DNA of 64,000 nt. Origin: Lunularia cruciata. Lineage: Eukaryota > Streptophyta > Marchantiopsida > Lunulariales > Lunulariaceae. The DNA lies in contig OX419757.1 in assembly GCA_948567375.1 (NCBI GenBank), forward strand, positions 25,352,732 through 25,416,731, written 5' to 3'. The position numbers and the translations under genes are program-made. How positions within the stretch are numbered: the first letter of the stretch is position 1; the number at the start of each line of letters is the position of its first letter. This document shows positions 1 through 64,000 of this stretch, piece after piece. The notes under the pieces were generated by a model. It did not search any database. It was given only the letters and a program-made list of their open reading frames with translations, and was not told where the DNA came from.

Positions 1-27
1 CCAAAGAATGATGCAGGCTTTAGAGCT

Positions 28-914
28 TTGTATTCACTCATGAACCGCTCTAGACTTGCTCACCTTACCACATGGGAGTTGAAGAAGGTGCTGTTCAGAT
101 CTCTTGTGCAGCCGGTGGTTCTCTATGGTGCTCAGATTTGGGGTCCAGGTACTAAGAAGACATGGTGGCAAAAGGTGGAGAAAGTTCAGAAATTGTTTTT
201 GTGTGATGAACTTGGGGTGAGGACTCAAACTCCCTATGTATTGCTGCTTGCTGAAATTGGGTTTTTGCCTCTTGAGGCTGAAGCTTTATTTTTAGCTATC
301 ACATATGCCACTAAGGTGAGGTGCATGGAGCATGAGAGACTTTCATTGTTCATTGAGAGACTTCCCTACCAAGCTTTTTGTGCCACTCTATCTGCCGGTT
401 GGTATACAGATCTGGTTGCATGGGCCACAAGGTGGAATGTTTGTGAGCGACATTGGAGGTTGGAGCCTATTGCACTACGAGAAGTGATCAAGGAGCAGTT
501 CTTACTTCGCTTATGGCAGCAGTCTGGTACCAAGATGGTGTTCTATCAGCAGTTTGTAAATCCTATGTTGGTGTATTGTGAGCAAGATTATCTCTTGGCT
601 AGGATTTCTACTTCACTTAGCATGTTATCGCTCAATATAGAACTAGTTCTCATAGACTAGAAGTAGAACAAGGACGTTGGCAGCAGATAGAGCACTCCAT
701 GCAACTTTGCAAATTGTGTATTATGAGCAAAGTTGAGGATGAGCATCATGTGTTGATTGTTTGCCCTTGTTACATGCAGATTAGAGTTAGACATCAGATT
801 ACTTGTAGTGATTTCTCTACTCTCTTACAGGTTGAAGCTTTAGCGTTAGGGAAGTACATGATAGAGGTTAGTTTAGATTGGACCAATTTGTTACAGATTG
901 GTCAGATGCCTTAG
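28..914 (+). pseudogene. LINE ORF2 C-terminal fragment (frameshifted)
   Basis: Residues match the C-terminal ~300 amino acids of the LINE pol seen at 5744-8897. A one-base deletion near 611 (where the other copies read CTTAGACATG) shifts the frame and gives a stop at 658-660. The original frame resumes at about 699 and ends at the family's normal TAG at 912-914 (...QIGQMP stop). The second part carries the CX2C...HHX5C zinc-finger-like motif typical of LINE C-termini. Not functional as it stands. Confidence 0.9.
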
Positions 915-927
915 GCCCTTGCCTAGG
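908..927 (+). other. LINE 3' UTR hairpin next to the stop codon
   Basis: Just after the ORF2 stop, the sequence CTTAGGC-CCTT-GCCTAGG forms a short stem-loop. Every 3' end of this LINE family in the window has the same feature, and most copies have a perfect 7-bp CCTAGGC/GCCTAGG stem. LINE reverse transcriptases commonly recognise a 3' RNA structure; a role here is inferred. Confidence 0.6.
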
Positions 928-1022
928 CTCACATTTCATGCATTTTGTATTGTGTTTCCAGCCTTTTGACTCTTTCGGTCTTTCGGGCTTTATATTTCAT
1001 TGTTCATTGTTCATTGTTCATT

Positions 1023-1860
1023 GGTAGAGGATTGGGTCTTCAGGATCCTTGTTCTGGTGTGTTTTGGGAGATGTTACGGATACTACGACATCTCCAGGTT
1101 CATCTGTTCGTTTCTCTAGCTTACCTTTTGGAGAACGTTCCATGATGGGTGATTCTTGCACCAGAGTGGTGGCGAGTGCACATGAGGTCTATTCTTTGAT
1201 GGGACCTGCTGTATTGTAACATGCAGCCAGAGTGGGATCACGGGCTCATCATCTTTGTCTTTGGTGGATGAACCTCTTACCCAGAGAGGTTCTACAATGT
1301 GCTTATGATGGGATTCAACGACTTGACGACATCCTTGTTGATGATATCTTAGATGTTGGGCGTTAGTCTCAGACAGTGGTAGTGGCTGATTGGTCACCTA
1401 TGGAAGTGGTGAACCTAGTTGGATAGCCTAGAGTTGCATTTCCCACACTCATGAGTTTCCTAGGCTCTCATGCTTTTTGAGAAGGAGGACTTGGACTTGT
1501 TTGGGACTCATAGTTACAGCAGTTGGTGGAGTTCAATGTTGATGAGAGAGAGCAAGCGAGCGATGGGTTTTCGCACCGGGATTACCGTTGTTCCAGCAGT
1601 GTCAGAGGCATCCAGGCGTCAGGTGTTAGGTCAAGCTATGGACCTGAACTGTTTGACCTGGATTGTGAGCCTTGGCTTGGCAGAGCATCGTAGGATGTGC
1701 TTGATAGGCATCACCCCTTAGACACTTGTGAGCCCTGTGCCTATCGAGACGATTCAGGCACGTGTTGGGAGCAATGGACCAAGTGGACATGCTATTCTTG
1801 GGACACATCCAGTAGCTACTAGGGAGAGTGGTCTACTAAGATTCGAAGGAGAAGAGAGAG
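1023..1860 (+). pseudogene. C-terminal half of a retroelement-borne cytosine-5 DNA methyltransferase
   Basis: Translation, allowing one frameshift near 1143 and several stops, gives the late motifs of C5 methyltransferases in order. They are a DPxSGxFWEMLRIL segment, the ENV motif (about 1131-1139), an ARVGSRAHxLxLWW block like motif VIII (1225-1266), a DDILDVGR stretch, a target-recognition-like part, then ERExAMGF and LGQAMDLNCLTW (motifs IX-X, about 1550-1665). It is the sequel to the N-terminal half at 57550-57887, since the codons for Ser-Ala-Gly-Arg join at GGTA. A further ~40 codons continue to ~1860 before the next LINE. The in-frame stops can all be explained by C-to-T changes (CAG, CAA or CGA to stop). 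It is a dead copy. Confidence 0.8.
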
Positions 1861-1861
1861 T

Positions 1862-3287
1862 AGATTTCACGAAAGTTTGAAGTGTCATATCTCAACCGAT
1901 ACATGTCTAAACCTTGTGATTTTGATCTTGTTAGAAGCGCCTTGCCAAGATCTTTCCATGGCCATCAAGATTGTTACATTCTGAGCTTTGTGCAGAGAGT
2001 TATGAGTGATTGAATATTCTGACAGAGGATCCACATTTGAGAGTTCGTTTCTTCATCATCAAAAGTCCAAATGGAGTGATTTTTGTGGCATTGGATGCGC
2101 CTTGACCTGCTCTTTCGATTGATATCAAGCGCGTTTGAAGACCAGTTTTGTGCAGAAAGTTACAAGGGTTCGAATTCTGTTCTCTTTGGCAGATTTTAGG
2201 GTTTGAGCTGCAATTTCAAATGATTGTACCTCTGCGAATACACAAGCAAATCGAGTGATTTGAATCTTATTCGGACCCTTATGCTGAGAGCTTTTTTTCA
2301 AGGTAAAGCTTGTCGAGTTTGGAGGAGTAAACAGAGAGTTCTGGATTTTTCAATTCTGAGGAAGCTCTCGGTAATCTATGTGAATGTGCGAGAATTGGGA
2401 GAGGATTGCTCTGCAGTCAAAAGTGCAAATCCAGTGAAAATTGCGGCATCAGAATCTGTGAGTTACAAGCTCTGTTTCAAGTCCAAATTCGTAGCACATG
2501 GAGGTCTGAGCAAGCAGTGGTGGCAATTCCCATTCTGTCACATTTCATGCATCTTGGTGTTTAGAGTTCCAACTTTGCAGGGCCAGTTCTCCTCACTCAC
2601 AAACCCAATCCAGGTGATTCTTGTGTCATAAGAACCACATTGTCATAGGCTTTCTATTGACTTTATATTTGAAGAATTTGGATATCCAACGCTGATGATA
2701 TGACCATTTGCTTCATTGCAATACTTCCAAGTACTTGGTGTTAAATTCTACACATGTGAAGTAGGATTGCTCTGTACTTATAGGTCCAAATCAAGTGGTT
2801 TTTGTGGCAATAGAACAAGCACTATGCAAGGTTTCTTTTGAGCTTTGATTTGTTGCAATTGGAGATCAGACAAGGAAGTTGTGACAATTTGAGATCTGTG
2901 ACTCTTTGTACATCACAACATTGTCAAGTGCAAATTCAGACCATTGTATCTTTGTACTCAATGATCCAAATGAAGTGATCTTTGTGTCATTAGAATCAGC
3001 TCAGTCAAGCCTTTACATTGAAAATTTATTGACAGAGTTTAGAGGATAGATTTGGAACTCTGGGTACCCCAATTTTCGCAGCCTTTGGTAGCTTTGTGCA
3101 CCACTGATTTGGAATGTAATAGCTTTACATTCACATGTCCATTTGAGGTGATTATTATCTCATTAGAACCAACTTCTCCAGTTCCTTCTTTCAATACCTA
3201 GCTAGTAGTACTTAGTGATGTAAAATCACAGCTAAGCTACCTTGAAAATCTTGAAGTTTTGGTGTTGGAAGTAAAACTTCTAGATTT
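1862..3287 (+). mobile_element. LINE 5' UTR/promoter region without its ORFs
   Basis: These ~1.43 kb match, in the same order, the non-coding leader of the minus-strand LINE at 11725-12952 (for example the shared GTTGGAAGTAAAACTTC just before ORF1) and the start of the copy at 4482. No coding sequence remains: at ~3287 it is replaced by the inverted 3' tail of another copy. Short ATG ORFs inside are not conserved between copies and are treated as chance. Confidence 0.75.
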
Positions 3288-3383
3288 GAAACAATGAAAC
3301 AATGAAACAATGAAATATAAAGCCCGGAAGACCCAAAGAGTCAAAAGGCTGGAAACACAATACAAAACACATGAAATGTGAGC

Positions 3384-3401
3384 CTAGGCAAGGGCCTAGG
3401 G
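3384..3401 (-). other. LINE 3' UTR hairpin
   Basis: A CCTAGGC...GCCTAGG stem with a 4-nt loop overlaps and follows the ORF2 stop, as in the other copies. Confidence 0.55.
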
Positions 3402-4481
3402 CATCGGACCAATTTGTAACAAATTGGTCCGATGTAAAGTAACTTCTGTCATGTACTTCCCTAATGCTAAAACTTCAACCTGTAAGAGAGTTGAGAAGTC
3501 ACTGCAAGTAATCTGATGTCTAACTCTAATCTGCATGTAACAAGGGCAATCAACAAACACATGATGCTCATCCTCAACTTTGCTCATAATACACAATTTG
3601 CAAAGTCGCATGGAGTGCTCTATCTGCTGCCAACGTCCTTGTTCTACTTCTAGTCTATGAGAACTAGTTCTATATTGAGCGATAACATGTCTCAATGAAG
3701 TAGAAATCCTAGCCAAGAGATAATCTTGCTCACAATACACCAACATAGGATTTACAAACTGCTGATAGAACACCATCTTGGTACCGGGTTGCTGCCATAA
3801 GCGAAGTAAAAACTGCTCCTTGATCACCTCTCGAAGTGCAATAGGCTCCAATCTCCAATGTCGCTCAGAAACATTCCACCTTGTGGCCCATGCAATCAGA
3901 TCTGTATACCAACCGACAGATAGAGTGGCACAAAAAGCTTGGTAGGGAAGTCTCTCATGCTCCATGGACCTCACCTTAGTGGCATATGTGATAGCTAAAA
4001 ACAAAGCTTCAGCCTCAAGAGGTAAAAATCCTGTTTCAGCAAGCAAGAATACATAAGGAGTTTGAGTCCTCACCCCAAGTTCATCACACAAAAACAATTT
4101 CTGAACTTTCTCCACCTTTTGCCACCATGTCTTCTTAGTACCTGGACCCCAAATCTGAGCACCATAGAGAACCACCGGCTGCACAAGAGATCTGAACAGC
4201 ACCTTCTTCAACTCCCATGTGGTGAGGTGAGCAAGTCTACTGCGGTTCATGAGTGAATACAAAGCTCTAAAGCCTGCATTGATTCTCATCTTCACACAAG
4301 TAGACCAACTATAGTCATGAGAAAACTCAAGGCCCAAGTACTTATAAGAAGAAACCTGCTCCAATTGCTGTCCATCAAAAAAGAAAGGTGTGACACCTTT
4401 AGAGCCCACCACAATCACCTTGGACTTGTCAAGGTTCACCTCCATCTTTGTTTCATTGCAAAAGCAAAGTAGAGAATTCAA
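3396..4481 (-). pseudogene. LINE ORF2 C-terminal fragment
   Basis: About 360 codons are open to the family's stop, but the segment begins after the YADD box, so no catalytic reverse transcriptase core is present. It includes the CKLC...EDEHH...C zinc-finger-like motif near the C-terminus. Open-frame continuation upstream of 4481 reads into the adjoining element and is not LINE protein. Confidence 0.88.
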
Positions 4482-4903
4482 CAAAATCTGAGAGTGGAGT
4501 GGAGTGGAGTTTCGAAAGTTTGAGAGGAGAGGAGTCCTGAAAGTTTGAGAAGCCATATCTCCCTACATACATGTCCAAACGTTGCGGTTTTGGTATCGTT
4601 CGAAGCGCCTTGCCAAGACCTTTCCATAGCCACCAAGATTGTGTCATTCTGAGCTTTGAGCGAAACGTTATGAGTGATTGAAATTTCTGACACAGGAGCT
4701 AGACTTGAGAGTTCGAATCTTCATCATATGGTGTCCAAATGGAGTGATTTTTGTGGCATTAGAAGCGCCTTTGGAAGCTCTTTCGATGCAACTTTTGATT
4801 TACAAGTCCAAAGGAGTTGATTTTTGGTGTAGAGCTATTGGTGTTCACAGAGTGTGAGTGAACCAGAGGATACATTCTCATAGTATCTGTTAGAAATTTT
4901 AGA

Positions 4904-5743
4904 ATGGAAGCTTCCAAGATGATGCAAGACATTGCTGAGATAGCTTCAAAACAGCAACAGCTTGCTGAAATGTATAGAAAAGCAAATGACTTCCACAAGG
5001 AACTCAAGAGCTTTTTTGCCCCCATGTCTCAATGCATGAACACTCTTATGGCAGATTTGCAAACCGTAAGAGTTGATGTCTTGACTGTGAAAGAATCTCT
5101 GAATTCGATCACCGTAGATATCCAAGAACTCAAGAGGAGTAGCAATTTGATGTTAGACTCCACCAAGGGTATGGTGGATGCTACTGAGAAGGTTGCTTCC
5201 TTGGGAGCACAAGCCACCAACATTGCTTCACAAAATGGAGGGCTGCAAGAGATGGTTGACACATTAGAGGTCAAGATGAAGTCATATGCTGAAGCTACGA
5301 AGGTGGCTCAAATCTCTTACTTGCAAGAGCATGAGGTTGAGAAGGAGAACCAATTGGTGAGAATGAAGAACTTGAGGATTTCAGGTTTGCCTGAGATTGA
5401 GAAGGAAGACACCAAGGCCATAGTGTGTGAGTTTATTGCTGATTCTTTGAGAGTCCATGATCCTCAAATTTTGCAAGCATATAGATTGGGACAACAAGGT
5501 GCACAACCAAGAAGCATTTTGGTGAGGTTTGGCTCAGAAACTCAAAGGAATGCAGTGATGGGGAACAAAGCTATACTAAAGGGGCGGCGTATCTGGTTGG
5601 ACCCTGATCTCACACCTCTCCAATGGCAAGCAAAGAAGGGAGAATTAGCAAAAGTGAAGGAGGCTCAACAAGCAGGTTTTGTTGCATTCTTGAGAGATAA
5701 TAGAGCTGTGATTACTCAAAAGAAATTGTCAGCTATTGCATAG
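4904..5743 (+). CDS. LINE ORF1 protein (coiled coil plus RRM-like domain)
   Basis: This 279-residue protein matches the L1 ORF1p plan. Residues ~1-140 are Gln/Glu/Lys-rich with heptad-like spacing (predicted coiled coil). Residues ~153-232 hold an RRM-like unit with NLRISGLPE and SILVRFGS strands, followed by a C-terminal domain with the ILKGRRIWLDPDLT block at ~224-237. Such proteins trimerise and bind the element RNA. The start is the first ATG after the leader and matches the ORF1 start context of the copy ending at 11724. It ends in TAG at 5741-5743, but the same frame continues at once into ORF2, so this may be the minor-stop form of a longer fusion. Confidence 0.88.
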   Translation: MEASKMMQDIAEIASKQQQLAEMYRKANDFHKELKSFFAPMSQCMNTLMADLQTVRVDVLTVKESLNSITVDIQELKRSSNLMLDSTKGMVDATEKVASLGAQATNIASQNGGLQEMVDTLEVKMKSYAEATKVAQISYLQEHEVEKENQLVRMKNLRISGLPEIEKEDTKAIVCEFIADSLRVHDPQILQAYRLGQQGAQPRSILVRFGSETQRNAVMGNKAILKGRRIWLDPDLTPLQWQAKKGELAKVKEAQQAGFVAFLRDNRAVITQKKLSAIA

Positions 5744-5758
5744 CAATTCCAGACCTTT
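5729..5758 (+). promoter_or_regulatory. Candidate UAG readthrough site between LINE ORF1 and ORF2
   Basis: The junction reads GCA-TAG-CAA-TTC-CAG. Flanking protein is conserved and in one frame on both sides. The context resembles the plant-virus CAR-YYA readthrough signal, with C instead of A at the sixth base. The copy at 58399 keeps the same TAG; the copy near 10873 has AAG (Lys) and an uninterrupted fusion. No in-frame ATG precedes the endonuclease Asn. Confidence 0.6.
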
Positions 5759-8700
5759 AGAGTACTGTTTTGGAATGTTCATGGGCTCACACATACCAAG
5801 TACTCCAGCGCTAAGCCTTTGTGGGATGATGCTGATCTGATCAATCTTGTGGAGACATGGGAACATGAAGGAAACACCATTCAAGACATTGAAGGATTCA
5901 CTCTTGTTGGTTCAACCTGGAACAAGCGGAGACAACACAAAGGAAGGGGCTTTGGAGGTATTGCTACTTACGTCAGATTTGGCTTTGAGAAATCAGTCTC
6001 TTTGATAGGTCAAGATTCAAGTGGACAATACCATTGGCTGAGGATTGGAGGAGTTGCCACACCTTGCTTCATTGCTGTTTGTTACTTTGCCCCGTTGACA
6101 TCACCAATCTATTCAAGTGGACTTCTCAACACCATGCAGCCTTTCCATTCCTTGACGAAGGATGTGTTAGAGTTTCAAAGTAAAGGTGCAGTCCTTGTTC
6201 TTGGTGATTTCAATGCTAGGATCCAAGCCTCTCAGATCCCTGACTTGAGCGACCTTGAGAATGATCCTTTCCACAGCTTGATAGACCATTCTAGTGCTTG
6301 GTCACGCTCTTCCAAAGATCCTATGTCCAATTCCATGAGTGAGCACTTTTTGAGCTTTGGTGCCAATTGTAGCTTGAAGATCTTGAATGGCCTTTCTCAA
6401 TTTCCAGAAACTTGTAAAAGCACATGCTTTGCCTCAGGTGGATCAAGCACCATAGATTATATGCTCACTTCAGCTAATGATATCCATCTTGTCTCAGATT
6501 TTGCTGTTTTAGATCCTCAACCAGAATCAGACCATGCACCTCTATCCTGTACCATCCTTTTTCCTTGCCTCAATAGAACCACATTACCTATAGACCATGC
6601 TTTTAGAGGCAAACTTCGTCTAGATTTTCACAAGAGAGACTTGTACCAACAAGCTATCCAAGAGAAATTGAGTTCTATGGAGTGGAGTTCTGATTTTCAA
6701 CAACGTAGTGATCAATTGATTGAACTTCTTCAATCTACATCAACTTCTTTGTTTCCAAGAGGCTCCCACAGGAAGAGACTTGGTCTCCCTTGCAATAGAT
6801 GGTATGATGCTGATTGCAAAATGGCAAGGATCAAAGCTATGGATAGATCTCTTGATCAGATTGCACAAAATCAAGCTTTTGTTTTATACAAAAAGTTGGT
6901 GAAGTGCAAAAAGCGGGCATTTCTAAGACTCAAAGGAGTTGAGTTGAGCACTGAATTGAGGAGCAATCCCAAGGCTTTCTGGAAAAAAGTAACCATCAGA
7001 TCTCCATCTCCATCGCTGGACCTGAATGAGCTTTGTGACTATGTGAAGGATTTGTACTTTTTCCCAAATGCTCCAAGCATGGCACCTTGCCTTGGATCTG
7101 CTCTCACCATCTCTGAAGCTGATGTCAAGTACCAATTGAAGAAGTTGGCCAATGGTAAGGCTGAAGACCTTGATGGACTATGTGTTGAATTTCTGAAGTG
7201 GGGCGGTAGCCAACTGATTTCAGTACTCACTTCTCATTTGAATGAGGCAATCAAGTGTGGCTTTCCGGATAGATGGTGCTTCAAGAAGGTAGTTCCTATT
7301 CACAAGTCTGGCCAGAGAGATGTTGTCACCAATTACCGTACCATACTTGTTGGTAGTGTCTTTGCCAAGTTGTATGGTCGAATTTTGGAGTCAAGGTTGA
7401 GCACTTGGGCTGAAAAGCACAAAATTCGAGCTAAGTGCCAAGCTGGTTTCAGATTAGGCTTTAGTACTTTGGATCACCTATTGGTACTTCATGTTTTGTG
7501 GTGCAAATCCAAGGGGGTTGGGAGAGCTCTCTATGTTGCCTTTATTGATTTCAGGAAGGCCTTTGATAAGGTGCTGAGGAAATCTCTAAGTGAGAGACTC
7601 ATTGAAGTGGGTGTTTCAGCTGATCTGATTGGTGCTATCTCTAGACTCTATGAGAAAGTGATTGTGAAACTTTCATCTTTGAGCTCTCAAGATGTCCTTA
7701 GCACAATGGGTGTGATCCAAGGCTGCTCTCTGTCTCCAACTCTGTTCGGAATCTTCATCGATGATCTAGAGAGTCTACTCATGGAAGCTGGAGCTACAGG
7801 TGTACAGGTTGGCTCTTTGATGATACATGCACTCCTTTATGCAGATGATGTAGTGCTTCTCTCCACAAATCCACAAAGTTTACAGAAGCTGTTGGATTCT
7901 CTACTTTGCTTTTGCAATGAAACAAAGATGGAGGTGAACCTTGACAAGTCCAAGGTGATTGTGGTGGGCTCTAAAGGTGTCACACCTTTCTTTTTTGATG
8001 GACAGCAATTGGAGCAGGTTTCTTCTTATAAGTACTTGGGCCTTGAGTTTTCTCATGACTATAGTTGGTCTACTTGTGTGAAGATGAGAATCAATGCAGG
8101 CTTTAGAGCTTTGTATTCACTCATGAACCGCAGTAGACTTGCTCACCTCACCACATGGGAGTTGAAGAAGGTGCTGTTCAGATCTCTTGTGCAGCCGGTG
8201 GTTCTCTATGGTGCTCAGATTTGGGGTCCAGGTACTAAGAAGACATGGTGGCAAAAGGTGGAGAAAGTTCAGAAATTGTTTTTGTGTGATGAACTTGGGG
8301 TGAGGACTCAAACTCCTTATGTATTCTTGCTTGCTGAAACAGGATTTTTACCTCTTGAGGCTGAAGCTTTGTTTTTAGCTATCACATATGCCACTAAGGT
8401 GAGGTCCATGGAGCATGAGAGACTTCCCTACCAAGCTTTTTGTGCCACTCTATCTGTCGGTTGGTATACAGATCTGATTGCATGGGCCACAAGGTGGAAT
8501 GTTTCTGAGCGACATTGGAGATTGGAGCCTATTGCACTTCGAGAGGTGATCAAGGAGCAGTTTTTACTTCGCTTATGGCAGCAACCCGGTACCAAGATGG
8601 TGTTCTATCAGCAGTTTGTAAATCCTATGTTGGTGTATTGTGAGCAAGATTATCTCTTGGCTAGGATTTCTACTTCATTGAGACATGTTATCGCTCAATA

Positions 8701-9079
8701 TAGAACTAGTTCTCATAGACTAGAAGTAGAACAAGGACGTTGGCAGCAGATAGAGCACTCCATGCGACTCTGCAAATTGTGTATTATGAGCAAAGTTGAG
8801 GATGAGCATCATGTGTTTGTTGATTGCCCTTGTTACATGCAGATTAGAGTTAGACATCAGATTACTTGCAGTGACTTCTCAACTCTCTTACAGGTTGAAG
8901 TCATGAGAAAACTCAAGGCCCAAGTACTTGTAAGAAGAAACCTGTTCCAATTGCTGTCCATCAAAAAAGAAAGGTGTGACACCTTTAGAACCCACCACAA
9001 TCACCTTGGACTTGTCAAGGTTCACCTCCATCTTTGTTTGATTGCAAAACAAGAGAAGAGAATCCAACAACTTCTGTAA
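5744..9079 (+). CDS. LINE ORF2 pol: EEP endonuclease and reverse transcriptase
   Basis: In frame with ORF1 after one UAG. The endonuclease begins at once: LFWNVHG supplies the catalytic Asn, then NLVETW (Glu), LGDFNAR (Asp/Asn) and SDHAPL (Asp-His). The first in-frame ATG lies well downstream of the WNVHG motif. The reverse transcriptase follows with AFIDFRKAFD (first Asp), GVIQGCSLSP and ALLYADDVVLLS (YADD at about 7838-7850). A CX2CX8HHX5C zinc-finger-like motif lies near 8770-8830. The family sequence ends at ~8897; the last ~60 codons to 9079 are antisense of another copy, so the natural C-terminus is replaced. Otherwise open throughout. Confidence 0.9.
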   Translation, partial: QFQTFRVLFWNVHGLTHTKYSSAKPLWDDADLINLVETWEHEGNTIQDIEGFTLVGSTWNKRRQHKGRGFGGIATYVRFGFEKSVSLIGQDSSGQYHWLRIGGVATPCFIAVCYFAPLTSPIYSSGLLNTMQPFHSLTKDVLEFQSKGAVLVLGDFNARIQASQIPDLSDLENDPFHSLIDHSSAWSRSSKDPMSNSMSEHFLSFGANCSLKILNGLSQFPETCKSTCFASGGSSTIDYMLTSANDIHLVSDFAVLDPQPESDHAPLSCTILFPCLNRTTLPIDHAFRGKLRLDFHKRDLYQQAIQEKLSSMEWSSDFQQRSDQLIELLQSTSTSLFPRGSHRKRLGLPCNRWYDADCKMARIKAMDRSLDQIAQNQAFVLYKKLVKCKKRAFLRLKGVELSTELRSNPKAFWKKVTIRSPSPSLDLNELCDYVKDLYFFPNAPSMAPCLGSALTISEADVKYQLKKLANGKAEDLDGLCVEFLKWGGSQLISVLTSHLNEAIKCGFPDRWCFKKVVPIHKSGQRDVVTNYRTILVGSVFAKLYGRILESRLSTWAEKHKIRAKCQAGFRLGFSTLDHLLVLHVLWCKSKGVGRALYVAFIDFRKAFDKVLRKSLSERLIEVGVSADLIGAISRLYEKVIVKLSSLSSQDVLSTMGVIQGCSLSPTLFGIFIDDLESLLMEAGATGVQVGSLMIHALLYADDVVLLSTNPQSLQKLLDSLLCFCNETKMEVNLDKSKVIVVGSKGVTPFFFDGQQLEQVSSYKYLGLEFSHDYSWSTCVKMRINAGFRALYSLMNRSRLAHLTTWELKKVLFRSLVQPVVLYGAQIWGPGTKKTWWQKVEKVQKLFLCDELGVRTQTPYVFLLAETGFLPLEAEALFLAITYATKVRSMEHERLPYQAFCATLSVGWYTDLIAWATRWNVSERHWRLEPIALREVIKEQFLLRLWQQPGTKMVFYQQFVNPMLVYCEQDYLLARISTSLRHVIAQYRTSSHRLEVEQGRWQQIEHSMRLCKLCIMSKVEDEHHVFVDCPCYMQIRVRHQITCSDFSTLLQVEVMRKLKAQVLVRRNLFQLLSIKKERCDTFRTHHNHLGLVKVHLHLCLIAKQEKRIQQLL

Positions 9080-9972
9080 ACTTTGTGGATTGGTAGAGAG
9101 GAGCACTACATCATCCGCATATAGTAGTGCATGTATCATCAAAGAGCCAACCTGTACACCTGTAGCTCCAGCTTCCATAAGCACCCTCTCTAGATCATCG
9201 ATGGTGATTCCAAACAATGTTGGGGATAGAGAGCAACCTTGAATCACACCCATTGTGCTAAGGACATCTTGAGAGCTCAAAGATGAAAGTTTAACAACCA
9301 CCTTCTCATAGAGTCTAGAGATAGAACCAATCAGATCAGCTGAAACACCAACTTGAGTGAGTCTCTCACTTAGAGATTTCCTAAGCACCTTATCAAAGGC
9401 CTTCCTAAAATCAATAAGTGCAACATAGAGAGCTCTCCCAACACCTTTAGATTTCCATCACAAAACATGGATTGTGAGAGCATCAGCTTAGATATCAGCT
9501 TCAGAGATGGTGAGAGCAGATCAAAGGCAAGGTGCCATGCTTGGAGCATCTGGGAAAAAGTACAGATCCTTCACATATTCACAAAGCTCATTCAAGTCCA
9601 GCGATGGAGATGGAGATCTGATGGTTACCTTATGCCAAAAAGCCTTGGGATTGCTCCTCAATTCAATGCTCAACTCAACCCCCTTGAGTCTCAAGAACGC
9701 TCACTTCTTGCACTTCACCAACTTTCTATAAGAGACAAAAGTCTGATTTTGTGCAATCTGATCAAGAGACCTATCCATAGCTTTGATCCTTGCAATTTTA
9801 CAATCAACATCAAACCACCTATTGCAAGGGAGACCAAGTCCCTTCTTGTGAGAACCTCGTGGAAACAGAGTTGTTGATGTAGATTGAAGAAGTTCAACCA
9901 ACTGATCACTACGTTGTTGAAAATCATAACTTCACTCCATAGAGCTCAATTTCTCATGGATAGCTTGTTGGT
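8898..9972 (-). pseudogene. Broken LINE reverse transcriptase segment
   Basis: On the minus strand the remainder of pol is in pieces. A stretch of endonuclease-RT linker lies at 9901-9500, then a ~365-bp deletion junction near 9450-9490, then an open RT part (9388-8898) containing GVIQGCSLSP and ALLYADDVVLLS. It is truncated before the C-terminal domain. Confidence 0.8.
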
Positions 9973-11724
9973 TCAAATCTTGCTTGTGAAAATCAAGACA
10001 GAGTTTCCTCTTAAGGCATGGTCAATAGGTAATGTGGTTCTATTGAGGCAAGAAAGAAGGATGACACAAGATAAAGGTGCATAGTCAGATTCAAGTTGAG
10101 GATCTAAAACAACAAAATCTGAGACAATGTGTATATCACTGGGTGAGGTGAGCATATAATCTATAGTGCTGGATCCACCAGAAGCAAAGCATGTGCTCTT
10201 ACAAGTTTCTGGAAATTGAGAAAGGCCATTCAAGATCTTCAAGCTACAATTGGTACCAAAGCTCAAAAAGTGCTCACTCATGGAGTGGGATATGAGATCT
10301 TTGGAAGAGCAGGACCAAGCACTAGAATGATCTATCAAGCTATGGAAAGGATCATTCTCAAGGTCACTAAATTCAAGAATCTGAGAGATTTGGATCCTAG
10401 CATTGAAATCACCAAGGATAAATACTGCACCTTTACTTTGAAATTCCAACACATCCTTTGTCAAGGAGTGGAAAGGCTGCATGGTGTTGAGAGATCCGCT
10501 TGAATAGATTGGTGATGTCAATGGGGCAAAGTAACAAACAGCAAGGAAGCAAGGTGTGGCAACTCCTCCAATCCTCAGCCATTGGTATTGTCCACTTGAG
10601 TCTTGACCTATCAAAGAGACTGATTTTTCAAAGCCAAATTTGACGTAAGTTGCAATACCTCCAAAGCCCCTTCCTCTGTGTTGCCTCCGCTTGTTCCAAG
10701 TTGAACCAACAAGAATGAAACCTTCAATGTCTTGAATGGTGTTTCCTTCATGTTCCCATGTCTCCACAAGATTGATCAGATCAGCATTATCCCACACAAG
10801 TTTAGCGCTTGAGTACTTGGTATGTGTGAGACCATGAACATTCCAAAACAACACTCTAAGGGTCTGGAATTGCTTTGCGGTAGTTGACAACTCCCTTTGG
10901 GTGATCACAACTCTATTGTCTCTCAAGAATGCAACAAATCCTCCTTGTTGAGCCTCCTTCACTTTTGCTAATTCTCCCTTCTTTGCTTGCCATTGGAGAG
11001 GTGTGATATCAGGGTCCAACCAAATACGCCGCCCCTTCAATATAGCCTTGTTATCCATCACTATATTCCTTTGAGTTTCTGAGCCAAACCTCACCAAAAT
11101 GCTTCTTGGTTGTGCACCTTGTTGTCCCAATCTATATGCTTGCAAAATCTGAGGATCATGGACTCTCAAAGGATCAGCAATAAACTCACACACTATGGCC
11201 TTGGTGTCTTCTTTCTCAGTCTTTGGCAAACCTGAAATTCTCAAGTTCTTCATTCTGACCAATTGGTTCTCCTTCTCAACCTCATGCTCTTGCAAGCAAG
11301 AGATTTGAGCCACCTTAGTAGCTTCAGCATAAGACTTCATCTTCACTTCTAATGTGTCCACAATCTGTTGGAGTCCTCTGCCTTGTGTAGCAATATTGTT
11401 GGCTTGTGCTCCCAAGGAAGCAACTTTCTTGGTAGCATCAACCATCCCCTTGGTTGATGTAAACAAAGAGATAGAACTCTTCTTGAGGTCTTGAATCTCA
11501 TGGTTGACTAGGTTCAAAGACTCTTTGACGCTACTGATCTCAACCTTTACAAATTCCATATCAGTCATGAGAGTACTCATGCACTGTGACATAGGTGCCA
11601 TGAAGCTTCTAAGGTCCTTGTGGAAATCATTTTCTTTCCTATACGTTTCAGCTAATTGTTGTTGCTTCATGGCTATATCAGCAATGTCTTTCACCATGTT
11701 GGACTCCTCCATTGTGACAATCAC
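9973..11724 (-). pseudogene. LINE ORF1-endonuclease fusion (sense codon instead of UAG)
   Basis: An open frame of 583 codons covers all of ORF1 (coiled coil, RRM-like NLRISGLP, WLDPD block) and runs directly into the endonuclease (LFWNVHG, NLVETW, LGDFNAR, SDYAPLS). At the position where other copies have TAG this copy has AAG. The open frame is lost at ~9973, near RGNSVLIF, by a frameshift relative to RGKLRLDF. It shows that ORF1 and the endonuclease lie in one frame without any linker. Confidence 0.85.
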
Positions 11725-12952
11725 TTATCACTCACAGTCAATCTGGAAGTTTTACTTCCAACACCAAAACTTTAGGATTTTCAAGTAGGCAGCACTATTG
11801 TTTTACAATTGTAAGCACTACTAGGCTGGTGTTGAAGTAAGGACCTTGAAAAGCTGATTCTAATGAGATAAGAATCACCTCATTTGAATATGTGAGTGCA
11901 AAGATACTATCTTTCAAATCTGCAGTGCACAGAGATACCAAAGGCTGCGAAATTTGAGGTACCTAGAGCTTCTAATATGTGATTCAACGATTAGCAATCA
12001 ATTTTCAGTCTAAAGGTCTGAGGGAGCTGATTCTAAAGACACAAAGATCACTTCATTTGGATCATTTAGTACAAAGATACAATAGCTTGAATTTGCACTT
12101 CACAATGTTATGATGTCCAAAGAGTCACAGATTTCAAACTGTCACAACTTCCTTATCTGACCTTCAATTTCTACAAATCAGATCTCTATAGAAACCTTGC
12201 ACAATGCTTGTTCTATTGCCACAAAAACCCTTTGATTTGGACCTATAAGTACAGAGCAATCCTACTTCACATGTGCAGATTTTAACACCAAGTAGTTGCA
12301 AGTGCTTTAGTGAAACAAATGGTCATATCATCTGCGTTGGATATCCAAATCGTTCAAATATGAACTCAATAGAGAGCCTATGACCATGTGGTTCTTATGA
12401 CATAAGAATCACCTGGATTGGATCTGTGAGTGAGGAGAACTGGAACTGCAAAGTTGGTACTCCAAACACCAAGATGCACAAAATGTGACAGAATGAGAAT
12501 GACCACCACTGCTTGCTCAGACCTCCATGTGCTGCGAGCTTGGCCTTGAAAGAGAGCTTGGAGATCACAGATTCTGATGCAGAAATTTTCACTGGATTTG
12601 CACTTGTGAACACAGAGCAATAGCCTTCCCAATTTTTGCACAATAACAAGGACTACTCAAAACTTTCTCAGAATTGAAAAATTCAGATCTCCCTGAGTAC
12701 TGTTCCAAACTGGACAAGCTTTACCTTGAAAGAAAGCTCTCAGCATAGCACTTCTAAGGAGACTCCAATCACTCCATTTGCCCAAGTAGTGGCAGAGATA
12801 CACTCATTCAAATTTATAGTCCAAACCCTAAAATCTGCCAAAGATGACAGAATTCGAATGCTTGTAACTCTCTGCACAGATGTGGGTTTTCAGCATGCTT
12901 GATATCAATCAAAAGAGCTCTTCAAGGCACATCCATTTCCACAAAAATCACG

Positions 12953-13937
12953 CCAAATCATGTATGATTGGCGAGCAATCATACGTAGTCTTGGTCCAAG
13001 ATAAGCCACATAAGCCTTCACTTGAGCTAGACTTATCTCACTCTCCTTTGCCTAAACATGGGCACTTTCACACCTTTCCATAACACATGCTAACTCTCAT
13101 GCATGATTCTATAAGTATACTAACCCTCAACCATGGCAACAACACCTAGGATATCCAAGTCCAAGTCAACTAACTCTTGCTCTCTCTCTCTCTCCATCTC
13201 ATAGCTAGTAAACTTCACATGCATCTCCTCCTTTGCAGCAAGAGTATCCTCTCACTCACAAAGGAGTCTCTCTCTCTCAAACAATAGTCTATCTTGCCTC
13301 TTTAAGCTCTCCAATATACTCTCTGCTCAAGCACTAATCTCTCCCACTCTTGTACACTCTCCAATCTACTCTCATGCTCAAGCATTGATTTCTCCCACTC
13401 CTCTACACTCTCCACTCTATTGTTATGCTAAAGCACTATCTCTCTCTCTCTCACTCTCCAATCTACTCTCTTGCTAAACAACAAGTCTCTCCTACTCCTC
13501 AACCACTCAGACACAATCATCTAATACATGCTCTATGTCAATAGAACAAGAGGAGGAAGAGACTCTTAGGTGTGAGGAGAGAGGTGCACTCTTTAAGGAT
13601 GGATAGGGAGAAGAAGATATTTCATCGGATGAAGATGTAGAAGGAACTCTCTCTCAAGATAATTATCACTCCCTAACCTCACTAGTAGAAAGCCATGTGT
13701 CTCAACAAAAATCTATTGAGCATTTGTTCACAATAGGTAACATATAGTTATCTATCCCTAAACCCTAAACCCTAAAACTCACTATCAATCAAGTAAATAC
13801 ACAAGTTCATCAACTTATTTAGTAAATCCGATAATGGTGTATACAATAAATACTTTGTATGCTTTTCAACAAATAAAACATACAAAGTATGCCAAAACTC
13901 AATACACCAAAACTATCTAATCAGTCACTCATTGTCC
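12953..13937. other. Gene-free stretch: CT-rich DNA and telomere-like motif
   Basis: No credible gene is visible. The part from ~13170 to ~13500 is rich in CT microsatellite runs. Near 13757-13777 there are three units of the plant telomere repeat CCCTAAA, an interstitial telomere-like motif. Confidence 0.6.
12961..12985. repeat. Short hairpin at the LINE leader boundary
   Basis: TGTATGATTG-gcgag-CAATCATACG forms a 9-10 bp stem with a 5-nt loop just outside the point where LINE similarity ends. It could be flanking DNA or filler. Confidence 0.45.
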
Positions 13938-14179
13938 TCATCCTCCATCGTCAGCACTCTTTTCCTTGTCCTCATCCTCTCTATTCTCTCTATCACATAC
14001 AATCTCCTCTTCTCCCTCATTTAAATAGGACACTTGTTCCTCAAGAATGTAACCTCTCTCCACAAAGAGGTGAGTGAGTATCTGCCCAAGGAAGGTGACT
14101 CTAAACCCAGAACCATTAGGTCTCCTCAATTGGCTATAAAAATTCCCCACCTTTGTAGTGATGGCTCAAAATGCTAACT

Positions 14180-17100
14180 TGTGGTGCCCACATTTTTTGT
14201 TTTATTCAAAATAAAGAAGAAGAGATGTATAGAGAAGTCGTATTGTGCCTGTATGGCCAAAGAAGGCAAAGAAAAGAGTCTTCGGGATGAAACCCAAAGT
14301 AAAGTGACTTCGGGTCATAAGGCAAAGTACTTGGAAATGCCCTATTAGCACACAACTCTAGGCAAAGTCAGTCTAACAACCTTTTGTCGGGGCAAGAAAT
14401 TCAAGAAGAGACCGTTCAAAAACTGGCGGCCCATACGCGCAAAGGTTGATTGACAATGACAGGTGCATGTAGGAGGTGTGATTTCTTGGTAGAAACTCAA
14501 AGTGAAGAAAGATGAAGAAAGTGCAACTCTATAAAAATTGAACTCACAACGACAAATGTTGAGTAATTTTCCTTTGCTGTTGAGAAGTCATCTTGCATGT
14601 GATCATGGGAAGGGAAATAGAGTTGGAAACACGTTAGTGTGTAAGGGAGAAGTTGCAAGAGTGAAATCGAGAGATAGTGAGAAATCAGGAGAGATGGGAG
14701 GAGGAAAGAAGAAATCCAAATTTGTAGTGAGAAATCATGCAATTTGGAGGTTAGATGTGATTGCTAAGATCAAAGTCTTGAGCCGACTTTGGATTACCTT
14801 CTTGGCGTGGAACTGGAATGTGAGTTTGCTAGGTTTCATGACATAAATCATCAAGAGTAAGTGTCTCAATGGACCCAAGGAAGAAGGGAAGAAAGGAAAT
14901 CCGGCTCGCTGGACAAAGTCGGATTGGAGACTCGTACTCGGAAAAGAAGCATGCTCGGAGTAGGAAGCCACATCCTTGAGGAAGGGAGAGATAGCTCAAG
15001 AAACCCAAGAAGTGAGAGATGCATTATCGTCAAAGCGGACAAAGAATGGGTATAAAGTTGAGAGTTACAAGGACCCTGTCAAGAGAGGAATTGTGAGTGC
15101 TCTGATGGCAATCTTGAAGCCGGAGAGAACAACGTATGTGATGAAACACCAAGCGGTGTTCTTTCACAAGTTATTTGCAGGAGAACCAATCAATTGGGCA
15201 AGGTGTTTCCATGGGAGAATGCAACAAATGGTGTGGAATCTGTGGGATAAATTGCCTCCACACTACATCGTGCCGTTTGCAGCACATTTCTACCTCAGGT
15301 TAAATTTGCTGAACTCGGCGGAGCAAACTCGGATGGTGTCGCACTTCCATCTCGATTTGAGAAAGGAGGTCAATGTAGAGGAGTAGCAGTACATTTTGCA
15401 AATCAGGAGCACCGACAAGTACTACAAGAAGATAGGAAAGAATGTGGAGATCAAAGTGAGTACTCCAAACTCAAAGAAGAGAAGTCGGCAAGGCAAAGCT
15501 GAAGACACGAAGAAACCTCAAAAGATCAGGAGAGGAAACCCGAGGCGAGGTATGGTGGTGATCGAGTCGGAAGATGAAGACTCGGAAGGTGACGCCGAGC
15601 TCAAGACCGAAGACTCAGAGCACAACGAGGAGGAACCTGAGCTAACACTACAAAGTGGCGATACAAGTAACGACAGCGATGAGGGTGGAGAAATGACATC
15701 GGCACCAGTTGCTGCAGTCAAAGAAGAAGAAGTGCAAGTAGAGATCGAGGCCAAGGACAACACGTAGTTAGAAGACAAAGTAAATGAGCCCAAAGAAAAG
15801 AAGATCGTAGTGCAGAGAGGAGTCCGCTCGAGACGTAAGGCAAAGTAAGATGCAGGTCCGAGTATGGTGAAGGAAGAAGCACATGAAAGCTTGGGAAGCA
15901 AGGCATCCATTCCGATACGAAGACTACAGAGAAGAAGGTGAGTATCGGATGAACAAGAAGTACAAAGGGAAGTGGCCGTGCAAGAAGAAGTAACCCCAAG
16001 CGATGGAGTCAAGTACCTACGGGAGGTGGTGTGTCCTCTATTGGTGAAGCTGGAATACAAGAAGAAGAAGATGCAGTCTACTTGTCTAGAGGTAAAGACT
16101 GTCTTGCAAGTATTGTCCAGATTAGAAGAAGAGAACTTGGAGTTGAAGAAGAGTATAACCTAAGGTGAGGAAGAGAGAGAAGTACCGCGAGAAGAGGCAG
16201 TAGTGAGAAGTCAGGTAATTGAAGACCTGAAGAGAGAAGTGAATTATCGAGAGGATCTTGTGAAGAAGAGTGACATAGCAAGGGAGTGACAAGTAGCAGA
16301 GTACAAGATCTTGAAGCAGCAATTTGCTGATTCAAGAGTAGAGGTTATCCATGCTATGGTGAGAGTAGCAGCAAAGGATCAAGAGCTTGATAGGATGATG
16401 GAGAGTGTCGAGGAGAAGAAGCAACTCTGGCAAAGAGAGTTGGCGGCACGGTATAGGGAAGAAGAGAGATTATGAGAGTTACTTTGTAATCAGGAGGAGA
16501 GAGTTGTATAGAAGGAGAAGGAGAAGGAGACGGTGAAAGCCAAGTTTGAAGTAGAATTGGCGATGTTCAGGGAGGACTGGCTTGTAGATCAAGAATGAGA
16601 GCAAAAGATGAGATTGGAGCCTTTGAAGGAGATAGTCCTCCAGATGAATGCAATGTTGAGTACAGAGGCCAGCGTTCGGATTGAAGAGACGAGGCTGCAC
16701 GAGTTGAAGTTGTTGGTGCAAGAGACGAGGCAAAGACAGGCAAAGGACATGGATTTGAATGCCTTGTTAATTAGTCTCAGAACTCGTGTAGACAGGAATA
16801 TCTTAGAGGTAGAAGATAACATTTCAATTAGATTAGACTTAGTGAAAATAGAGATAGAAAAACTTTGGAAAGACGTTAGAGCCAAACCCGAAGTAGATAA
16901 CATAGGAGTGCAAATGTCTTTGGAATTACCAGTGGAGACATTAGAGAAGAGTGGGTCAAGAGATGAAGGTTTAGAAAGGCTACCTACTAGTGGAATTTCA
17001 GATCAGGAAAGAGAATTGTTGGATCTGGTAGATGAAGTAGAAGATATGAAACCCGAGGACAGAATATTAGGAAGTAAATTTACTTTGGGTTCGGGTTTGA

Positions 17101-17929
17101 AAACCAAGGAAGAAGTAGACATCGGATCGGATTAGTAACAATTTTGAGATTTGAAGAGGTAGATATGAAGAGATGCATTGTCATTTTGGATCTGCAGGTT
17201 AGAAAAGTTGTTGTAGAATGGTATAGTTGTTAGAACTGTCGATTGCTTCACTATTTAAGAGTGGCATTCATAGTATCATGTTATTCAGTGTTCATAATTT
17301 TTGAGAATAGATAAAGCAAAGTGCTGTGAAGTAGGGCTTGTCGCTTAAGCTTGATTCTGAGTATCAACTTTGTGATTGTGTTTGTGAGTGTGTAGAGAAT
17401 TTCAAAGTGCAAGTCAGTGTGCTTGTTGGATGTTGGATTCTGCAGCCTTGATCTTCATTCTGTGTGTTTGATCCTAAGTGAAGTGCAATCAAAGCAATGC
17501 CTTGACAGATCTGAGAGGAATTATATTGTTGGTAGTATTCTGCATTTGTGAGTGCAGTGCAAAGTTGATGTGAAGCAATTTTGATCGAGGAAGTTGTGCC
17601 TTCAGTGGAGGGGTGGAACACAATTTTGAGGCGAAGTCATTTTTCAATGAAGTGTCGGTTTTGGGAGAGCCTGAATCATCACAATCAAGATTGTTTGGAA
17701 AGATTTGATGGAGTTGTGATTAAGGAGTGTTAATTTGTGACAAGCCTGCAAATCAGTGCTTGTTACTGTCTTCTGGGTGTGGTTTCTACCTGAGAGATTA
17801 AAGATGCAACCAAGAAGAACTACATGTTACTGTTTGACTTTGTATTTGGACATTTCTGACTCGTATCTCTACGGGAACGAACTTTACTTACCCGATTACC
17901 GCAAAAGTGATATTTTCCGGGTTGTCACA
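14180..17929 (+). mobile_element. LTR-type unit (TG...CA) with 5-bp TSD and internal ORF
   Basis: The unit begins TGTGGTGCCC and ends GGGTTGTCACA, and is flanked by a perfect 5-bp duplication TAACT (14175-14179 and 17930-17934). These are hallmarks of integrase-mediated insertion of LTR elements. No internal second LTR is visible, so it behaves like one 3.75 kb solo LTR or an atypical non-autonomous element. Both termini resemble those of the 528-bp unit at 23908-24435. It carries a decayed ORF (14538-17135). Confidence 0.7.
14538..17135 (+). pseudogene. Decayed coiled-coil ORF inside the LTR-type unit
   Basis: One reading frame runs through about 865 codons but is broken by roughly ten in-frame stops, with no need for frameshifts. 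Recognisable parts are a globular region near 15060-15380 (INWARCFHGRM...LWDKLPP), a basic then strongly acidic Ser/Asp/Glu stretch (15430-15765), and a long Glu/Lys/Arg/Gln-rich part to 17135 that should form coiled coils. Many stops are TAG or TGA where CAG or CGA would fit, as expected from deamination of methylated cytosine. I do not recognise the family; a gag-like protein is possible. No zinc knuckle, protease or reverse transcriptase was seen. Confidence 0.5.
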
Positions 17930-18004
17930 TAACTCTCTCCAATCATAATCCTCCACACCAAATCTCCTCAACTTTGTTTTGGTGTTAAGAGCCAAATGCC
18001 CATG

Positions 18005-18121
18005 TCAATGAAATAATGAAACAATGAAATATAAAGCCCGAAAGACCCAAAGAGTCAAAAGGCTAGAAACACATGAAATGTGAGCCTAGGCAAGGGCCTA
18101 GTGCATCTGACCAATCTGTAA
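18005..18121 (-). mobile_element. LINE 3' end fragment
   Basis: 117 bp match the LINE 3' UTR in inverted orientation, including the CCTAGGC hairpin (18083-18100) and a tail of 8-nt ATGAAACA-like units. It is heavily 5'-truncated and lacks a 10-bp piece found in other copies. Confidence 0.85.
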
Positions 18122-21100
18122 TCTCTTTGTGGAGACCAATCTGAAATAGTTGCATAAGGACTAGTCCTCCTTCTTGGTGTGCTCTCTCTTGGCATTGCAA
18201 TTGCATCTCAAATTACATCCACTATCAACTGAAATTGCCTCCCTTTAACCAACCTTGTGCAAGAATTCTTGTCCTAAGAGCACACAAACTCTATACATGC
18301 AAGCACCTAGAAAAGTCTCCAACAAACAAGTGCAAGCAATCGGGCTCATGGAAGAAGTTGTTTTTGCCGCTCAGAGATGCTCCAGACAAAAAAAATAAGG
18401 TTCAAAAGTGGATGATGTGGGTAGATGCCCACCAATGCTGTACTGACAAAATAATGGCCCTGATAATTCCAAATATCACCTATTGACATTGCAAGATAGG
18501 TTCCTTTATTTAGGGAAAATGAGTAGACATTAGGTGATGCCTAAAGACATTGCGGGACAAGGAAAGATGTTAGAAGATGTAGGGTTTTAGGGTTTAAGGG
18601 CATGCAATGTAGGAAGATATCCACTAATGTTATGGAATAGGGTAAGCAATGTGAGGCAATGCTTGCCAATGCTATGGGACAAAGCAATTTCAAATAGGTT
18701 GTATCTAGACTACTCCCTAGGTGTTGATGATTTAACTTAAAATTATAACCCAAATTTTATTGTAGGGCTAGAAAACAAATAAATAGCAAGAAAGAAAGGA
18801 GAATGGGAGAAAAAAGTTACCTCTAGGCAAGGGTAGTGTAACCCAAGGGTTATTTTCAAGCCAAGAATGTCCAATTCAACCTCCTTGATTCCAACAATAG
18901 CAATTCAAACTTGGTGTTTATCCATCCAAGACCCTTACATGAAGGTTTTTGGGTATTGAATTGTATGAAAAGAAATTAACCAATCGCCTTCTTGAGTATT
19001 TTTCATGTCCTCATCATCTATGATTTTCTCATTTTCCCAAATTTTTGCCATGGAAATTTTTGTTTACACACTCTTTTGAAACTTGCTTTCCTCACAAAAC
19101 TTGCTCTCTTCCCAAGCTTTCTCTTTCTCTCTCAATTTCTCTTTCTCTTCCAACCATTATTGAACCCTTCCTGAATGGTACTCCTTCTGCTCCTGAACCC
19201 CTCCCAAATGGCACTCCTTCTTCTCCTGTCCTTCTATTTTTAAGCTACCCTTCTCGAATGGCACACTCCTCCTTCAAAAACCAAATTGCCTTCTTGTTTT
19301 TGAAATGTGTTAAATGGTGACTTCTGCAAGAAAGTGCACGTTTATATAGACCCTCACATGAACTCTTAAATTTATATTTCTTGGGAAAAATCAAATTCAA
19401 CACTAAAAAACCAAATTTTGAGCATAAAAAACTGAATTTTGAGCATCAACCAATGACAACATGAAACATAACACATTGTTAATAGATAGAACCTAGATAG
19501 TTGCCTCAAGAATGGGCACCAATTGGTGCCTTCCAAAGTCCATGGGCAGCCACTGGCACCATCCACCCATGCCATGCCATTGCATGGGAATGGGTACCAA
19601 CTTTTTGTAGAGCTCCTTCCAACATCCACACCAAGCAGTGATGGATATCAACCTTTCTATCAAACCCTTTTCCATCCACACCAAGCATTAATCGGCATCA
19701 ACCAATGCCAATGTATCAACTACCATCTTTTCCCATCCACACCATGTGTCAACTGGTGCTTACCTTTCAACCACTGCCTTTTCTCATCTACACCATGAGT
19801 CACCTAGTGCCTTCTAACATCCACACCAAGCATCAAATGGCATCAACCTATCAACCAATGCCTTTTGACAGCCACAATGGGCGCCAATGGCCAGTGTCAA
19901 AAAATAGGCTCCAATTAGCACCAATTGGTGCCAAACTTGGACCCATAGGGTTTACAAAAATAGGTTCATGCAATACAAAATTCTAAACAACATAAGTTCA
20001 TGTAGAAGAACAAGATTGGTGCTTAAAATTCTCCAAGGATATTACACCATGAAGAAGCATAAGAGAAGGACTTGGTTCTTATCATATACCAAAGGATATT
20101 TTTATTACAAAGTAACATGTTATTATTCATTTTCCTTGATATGATGAGCATGGCATTGTTACATCATCCTTGAACTACTTTCTTTTCTACCAAGCTCCAT
20201 TCCATTGAGAGAAATTTTTTTTCTACTTGAGTTTCCTCTATAAATCTACCATTGTCTTCCTATTGTCTTCTACCAAACATCCAACCTATTAATACAAAAT
20301 TTATGTAAAATTATATAAATTGAAACTCACTTTAATAATTATGCATTATTACAATTGTCTTTAAGTTGCACTCTCAACTCCCAAAGAGAATACCATCTAG
20401 CTTTCATATAGCTATATAATGCTCATTTATCACCCTTGCCTTTGCCAAATATCTTTTGAACTCTTGCTTGTCATCCGTTCAGGCTTGCTTGAAGGTGAGA
20501 ACTAGGTGATGCATGGGTACATAACCAAGATCACCTAAAAGATACTCTTTGGCCTCAAAACTACAACATCTCCTTCTTTGGGTCAAATCACTCCATAATG
20601 ATGATTTTTTAACATGTCATGCCGTTACATGACCCTAGCATTCTTGCAAGTGAAAAAATCAAAACTTGAAGCTGCACAAAATCTAATCAATTGCAAACAC
20701 TCTGATTAAAAAAGGAAGAAATACATATTGAACAATCTAAACACTTATCTCTTGTAAAATGTATAATTCATCTTTTATCATCAAAACTCACTTGGGCAAT
20801 TTATGGAATAAGAGCACTTCTTGCTGAAATATATTTCTCTATCCATTATAGTTCAAGCTTTGAGAGGAAATAGTGTTCTATCTACCAAACCTACACAACC
20901 AAGGAAACTTTTGTGTGCAAAGCCTACTAATATTTTCCTTCGCTCCTTGTTTTCAAGGCCATACCTCTTGACTCCTCATAAAATTCTATATGGCCATCAT
21001 GACTTGATCTGTAAAGGCAATTGTTGCACTACACTAATACCCTAAATGTTTAACCCCCTTGCAACACAAGCCCCATTACTATGATGCTCAACTCTAGTGA

Positions 21101-22116
21101 GAGCAAGAGCTACTTGGATCCACACCAATGTTTGCTCCCATTGATAGTTCTTTTAAAATACCGTATGATCCTTTTTCAGATCTACTAATGTTGAAAAAGA
21201 ATCAATGTCCATTCTAGTCAATTGGTGGAATGTCTTCACACCTAGGCCTCTAAAATATTTAATCACAAATTCCTTGCTATGAGTGTATGTAACTTTGGGT
21301 TCTAAGCACCTATGCAAATGTGCATACTCCTACCCACTGAGCAACAATTCTGGCATATCTAAATTTCCCTTTTCATCTTCTTGTTCACCAAAAACTGTCT
21401 CCAAATTTAATTGGAAAAACCATTGTATAAATTTCCAAATATTTCTACTAAGTTCTCCATGACTGCTACTTCTTGGCATGCTCTCTTCTATTCTTCTCAA
21501 TTCTAGTAAAACTAAGAAATAGTCAAATCTTTCTTGTTGTTGTTCTAAACTCTCCTTGACCTTGGATCCAAGCAAAAAAATAAACATCCATGAAAAGCTA
21601 GCACTCTTATGAAGAAAGAAAAGCAAATGAAGAATTCTAACTAGGAAGTCAATAAGAAATCAAGGTAGAATTGAACACATTGGAATCCCACCTACAAAAA
21701 GACACTATGAATTCTATGAATTCACATTCTCTATAGAGCGACCACTTAGATGAAATTCTTCAAGAAAAATAAATCATTATGAATTCATGCTCTCTAAAAT
21801 TTAGAGATATCACTCAAGCTTGTAAATTCACACTCATCAAACCAAGAGAATTGTTCAAGCCAAGAAGTCAAGGATAATGGATTGCTATGAATTCACATTG
21901 GGTAGAGAGAAGAAATCAAGGAAATTGGTTAGCACTGCAAATTAATTCACTCCCAAGCCTTCCCATCCGCAATCAATTCCTCTTGACCTATCAAACTATC
22001 TAGACAAGAATCATCTCACACTTGGTGGCTAGCACCTAGATTCAAATTAAAATAGGCACTTTATTAACCCTGAATTGTAATTAATGCTTTATGATGTGTC
22101 AATGAAAACTTTAAAC
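18122..22116. other. Gene-poor AT-rich stretch with degenerate tandem repeats
   Basis: No coding sequence can be supported. Between about 19600 and 19880 a loosely repeated unit built around CATCCACACCA recurs four to six times with variable spacing, a degenerate minisatellite. Short ORFs here lack any recognisable domain. Confidence 0.5.
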
Positions 22117-22375
22117 CCCTTATTTCCTATGAACCACCTATTATGGAGTTTGCTAATAATAAGGAACTTGGATAGAAGTTCATAGAGTGTCCCTTTCTTC
22201 CTCTCACACAAACCCCATACCAATTTTTCTTAGACTTAGTAAATATAGTTAAGAAAATATACATAGCTTCATAGAACTATTTTTATAACACCCTATTTGG
22301 GTAGATTATGGAGATCCATTCAAGTTAGTTATTTTTTAGCAAAATCCATAACAGGTGGTTCATAGGAAATAAGGG
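22117..22375. repeat. Foldback / MITE-like inverted repeat
   Basis: Arms at 22118-22160 and 22333-22375 are reverse complements over ~43 bp with few mismatches (beginning CCCTTATTTCCTATGAACC), enclosing ~170 bp without coding sequence. No clear flanking duplication was found. Fits a small foldback or MITE-like element. Confidence 0.6.
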
Positions 22376-23907
22376 ATATGGAGCTTGCACCTTATCACCT
22401 TAACACATTATTCAAAATTAAATGTAATTTAGGGCTAGTAATAGGTCGTTTGATTTGAAATTTGTTTAAATAGTTGGAAAAAAATCCAAGGAAAGTCTCA
22501 AATGGTGCTAGAAGGTGTTGAGAGGTGCTGAAAGGTATCCAAGGGTACCTGGCATTTCATTTCAGTGAGGTGCATACCCGATTGGCATTCATTGGTGCTT
22601 GTTGGTGCTGATTTTTCAAATATATTTCTGCAAGTCTTGTGGCAGTCCAATTTCTCATACACATCACCTATTTGGTCTAGCATTTATTTCATTGCAATAT
22701 ATCTAAACATCCATAAGTGGAAATCTGATTTTTAGAAATGAATATAAGTTACACCAATTTCCAGTAGAGAAATTAAGGTGGGTTCAGTTATTACGTCATT
22801 GTTGAGTTACAAATTTCACTAAAAAAATATTATGAAGTTTTTTATTTATCCGCTGAAATTTCACGTGTCGCTAGAGATCAATCGAACCAAAATCGTAAAC
22901 TATCATTATAGAGTAGATGATGTTTCAGGTTGTGAACTTGTGGCTTCTTTGGAACATGCTTGAATTTGGAGATCAGTAAGGTTTTAATTAGAGTGGTTAT
23001 GAGAACCTTGTTGACAATGGATATGCTAAGACAAGGCAACGAAAGTGTGGATTGTAACACCCATTTGTGCATGTGTGTGGTATTGTGATATTTAGCTTGG
23101 TATTACAAGTACTTAAGAGATATTATTTATATAGAGATAAAGGATGGTTCTATATTAGTCATGGTTAGCTAAAGTTAGTCATAGCTAAGATAGATGGGAC
23201 CTTACTTTAGAGGAAGTAGAAAAGATGAGCACCACTATTTTGGATTTTAGTGTGTTGACTTGGTATTATTCCTAGGTGTTTGGCTTTGTGGAAAGAGTTG
23301 AGAACTCTTGGGCCCGCAAGCCTTTTTGTTTTGGATTCTTCTTTAGTCCAAGGATAGCACATGTGAAGGAATCCTTGCTTTAGTGGTTGGGTCAAGATAA
23401 GAGGAATATGCCCATGTGAATGGATATTCCTTTCTACTTTTTGACTTTACTTGAATTTTAGTCTAGTAACTTGAGTTACTACGGTAATTAGTAAGTTTGG
23501 TACGTAACTATTTCACAAGTATATAAACAAGGGGTGAGGAGGTACTCATCATCCTTTCATTTGCAACTATCTCTCTCATTGAGTTCTCTAGTGAGCAATG
23601 TCTTGAGTCTTGGAGTGTTAGCCTTGGAGGAGTATGATGGAGTTCGGGTTCCTTGCCTTCTTAGTCCATGGTGCACTACCATAATAGCCATCAGAGGTTC
23701 ATCCTGAGTGAGAGACAGGCCGGCTCACAGGACCCCTTGGAACCTTTTGGAATCTAGATACGATAACTAAAAACTAGGAAATTATGGATTTGAACATTTC
23801 ATAATTTTGAGTATATAGATATAATGAAAGAAGGATAAGATAGAGAATTATTTAATTCTCAAAAAATATGCTAAACCAGCAAATTCATATGGATGATGAT
23901 ACTTGAT
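22376..23907. other. Gene-poor stretch
   Basis: AT-rich DNA without a supportable gene on either strand. Confidence 0.4.
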
Positions 23908-24435
23908 TGTGGTACCCACATTTTTCATTTTGGATGAGTTTTATAGAAGAAGTCCATTATTGAAACCAAATTGAACCCAAATGGAAAAGAAACAAGGAGA
24001 ATTGTGTGTTTTGATTTGAACCCGAGGAAGTCGACTTCATGTTAGAAGGAAGGATGCAAATTGGATTGGATTGGAAAATCAAAAAGGATACTTCATTGAG
24101 GAATGAAAGTTGGAGGGCAAGATTACTGCGGGGCTTGTATCTCAATAATCACATGTACAAATTGTGTGTGTTGTATCTCATTGGAAGCATCTTCTTTAGG
24201 TAAAGTTTAGAGGTCTATAACAAAAAGTTACAAGCATTTGAAGTTTCTGTAGTAGATGTATGAAGTAGTTGAGTGAATTTGGGTTGGGTTCTTCGGATCT
24301 ATACTACTTTGAACTTATATGACTTCGGGTTTACACTGTTTGCTTTGTATTTGACCATTTTTGAATCGTATCTTTGTGAGAACTAACTTTAACTTACTTC
24401 ATTACCACAAAAGTAATACTTGCTGGGTTGTCACA
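23908..24435 (+). mobile_element. Short LTR-like unit related to 14180-17929
   Basis: It begins TGTGGTACCCACATTTT and ends GGGTTGTCACA. The last ~100 bp are clearly similar to the last ~100 bp of the 3.75 kb unit (TCGTATCT...CAAAAGT.ATA...GGGTTGTCACA). It lacks an ORF. The flanking pentamers TTGAT and TTATT do not match well, so the TSD is unproven. Probably a solo LTR or deletion form of the same superfamily. Confidence 0.55.
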
Positions 24436-26235
24436 TTATTAACATCACTAGAAGAGTTTAAGTTGAGAATTAATCTACCGTATCATGAATTATTTATGAT
24501 ATTTTGATTGAAGTATAAGATTTTGGATCTACATAATTGTGTATCAAAGAGTAAATCAGATGTACACACCATTACCACTGGAAGATAAAATTTTGATAAA
24601 GTTGTCACATATATCAAAACCTTGAGATCATAGTATTTTTAAGTTTACTACTTATCTTAAAACTGTAAAAAGGATACATGTATTTGTAAATTTGTAGAGA
24701 GATAACTATAACTTATGCTTTTAATAGACTTTAGAATGGTTAGATATCTTGTTTTTAAATAATTAAACGGAATGTCATGTTTTATATTTTTGTTTTGTTG
24801 TATTATCTTTTTTTTATATCTTGGATTTCTTATTCCAGCCTATTTAAATTTTATTTTCTATAGATTTAAACTTAATTATTGGTAAAATTCCATTTAGATT
24901 TTCTCATTATTAGTTTATTATATTTTTTCTAGAAATTTCAAACTTGACAACTATAAATTTTTTGTTTATTTCTTAATTTCCACTCAAGCTAAATATTCAT
25001 CGGGGAGTTCCCAAAATAAGTGAGTAAAATGGTTATTAGACAGATTGACCTCTTGCTGTAGAAAACTATCGAGGTAACACCTGTCTGCACGAGATATGTG
25101 CTAAAATCACTCCTTTACTTAGCTTAGATGAACCAGCAAGATAATTTATCTCCGGACAAGGTATGCTAAAATCACTCCTTACTTACTTACCTTAGATGAA
25201 TAAGCTGATATCCAGTATTTGTACATAAACGGGAATGAATACCTTATAACTTTGGTCTACATCCATCTAGGTGGTAGATGTCATCTATGTGACAATCTAT
25301 CTCCGCCTTTCATTGCTGATATAAACTAATCACTCATCATTGACAGCAATTTCCAATGGTAAACTAAACTTCTGGTGTTTTGTAAAAACTAAATTCTATC
25401 ACATACCGTACCATGTGAGCAGTATCATCAATAGAGATTATCTTTTGTGAAACTCTTACCCAATTACAAGAAAGAATGTAACTCTTGAGCATCATATCTG
25501 ATCTACTTAAATATATTCATTTTCCCCACATCAAGAATATAGTTTTATACATCAAGCATATAGCATATATGGAGCTTGTCGGGAGACACCCCTTTAGAGA
25601 TGAGAAAAACAGTTTGCTATTCAATAAAGGGACAATGTTAAAAAAATCGGTTATGAACACAACGTATGTAGTCCTTGAGTTTATGACTGCAGACGACTAC
25701 TTGGCCAAGATTTACCTCAATTCAGCTCAAATTCTCACATTCAAATATTTAATGGTGTAATGGTGTATGCAAGATATTAGTTTTGAAAGCCATATGAGAT
25801 ATATAGAGGCTCATTGTTTTTTCTAAGTTCAAATTCTGTTGAACACTTGAGAAAGAAGGCTATCGCGTAGAATAGGGGAAAACTCCATCAAGCAAGCCAT
25901 ACAAGGATGAAACACAAGTCATAAAAAAAAGATGAAACATACGAAGTAAAATGAAACAAGACTCCAATAGAATCGGTACGAGAAGTTTACTTTACTTAAG
26001 ATATCTGATTTGTGACCTGGCCGTCTTTGGTGCGACTGTGGTCAATGATTACGTCCGTTTAGAACTTACAATTTAAGTTGTGCCACGGCGGCACGTCCAA
26101 AGCAGTAAATATAATAAAACTAAATTATCTGAGATAGCGCAGTGTTTCAATATGAAGTTTCACGAAACTAGTAGAGGAAAAAGTGTTTCAATATGAAGTT
26201 TCCCGAAACTAGTAAAGGAAAAAGGTAAAAGGCGA
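24436..26235. other. AT-rich stretch with short direct repeats
   Basis: No gene supported. A ~35-bp sequence with GCTAAAATCACTCC followed by CTTAGATGAA occurs twice (about 25098-25131 and 25167-25201). A ~40-bp unit with GTTTCAATATGAAGTTTC occurs twice in tandem (about 26142-26223), next to the RLE-element 3' end. Confidence 0.5.
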
Positions 26236-26331
26236 CCGCGTAGGAAAAATGAAGGATGGGAAGACCCCATCAAGCCGTACAAGGGAGAGACGAAAAGGTA
26301 ACATGGGGCTAAGCCCCATGTAGAGGGGGTG
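26236..26331 (-). mobile_element. 3'-end fragment of RLE-type non-LTR element
   Basis: About 95 bp are the reverse complement of the 3' terminus of the element ending at ~47535. They include the ATGGGGCTAAGCCCCAT palindrome and the terminal CCTACGCGGTCGCC. Upstream sequence is unrelated, as in a severely 5'-truncated copy. Confidence 0.75.
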
Positions 26332-26659
26332 ACTTTCGTAAAACTTTTTTGTGTGTAATGAAGAACCCTTGGGGGTTTCTATTCTTAAAAGTAGCGATTA
26401 TATTGTAATGGAATATATCAAGCGAGTTTCCTGACACATTATAGTGGAAGTTAAGCATGTCAAGGGTAAGAAAGATATAAATCCACGTGGATAGGAGAAT
26501 CTCCTCATTAATCTTTAAATAAACTTTTACTAAAAATACGTAACCTAAAATTTTTTCAAGTCAAGAGCTAAATTATTCATAAAAGCCGGGTAATGGTTCA
26601 CAACTTTAGTATTGAACCCCCGTGTAAGAGAAAAGGGCGAGAAAACATGAGAGAAGCGA

Positions 26660-26727
26660 ACACCCCCGTCAAGCCGTACAAGGGAGAGGAAAAAACGAAA
26701 AAAAAGGTAAAATGGGGCTAAGCCCCA
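26660..26727 (-). mobile_element. 3'-end fragment of RLE-type non-LTR element
   Basis: A second, more divergent copy shares GTCAAGCCGTACAAGGGAGA and the GGGGCTAAGCCCC palindrome. Confidence 0.6.
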
Positions 26728-27809
26728 GTGTAAGGGGAAAGGGACTGGAAAGATACAAGCTGGTATTAACCTTGCAAATTGAACGGCTACAAAAGAATAT
26801 GGCTGGGCATATATATAGTATCGGAGTGAAATGTCGTTTGACCGCTAGAGTATCAACTTTAGGGGGTGCACTGCTGTTCCTGTCAGTCCAGTTGCTGAAA
26901 CCCGTTCCACTTACGCCACGTGGCACTCGGTCAGCTTCTGTTAAGGAAATTGCCTCTCTGTGAAGAAACAGTGTGCTGTAACTTATAAATATGAGAAACA
27001 TAGAACCTAGGACTATGTGCGAGTGGTGCTCCAGAGGACCTCTTCTTCTAAATCGTTCCGTTTTAGGTTTTCGTTCTAAATCGTCTGCTCCGCGAGCTAC
27101 TCTAGCAATTTTAATAGGTCTAAATTTAAGTCGTCCTGCAGTTGAGAGGGAAAGCGTGACAGTTATCGCCCACGTGGAATCTGAGAAACACAAAGAGAGA
27201 TGTAAGAAAGGAACTACACTGCACAGTATCCTAAAAGTTCCTGTCTGGAGAGAACAGATTTGGTAATTTGAGAGTTCAATACCGTGCTTCATAACGCATG
27301 ACATTGTAAGTATTCGATCGTCTCTCACTTCGATTTACCTATCGGATTGAATCAAACATCTGAATCGATGTCGTGTGTCATATTGGTAACAATTTTAGGT
27401 TGGACATCTAACCCATCAGTTCTCACACACTGGCACATGTCAGATTTTTCTAAGTGAGAGATTGGTTCAGAAACGAAAAGGGATACGGACTCTAATCAAT
27501 ATATGAAGTGAAATGGAGACCATTATAGTGACATAAAGATGACGAGCCAGCAGTGTCATGCATCGGTAGCATCTGGTTCACAGCTCAACCGATCATGGGA
27601 CGGCTGCACAATATTACCGTGCACTTAGTAAACGGCAGTTGACATAAATTTCCTACTAGCACTATAAACAACTATCAAACTCTACTCTTTATTAAGAGGG
27701 AATACTCCTGTTTATTGCTGTTGCTAATGTACGAAACAGCAAAGATTGAATTGACCACCTTCTGAAAATGTGGTGGAAATCTTCACTTCGAAGAAACGCA
27801 CAGAGATAC
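26728..27809. other. Intergenic stretch
   Basis: No supportable gene. ORFs of ~90-220 codons are present on both strands but overlap each other and lack recognisable domains. The part next to 27810 is likely 3' flank of the lipid-transfer protein gene. Confidence 0.4.
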
Positions 27810-28482
27810 TCAGTAGAGCAGTCCGGGATATCCACCGGTCGGATAGACATACCCTTGTACCTGCTTAGCTGCGAACAGTAATAGAAGCAGAGCATGCAAG
27901 AAAGTTGAGCTAAGCGTTGTCATAAACTACGTACACCTGACTGGTTTGTTCATAATCGATAGGGCAAAATATACATTGGAATTAAAATGAAGCAGAACAA
28001 TCACTCCAGTTTAAAAGAAGCCAAGAAATGAGGCGGACATACATACAACTGCACTTGGTGCCTGCATCGACCTTCTTGCCGCACCATTTTGGTAGGTACA
28101 TAGCGCGGTTGATTTCCCAGTAAGAGTACATGGCGGTGGAGGCTTTGCACAGGCAATCAACGGATTCATTTCTAACCAGTTTGCAGCATAAGGAGCGATA
28201 TGCTGGTTCTGGCTGCCATTTCTCAGTTGGCCCTTTGAAAGGATCCCATTTCTCCACGTAGAGTGCGCAAACCTTCCAGTGGTCAAGAGCATAGCACGTG
28301 TCCTTTGCCTTCTTTACTGATTCCCCCCAATGATGCTTCAGCTCTTCAGGCTCTCTGGTGCCGGACACTAGCTTGGGATGTGGATACTTGTGGACTGGTT
28401 TCTCAAAATTAGTAGACGCTGTGAACAAATTTGCCGAAGCTGAAATCCAGAGGACAAAAACCTGCAAACGACTTAAAGCCAT
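27810..28482 (-). CDS. Secreted non-specific lipid-transfer-like protein (two exons)
   Basis: Model: exon 1 28482-28050, GT-AG intron 28049-27869, exon 2 27868-27810; 163 residues. The start ATG is followed by a hydrophobic signal peptide (MALSRLQVFVLWISASANLF). The mature part shows the plant eight-cysteine motif in order: C (DTCYAL), C (KVCALY), CC (SLCCKL), CxC (DCLCKA), C (KWCGKK), C (GTKC). This is the disulfide scaffold of extracellular lipid-transfer and LTPG-type proteins. Exon 2 adds a short Gly/Tyr/Pro-rich tail ending GGYPGLLY. If the intron were retained the frame would end at 27982. No GPI-anchor hydrophobic tail is seen. A TATA-like element lies ~105 bp upstream. Lipid binding is inferred from the family. 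Confidence 0.72.
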
Positions 28483-28585
28483 CTTTAAAATACGAGTTAA
28501 AGCCAGTATCGCAGATGCCAGCTTCCGAGAGACTGAACCTACTCACCTCGAAGAATTGTAGCAATTCTCGGCAGTTGCAGAACTT

Positions 28586-28597
28586 CTCTATATACTT
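28586..28597 (-). promoter_or_regulatory. TATA-like box of the lipid-transfer protein gene
   Basis: On the minus strand AAGTATATAGAG lies about 105 bp before the ATG at 28482, a plausible TATA box distance for a short 5' UTR. Confidence 0.45.
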
Positions 28598-28739
28598 CCT
28601 GCCAGTCCGTGGTTCGTGTGAAGATGGATAGAGACATAGCCAGAGGGTTAGATGTCTAAATTCTGAGGCTGAGATGACTTCTGACTTCTGTATCGGCGCA
28701 CAATCAATAAACCCTGACAGCTCCACCATGTTCAAAATT

Positions 28740-31315
28740 TCAGGAACATCCTGATTGCACTATACTTTGGGTGAAGACTGCCAGAGTCCTGTGTGCTCAG
28801 CATGCCTATCCGGAGTATCAAATAATAAGTACGTTAACATTCCATCCATCATGAATGAACAACACCCAGCCTTCTGTTTTCTTGAAGCACATTCCTCAAA
28901 TCATGGCGCCTGAGGCTCTGCCACATATATCTGATCGAACAACACATCTTAAAATAGTATCGAAGTTCTGGACCCAACTGGCTTATTTACTCAATATGGG
29001 GTTGAGATTTGTAATTCCAGAAGCGGAACTGTAACATGCAAGAGCTTTGTTCATTTGTTCGAGTACGATTGAGTTAAATAAGGAGTGAATTCCAATCCTC
29101 CAGGCCGAAGTTAATCCTGTGATCTCTCAATTCTTTCAGAGATTTAGAATTCGCGATGGTTTCCATACACACGAAGGGAGTGCTCTGCGATACTGTTGAG
29201 TATCTTGACGTTCTCCTCGTAGTGCTGCCTCTTTTATTAGAAAGGAGTTGAGCCCATTGCGTGTCAATGTCGTTTTGAAACGGTTGTCTTCAAAATGTCT
29301 ACTTGGTGACCAGATAAATAGCCGATTCTTCGTGTTCGAAGAATATACTATGCTTTCATTAATGCTGCACCCAGTTTCTATCGAAATAGTGCGTCATTCC
29401 GGTTGATAGTGCGTTAATTCCGGTTGCAAGTATAGTACTTACCATTGATATTTATCAATAGTAAGTACTAGCGACCGGAATTAAAGAAGTTGATGACGTT
29501 CAATCACATTGGGAGTATTCTAAGCCTTTGAGTGTGACCCTTAACAATCGTAGATCCTTTCTGATGATTCGGAGTAGACGGTTTTCTTCCGCGGTGCTCA
29601 TTAATAAGTGGTACTTTAGCTAAGGGTGGCGACGGATGCATCCAAGGTTGGATGCACACGCTGGAAAAAGCAATGGACATTTCTCTCGCTGGGATTCGTT
29701 GTCTGATACCAAGAGCATAGACATCGCCCTGACTTCCTCCTAAAGCGCTGGCTACAACTGTATGGTTCGATCTCTGTGTGCTGTCTGGTAGATTTTACAA
29801 ATTCCGAGAAGAGCACGTCTTCGACACTGCGTATCATTGTGTTGTCAACCGAGTTTACTCACAGCGTAACATCTCCAAGTTAAATTGAGCAGATTCCCGA
29901 CATTGTCCCCGGCTTAGAATTGGTTCCTTCATACCCAAAGTGATTGGAACCTCCAAATCTCATCAGACTGCTTTGAGCCAGGCATAATTGGAGACCGAGA
30001 TGGATCTTGACCCTACAACGAATAGATGTTTCTAATCAGTGAACAAACGTACAAACTGGTTTGAAGCTCGGACGTAAATAGCGAATTTTCTTTGAGGTAC
30101 ATAGCTTTTGTACACTTTGCTTCACATGCACCATAGTGTTGGGTGCAGGCGTAACAAAATTTCACTGACAATCTGAACGACCAGAATTATCTTTTCTGCT
30201 CGTCCAATTTCGCCTACGTATCTGACATTGCTCAAGAGCTGCTTTTGCATCACCTCGTGAAGACCATTAATACGTTCATTGCTACTGCCGACACCATCCC
30301 ATCCGGACGTAGTAGCTTCGTGGAGACCACGAGAAAGTGCACTGCGGTACTATCGTGATAGGTTTCAAATGGACGCCATGTGACATACTTCCGGAAGAGG
30401 CTTCGCTACACCTCTCCTTTACATTAACCCATCGAAGTTTGCTCATAAGCAATCAAGAAGCTGGGAGCTAGGCGCTTAGAGAAACTGTCTACCATACAAA
30501 TAGGCTTATAACCGAGGAGGAATCAATCAGCCAACTGGAAATGGGTGTGCGCGCTTATGCATCTAGTGCACACTGCAGGGTCTGAGATTTGCAAGAGAAT
30601 CTTTAGGTCATGATAACGAACCATTGATGAAGTCCAGTTGTGTAAGATATGAGCTCATATTTACTGAGCCATCATTCCGACCTACGTTCAAGGTCAAGAG
30701 AATGAGAAAATTATCCTTCTGACCCGAGTTGTTTAACTCTTCGAAGTTCACAAAATCCTCTCAAGTACCATTACCTTCTTGTGTTTCGTCTTCTCGTACT
30801 TTGAACATGCACTTAGGCTGATAGATTTTCAATTTCGAAACCTTTTCCCAAACACATTCACCTATTGAGGAGTCAGATCCATAGCTCGCGAGCGTCGGCT
30901 TGGTATAAGAGACACCTGAAACCACCGTCGATCCCAAATTCGAATTCATTTGAGGACGAAATACTGCATATCTCAGATTCTGAAGGATGAACGACCGCGT
31001 TAACGCTCTTTATCAGGGGGCCTCAAATTTGGACAAGTTGAGGAACAGAGTTTACTGAGCTTGTGCTTCATAAGTTGTCACCTCGGCTCTTCCTAATATC
31101 TTTAATCATGACATCTGCTAGAATAGCAGAGCAGACTACATGGATACACAATGTTGGTTATCCAAGTTCCTTTCCTATAAGGTAGCATGTGGACTGTCTG
31201 TCCTCATATAGAGAGTCCGAGGTCAAAATAGTAACTAATCGTGCTTAGAAGGACTAATTTCGCTTTGAGTATCAATCAAGTGAGACAGCTCTCACAGATA
31301 GGATCAGATCATAAA
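28740..31315. other. Intergenic stretch with one strong palindrome
   Basis: No supportable gene in this 2.6 kb. It includes the palindrome at 29414-29482 described separately; the part near 31315 is 3' flank of the nucleosidase gene. Confidence 0.45.
29414..29482. repeat. Large near-perfect palindrome (cruciform-capable)
   Basis: Arms beginning TTAATTCCGGT and ending ACCGGAATTAA enclose an inner stem TAGTACTTACCATTGA / TCAATAGTAAGTACTA with a short loop. The total is ~69 bp with one mismatch and a few unpaired bases. An extra copy of ATTCCGGTTG lies just upstream (29397-29406). Confidence 0.7.
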
Positions 31316-34300
31316 TCACTGAAGGTCACTGAGTGTCTTCCCAGCAAGATATTGCAGAGCCCCACACACTGTTTGTTGGACAGCACGAGAAGCTAAGGTA
31401 AGATTAGCCAAAAACTCGGTCTCAGTGGCAACAGGCCCATCAACTATATCCGTCACGCCTTTAAACATGATTAGGGGCACCGATAGCATATCGGCAACGT
31501 ACGCAATTGCCGCCCCCTGCAACAAAAAGTAGGAAATGAAAGTTATGCATAGTTCTCACATATAGAAGTTAACGGGATTCCTTGTTTAAGACATTAAACC
31601 GATTCGCTGACTCAAGCATCCTTTTGGAGCACAGAAACCTCTTAATTGAAACGAAACTTACCTCCATGTCCTTTACCGAAGCATTGTTGGCCTTCATTAC
31701 AGCGTCGTCATCAGGAGTGTGGTCAAGTGAATCGCCAGTGGTAAGTACACCCGTCTGCAAGATATACAAAGTCATTCTACGGTAAAAAAGATCTATTTGA
31801 GCTGCAATAGCCTTAAGTGTAAGCAGACGAATACACAAAAAGAAAGCTTTGGCTAAACCGTCAGGTAGCCAATATTAGAACATTAGTCGGTTCCCAGATA
31901 GTGGAAACCAAGAACAGATCTTACCTTCAGGTTTAAAGCTTCGACTAGTTTTGATACTGGAGTTGCTTCCAATGCTCCAATACCGTACTCATGGTACCCC
32001 TGCGTAGGTCTTCACCACGTTAACATCACTAGCACTAACAATGAACAGATCTTACTTCAGGTTTAAAGGTTCGACTAGTTTTGATACTGGAGTTGCTTCC
32101 AATGCTCCAATACCGTACTCATGGTACCCCCGCGTAGGTCTTCATCATGTTAACATCACTAGCACTAACTGTGAGAAATACTAGATAAGAGAAGATAGAG
32201 AGAGTTCAATGGATGAGTTTTACAGAATAGAATAATGTAGAGAATACTCTCGTGCTGTAACCTCGAAGGTAAAACCTCCAGAAGCCAACAGCTGCAAAAC
32301 ACAGGATGTCTGTTGAATAATCACTACTGACTAGGATTAAGCGCTAGTTTAGATCTCCTGATCATGCTCCTCTAAATATCGAGGATAGTAAAATAACTAG
32401 TTGTTTAAGATGCTATAATCTAACACTCCCGTTCAATTGGGGATTTTCGTATTATTCTACTCCTAATGGTTGTGATATGTTTCTGATGAAGTCCTTTAGG
32501 TAAACTTTTTGTCAATATATATAGGTATACAAGAACAGAAGCCTTCTGGGAACGGGTTATCCAGAACTCATGAATTGCAAATTGATCGGGGTAAGCAAGA
32601 TGTACATGATTCACAATGCTAGTATAGTGAGAAATCCATAATGTAGAATGCATCGAATCGAATGTAACTTGAAGCAAAGGTATAATTGAAACAAATTGAG
32701 AATAACATATGGCTAACAGACTAGTAAATCACCGGGAAATCGAGAACTCTATGCAAACGACTGCGAGAAATAGGTAATGCTATGTAAAAGACTGCCAGTA
32801 AGCAGTGCATGAATGACAAAAATGAAAAACGTGAGCTGGAGTCAGGTAGGAACACTGTATACACCAGAGGTCCCATGAATCAGGCAAAGTCAGGTAAAAT
32901 AATAGGGAGGGAATTAGCTGGGGAATGGAGGAGTGGAACAATGCGAGAGCTATAGGATGGTGTGGCTGCAGAAACCTGTCGAAGTGTAACAGGGAGACGA
33001 GGGTGAAGCGAAAATCAACATATATAGGTATACGAGAACAGCGAAAATCAATATATCAGCACACATATTGGTATACGAGAACAGAAGCCGTTCCCAGAAC
33101 AGAAGCCGTTCTGGGAACGGGTTATCCAGAACTCATTTAAGTGTAAATGATCGGTAAGCAAGATGTACTTGATTCACAATGCTAGTATAGTGAGAAATCC
33201 ACAATGTAGAATGCATCCAATGTAACTTCAAACAAACGCATAATTGAAACAAATTGACAATAACATATGGCTAACAGACTAGTAAACCACCATGAAATCG
33301 AGAACTCTATGCAAACGACTATGTAACACTATGTAAAAGACTGCCAGTTAGCAGTGCGTGTACAATAAAAATAAAAAACGTGGGCTGTAGTCTGGTAGGA
33401 AGACTGTATACACCAGAGGTCCTATGAATCAGGCAAAGAGCGAAGGATAAATAATAAGGAGGGAATTAGCTGGGGAATGGAGTGGAACAATGTAAGAGCA
33501 ATAGGATAGTGTGGCTGCAGAAACCTGTCGAAGTGTAACAGGGTAACAAGAGCGAAGCAAAAAAGGACAGGATATAAAGTATATTGCAACATGTTAGACT
33601 TATAATAGGACATATTAGTTACTGTTCATCCACGACCACTGTTCATGACTACTGTTCACGCATGACTACTGTTCACATGAGTTACATGTGAACACCTTAG
33701 AGTTAAGTCAAGAGCACATGAGTTACACATTTCACACTGTAGATGCAAAGGTGTGCTCTAAGAGTATGCTCATGTACTTATATAATCCCAGTTCTGGGAT
33801 TACCAACCAGTTCAACCAATCGAGTACATACTGCTCATTTCATTTTCTCACACAACAAGCGCTATCGACGCTTGAGTCCTGAGACGCTAAACAGCAAAGG
33901 GAAGCAGAAGATGGCCATAGTAAACCTTCATGAAAACACCTGCGACTTCATCAGTGCCTCACACAGTGCCGAAGTAGCTGAGCAATTGTCAGTACCTCTC
34001 ATACCGAGTTTCTGCTCGAAAACTCATGAGTGCCAAGGCAAACTCGGTTGCTCCCCTAAAGTGCCGCTCAAAAGGAGTGGGAATGTCAAAAAGAACTGAA
34101 GTGGAAGTGTGGAAAGCAAGGGCTAGCAAAAGTGCAGGCACATACGTCAGTGCCAGAGTCTTAGCCACATAGTGAGGATCAGTCCAGAAAGAAAAGAATC
34201 CACATGAGTAAGATGAGGGAAGAAATCGAGACATACCTGATGGATCCCTAAAATCAACAACATTCATTAGTAGAGAGAAAGTCCAGGACACAACAATGAG

Positions 34301-37300
34301 AAAGAGTCAAGCAGAGGTTCGTTAGTTATATGCTAGTGGAGCAAGAAAACTGCAGCGCTGCACGGGGAGGGGACGAGTCAATGGGAAAAGCAGAGGTGAA
34401 GTGAATTAAGGTGAAGGTGAAGTATACAGTGTATATATGAATTCAGAAGTCAAGTAGGACTCCCAAACAACAGTATGGTATACAGGCCTCTGGGAAAAAC
34501 TATCAGCACACATATCTTCAGTAGGTAAATAGCTAATACTAGTTTCTCCACTGAATAGCTGATCCTTAATAAAATGATATTGAATATGAATATGTTTAGT
34601 TCTATCATGATTCTTACTAGTAAAAGCAATAACTATTCCACTCTTATTATCACAGAAAATACTTAGTCTTCTGAGGATAGCCAATGTCTGAAAGTAGTCA
34701 TCTTATCCATATTGCTTCAGTGTTGGCTTTGGTTAAAGCCATGTATTCAGCTTCAGTACTCGATAGAGCAACTGACTTCTGCTTCTTACTCGCCCAGCTT
34801 ACTGTTCCTCCTACGAGGAGGAAGCAAAGTCCACCAGTAGACTTCCGAGTATCCATATTGTCAGCATCCGCTGAATCTGAAAATCCTTGTAAATGCAATG
34901 GTGATCCTGAGCAAGAATACTTGGGGGATAAATGTAGAGTCCCTTGCAGATAGTGGAAAATTCTTTTAACAGCTATCCAATGTGTAGGTCCAAGATTGGA
35001 CATGTACCTAGCAACAGTACTAACAGAGTAGGTAATATCTGGTCGAGAAGAGATCATTGCCCACATTAAACTGCAAACCGCAATCTGATATGGAATGGTC
35101 TTCATATAAGCTATTTCAGCTGGGGTAGACGATAATTGATCAACAATGAGAGATGTGCGATGAGCAGCAGGAGTCGAAACAGGTTTACAATGGAACATGA
35201 TAAGAACCATGCTTCCTACTCTTTGAAGTGGAAGGTTTATCACTCCCTCTTATCTCTGATGTATCAGACATCACTACTGCAATACTAGACCTCTCTCTTT
35301 GTATCACAGCTCCCAAGCATCAAGTAGGTTCTCTCACGCAGCACTAGTAGCCTCTAATACTGAGATATCAAAAGACAATCCTGAGATGATGTTAGGCAAC
35401 TCAGGACTTCACGAAATGCAAGGAAGAGGTGTTGGGAATCACCCTTGTTGAAGAACTAACTGAAACCGGAGCAGAAAGTACTATTATATACACTTCAGCA
35501 AACCCTAGGGGGTTATTTTGCTTAACTCTAATTAGGGCTGCGCCCCTCTTTACCCTAAGTAGAAGATATTTAGTAGGGCTTCTAGAGGATTCTAACAAAA
35601 CCTTAAAAACAAGGGAAGTCTCTAAACTAGAGATTAGCTAAACTAACAGAACAAATTGAATTGTTCAAGCTTGTTATGAATATAACTGGTTTGGTTGATC
35701 TTCAGCCATCCTTGTTTCGGATCTCGTTGGAGATGCATACCAAGGACATGATAAGTTTCACCTAAATCCGTCATTTTAAATTCCTAACTGAGTAAACTCT
35801 TAACTGTCTGGAGTAATGTAAGGCTTGATGTAGCCAATATTAAGTCATCAACATATATAGGTAATGAGAGCAGAAGCCATTCTGGGAACGGGTTATCCAG
35901 AACTCATGAAGTTCAAAGGAACGATAAGCAAAATGTACATGATTCACAATGCTAGAATAGTGATAAAGCCCTAAGGTAGAATGCATCGAATGTATCCTAC
36001 AGCAAAGGCATAATTGAAGCAAACTGAGAATAACATATGTCTAACGTATTAGTAAACAATGAAAATTGACAACATCCATGCAAACGACTGCGAGTAATAG
36101 GAAACGTATGTAAATCGAATGCCAGTAATCAGTGTGTGAACAAGAAGGATGAAAAACGTGGGGTGGAGTCGAGTAGGAAGACTATACACGCGAGAGGTCA
36201 AGCCAGTTATCAGTCAAAGAGTGCAGGAAAAATACTAGTGCGGGAATTAGCTGGGAAATGGAGGAGTGGAGCAATGCGAGAGCTATTGGATGGTGTGGCT
36301 GCAGAAACGGGTCGGAGTGTAACAGGGTAACTGGAGCGAAGCGAAAGAGGACAGGATATAAAGTATATTGCAACAAGCGCTATGGATGCTCAAGTACGGA
36401 GACACTAAACAGCAAAGGGAAGCAGAAGGTGGCCATAGTAAACCTCATCATCAATATATAATGCTAATATAAGCACAGCAGAGTCCTTGCGAAGAACATA
36501 TATATTATTATCAGCTGTAGAGCTGATAAAACCAATATCTAGTAAAATATAGTGTAGTCTTTCATTCCAAGTAAGTGCGGATTGCTTCAGACCATAAATA
36601 GATTTATTAAGCAGACAAACAAGAGCAGGATCAGAAACAGGTAATCCTTCAGGAAGAGCCATGTAGATTCTGCTCATGTAGTTTGCCATAGAGAAAAGCA
36701 GCAACAACGTCCAGTTGATGCAGCTCCAGATCGACATGCGTAGCCAAGGCAAATAAAATCCGCAGGGATTGAAGTTTCACTGTCGGAGAGAAGGTCTCGG
36801 TCTAATCAATACCAGGAATCTGAGTAAATCCCTTAGCCACCAGACGAGCTTTATATTTTTGTATTTGACCATCAACAGTGGGTTTGATCTTGAAGACCCA
36901 TCGACAGCCAACAGTAATCTGGCCAGCAGATAAAAAAACCAAAGTCCAGGCTTGCATTGTAGCCATGTTTTGGAACTCAGCCTGAATAGCAGCTTTCCAA
37001 TGTGGAGCATCAAGTCCTGAAATAGCTGCATTATAAGTATAAGGTTTGTTAAAGGATTGTGAAGCAGATAGAAGTGCCTATTTTTTATCTTTGATCTTTT
37101 TAGCTTCCACCACCTCGTCATTTTCTCAACAGCCTTGGAAACTCGAGAACTGCGTCTCAGTGTATGTGGGGTAGAAAAGGGAACAGATGGGATCTTCGTC
37201 TCCCCAGATAATAAAGAGGAGTTCATCAGCTCATAGGAGAGGTGCATTGGGCAAGCACTGGCTGAGTATTTAAAGAAGATGGGGAAACTTCCACTGAAGG

Positions 37301-40300
37301 GGAAATACTTGGGACAACTCCCATTGAAATAGGTAATATTGGGGAGGAGGTGAAATGACAGCAGGATGAGGAGATGCTCAGAAGAAGAGAGGATCAGATC
37401 TGAGAGTGAGAACTTCATCTTCATGGGATTTATTAGATGACAATAACTGATCTGTCCCAATTCGGTTCTCTAGAATGACAACATCTTGTGAGATGATAAT
37501 TCGATTTTCATTCTTCCGTTCCAAGCAAGATCCTTTACTTTCTTCACTCTAACCCAAGAAAATACATGTTGCGGTTCGGAAATCAAGTTTGGAGCGCAGT
37601 TTAGGGTTTACGGTCATTGATATGGGCAAAAGCAGGACTGCCAAATAATCAGAATGCCAAACACTCGGAAGTGTTTTAAAGAAGGCTTATGTCCATACTT
37701 ATGTCCAAGATTTATGTGTATAAGGGGTTTTCGGGAGATAATGCTTTGCTGGGGCTGCGGGTCTGGACATAGTTTGCTGTGATAACTGCTTCTGCCCAAT
37801 AAGTCTTTGATAAATTTGACTCATATAACATGCACAGAACGGCATTGACGAGTGTTTGATTTTTGCCTTCTGACTATCCTCTCTGCTGAGGAGTGTAAGC
37901 TACTGAAAATTGTCTCTTTATGCCTCTAGAAGAACAGTACTCGTTAAAATCATCACTCTTGTATTCTCCAGCATTGTCACATCTCAACATCTCAATCTTT
38001 GAGTGAAAATGATGCATTTCAACACTGAGAGAATACTGCGTGAAACAGGTTAAGGCATCTGATTTATTCTGCATGAGACATAGGAAACAGTATCTAGAGA
38101 AATCATCGATAAATAATATAAAGTATATATAAGCCGAATGTGTAGGAGGTTATATTAGATTACATATATCTGAATGGTAGAGACCAAGTAATTCTTTGGC
38201 TCGAGTGGCAGGTTCAGTAGAAAATGGTACTTGGGATTGTTTGCCATATAAACAAGACGTACATAGAGAAGGCGGTTGATTCTTCATTGAGAAATTCGGA
38301 ATATCTACAACGAGATCTTTTGAGAAAAGTTTATGAGGCTTTTTGTGAACAGTTGATGAAGTCTATCAGCGCTTGTGTGGCCCAATCGACTATGCCATAA
38401 TTCACAGTGATGATGGACAGTAGTACAAGCATCTATTCGAGAAGGGAAGACTGTAACACCAAGTTTATATAAGTCTGTTGTCAAAGGGCATGTAGCAATT
38501 ACATTGTCTTGACTGTCGAGCAAAATACAATGTTGTTTATTCACTAACGCATATCCTTCTTCAAGATCCAGTGCTTGATGGAGAAAGATTTCTCCTTAAA
38601 CCTAGGATGTGCAAAACGTTGTATGAATTTTTGAATCACCTTGGGGAAGGCGAACAGTCACTTGACCTAAACCAATGGTATCTTGGGAGGAGTTATCACC
38701 AAGATTGACTTTTCTAGATGTGGCATAAGGTTGATAAGTAATAAAACTATCTTTCGAGTGACACATGTTATGAGTGGCCCCCGAATAAAAATACCAAGAA
38801 TTATCTTGGCTTGAAGAAGATATCGTATTGTAAGCAAGTACAGTATATAAATAAATGGCAGAATGTGCTTGAGCTTTTGATCGTTGTGAATTTGCTGCAA
38901 ATTCCTCAAAAAATTCGTTTTCTGCAATCCTTGAAGTGATGTCCAGTTAGATTGCAGTAGAAACATTTCATCTTCTTCTTGAGATTTCGTTGATTGGCTG
39001 TAGAAGGTCTTGATGAAGATGGTGAAGTAGCTGAAACACTAAAGGAGCCGTTTTTGCCTTTGCAGAAATTTTGATTCTTCCAGTTCCCTGCATTGGACTT
39101 GTTTCTTGAAGGAAAATTTCCCTTAGAAGTATACAATGCAGTTGTGGGCTCAGACATCTGATTCTTTAATATTTTCTCCACCTGAAGGAGATATGTTATT
39201 AGCTTCTGCAAAGTCAGATTTTACTGACCTCGCAATTAAGTCAAAAGGGTTCGGAAACTGTTTGGCATGCTACACATCATAGCAAGCATTTGATTTTTGT
39301 CAGAAGATAGTTAGTCAACGAAAGTTATGAAGCGATGAACTTGTTTAGTAAAGCTGTCACCTTCCTTCATTTGAGCATCTGAAGTTCATCTTGCAGATAC
39401 ATTAGAGTTACAGCATTTTGAGCTTCATATAATTGCTCGAACATAGTCCAAGCTTCTGATGCCAGTCGGGAAGAACTTACATGATGAATCTGACTGTCAT
39501 CAAGTCGATTCATTATAAAAGATAATGCAAAAGCATTATTCCAATCAGCAATACTACCAGGGCCTGTCAATGGCAACACGGGAACTGTAGCAGCTGTTTG
39601 ACCAGCCTGTGCGAGAGTAGCAACAGGCTGAGGGGGACAGGGCTGAATACCATCGATTATCCCCATGAGCCCTGTAGCTTGGAGAAAAAGGCTCATTCGT
39701 AATTTCCAAATGGAATAATACATCCCATTAAAGTTCAGGATAGCTTCGCCCTTCGACATTGTAGTTTGCCTCATCATCACACCAGATGTTGAATAAACCG
39801 AAGGAATTCCCGAGGTAAGTCTCAAGACCTTGAAACTTTTAGTTGACTGTAAGCAACTTGACAAAATACTGCAGTTTTGCGTCGGTTATTAAAAGGCAGG
39901 TAGAGACGGGGTCTTCAAGATGAAAAGATTTGGATAGAAGTTCTCCAAATCGAGATATAAAACAATATTCAATCGAATCTTAAACTGAAAAAATATGTGA
40001 GTGGGTAGCCCCAGGTTGGGTCCGGTAAATTTGGTATTTTCATATCAATATATGTACTGTTACTTTAATTGCTTTATCTTGAATCTAAATTCAAGATATG
40101 GGTTGCCAGAAATCGTCACGCGACAGTCAAATTGAGGTAGATTGATCAGTTGGTTTGCGTTGATAATCAACTGGATTCAGTTTTGCAGGTCGCTCAACTT
40201 GGAATAATTGAATTTTTCAGAGTAAGATTGTTCACCGAGCAATTTCATCAGGGGGATTTCTCTCCTGAAATTGGTATAGGAATTACCCAGTTTCGGTTCA

Positions 40301-42718
40301 GGATGTTGGATCAGCGGATTTGAATTTGGAGAATTTCTCTCCAGAAAACACAGTAAACAGATATTTTCAGAGAATAGAAAAGCATCTTCTCTTATCCTCC
40401 TGAAATTCTGAAACACTGAGGAATCAAAAAATTTAACTGTAAAGTTTTTCTAAATCAGCTCTGATATCATGTGAGAAGTACTAGATAAAAGAGAAATAGA
40501 GAGAGTTCAATGAATGAGTTTTGCAGAATAGAATGATGTAGAGAATACTCTCGTGCTGTATCCTCGAAGGTAAAACCTCCAGAAGCCAACAGCTGCAATG
40601 CAAAACGCAGGACATCTATTCATGTTGAATAGTCACTAGGGACTAGGATTAAGCGCTAGTTTAGATCTCCTGATCATGCTACTCTAAATCTGGAGGGTAC
40701 TAAAATAACCAGTTGTTTAAGATACTATAATCTAACACTAACAATTCTAGAGGTAGAACGCATGCGAATGTTCAGGTCCGTACAAGTGAACTGAGCTTCA
40801 GAATAAGTACATGATACTGTTAAGGATCAGTTCTCACTGAGGATATCGAGACCTACTCCAGACATTTAAGAGAAAAGGGTTGAAGATTTACTGGAATAGG
40901 GTTCCTTCGATCATGAAAAGCCGATTCTGTAACCACGAATACATCAGCTACAGCAGCTCCGTTCGCCTGGCAAAAACAAATGAAGTACAGATATGTTTTA
41001 GGTGTCGATTGATTAGAAGACTCCCGTTGGACAGAGCTAACTAATAGCTGAATATCCTTGCTTCATGTATATGGTGTTAATATCTCCTTTACTCCGAGCA
41101 CATAAAATACACCATTGACTTGGTGCTGTGAATGAGTTCCTTAGAGCACATACTGTCTTACTTTGCAAAAGCTTTTATCTACTCCTGGAGAATGATGCTT
41201 GGGCATCGGCATCAGAGACAAGAACTTACAAGAAAACCGCCAGCAGTTCCACAATTGATGATCAAATCTGGTTTGAAAGCTACGATTGATGCAAATGTCA
41301 ACATCGACGCTGGCACTGTTCCTACCGGGTTGACACCTGTTCCAAATGGATAAGTCCATTAGTTATTAACAAAAGAACAGAAAATCTTCCAACTTCCACT
41401 CCTAGGCTCCACTGCAATTGAGTGAGTTGCACTCAGAGCATACTTTACCGTAAATGGCATCTACTCCAGGGGTAACGACATGGATTTCAACACCCTCGTA
41501 ATTCCCCGAATATTTCTCCCATGGCAAGCCAGATGGAAATCTGAACGGCAAAAAGGTTCATACAACTTTCACCTGTCATGGTTATTGCACAGGGAGATCA
41601 AGTTTAATTCGATACATCCACTTCTTTCACAAGCTGCTCACAACATCTCGGATAGCATAGGTTCGGCTTCTACACCAAAAATTTGAAAGTCTGACAAACT
41701 TGGTTCCGATAAGGTCTACGAGAGCAAGAATCGTGGCCCATATTACATGTGATAAACTGAACCATAGCAAAAGCTCATTCTAGCTATTACTAAGATTTGC
41801 CAGACTGTGCGTGCAGGACTCTATCGGCAACTACTATCATCTAACCACATTCTCTTATTGAACCCATGATAGATGACTGGACAGTTTCACATGAAAACTT
41901 CGAAAACTGACACTTCAATATATACCTTTGCTAACTTTCAATTGAGTACTACTATCACTTGAGATCAATCTCTACTCCTAAACAGATATGGAACTGTGTG
42001 CATTGCGTACCCGGGGGTTTTGTCCTGGACAAGTTTCAGATCTGCCACCAGAGGAGAAGCTTCTGCCTGCAGGGCTAGAATCAATCACTCACGGTTCAAT
42101 CTCTCAGGTATGTTGAAGCCCTAGCATTATTGATAACAAAAGAGCTGTTCATGATTCCCGGTTAACATTCTCACGTAGTTTGATCCTCACACATCTGAAA
42201 ACAATCCGTACAATCGGTGCCAAGGTTGACCGTAATGCATTCTGCCACATTATCGAGAAGTTGCCACATCGCAACCTTTTGGTTGCAATGCAGGTGTACA
42301 TTGCTTACAGTTGGCGCCTAACAGGGCACCTGGTGAGAACTGAAAAGAGCTTCAAGCTGTCAAATTAGAAGTTGCAGACATTTAAGCTTGATTATCTGAT
42401 GTGTTTGATTCAAGATCAAAAGCCGAAGAACCTATTGCATCTTAAATATGAGACCTTACTTGAAGATTCATTACTACCAAACAAGATATTTGTCAGTTAA
42501 TTTGAGCTCCCCATAATTTAGAGAAATCACCACCAAGAGACGAGACAAACTCCAGTCCTTAAGAAAGAAATTTTTTCATTCATATGGTCAAGTGTTTTGA
42601 GACAGAGTTAGCTCCGATAAGAAATCAGTCAGGAAAGACGAAAGGTACCTATCACACATAATATCGTCGAGATTGGTTTGTTCGGTAGTGGAGCTCCCTT
42701 CAGTGCCGGTGGCGCCAT
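31316..42718 (-). CDS. MTN: 5'-methylthioadenosine/S-adenosylhomocysteine nucleosidase (8 exons)
   Basis: Exons on the minus strand: 42718-42649, 42074-42011, 41540-41449, 41336-41230, 40966-40892, 31999-31925, 31754-31662, 31516-31316. All introns are GT-AG, phases agree, and the product is 258 residues, normal for plant MTN. It cleaves methylthioadenosine to adenine and methylthioribose in the methionine salvage (Yang) cycle; some family members also act on SAH. Hallmarks are LQAEASPL near the N-terminus (catalytic Glu), VGTVPASM and KPDLIINCGTAGGF, DVFVVTESAFHDRR, TTGDSLDHTP, KDMEGAAIAYV (substrate Glu) and VTDIVDG (catalytic Asp). The Cys in INCGTAGG replaces the more usual Ala. Intron 5 is ~8.9 kb and contains a Copia element plus a dead duplicate of exon 6. 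Confidence 0.85.
31912..32169 (-). repeat. Tandem duplication of MTN exon 6 and flanks
   Basis: A ~130-bp unit occurs twice (31912-32042 and 32043-32169), each with the exon-6 sequence (GYHEYGIGALEATP...). The gene-proximal copy keeps the acceptor (..CGCAG) and donor (AAG|GTAAG). In the upstream copy the acceptor AG is changed to GG and one base is missing at the donor, so only the first-listed copy can be spliced normally. The Copia element sits directly against the end of the second unit. Confidence 0.85.
32165..32169. other. Target duplication of the Copia element (CTAAC)
   Basis: CTAAC here and at 40738-40742 flank the element exactly. Confidence 0.85.
32170..32425 (-). repeat. Copia 3' LTR
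   Basis: 256 bp, TG...CA on either strand, closely matching 40470-40737. Confidence 0.88.
32520..33053 (-). mobile_element. Element A copy 2 (5'-truncated)
   Basis: Minus-strand similarity to the 3' unit of element A (51320-51958), ending CTTGTATACC next to TATATATATTGA. The 5' junction at 33007-33053 is complex, with a short repeated scrap of the element's own 3' end and flank. Inserted right after the flank of copy 1. Confidence 0.6.
33069..34500 (-). mobile_element. Element A copy 1 (5'-truncated), 15-bp TSD
   Basis: Begins on the minus strand at GTTTTTCCCAGAGG and ends CTCGTATACCA. It is flanked by an exact 15-bp duplication TATCAGCACACATAT (34501-34515 and 33054-33068). It interrupts the Copia RNase H C-terminal codons. 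The sequence matches ~50700-51958. Confidence 0.85.
35198..35648 (-). mobile_element. Solo LTR nested in Copia
   Basis: 451 bp with TG...CA ends on the minus strand (TGTTAG...TTATCA), flanked by 5-bp GAACA (35193-35197 and 35649-35653). Removing it restores a continuous Copia frame (EQFNLF | HCKPVSTP). Confidence 0.8.
35858..36447 (-). mobile_element. Element A copy 3 (5'-truncated) in the Copia YIDD codons
   Basis: Contains the ~45 bp upstream of the 3' unit and the whole unit. Flanks TCATCAACATATA (35845-35857) and TCATCAATATATA (36448-36460) match in 12 of 13 bases. They are the codons of the RT catalytic Asp-Asp. Confidence 0.75.
37614..38900 (-). pseudogene. Copia protease remnant and integrase
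   Basis: A degenerate protease segment (YSGATHNM, with Tyr where the catalytic Asp is expected) precedes an integrase N-terminal zinc domain (HHHCELWHSRLGH, ~38440-38370). The integrase core follows with RCDNAGEY (~37960) and SVAYTPQQRG (~37880). Several stops and frameshifts make it non-functional. Confidence 0.75.
38906..39864 (-). pseudogene. Copia gag with zinc knuckle
   Basis: Minus-strand codons from 39864 give a Copia gag N-terminal region (LNFNGMYYSIWKLRM, then AWTMFEQLYEAQNA and LMYLQDELQMLK). Following a frameshift/stop region, a CCHC knuckle (CFYCNLTGHHFKDC) lies at about 38915-38960. It would package the element RNA. Not intact. Confidence 0.8.
40458..40469 (-). other. Copia primer-binding site
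   Basis: TGATATCAGAGC differs by one base from the common plant initiator-Met tRNA site TGGTATCAGAGC and sits immediately inside the 5' LTR. Confidence 0.75.
40470..40737 (-). repeat. Copia 5' LTR
   Basis: 268 bp, followed on the minus strand by the primer-binding site TGATATCAGAGC. Confidence 0.88.
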
Positions 42719-44249
42719 TTTTCACGATTCTTTAAGTTGGAACCGAAGCGCAAGTAACGAATTGAGTTCGTCGGAGAGAAGACGTCGTGAAGTCTGGACA
42801 ACAATGATTTCACATCTTCAAGCTCTTCTCCACATTCTGGTTTGGTGCACAGTAGCTATAAGAGCTCTCTGTTCTGGGCAAAAGTTTCCATGGACTCTGA
42901 TACGACACAATCGCCACTCTTAGAAGTTATGACTGCCTTGTCAGAGATCTTCCCTTAAAAAGATGGAAGTAAGGTCCTGTACAGGTTCCTCTGTCTAAAT
43001 GATGATGAGGTTCGGAAGTTAGCATTATCATTCTCAATTCTCTTTTATAAAATATTACTTTTAGAACAAAAAATTAATTGATATCTAGGACATAATTAAT
43101 ATATTTGATTGTTAAATTAACTCCCCACCCACCCTTAATAGACTATTCTTCAAGTGGCAGATAGATTTAAAGGAAACTGATACCGAAATTTCCACATAAT
43201 TTTTTCTAAATTTAAAGAGTGTAACTAAAGAATATTGCTACACATGCACCAAAGACACTCTTTTAACAAAAAGAATCTCCATTTATATAATATATTCAAA
43301 TCTTTAGATAAACTAAGTTAATTTTAACCATAACTTATAGCCTAAAGATATGGAGGTCTGATAGAGCATGTGATTGCATTTGTAGTATACATTAGCACAT
43401 GGGAGCAGAATCCCCTCTTCGAATATGGAATCCAAAATCCATTCCTTGCCAACGGAGAGCGGATGAAATGTAAACATGATGTAATGTTAACAATGGAGAT
43501 GAGAAATGAAACACTAAAGGAAGTAACGAATCTAACACATATAATTGCAATTTCATATATTAAATATCAATATTCCTGAACAAACAACAGTAGAAAATTG
43601 ATAATCATCATGTAATCGATCGACACGAATTATTTTTAAATTAAATTGAATTAAGATCATCAATACTAACAACGAAAAGGACTGCAGAATCAGAAACGAA
43701 ACTCGTACCCCACACCAGCAACGAAGTTGTTAATGAATTGTGACAAGGTCTGGAGTTAATCAGCAACTTTACACTTTATACTTTACTCTTCCTTTTCTGA
43801 TAGAGTCGGCGCAGGTGAGATGCAGGAGAGTGTGGAGACGAGAGAGGAGAGAGGAGAGAGAGAGACGTGAGACAATTTTGATAATTTCTGAGTGTTCTCT
43901 AGCAGGTAGTATTTGAGTGAATAGTAGATTCTTTTCGTTTTTCAATTTCTGTTCCATTGGTACCTAGATTGAAGACTATGGAGAATGGAGTAGAAAGTTA
44001 TGAAGATTTTTAGTTTTTTTAGGGTTGAGAGTGATCATTATACACTGAGAGTTATGGGTTGAGAATTTTCATTTCTAATCTTTTGGTTTTCATGATTAAG
44101 TTCCATCGGAATTTAATTTGAAAATTTTGGAGAGGGAAATTGAAAGTTATGAGAGTTTATAGATTTTAGGGTTTGGAGAGATTTTAGGGTTTTCTTATGT
44201 GAGTTTGGATGTGAGGGGTTGTGGTTTTGCAGATATGGGGAGATATGGA
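42719..44249. other. Upstream region of MTN and AT-rich intergenic DNA
   Basis: The first few hundred bases upstream of 42718 should hold the MTN promoter and 5' UTR; no clear TATA box was found. From ~43000 the DNA is AT-rich and without a supportable gene. A GA-rich run lies near 43830-43870. Confidence 0.4.
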
Positions 44250-44341
44250 GAGGAGTATCATATGTTACTATCACTATTCTTGTGCTAGCCATGGCTACAC
44301 CTTCCCATGTGGGGTCGCCTAGAGCAAGTCGGGATACACCA

Positions 44342-44404
44342 TGCCCGGTATATCACCGACGCTTTACCTCATAAGGAGTAAAGACCCATGTGGGAAGGAT
44401 GCAC
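44342..44404 (+). pseudogene. N-terminal C2H2 zinc finger of the RLE element (mutated)
   Basis: Codons give CPVYHRRFTS-stop-GVKTHVGRMH. The Phe, two His and first Cys of a C2H2 finger are present; the second Cys is Tyr (TGT to TAT fits a G-to-A change) and a TAA lies in the loop (CAA to TAA fits). Such fingers bind target DNA in R2-like elements. Confidence 0.6.
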
Positions 44405-45212
44405 AAGGACTATGATTGGACCACTTGGGATACCCACATGAGACAAACGACCACATCGACAGTAGTGACACTTGGGATTACGCACGCTTCTTCTATACCT
44501 TCGTTGATCGTTCCAAGGATACCGATCGAGTCGTGGGAGTGGTTAGCTTCTCAGGCGGGTTGCATTTTGGTGTTATTTGAGACTAGTTTTCCATGTCCAC
44601 GTCTATTCCATAGGCTACCCCGCACACTCCATGATGAGGCTAGACAGGCTTTTCGCCTACCATTGGATCGTTTGGCACGTGATCCCTTGGACGAGTTAGC
44701 GTGGTTCATATTCCTCCTACTCCCTCGATGGTATCTTTGTTATGCTAGAAGGGGACGCGCGGGGCATAGAGAGGTGGCGGCTAGATTTCGTTGATTCCGA
44801 GCGGGGGATTGGGCAGCGCTTCAGGAGGAGTCTGTTAAGGCTACATGATTTAGGAGATAGGCATCGCCACATGATACCACAGATTCCACTCGATTACAAC
44901 GATGTAGGACATTGGGTCAGGCGGGAGAGTTTAGTAGAGCAGCACGAGCGCTACACCCTTTGTCTATAGCGAGTCCTACTGATGAGACCATCTCTTCCCT
45001 ACGCTCATTGCATCCTATAGCAGTAGAGGGACTACCACTAGAGGTCTTAGATTATCAGCCTGAGTAGCCTTTATGTCTTGATAGGTCGCTATTTGCACAA
45101 GCATTGTGCACTGCCCCTCGCCTTTCCTCAGGAGGCTTATCATGTTTATGAGCACCTTAGAGATTGCTTCCAAGCAGATGATCCTTCTAGTGGTTTTATC
45201 GAGTTGTTTTAG

Positions 45213-46076
45213 GTGGCTGCAGCAATAGCGAGAGGGGACATTCCTATGTCTGTTAGTCGGGTCTTAGGTGCTAGTCGACTTCTCGCAATTGAGAAGGACA
45301 CGGGAGGCATTAGACCGATTGCTATTGGAGAGATTTTTTTGCGTTTGGTTATTCGTACCATTGTCCTTCAGCATAGTTCTCACTTTCAACAACACCTTAG
45401 TCCACATCAGTTTGGAGTAGCTACACCTTGAGGATGTGAGGCTATATCTCTAGGCATTAGAGCACTCCTAGATATCCATCCAGAGTGGGTCGTCCTACAG
45501 GTGGATGTTGAGAACACTTTTAATAGCGTCTCACGTGCATCCATCTTTAGAGAGCTTAGGGAGGCTGGTGGATCCTTGGCGAGTCTCATTCCTTTTGTGC
45601 GGTCTTTTTATGGCTCTCCTGCTTCCCTTTACTACCAACATGGTGGTTCACATGAGGGAGTCACCGTCTTGGAGTCAACTGTTGGTACACGACAAGAAGA
45701 TCCTTTGGGGGGGCCCTTATTTGCCATGGCTCACTTTAGAGCTCTCATATCTACTACTTTGGCCATGCCAGGTTGTGTATTTCCCTCCTTGGCAGATGAT
45801 ACACACATCATAGGCCCTGTAGATCAGATTAGGCAGGCCTTTGACTACTTGACTACCGAGCTACATCTAGTAGGCTTGAGAGTCAAGGTGTCAAAGTGTA
45901 GGGCATGGTCCCCTTTAGGTATCCCTCCCCACCTTGAGCTTCCAATGGGGTGTATCACATCCACAGATGGACTTCGTGTTCTTGGAGTGCCAGTAGGATC
46001 GAGGATTTCGTCACACGCTTCTTGGACGCTGCCCTTGCAGAGGATGTTCTCCATGTGGATGACCTTCCATTACTAG
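45213..46076 (+). pseudogene. RLE-element reverse transcriptase
   Basis: Recognisable in order: GGIRPIAIGEIFLRL, HQFGVATP-stop-GCEAI, VVLQVDVENTFNSVSR (first catalytic Asp), VGTRQEDPLGG and PSLADDTHIIG (catalytic Asp pair at 45795-45800). The stop at 45429-45431 fits CGA to TGA; Glu in GTRQEDPLG replaces a usual Gly. A frameshift before 46076 moves the rest to another frame (GLRVLGVPVGS, then SRISS versus the original SxFVTRFLDAALAEDVL). Confidence 0.82.
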
Positions 46077-47452
46077 GAGATCCGCAGGTGGCATTTGGTA
46101 TACTCTCTTCCAGTATTGCTCGTCGACCATCCTACCTCATCCGTACAATTCCCCCCTCACCGGCCTTCCTATCACGTCTGAGGGCATTTGATAGGAGGAT
46201 TATGGGAGTCTTTGGTGATATTATTGGACCAAGGACTTTTGAGTGTGTGACAGGGGATTTGGCACGTAGACAGACGGCTCTACTGATCTCATGTGGTGGG
46301 TTGGCTTACTTTCTATGGAGGAGATGGCACCTATAGCGTTTTTGGGTAGTTGGGCTCTCTCGGCACCCCTACTTGCCTCTCATTTTGTGGTTGCTGATAG
46401 GCCGGTTTTGGAGACTTATGTGATAGAGGTGTAGGGAGGATCCTTTTCTCTCCAGGTGTTATTGCGGCAGACGAGAGATAGTCTATCCCCACGAGCACGA
46501 GAGGGTTTTCCATCGTTTGCTTCACTATCGTCAGATTGGACTAGAGGTCTACAGTCTTCCTTGATGGAGCAACAGTCTGAGCATACGCTACATTCTCTCT
46601 TAGTTGACTCGTCCATTCCTCAGGCTACTAGAGCACGTCTACGCTCTTGCTCCGGCAAGGGTGCAGGCTCTTGGATCCTAGCTCTACCATGCATTAGGGC
46701 TTTCCGACTCGCACCGGCTACTTTCTCTACAACGATGAGGTTTCGCCTAGGTTTGGTCCACCCATCTGCATCTTCATTACTCACTTGTGAGTGTGGTTCT
46801 ACACTAGATGCAGCGGCGATCCACATGACACGCTGTCCTTTTGGAGGACAGAGGATAGCTACACATGATGCCATTAGAGACATAGTGTTTGCTATGGCAC
46901 GAGAGAGTGGATACTTAGCTTGGAGGGAGCCGTTCGTATGTGTTGCAGACGACACATGTCAGGGCAGACTTATACTTGGTTCGAGATGATCAGGTGACAG
47001 TAGCGGATGTCGTGGTCAAGGACACTACGCGAGATACAGTTTCGGAGGGAGTGATTACCCATCCCCTTGGATGGGTGGCGAGTGCAGCAGTAGGTCGCAA
47101 GGTCTCCAAGTATAGGGGCATGCAACGAGGTCACCTCTTTGTTCCTCTAGCCTTGGAGTTATATGGAGCGATGGACACGGCATTTGACACATTTGTCAAG
47201 GAGTGTGCGAGAGCTTATCATGTTAGGCATCAGGGGGTACCACTCTCACTCTCATACTTTGTAGCTTACTTTAGACAGCGTGTGTACATTGCTCTACAGA
47301 GGGCAATGGCGGGTGCAATCCATAGGAGAACAATCACATTAGGTGATGTTTCTTCGGATGCTCCAGTTGTGTGTAGACCTTACGATTTGCATAGCTCGGA
47401 TATCTTAGGTGCGGTAGGGCAGATTTCTCATACGGACTCTATTGGGGCTTAG
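46077..47452 (+). pseudogene. RLE-element C-terminal part: CCHC motif and restriction-like endonuclease
   Basis: After frameshifts, a CECGSTLDAAAIHMTRC zinc motif lies at about 46788-46840, followed by the HDAIRD block. The last open stretch (46940-47452) gives RADLYLVRDDQVTVADVVV (Asp-X12-Asp) and a KVSKYRG Lys-Tyr motif. These match the PD-(D/E)XK-like endonuclease at the C-terminus of R2-type elements, which nicks the target for primed reverse transcription. The stop at 47450-47452 lies inside the 3' palindrome. Confidence 0.72.
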
Positions 47453-47460
47453 CCCCATGT
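47442..47460 (+). other. 3' palindrome of the RLE element
   Basis: TTGGGGCTTAGCCCCATG is a near-perfect inverted repeat that includes the stop codon. It is conserved in the stray 3' ends at 26300-26330 and 26708-26728. Confidence 0.6.
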
Positions 47461-47535
47461 TACCTTTTTTTTCTCTCCCTTGTAAGCCTTGATGGGGTCT
47501 TCCCATCCTTCATTTTTCCTACGCGGTCGCCTTGT

Positions 47536-47909
47536 TCCAAACTTTACACTGTAAGGGAGTGTGAAGATGTCCTCCTCTGCGTATTCTCATGCTCAGGATT
47601 TACCATGATGATTGTAAAACCCCTAAAAGCAGGCTGACGAGCAACATTGACTCGGTACTTAATAGGCTGTAGCAGGGTTGCTGGACGACGTCCCTTATAC
47701 TCCGTTAAAGGGTTTGTTTCCGAATAATGTTTTCACACTTGGTGTCATGATTGCTTTCTGCGCAGTCTGAACTGGCCTGAGGTTTAAATTCGCACTTTTC
47801 TGCAATCTCGAGCATTGTAGATATAGAAGGGTGACATCAGTCGCCAGTGTACAGATAGCATAGAACACATAATTTTCCAAAAAGCTTAGGAGAAATTTCA
47901 TCGATCTCC
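47536..47909. other. Upstream region of the ankyrin gene
   Basis: Lies between the RLE element 3' end and the ankyrin start codon, and probably holds its promoter and 5' UTR. No obvious TATA box. Confidence 0.35.
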
Positions 47910-48392
47910 ATGACGGTGCCACTTGCAAATGGGACACTGGAAGCATTACTTACAGCAGCAGTAACACGCGAGTTTCTCGAAGCAGCTCGCTATGGGGATG
48001 TGGAAGATGTGCAGGCCGTAGTCGCTGAAGGAATTCTCGTAGACTCGCAGGACGAGCAAGGCCGAACTGCCCTACACATGGCCTGTGCGAATGGGCATTT
48101 GGAGGTTGTGCAGTACTTGATCGGGCAGGGGGCGGACGTGAATTCGAGGAACGAGGAGGACAATACTCCTCTCCACTACGCTGCCCTGAATTGCCATACT
48201 CCGGTGGTTCAGGAACTCATTGCTAAAGGCTCCGATGCAGCGGCTCTTAACAAGTATGACCGGACTCCTCTCGATGAGGCACTTGGGAGAAATAACATGG
48301 CTGTGGTTGAAGCTATCAATACTGCAGCTGTGGCGCAGTCTCTTGGAACTAGTTCCATCAGCTCCGTGGAAGTAGAAATTGGCAAGGAGTAG
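47910..48392 (+). CDS. Small ankyrin-repeat protein
   Basis: Uninterrupted 160-residue frame, single exon. Four ankyrin-type repeats are visible: residues ~19-50 (FLEAARYGDVEDVQAVVAEG), ~52-84 (GRTALHMACANGHLEVVQYLIGQGADVN), ~86-117 (NTPLHYAALNCHTPVVQELIAKG) and a C-terminal cap repeat ~119-138 (RTPLDEALGRNNMAVVEAI). Helical cores and TPLH/TALH turns are intact, so the fold should be stable. The acidic tail ends VEVEIGKE. Small proteins of this form (YAR1-like) occur across eukaryotes as protein-binding modules; the partner cannot be read from sequence. It has no premature stops, in contrast to the surrounding elements. Confidence 0.85.
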   Translation: MTVPLANGTLEALLTAAVTREFLEAARYGDVEDVQAVVAEGILVDSQDEQGRTALHMACANGHLEVVQYLIGQGADVNSRNEEDNTPLHYAALNCHTPVVQELIAKGSDAAALNKYDRTPLDEALGRNNMAVVEAINTAAVAQSLGTSSISSVEVEIGKE

Positions 48393-49670
48393 GATGAGTT
48401 TCGGACACCTTCCAGGCATGCAGAGAGTACAGTTTGTCAGTGTAGGGATTAGTGTCCGTGAGATAGTGATTATCGGGTACAGAGGACCACAGAGATTAGG
48501 AGAATACTGAGGTAGGAAATGCCCTTGTATATTATATAGAGATACTTGCGATGTGTAACTCATCAAGGTGAATGCCGTATTTGTCTCTTGATTGATATCT
48601 GAAAAGAAGATTTGTTCTCAACTTGGGGATTTTGTCTCCATGTCTGGCTGTGTGATCTTGTCAGCACTTCTTTTGTGAATGATTTTAAACGGAGTGGCCA
48701 CAACAGGTTGCATTCTCCACCTCAGGATATGCTAGCAAAGCACCTGAAAGATCTCCCCCAACCTCTCATCAGTTTGGGTATGTTTTCTCTTCTTGTTCAT
48801 TGATCTTACTCTACTCTTGCGGAGTGTACTCAAATGCTTGCCTAAATCCTATTTCTGCTTGATGCTTGCACCACTTCAGTCTTACCGCAGCATTTAAGTT
48901 TGAAATCAACTGCAGCTAGTGAATGTTGGGAGCAGCTTGGGTCCTTGATCCCTGCACTTACAATGTAGTAAATTATGTTTCAAACCTGTATGTGCATGTC
49001 GCATCCATTTACTTGGTCAAGATAGTGTTTCTCGCTTTAAACATGCAGTTCCTGTAAGACTGCATCACTGCCAGTGCTTCTGGCTTTTTTGCTGCTCGCT
49101 TTAAGCTCCCAGTTGGCTGTGAGTTGGCTCCATCATCTGATGTAAATCATTGCCGGTTCCATATGTGCGTACAGTTGCTCTCCTCAATGTGTTCAAAATC
49201 TGCTTCAAGATCTTGAGTCTGCAAAATTGCCGTATGCAAGTTGTTACAAAGTGCTAGGTCAATTCAAGTTCTTATGTTATCCGGAGTATCCCTTCATCTT
49301 CAGTAAACTATATCTAGTTACAAATTGCAGCCGGTGACTTTAATAAAGAGACCAGTCTACATCCTTCCATTGTAGCCTGAGGACCAGGATGGTTCCAACT
49401 TCGAACGTCCTCCATTCTCTAAGACAAGTCAAAGAAAGAACTGTCATAACCTGGATAAAAATGTCCTTGCTCTTTACAGTTTCGATTCTGTTGGTGGCAG
49501 ACTCCACATTTCTATTGGACTACGAGAGTTCAACTTTTCGGGGGTACCCAGGAACTTCAAACAGAACACAGCAATGCTTATCCGGAGATTAATTCTGGAA
49601 CTGGAGTAGAAGTGGCAGGTAAAAACTTGTACCAGGTTTTGAAACTTCATATATATCCGGGGAAATCAAA
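48393..49670. other. 3' flank of ankyrin gene and intergenic DNA
   Basis: No further supportable gene. The first few hundred bases are probably 3' UTR. Confidence 0.35.
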
Positions 49671-49684
49671 ATATGATCATACTG
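49671..49684. other. 14-bp target duplication of element A copy 4
   Basis: ATATGATCATACTG here and at 51959-51972, exact. Confidence 0.85.
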
Positions 49685-51958
49685 CGTCTCAGGACTCAAG
49701 CGTCCATAGCGCTTGTTGCGATATACTTTATATCCTGTCCTTTTCCACTTCGCTCTCGGTACCCTGTTACACTTCGACAGGTTTCTGCAGCCACACCATC
49801 CTATAGTTCTCACATTGTTCCACTCCTCCATTCCCCAGCTAATTCACTCCCTATGATTTATCCTTTGCTCTTTGCCTGATTCATAGGACCTCTGGTGTTC
49901 CTACCAGACTACAGCACACGTTTTTTATTTTTATTGTTCACGCACTGCTTACTGGCAGTCTTTTACATAGTGTTACCTATTTCTCGCAGTCGTTTGCATA
50001 GAGTTCTCGATTTCATGGTGGCTTACTAGTCTGTTAGCCATATGTTATGGTCAATTTGTTTCAATTATGCGTTTGCTTCAAGTTACATTCGATGCATTCT
50101 ACATTGTGGATGTCTCACTATTCTAGCATTGTGAATCATGTACATCTTGCTTACCGATCATTTACACTTAACATTTCAGTTCTGGGAACGGCTTTTGTTC
50201 TCGTATACCAATATGTATCCTGCTGGCACTATGAGACCGCAATGGCAGGGTTCGTGTTCAGCCGCCTCTTTGTTTTATCTTGAAACAGATTCTTCTGATT
50301 CTTTATACAACATTCAAGCTACACTACAATAGTTGGATTAGGACAGGTAAGTTCATGATATATCAGTCCAGTCATCATCGGGTTCATGTTCTTGGATGAT
50401 ATGCACATTTTCTATTTATATGAATGATTTCGAGTTTTCACAATTGTATTGGTCTTAAGCTACTTGATGAATTTCAAACCTTGATAGTTTCAATCTCATT
50501 GTATTTGGTTGGGCTGATTCCCATTTTCGCTGATTTAGTGGATTCTCGTGTTAAAGTGCATGCCCAATTCGTTGTTCTTTGTTAGATTTCGCTCTGTCTT
50601 ACAAATGAAAAAATTTCCGTGGTTATCATGGGCTTAGTATCTATAGAGACTTAAGAACATCCCTGCTTTCTGCCAGGCGAGGAGCTCCAGTTCAAGCCCA
50701 CCAGTACTTTTTCCCAGAGGCATGTATACCATACTGTTGTTTGGGAGTCCTACTTGACTTCTGAATTCATATATACACTGTATACTTCACCTTCACCTTA
50801 ATTCACTTCACCTCTGCTTTCCCATTGACCCGTCCCCTTCCCGTGCAGCGCTGAAGTTTTCTTGCTCCACTCTCATATAACTAACGAACCTCTGCTTGAC
50901 TCTTCCTCATTGTTGTGTCCTGGACTTTCTCTCTACTAGTGAATGTTTGTGATTTCAAGGATCCATAAGGTATGTCTTGATTTCTTCCCTCATCTTACTC
51001 ATGTGGATTCTTTTCTTGCTGGACTGATCCTCACTATGTGGCTAAGACTCCAGCACTGACAAATGTGCCTGCACTTTTGCTAGCCCTTGCTTTACACACT
51101 TCCACTTCTGTTCTTTTTGACATTCCCACTCCTTTTGAGTGGCATTTTAGGAGAGCAACCGAGTTTGCCTTGGCACTCATGAATTTTTGAGCAGAAACTC
51201 GGTATGAGGGGTACTGACAATTGCTCAGCTACTTCGGCACTGCACGAGGCACTGATGAAGTCGCAGGTGTTTTCATGAAGGTTTACTATGGCCATCTTCT
51301 GCTTCCCTTTGCTGTTTAGCGTCTCAGGACTCAAGCGTCCATAACGCTTGTTGCGATATACTTTATATCCTGTCCTTTTTCGCTTCGCTCTCGGTACCCT
51401 GTTACACTTCGACAGGTTTCCGCAGCCACACCATCCTATAGCTCTCACATTGTTCCACTCCTCCATTCCCCAGCTAATTCACTCCCTATGATTTATCCTT
51501 TGCTCTTTGCCTGATTCATAGGACCTCTGGTGTTCCTACCAGACTACAGCACACGTTTTTTATTTTTATTATTGTTCACGCACTGCTTACTGGCAGTCTT
51601 TTACATAGTGTTACCTATTTCTCGCAGTCGTTTGCATAGAGTTCTCGATTCCATGGTGGCTTACTAGTCTGTTATCCATATGTTATTGTCAATTTGTGTT
51701 ACCTATTTCTCGCAGTCGTTTGCATAGAGTTCTCGATTTCATGGTGGCTTACTAGTCTGTTAGCCATATGTTATTGTCAATTTGTTTCAATTATGCGTTT
51801 GCTTCAAGTTACATCCAATGCATTCTACATGGTGGATTTCTCACTATTCTAGCCTTGTGAATCATGTACATCTTGCTTACCGATCATTTACACTTTATGA
51901 GTTCTGGATAACCCGTTCCCCAGAACAGAAGCAGAACGGCTTCTGTTCTCGTATACCA
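49685..51958 (+). mobile_element. Element A copy 4 (longest), direct terminal repeats
   Basis: 2.27 kb between exact 14-bp duplications. It begins and ends with copies of the same unit: 49685-50210 (526 bp) and 51320-51958 (639 bp, enlarged by a ~90-bp internal tandem duplication). Each starts CGTCTCAGGACTCAAGCG and ends CTCGTATACCA. The ~1.1 kb between them has no ORF. Other copies lack the 5' unit and start at different points. The 3' end can fold GTTCTGG...CCAGAAC. No protein is encoded. Confidence 0.75.
51622..51795 (+). repeat. Tandem ~90-bp duplication inside element A
   Basis: The segment from TTACCTATTTCTCGCAGTCG to TTATTGTCAATTTG is present twice in a row; the other copies have it once. 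Confidence 0.75.
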
Positions 51959-51972
51959 ATATGATCATACTG

Positions 51973-52760
51973 CCTACACGCCTTTCCTTTTGATGTCTGA
52001 TTGATACCATCTGTGTCATAAAGCGACTTTACGGAGTAGAAAGGAGCTGTGGACTTCTATACGAGGTAAAGTTGATTGCCTGTGCGGGAAATGTGGGTTC
52101 TTGTATGATGATCCTGGTTGGTGTATGATACTCCAAGCAGGATGAACTAGTACTGTGCTACGAGAATTCTCTTACGGTTCTTGGTTTTTTTATAGATCTC
52201 TTTAGCAGATTGAAGAATTTGATTGAGATAGTATTTGACAGAATTATAGAAAACCGGTTCATTCACTGTATCATACCTTCCGCCTCTCGATTTTATCTGT
52301 CGTCCGTAGATTTCAATATTGGGAACTGGACAGGAACTGGACACAGTTTCATTACTTTAAGGGAACTGTACAGCACTTAAGAAAACTTTTCTGTCCAAGA
52401 TATGTCACCAAGATCTTACAAAAAGTTGGTTCTAGCTTTGCGTAGTGCACCGACAATCATGCATGGAAACCAGAACCAAATGCAGCCTCGATGCATGGTA
52501 ATCAGTGCGTGACATCCATCTCCCCAACAGTACTGTTGGTGCACAATTGTCTTGTTTTTCTGGTTTCTCAAGAATGCACCACCTATAAGAATCAATTGAG
52601 AGTTCACAAGCTTTTTGATCACCCGTCCTCTTCACGCTAGCGGGGGAGCGTCTCACTCACCACCGGGATATGGGACCAAACATTAGTAGTTACTTGCTGA
52701 TTTTCATACTCGGGATAGGAGTAAAAATGTTAATTGCGACAGTTGTAGAAGAAACCAAGA
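51973..52760. other. Intergenic stretch
   Basis: Short minus-strand ORFs (52147-52656) have no recognisable domain. Nothing else supported. Confidence 0.35.
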
Positions 52761-52836
52761 AAAAGGATGGGAAGGATGGGAAGATTCCATCAAGTTGGAC
52801 ATGGTAGAGACAAAAGAGGTAAAATGGGGTTAATGT
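52760..52836 (-). mobile_element. Degenerate 3'-end fragment of RLE-type element
   Basis: GGATGGGAAGATTCCATCAAG and AGAGGTAAAATGGGG match the RLE 3' terminus in inverted orientation. Confidence 0.5.
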
Positions 52837-54279
52837 CTAATAGTTCGGACATGATAAACCTGCCATACCGCAGGTAAGATTTCAGAGTCATGCAAGTTGC
52901 AAGGTCTACAAATAATTGGAGCATCCAAAAAAGCTGTCATGTTATTTGTAATGTCGCATCTAGATACTTGGACATCGGAGTTCCAATGATAATAGTTAGA
53001 GTTATTTTAGTAGTTTCTCAGAGATTATTTTTTGACGGTCAGATTTTGTGTTTGGGATATTGATTTCATGATGGAGCCCACCATCATTTTGCACCGTTCG
53101 CGTCATTGAGTGTGCCGTCAGTGGGATCGTTAGGGTTTCAGAGCTAGCTCGAGTCCAGGAGTATAGTTTTGAAATGAGCTCCAGAGAGCTCACTTCTCTG
53201 ATGTTGAGCTTTCGAGTTCTTGGTTATGGTGTACAGAGGTCGGCAAACGTCTCTTGGATTCTCTTTGCTTGAGTGTGTGTGGCTTTATTGTAATCAATGC
53301 CAAGTTATTGGCAGTTTATAGAGTGACAGATCAAACACTGATCTGAGTTGAGTTGAGTTGAGAGTGGTAAGCAATCTGATTACATCAGAGAAGTGAAATC
53401 AGGAGGAAATCGGGTGCAAGAACTTTGAGTGTTGGTGGTATCTCCAAGCTCAGTGGATTGTTGGTAGCTCGATTCAAGTTCAGTGTTTCCCTAGTGTGCA
53501 GAAGCTCATTCGATTGATGCAGATTTTACAGTAAGACAAACGGTATGCTGAAGCGTCGGCCAAATTTTGAGGAAAGAAGGGGCAAATTTCGAGCAGTGGT
53601 TGTGATTTTGAGCTCAAGAGGTGAAGGTAGGACCAATTTGCTGCGAGTTGGGCTCAGAAAGTCAAATTGAAGATGGAGTTGGGAAGTTATTCTCATGAAT
53701 TTGTGATTTGGAAAAACTCGTGTTGTCAATTTGGCTCGAGTGGAAAGTTAACGAGGGACTTGGCAAACATCCAACTTTAGAGTTTACGTCAGATTCTGGT
53801 GGGAATTTACATCAGATTTTGGCTAGATTTGGAAGAATTTCGCTGGTTTGGAGGAGTTTCGTAGATTTGGAGAAGTTTCGTCAATTTTGGAGGAGATTCG
53901 AAGTGGCAAGAAGAAAAATCTCATTTGGCTGAATTTTGACATTTAGAGGTTTTGAAGTTGTGGGCTATGAGAGGCTACGAAGGCCTAGAAGGGCCAGCTT
54001 ATTAGCGTGAGGCTAGCTAATTTAGAGTAAATATTGTTCATTGGTTGGCAAAATTTATCTTTCTTGTTAGATTATACGCAACAAGGTTTGACCCCTAGAT
54101 CTCTTGTTCCTAGATTGGTACTCTAGCTAGCTGGTCCACCTTCATTTGTTATCATAGTGATTGTGTCACTGTTATCTATACACATGTAGCTTTGGCTAGG
54201 AGAGGCAGTTTGATCTCATTCTCGGTGATCTTAGTAGTTTAAGATTTAGATACAAACTTCTCTTATGTCAAATATCAAA
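52837..54279. other. Probable leader/LTR region of the gypsy-like element
   Basis: No gene supported. The region leads to the putative primer-binding site at 54280 and probably includes LTR sequence, but I found no second copy in the window with which to set its ends. Confidence 0.35.
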
Positions 54280-54295
54280 TGGTGGTAGAGTCAGT
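54280..54295 (+). other. Possible primer-binding site of the gypsy-like element
   Basis: TGGTGGTAGAGTCAGT resembles a mutated TGGTATCAGAGC-type Met-tRNA site and lies ~0.4 kb before gag. Confidence 0.35.
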
Positions 54296-54889
54296 CCCGT
54301 ATTGTGTGATGGAGGGTTTTTGTTTAAATTTCTTGTGATTGGACCCATTCCATTCTCTGTTTCTTGTTTGTGCACCACGTTCGTGAGAGTGACTTTTGAG
54401 CGCTGGTGCTTTGGTGTGCTCTCGGTGGTGAGGCTGGAGTGATGACCAGTCAGACTATCTTTGTTTCTCTCCGGTGAGGCAAGAAGTGATGACCTGCAGA
54501 CCGTGAGAGTGCGTGTTATGATGACAGGTTATAGATTGCCTTTTCCTTTAGTGTAATTATCTCGGTTAGAGTTACATTAGTGGGTGGTGCTTAGTTGGTA
54601 TTGGCACTTGGTGGTGTTGGCACTTGGTAGGGTACTTGCGGTTACGACTTGCGGTTGCAGTTGGTGGTTCGGGTTTGCTGTTGCGGTTATTTGGTCACAA
54701 CGGAGTTCTTTGGGGATTCCAAAGGAGATAACTCTACAGTACGTAATGGGTTTACTCTGAGTGGTGCTCGGTATCAGTCTGTATCTCAGGTCCCAATGAG
54801 GGAGGAGATTGACTCTGAGTTGGAGTTCGACACAAGAGCTGATTCAGTTGAGAGTGCACTTGGTGTGTCCGCACCGTTGTTGTGGGACA

Positions 54890-55720
54890 TGGACAAGATT
54901 TATGGGCCTCCAAAGGCCCTAGGCGTTACTTTGGTACAATGGGTATCATTGAGTTGGATGGCTTCATCCAGAAGTTTGATAGTTGGTGTGATTTGCAGTA
55001 GATACGGAACCCAACTTTGTTTACACCCTTCATGGCATGGAAGGGGTTGTTTCAACACTTGGAGTGTCCGCCGATGGATGACTACCATGAATTCAAGAGA
55101 GTTCATTTGGAGGAGATTGAGTTATGGAGACAATATTGGTCTCCACACTATGTCTCCATCATTTCACGCTCAGTGGCCAGGAGTAGATCTGCTGTACCTA
55201 TGAGTTCTAGCTCGAGTAGTGTGGGTGGAGCTAGTGGAGATGCACTAGTTGGAGATAGTGCTACTACGAGTGGAGGTATCGTTGCAGGAGGTGGTGTGGT
55301 ATCGGGGTTTAACCCCGTGGTGGAGTGCTTTCTATGTTTGAGGTAGAACTACTAGGAAGTGCAGACTGACAAGTTGAGGAGCTTGTAGGAATTCCAACAG
55401 AAGGCTAGAGAGAGCATATGCAAGGCATACACTCGCATGAGGCGGCCGATCAGTTTCACTCAAGGAGTTATTGAGGCCCAAGTAGTCAAGTTTTGGTATG
55501 GGATACTGGACAAGGAGTTGCAACGTAGAGTTCGTGATGCTACGTTGTTACAGGCTACTTCGTCTACTTTGGCAGTGGTCTTTGGTTTGGATCAGCGTAT
55601 TGAGCTCAACATGGTGGAGGAGAGAGTAATGACATCTAGATTTGGTAGAGAGATTTCATCCACAGTTGTGACTTTTTCTAGAGTGCAACAGAGTGCACCA
55701 TGCCCAATTGGTTTTTGAGG
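54890..55720 (+). pseudogene. Gypsy-like gag
   Basis: Allowing frameshifts and a stop near 54999, the translation contains a gag-like FIQKFDSWC, TLFTPFMAWKGLFQHLECPP, EEIELWRQYWSPHYVSI. After a Ser/Gly-rich linker comes TQGVIEAQVVKFWYGILDKELQRRV and ERIELNMVEERVM-like sequence to ~55650. It resembles Ty3/gypsy gag capsid regions. Non-functional. Confidence 0.6.
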
Positions 55721-55826
55721 ACAATGTGGACAGCTCAGATCCTATGGAGCGAGTGGAGGGCCTAGTGGAGTTAGACCTTTACCCTCATTTTTGGGTCAGC
55801 AGCAACCAGTAAGTGGTGGTGTTGCT

Positions 55827-55964
55827 TGTTGGACTTGTGGTGGACCTCATCATCGAAGAGAATGTACTCATGCAGTGGACCTGATACCTTGGGTGTATCA
55901 CAGCCAACACAGAGGCAGTGTGAGCATTGCCACAGATTTGGCCACACTAGTGACCGGTGTTTTG
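55827..55964 (+). pseudogene. Two gag zinc knuckles in different frames
   Basis: The first, CWTCGGPHHRREC, is a CCHC knuckle one residue short. The second, CEHCHRFGHTSDRC, is a perfect CX2CX4HX4C in another frame, so a frameshift lies between them. Confidence 0.7.
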
Positions 55965-56839
55965 ACCTACACCCAGAGTTACGGAGTGGTCGGGCTGCTA
56001 TGGCAGGTAGTAGAGGAGCTCCAATTCATGGAGGACGAGGTGGTAGAGGATCTACACCTAGTAGGTGTGCAGTACCTGCCCTTACTTTTGACACAACTAT
56101 GGTTACTCGGATTGAGCAATTGGAGTAGAGATTGGCTAGTATGGCTATTGTTCAGAGGAGATCAGATTTGGGTGCTGAGGCTTCCACCTCATATGCTGGT
56201 GATAGAGATGCTTTGGACTTCATGTGCGGAGCAGCACAGGTGGATGCATCTGCAGCAGTGACTAGGAGTGCAGTACGTGCTCCAAAGCCTAGAGGAGCAT
56301 TAGTGGAGTTGGACCCACAAAGAGGAGAGGTTGGGAGACAGGTCAGATTTCCCCAGTCTGTCACGCTATCTGAGGTATTGCAGACGACATCCATGGTTCC
56401 TAGACGTCTCAGTGCATGTGTGGTAGGTGGTGATGGAGTACATGATGGACTACTTACTAGTCAACCACCTGCTACTACACAAACTGAGTCTAGCATGATG
56501 TTGGGACCGACTAAGTTGATTATGCAGCGTCCTCTATTTTTGGCCAATGACATGTTTACATTGGGAGTTGACCCAACCCCAGTGTTCCGGTTGGCTGTCA
56601 CGTGGTGTGAGAGTAGGGATGGTGAGGTTCCTACTACCAGAGCAGAGGTGGTTGGTAGTGGAGCTGACTTGGTTGAGGAACATGAGATTCGTTCAGCGAC
56701 CAATGGTTTATGGCATACAACAACGGCTAGGTTGGAGGAGTTGCCAGCTAGACCAACCTTTGAGAGAGCGCGGTTTACACCTAGTGTTGTCCTATTGGAT
56801 AACCAGAGGGGATTTTTTGTTTGGTAGAACCTTCAAGGA

Positions 56840-57150
56840 AGGTCTATACACCACAGAGAGTCTTGTTAGACTCTGGTGCAAAACTCTTTATGTCAAGGAA
56901 GGCTGCAATTGTCGGTCTGGAGTTACGGAAGACCGATGTAGAGAGGTGTCCATTTCAGATCCAGACATCTCTAGGTGGTGGTTCGACATAGTACATCACA
57001 CGTGAGGAGCTTGTTGTCCAGGTTCAACCTGGCCATCCGACTGATAGCTCGGTGGTGAGAGCTCAGGCTATTGCAACAATAGTTGAGTCATATGATGTGC
57101 TAGTTGGGGGAGCAGTGTTATACCTCATGGGTTTCAACATTGACTATTGG
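56840..57150 (+). pseudogene. Retropepsin-like aspartic protease
   Basis: VLLDSGAKLFMSRKAA holds the Asp-Ser-Gly-Ala active site (56869-56880). ~75 residues on, the YDVLVGGAVLYLMGFNIDYW segment matches the C-terminal strand region of retroviral-type proteases (usual IIGMDWL). A TAG (56989-56991) interrupts it. Confidence 0.65.
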
Positions 57151-57549
57151 GAAGAGATAACCTCTTATAGACCTGGTTGGCAGTTTGGTGAGGGATGGGT
57201 ATATCGCCTACCAGTACGCTTCAGTAGTGGCAGTCTTGGCTCACTACAGTCCGGGACCATGGGAGCATCAGTTTTAGCTTTCAGTGGTGCAATTACTTGG
57301 CCTGGTGACTTGTTGGAGTGGAACGCCCATGCAGAGGATACTCCAATACTAGAGAAGATCACTCGACTTTGGAGTACGAGTGGGATTGTTCCATCCACCT
57401 TGGATATTCTATTGTGGAGTTTAGAGGAGGCATTGCAGCAACATGCACATCAGTTGGTGCAGCAGGCTTGGAGTGGAGCCTTTGTATCATCAAGAGATGA
57501 GTATGAGGATGAGCCTCTAGAGGCGATTGCTTTGACACCTGTGGATACC

Positions 57550-57887
57550 ACACTCATTGCTTGGCAGTATCTTGTAGAGGGGATATGCCTATTGGAGTTG
57601 TTTGGTGGGATTAGCACCGGACTAGTTGCGGTATTACATGCGGGTATAGCAGTACAGAGGTACTTGTATGTAGAGAGAGATGAGACTGCTAGGCGAGTCT
57701 CTCTATATCATATGGCAAACTTGGCCTATCGGGTATCCGGAGTTATTACCAATGTCAGCAGTTAGAGGTTACCAAAAGGCCCTACCAGCTGACATTTCCT
57801 TACGGAGGGCGCATGACCTAGAGAGACATGGACCTATTCATTTGGTGATTTCTGGATGGCCATGTTAGGGACATACAAGTGCTGGTA
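57550..57887 (+). pseudogene. N-terminal half of a retroelement-borne cytosine-5 DNA methyltransferase
   Basis: Motif I reads LLELFGGISTGLVAVLHAGI (57588-57647), the SAM-binding loop. It is followed by RYLYVERDETARR (motif II-like acidic residue). After a frameshift near 57760, LPADISLRRAH (motif III-like) and GPIHLVISGWPC (motif IV) follow, with the catalytic Cys codon TGT at 57863-57865. The next codon is TAG where Gln (CAG) is expected, then GHTSAG. It is cut at GGTA (57884-57887) by LINE DNA. The following motifs VI-X are found in the copy at 1023-1720. Such an enzyme would methylate cytosine C5 in DNA; this copy is dead. Confidence 0.82.
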
Positions 57888-57945
57888 CTTTGAGCCTATT
57901 GCACTTCTAGAGGTGATCAAGGAGCAGTTCTTACAAGGAGCAGTT
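57888..57945 (+). mobile_element. LINE scrap at the insertion boundary
   Basis: About 45 bp (TTTGAGCCTATTGCACTTC...GGAGCAGTTCTTAC) match the late ORF2 of the LINE (8522-8570) and precede the true LINE 5' end. Probably a template switch during insertion. Confidence 0.6.
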
Positions 57946-58065
57946 TTAGAGATGAGATTTTCCCAAAACTTCAAATAGTCATATCTCAGTACTTGCTCAT
58001 CCAAACCTTATGATTTTGGTCTTGTTTGAAGCGCCTCGCCAAGAGCTTTCCATGGACACAAAGAT

Positions 58066-58401
58066 TATTTCCAAGGCCATAGTGTGTGAGTTTATTGCTC
58101 ATTCTTTGAGAGTCTATGATCTTCACATTTTGCAAGCATATAGATTGGGACAACAAGGTGCACAACCAAGAAGCATTTTGGTGAGGTTTGGCTCAGAAAC
58201 TCAAAGGAATACAGTGATGGATAACAAGGCTATACTGAGGGGCGGCGTATTTGGTTGGACCTTGATCTCACACCTCTCCAATGGCAAGCAAAGAAGGGAG
58301 AATTAGCAAAAGTGAAGGAGGCTCAACAAGCAGGTTTTGTTGCATTCTTGAGAGACAATAGAGCTGTGATCACCCAAAGAAAGTTGTCAACTACCGCATA
58401 G
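58066..58401 (+). pseudogene. LINE ORF1 C-terminal part
   Basis: Contains the RRM-like AYRLGQQGAQPRSILVRFGS block. A one-base deletion near 58242 (in the run before GGCGGCG) breaks the frame. The terminal TAG-CAA-TTC is kept. Confidence 0.8.
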
Positions 58402-59850
58402 CAATTCCAGACCCTTAGAGTGTTGTTTTGGAATGTTCATGGTCTCACACATACCAAGTACTCAAGCGCTAAACCTATGTGGGATGATTCTGATCTGATC
58501 AATCTTGTGGAGACATGGGAACATGAAGGAAACACCATTCAAGACATTGAAGGTTTCATTCTTGTTGGTTCAAGTTGGAACAAGCGGAGGCATCACAGAG
58601 GAAGGGGCTTTGGAGGTATTGCTACTTACGTCAGATTTGGCTTTGAAAAATCAGTCTCTCTGATAGGTCAAGACTCAAGTGGACAATACCAATGGCTGAG
58701 GATTGGAGGAGTTGATACACCTTGCTTCCTTGCTGTTTGTTACTTTGCCCCATTGACATCACCAATCTATTCAAGCGGATCTCTCAACACCATGCAGCCT
58801 TTCCACTCCTTGACAAAGGATGTGTTGGAATTTCAAAGTAAAGGTGCAATACTTATTCTTGGTGATTTCAATGCTAGGATCCAAACCTTTCAGATTCCTG
58901 AGTTTAGTGACCTTGAGAATGACCCTTTCCATAGTTTGATAGATCATTCTAGTGCTTGGTCCCGCTCTTCCAAAGATCTCATATCCAACTCCATGAGTGA
59001 GCACTTTTTGAGCTTTGGTACCAATTGTAGCTTGAAGATCTTGAATGGCCTTTCTCAATTTCTAGAAACTTGTAAGAGCACATGCTTTAATTCTGGTGGA
59101 TCCAACATTGTAGATTATATGCTCACCTCACCCAATGATATACACATTGTCTCAGATTGTGTTGTTTTAGATCCTCAACCTGAATCTAACCATGCACCTT
59201 TATCTTGTGTCATCATTCTTTCTTGCCTCAATAGAACCACATTACCTATTGACCATGCCTTTAGAGGGAAACTCCGTCTCAATTTTCACAAGCGAGATTT
59301 GTACCAACAAGCTATCCATGAGAAATTGAGCTCTATGGAGTGGAGTTCTGATTTTCAACAACGTAGTGATCAATTGGTTGAACTTCTTCAATCTACATCA
59401 ACAACTCTATTTCCACGAGGTTTTCACAGGAAGAGACTTGGTCTCCCTTGCAATAGGTGGTTTGATGTTGACTGTAAAATTGCAAGGATCAAAGCTATGG
59501 ATAGGTCTCTTGATCAGATTGCACAAAATCAGGCTTTTGTCTCTTATAGAAAGTTGGTGAAGTGCAAGAAGCGAGCACTCTTGAGACTCAAGGGGGATGA
59601 GTTGAGCATTGAATTGAGGAGCAATCCTAAGGCTTTTTGGCAAAAAGTAACCATCAGATCTCCATTTCCATCGCTGGACGTGAATGAGTTTTGTGAATAT
59701 GTGAAGGATCTGTACTTTTACCCTGATGCTCCAAGCATGGCACCTTGCCTTGGATCTGCTCTCACCATCTCTGAAGCTAATGTCCAGTACCAATTGAAGA
59801 AGTTGGCCAATAGTAAGGCTGAAGACCTTGATGGACTATGTGTGGACTAT
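58402..59850 (+). pseudogene. LINE ORF2 endonuclease, RT interrupted
   Basis: Endonuclease motifs LFWNVHG, NLVETW and LGDFNAR are present; SNHAPL has Asn for the usual Asp of SDHAP. The frame is open up to 59850, where the nested LINE cuts the RT at LDGLCV. The RT resumes at 60446. Confidence 0.85.
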
Positions 59851-60445
59851 GATGGCCACTAGGTGGAATGTTTCTGAGCGACATTGGAGATTGGAGCCTA
59901 TTGCACTACGAGAAGTGATCAAGGAGCAGTTCTTACTTCGCCTATGGCAGCAACCTGGTACCAAGATGGTGTTCTATCAGCAATTTGTAAATCCTATGTT
60001 GGTGTATTGTGAGCAAGATTATCTCTTGGCTAGGATTTCTACTTCACTTAGACATGTTATTGCTCAATATAGAACTAGTTCTCATAGACTAGAAGTAGAA
60101 CAAGGACGTTGGCAGCAGATAGAGCACTCCATGCAACTTTGCAAATTGTGTATTATGAGCAAAGTTGAGGATGAGCATCATGTGTTTATTGATTGCCCTA
60201 GTTACATGCTGATCAGAGTTAGACATCAGATTATTTGTCGTGATTTCTCTACTCTCTTACAAGTTGAAGCTTTAGCGTTAGGGAAGTACATGACAGAAGT
60301 TAGTTTACATCGGACCAATTTGTTACAGATTGGTCAGATGCCCTAGGCCCTTGCCTAGGCTCACATTTCATGTGTTTTGTATTGTGTTTCTAGCCTTTTG
60401 ACTCTTTGGGTCTTTCAGGCTTTATATTTCATTGTTCATTGTTGT
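59851..60445 (+). mobile_element. Nested 5'-truncated LINE with short TSD
   Basis: Carries only the last ~170 codons of ORF2 (RWNVSERHW...QIGQMP, stop at 60344-60346), the 3' hairpin and a TTCATTG tail. The host sequence GACTATGTGT | TGTGTTGAACT duplicates TGTGT. A filler GGACTATG repeats the adjacent target. Confidence 0.8.
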
Positions 60446-61345
60446 GTTGAACTACTTAAGTGGGGTGGTAGCCATCTGATTTCAGTGTTCACTTCTCTCT
60501 TGAATGAGGCTATCAGGTGTGGCTTGCCTGATAGATGGTGCTTCAAGAAGGTAGTTCCAATTCACAAGTCTGGTCAGAGAGATATTGTCACCAATTATCG
60601 TACCATTCTAGTGGGTAGTATCTTTGCCAAATTGTATGGTCAAATTTTGGAGTCTAGGTTGAGTACTTGGGTTGAAAAGTACAGAATTCAAGCTAAGTTC
60701 CAAGCGGGTTTCAGATCAGGCTTTAGTACTTTGGATCATCTATTGGTACTCCATGTTTTGTGGTGGAAATCTAAAGGTGGTGGGAGAGCTCTCTATGTTG
60801 CATTTATTGATTTCAGGAAGGCCTTTGATAAGGTGCTTAAGAAATCATTAAGTGAGAGACTCATGGAAGTTGGTGTCTCAGCTGATCTGATTGGTGCTAT
60901 CTCTAGACTCTATGAGAAGGTGGTTGTGAAACTTTCATCTTTGAGCTCTCAAGATGTCCTTAGCACAATGGGTGTGATTCAAGGTTGCTTTTTATCCCCA
61001 ACATTGTTTGGAATCTTCATCAATGATCTAGAGAGGGTGCTTATGGAAGCTGGAGCTACAAGTGTACAGGTTGGCTCTTTGATGATACATGCACTCCTTT
61101 ATGCAGATGATGTAGTGCTCCTCTCTACCAATCCACAAAGTTTACAAAAGTTGTTGGATTCTCTTCTCTTGTTTTGCAATCAAACAAAGATGGAAGTGAA
61201 CCTTGACAAGTCCAACGTGATTGTGGGTGGGTTCTAAAGGTGTCACACCTTTCTTTTTTGATGGACAACAATTGGAGCAGGTTTCTTCTTACAAGTACTT
61301 GGGCCTTGAGTTTTCTCATGAATATAGTTGGTCTACTTGTGTGAA
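60446..61345 (+). pseudogene. LINE reverse transcriptase, remainder of interrupted copy
   Basis: ELLKWGGSHLISV through AFIDFRKAFD, GVIQGCFLSP, ALLYADDVVLLS and EVNLDKSNVI. A one-base insertion at ~61226 shifts the frame; similarity continues to TGTGTGAAGATGA (61345), where the inverted copy starts. Confidence 0.85.
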
Positions 61346-64000
61346 GATGAACAATGAACAATGAACAATGAAATATAAAGCCCGAAAGACCCAAAGAGTC
61401 AAAAGGCTGGAAACACAATACAAAACACATGAAATGTGAGCCTAGGCAAGGGCCTAGGGCATCTGACCAATCTGTAACAAATTGGTCCGATGTAAACTAA
61501 CCTCTGTCATGTACTTCCCTAACGCTAAAGCTTCAACCTGTAAGAGAGTTAAGAAATCACTACAAGTAATCTGATGTCTAACTCTAATCTGCATGTAACA
61601 AGGGCAAACAATCAACACATGATGCTCATCCTCAACTTTGCTCATAGTACACAATTTGCAAAGTCGCATGGAGTGCTCTATCTGCTGCCAACGTCCTTGT
61701 TCTACTTCTAGTCTATGAGAACTAGTTCTATACTGAGCAATAACATGTCTAAGTGAAGTAGAAATCCTAGCCAAGAGATAATCTTGCTCACAATACACCA
61801 ACATAGGATTTACAAATTGCTGATAGAACACCATCTTGGTACCGGGCTGCTGCCATAAGCGAAGTAAGAACTGCTCCTTGATCACTTCTCGTAGTGCAAT
61901 AGGCTCCAACCTCCAATGTCGCTCACAAACATTCCACCTTGTGGCCCATGCAATCAGATCTGTATACCAACCGACAGATAGAGTGGCACAAAAAGCTTGG
62001 TAGGGAAGTCTCTCATGCTCCATGGACCTCACCTTAGTGGCATATGTGATAGCTAAAAACAAAGCTTTAGCCTCAAGTGGCAAAAACCCGGTTTCAGCAA
62101 GCAACAATACATAGGGAGTTTGTGTCCTCACCCCAAGTTCATCACACAAAAACAATTTCTGAACTTTCTCCACCTTTTGCCACCATGTCTTCTTAGTACC
62201 TGGACCCCAAATCTGAGCACCATAGAGAACCACCGGCTGCACAAGAGATCTGAACAACACCTTCTTCAACTCCCATGTGGTAAGGTGGGCAAGTCTAGAG
62301 CGGTTCATGAGTGAATACAAAGCTCTAGAGCCTACATTGATTCTCATCTTCACACAAGTGGACCAACTATAGTCATGAGAAAACTCAAGGCCCAAGTACT
62401 TATGAGAAGAAACATGCTCCAATTGCTGTCCATCAACAAAGAAAGGTGTGACACCTTTAGAACCCACCACAATCACCTTGGACTTGTCAAGGTTCACTTC
62501 CATCTTTGTTTGATTGCAAAAGCAAAGTAGAGAATCCAACAGCTTCTGTAAACTTTGTGGATTTGTGGAGAGAAGCACTACATCATCTGCATAAAGGAGT
62601 GCATGTATCATCAAAGAGCCAACCTGTACACCTGTAGCTCCAGCTTCCATGAGTAGACTCTCTAGATCATCGATGAAGATTCCGAACAGAGTTGGAGATA
62701 GAGAGCAGCCTTGGATCACACCCATTGTGCTAAGGACATCTTGAGAGCTCAAAGATGAAAGTTTCACAATCACTTTCTCATAGAGTCTTGAGATAGCACC
62801 AATCAGATCAGCTATAACACCCACTTCAATGAGTCTCTCACTTAGAGATTTCCTGAGCACCTTATCAAAGGCCTTCCTGAAATCAATAAAGGCAACATAG
62901 AGAGCTCTCCCAACACCCTTAATTTTCCACCACAAAACATGAAGTACTAATAGGTGGTCCAAAGTACTAAAGCCTGATCTGAAACCAGCTTGGCACTTAA
63001 ATCAAATTTTGTGCTTTTCAGCCCAAGTGCTCAACCTTGACTCCAAAATTCGACCATACAACTTGGCAAAGACACTACCAACAAGTATGGTACGGTAATT
63101 GGTGACAACATCTCTCTGGCCAGACTTGTGAACAGGAACTACCTTCTTGAAGCACCATCTATCCGGAAAGCCACACTTGATTGCCTCATTCAAATGAGAA
63201 GTGAGTACTGAAATCAGCTGGCTACTGCCCCACTTCAGGAGTTCAACACATAGTCCATCAAGGTCTTCAGCCTTACCATTGGCCAACTTCTTCAATTGGT
63301 ATTTGACATCAGCTTCAGAGATGGTGAGAGTAGATCCAAGGCAAGGTGCCATGCTTGGAGCATTTGGGAAAAAGTACAAATCCTTCACATAGTCACAAAG
63401 CTCATTTAGGTCCAGCGATGGAGATGGAGATCTGATGGTTACCTTCTTCCAGAAAGCCTTGGGATTGCTCCTTAGTTCAGTGCTCAACTCAACTCCTTTG
63501 AGTCTTAGAAATGCTCGCTTTTTGCACTTCACCAACTTTCTGTATGAAACAAAAGCTTGATTTTGTGCAATCTGACCAAGAGATCTATCCATAGCTTTGA
63601 TCCTTGCCATTTTGCAATCAGCATCATACCACCTATTGCAACGAAGACTGAGTCTCTTCCTGTGGGAGCCTCTTGGAAACAAAGAAGTTGATGTAGATTG
63701 AAGAAGTTCAATCAATTGATGACTACGTTGTTGAAAATCAGAACTCCACTCCATAGAACTCAATTTCTCTTGGATAGCTTGTTGGTACAAGTCTCTCTTG
63801 TGAAAATCTAGACGAAGTTTGCCTCTAAAAGCATGGTCTATAGGTAATGTGGTTCTATTGAGGCAAGGAAAAAGGATGGTACAAGATAGAGGTGCATGGT
63901 CTGATTCTGGTTGAGGATCTAAAATAGCAAAATCTGAGACAAGATGGATATCATTAGCTGAAGTGAGCATATAATCTATGGTGCTTGATCCACCTGAAGC
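61346..64000 (-). mobile_element. LINE copy, minus strand, runs off the window
   Basis: Tail of CAATGAA units at 61346-61370, 3' UTR hairpin (61439-61456), and ORF2 from its stop at 61454 up to the endonuclease at 64000. It is inserted in the plus-strand LINE after TGTGAAGATGA. Confidence 0.92.
61454..64000 (-). pseudogene. LINE ORF2 (endonuclease C-terminus, RT, zinc finger), one stop
   Basis: One frame holds the end of the endonuclease (SDHAPLS), RT motifs AFIDFRKAFD, GVIQGCSLSP, ALLYADDVVLLS, and the C-terminal CKLC...HH...C. The only break seen is a TGA at about 62999-63001, where other copies have CGA. N-terminal part lies beyond the window. Confidence 0.88.

Follow-up and report, generated by a model that had tools for sequence, protein, structure and literature searches.

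A Ty3/gypsy-type retrotransposon family carrying a predicted DNMT3-like cytosine methyltransferase in a probable land plant

Cytosine DNA methyltransferases (DNMTs) borne by retrotransposons are known from dinoflagellates and a single charophyte alga (de Mendoza et al. 2018, PMC5890265), as the original prediction for the present locus also stated. According to the main text of that paper, SymbioDIRS-Dnmt3 of Symbiodinium combines a DNMT3 with A-coding-B-A-B repeats and a tyrosine recombinase, and its enzyme was active on CG in yeast (PMC5890265). KnitGypsy-Dnmt3 of the charophyte alga Klebsormidium nitens is described there as an LTR Gypsy element with an unrearranged DNMT3-type domain and DIRS-like repeats around the Gypsy domains; evidence of purifying selection on its DNMT was given, and the K. 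nitens enzyme produced no detectable methylation in yeast, a result judged inconclusive (PMC5890265). Here, we analyzed a stretch of 64,000 nucleotides (the window) holding a decayed member of a family whose closest described element, compared by description, is KnitGypsy-Dnmt3. Gypsy domains, DNMT3 and DIRS-like repeats are common to both, and the present family is therefore taken as a variant of the KnitGypsy-Dnmt3 kind. However, the described DNMT is placed in the Pol ORF (PMC5890265), whereas in the present family the domain shares ORF1 with gag and protease and precedes an in-frame TAG-CAG-CCA; the main text of that paper contains none of the words PHD, split and target site. SymbioDIRS-Dnmt3 has a tyrosine recombinase, whereas a DDE integrase and 4-bp target duplications characterise the present family. 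The novel features are the family's abundance in a probable land plant, a DNMT placed ahead of a readthrough-type stop, the target duplications and the PHD finger. By title or abstract, no liverwort or moss report of such elements was recognised in the open-access literature searched, and the available portions of a Marchantia review (PMC9516144) and of Yaari 2019 (PMC6453930) mention no such element.

The features of the window copy are collected in Table 1. As predicted, gag, two zinc knuckles and an Asp-Ser-Gly-Ala (DSGA) protease were found upstream of the methyltransferase in one orientation, spread over several frames. The element starts ~2 kb ahead of gag with a 448-bp terminal repeat detected by blastn, and the ATG at 54888 is the positional counterpart of Met1 in the Marchantia protein P0002. 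Motif I (LLELFGGISTGL, 57589-57624) and motif IV (SGWPC with the catalytic Cys, 57851-57865) were likewise present, in two different frames; the N-terminal half carries a frameshift near 57733 and a TAG at 57866-57868 after the catalytic Cys. The ORF1 tail is lost near 1837 at further LINE sequence, ahead of the ORF1 stop, and tblastn with relatives detected no RT or integrase of the methyltransferase element in the window.

Table 1. Features of the methyltransferase-carrying element and of the interrupting LINE sequence in the 64,000-nucleotide window
Feature	Position	Strand	Basis or remark
5' terminal repeat A, 448 bp	52935-53382	+	blastn, 86% identity to repeat A of the C2 copy (G000:C2:54266196)
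Leader, repeat A to ORF1	53383-54592	+	84% identity to the C2 copy
gag, frameshifted remnant	54888-55865	+	tblastn with Marchantia P0002 matching 54906-55865
Zinc knuckle 1, CWTCGGPHHRREC, spacing C-x2-C-x3-H-x4-C	55827-55865	+	translation
Zinc knuckle 2, CEHCHRFGHTSDRC, canonical CCHC	55919-55960	+	translation
Aspartic protease active site VLLDSGA	56860-56880 (DSGA 56869-56880)	+	sequence; LLDSGAQP in relatives
DNMT3-like C5-methyltransferase, N-terminal half, motifs I to IV	57454-57885	+	stops where the LINE inserted
Nested LINE retrotransposons splitting the methyltransferase	57889-64000	.	window
3' part of the LINE splitting the element, left tandem unit	1-1022	+	window
Methyltransferase C-terminal half, motifs VI to X, left tandem unit	1029-1799	+	window
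Methyltransferase end and ORF1 tail	1604-1837	+	94% identity to the C2 copy

In tblastn searches of the window with relatives, P0002 matched the gag part with E 1.2e-142 and 56788-57904 with E 4e-99, and P0018 matched the methyltransferase's C-terminal half at 1023-1678 with E 5e-52; the best of 20 dinucleotide shuffles of the window reached 26.9 bits versus 314 observed. The DNA_methylase profile match expected by the original prediction was found in part: the broken pieces from the window itself had no match in Pfam (at E<=1) or in NCBIfam, whereas PF00145 scored above the cut-off in 13/16 cases among relatives, namely 6/8 in one scan and 7/8 in another. A 71-residue piece at motif I matched 32 PDB chains with weak E values from 0.037, of which 29 were DNMT3 chains; the other three were an scFv and 4onj and 4onq, labelled just "DNA methyltransferase", which we take to be a DRM. 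The same comparison with the C-terminal piece gave matches at chance level only. Decay of the window copy consisted mainly of C>T and G>A changes, their direction being inferred from one reference copy. Together, the sequence comparisons confirmed the window copy as a dead, decayed Ty3/gypsy-type element interrupted by a LINE.

Motifs VI to X at the left end of the window (1023-1720) had been assigned to a second copy. The C-terminal half is indeed located there, but its reading as an independent copy was rejected: it is the other half of the LINE-interrupted element, seen through a tandem duplication. When flanking stretches were compared, window positions 1-4982 recurred at 66012-71000 with 99.78% identity, and the 7 kb preceding the window recurred at 59012-66011 with 99.87% identity (9 mismatches). 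Recurrence of the flanks at 99.8-99.9% therefore indicates one LINE-split element seen in two duplication units. The C-half of the right-hand copy was found 3 kb right of the window (L075:3047-3817), near-identical to 1029-1799, and the two methyltransferase halves, aligned to one natural copy, leave a 4-nt gap (query 528 / 533). By these comparisons, the window spans one unit of a ~66-kb (~66,011-bp) tandem duplication, 99.8-99.9% identical where compared, which may be a genuine, recent event or an artefact of assembly. A target-specific LINE was also considered as the cause of the shared junction and was rejected; three LINE 3' flanks differ, and the duplication accounts for the junction.

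The window has other contents. A LINE family at 4862-9079, 9973-11724 and 57937-64000 encodes an APE endonuclease and RT, with nested copies up to 100% identical, and its 1111-aa ORF2 had four matches at E<=1e-20, the best at 34% identity. A Ty1/copia-type remnant lies at 39367-39885 on the minus strand (copia gag, Pfam E 4e-7), and an open frame at 47859-48389 with ankyrin repeats is likely a host gene or a piece of one.

We then turned to the question of whether the methyltransferase belongs to the polyprotein. The predicted Marchantia protein P0002 (1278 aa) carries gag, both knuckles, the protease, and methyltransferase motifs I, IV, VI, VIII and X on a single chain. Furthermore, at least 10 copies in the window's own genome have frames of >=1428 aa, and in the copy read farthest, RT, RNase H and integrase follow ORF1, as a genome-wide search proposed with the original prediction was meant to reveal. 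A host C5-methyltransferase gene adjoining gag and protease by chance was the alternative to be considered, and nothing speaks for it except the broken window copy. It was rejected from the single Marchantia protein, the long frames in many own copies, and the RT and integrase downstream in the copy read farthest, and its probability is negligible. The genome's other methyltransferase loci also sit elsewhere; by motif, we take L002 and L005 (a fragment) to be DNMT3-like, L003 and L016 DRM-like, and L004 CMT-like, and the DNMT3- and DRM-like host loci are just 28-30% identical to the element over the N-half. The methyltransferase is thus part of a Ty3/gypsy-like polyprotein, as had been claimed.

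The organisation of the family was read from a reference copy at C2:54266196-54276159 (9964 bp, read in pieces). Its ORF1 encodes gag, two zinc knuckles, protease and DNMT, and its ORF2, broken by one in-frame stop, encodes RVT_1, RNase H, H2C2 and rve, followed by a PHD finger (E 5e-11). A Ty3-like RT, RNase H and a DDE integrase occur in that order in the own-genome copy L053, and the best solved-structure match of the larger part of ORF2 was Ty3 Gag-Pol. The PHD finger had CHD4, KMT2D and PHF12 among its best solved-structure matches, and the C4HC3 PHD pattern was present in 9/10 further copies. On the ORF1 side, the Ty3/gypsy assignment is by motif (CCHC knuckles, DSGA), since every match in Pfam, whether to gag (E 0.01-0.05) or to the protease (P0001, E 0.0012), fell short of the curated cut-off. 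The two ORFs share a frame and are separated by a TAG in all 26 copies where the site was located (30 examined); the next six bases were CAGCCA in 23, CAGCTA in two and CAGCCT in one. We take TAG-CAG-CCA to be a readthrough context of the TMV type, UAG-CAR-YYA. Thus gag, CCHC, protease, RT, RNase H and integrase follow the Ty3 order, but the family differs from Ty3/Metaviridae in its extra DNMT and PHD finger and in split repeats that replace two like LTRs at the ends.

These repeats were analyzed at the ends of 11 copies, 10 with a frame of >=1428 aa and a stop-free domain and one with a stop. In the copies examined, split direct repeats as in DIRS were observed in the arrangement A-coding-B-A-B, where A is 449 bp at the element start and B is ~106 bp. 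Ordinary LTR ends were rejected, as the 3' repeat of each sampled copy runs on into the same B sequence; two like LTRs at both ends, the hallmark of Metaviridae, were therefore not found. The element ends are TGTC...GACA, and the internal B|A junction GACAGCTGTC was present in 11/11 copies. Exact 4-bp target duplications flanked 10/10 copies with both ends, the 5' end of the eleventh not being found, and such duplications are what a DDE integrase makes. In place of the tyrosine recombinase of DIRS elements, the family thus has an rve integrase and 4-bp duplications. Identity between the two A repeats within each of ten copies was 96.4-99.6%. ATCAGAG, which we take to resemble an initiator-tRNA primer site, directly follows A in 9/10 copies, and a G-rich tract precedes B1 in all 10 copies with a whole B1.

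The genome of the window (565.8 Mb, 74 contigs) was then searched for copies. A PF00145 profile search gave 123 scored matches out of 2161 candidates; among 20 loci fetched, 15 were element copies and five were other methyltransferases. Searching with P0018 gave at least 111 scored full-length domains (of 13362 candidates), each extending from residue 2 or 3 to residue 366-368 with 72-74% identity. Judged by eye, 66 of the 111 listed copies had a stop-free domain, 45 had a stop in it, and 10 combined a stop-free domain with a frame of >=1428 aa. A search with the integrase end, PHD finger included, scored at least 142 of 24532 candidates as matches, with identities of 97-100%; by eye, 21 matches lay in 1037-aa frames that were stop-free inside. 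Both copy counts (111 and 142) are lower bounds. The methyltransferase-carrying family is abundant in this genome and apparently recently active.

Relatives were sought in protein collections. A first search returned 17 matches, 14 from Marchantia polymorpha and one from Sphagnum fallax, and a second with five domains returned 309, the best 120 of which were listed. Among the 14 organism-labelled matches listed, 13 were from bryophytes (Marchantia polymorpha, M. paleacea, Riccia, Calypogeia, Sphagnum) and one was from a bacterial metagenome-assembled genome (MAG); the latter, P0042, is an element-group methyltransferase filed under a Candidatus Obscuribacterales MAG and probably represents a stray eukaryotic contig. 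No K. nitens sequence was among the matches listed in either protein search. No relative was confirmed among the genome contigs searched; from viral contigs, a single phage was retrieved (L001), and its gene is of the ordinary Dcm type. A tree was built from 45 domains, left of 137 proteins after 92 with coverage under 80% were dropped; in it, the bryophyte-labelled rows grouped into a single 25-member clade (100/99), with further lineages next to it. P0032, P0035, P0042, P0063, P0079 and P0097 represent divergent lineages of the element-type methyltransferase (44-54% identity), and P0037 and P0045, from lineages beside the bryophyte clade, have protease-end-like sequence ahead of the methyltransferase. 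Several other gene models among the relatives were without one or more of the knuckles, protease and methyltransferase motifs; Sphagnum P0017 was without motif IV and DSGA, yet it joins gag, methyltransferase, RT and integrase parts.

Such conservation bears on the possibility that the methyltransferase is a passenger, captured once and tolerated with no role in the life cycle. The stop in the domain of 45 of the 111 listed copies would fit a passenger, but the domain has been kept in liverwort and Sphagnum elements, and between this genome and Marchantia P0002 the DNMT is 69.8% identical, compared with 55.8% for the gag-to-linker part of ORF1. Furthermore, dN/dS of the DNMT was 0.35-0.39 in samples that favoured intact copies; the copies had been selected on protein score, Pfam motif or frame length, a choice that depresses dN/dS and enriches for intact ends. 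We therefore consider a passenger quite improbable. Cross-species identities were 64.8% for DNMT, 64.3% for RT and 66.9% for RNaseH-IN with P0010, and 49.6% for DNMT (over a gapped gene model), 74% for RT and 82% for IN with Sphagnum P0017; by these values, RT and integrase are conserved between species as well as the DNMT or better.

The class of the methyltransferase was examined by motif, fold and tree. The element enzyme has C5-methyltransferase motifs I-X in unrearranged order, as in DNMT3 and unlike the rearranged DRM; a rearranged order was visible in the DRM-like host locus L003 and in part in L016. By profile and fold, it was nearer to DNMT3 than to other C5-methyltransferases among solved structures; no weight is given to the fact that DNMT1 and CMT were missing from the structure lists. 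It shares with plant and animal DNMT3 the motif order, the fold and the HRxR motif VIII, but identity is ~30%, and motif IV is PCQ in 39/45 element domains rather than the PCN of DNMT3A; L002 and L005, the DNMT3-like loci of the host, have PCQ as well. The companion domains of DNMT3 are PWWP and ADD, and neither was seen in element ORF1. A tree of the N-half gave p-AU of 0.33-0.34 for grouping the elements with DNMT3, a value compatible with the grouping and equally with its absence. The enzyme might instead derive from a phage or bacterial Dcm-type gene: the phage enzyme was nearest to the elements in the N-half tree, without support (63/13.6), and identity is alike (28-31%) to host DNMT3, DRM, DNMT3A and phage Dcm. 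A Dcm-type origin has a low probability in our view.

Taking these results together, we assign a probability of about 0.6 to a reading in which an abundant Ty3/gypsy-type family uses its DNMT3-like methyltransferase as a Gag-level enzyme in its own replication. ORF1 would make the methyltransferase at the level of Gag, and ORF2 products would arise from occasional readthrough of the stop, as its sequence context suggests. Reverse transcription would start at the primer site by A and use the purine-rich tract by B, thereby giving B-A terminal repeats. The intermediate, circular or DIRS-like, could then be opened by the integrase where B meets A, at the palindrome GACA-GC-TGTC; the PHD finger may tether the integrase to a histone mark. 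Packaged DNMT would methylate the new cDNA, so that an insertion arrives pre-marked; DNA methylation by the element enzyme is itself something we infer. Such an enzyme could alter the silencing of its own element, as the original prediction suggested. Two observations weigh against the replication reading: between species, RT and integrase are at least as well conserved as the DNMT, and the K. nitens enzyme produced no detectable methylation in yeast (PMC5890265).

The enzyme could alternatively target the host or other element copies rather than its own cDNA, for example by limiting copy number or disturbing host silencing. The C>T and G>A decay of the window copy would suit this, as copies seem to be methylated by some enzyme, and a PHD finger in the same element as a DNMT hints at a task on chromatin. 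Nevertheless, the gag-side position in ORF1 would point to particle packaging, and action in trans is rather unlikely in our estimate. Returning to cDNA methylation by the packaged enzyme, a wider proposal is tentative, though possible: the lineage may join a writer (a Gag-level, packaged DNMT3) with a reader (the integrase PHD finger), pre-methylate its cDNA and open permuted repeats at the B|A palindrome, thus placing Ty3-type integrase chemistry on a DIRS-type topology in a combination that would predate the liverwort-moss split.

Why a transposon carries an enzyme of the kind that silences transposons can now be asked in plants open to experiment, given that the family is abundant in a probable land plant and has relatives in Marchantia and Sphagnum. 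Testable predictions follow on dosage from the TAG-CAG-CCA stop, on targeting from the PHD finger, and on integration from the combination of split repeats and 4-bp duplications.
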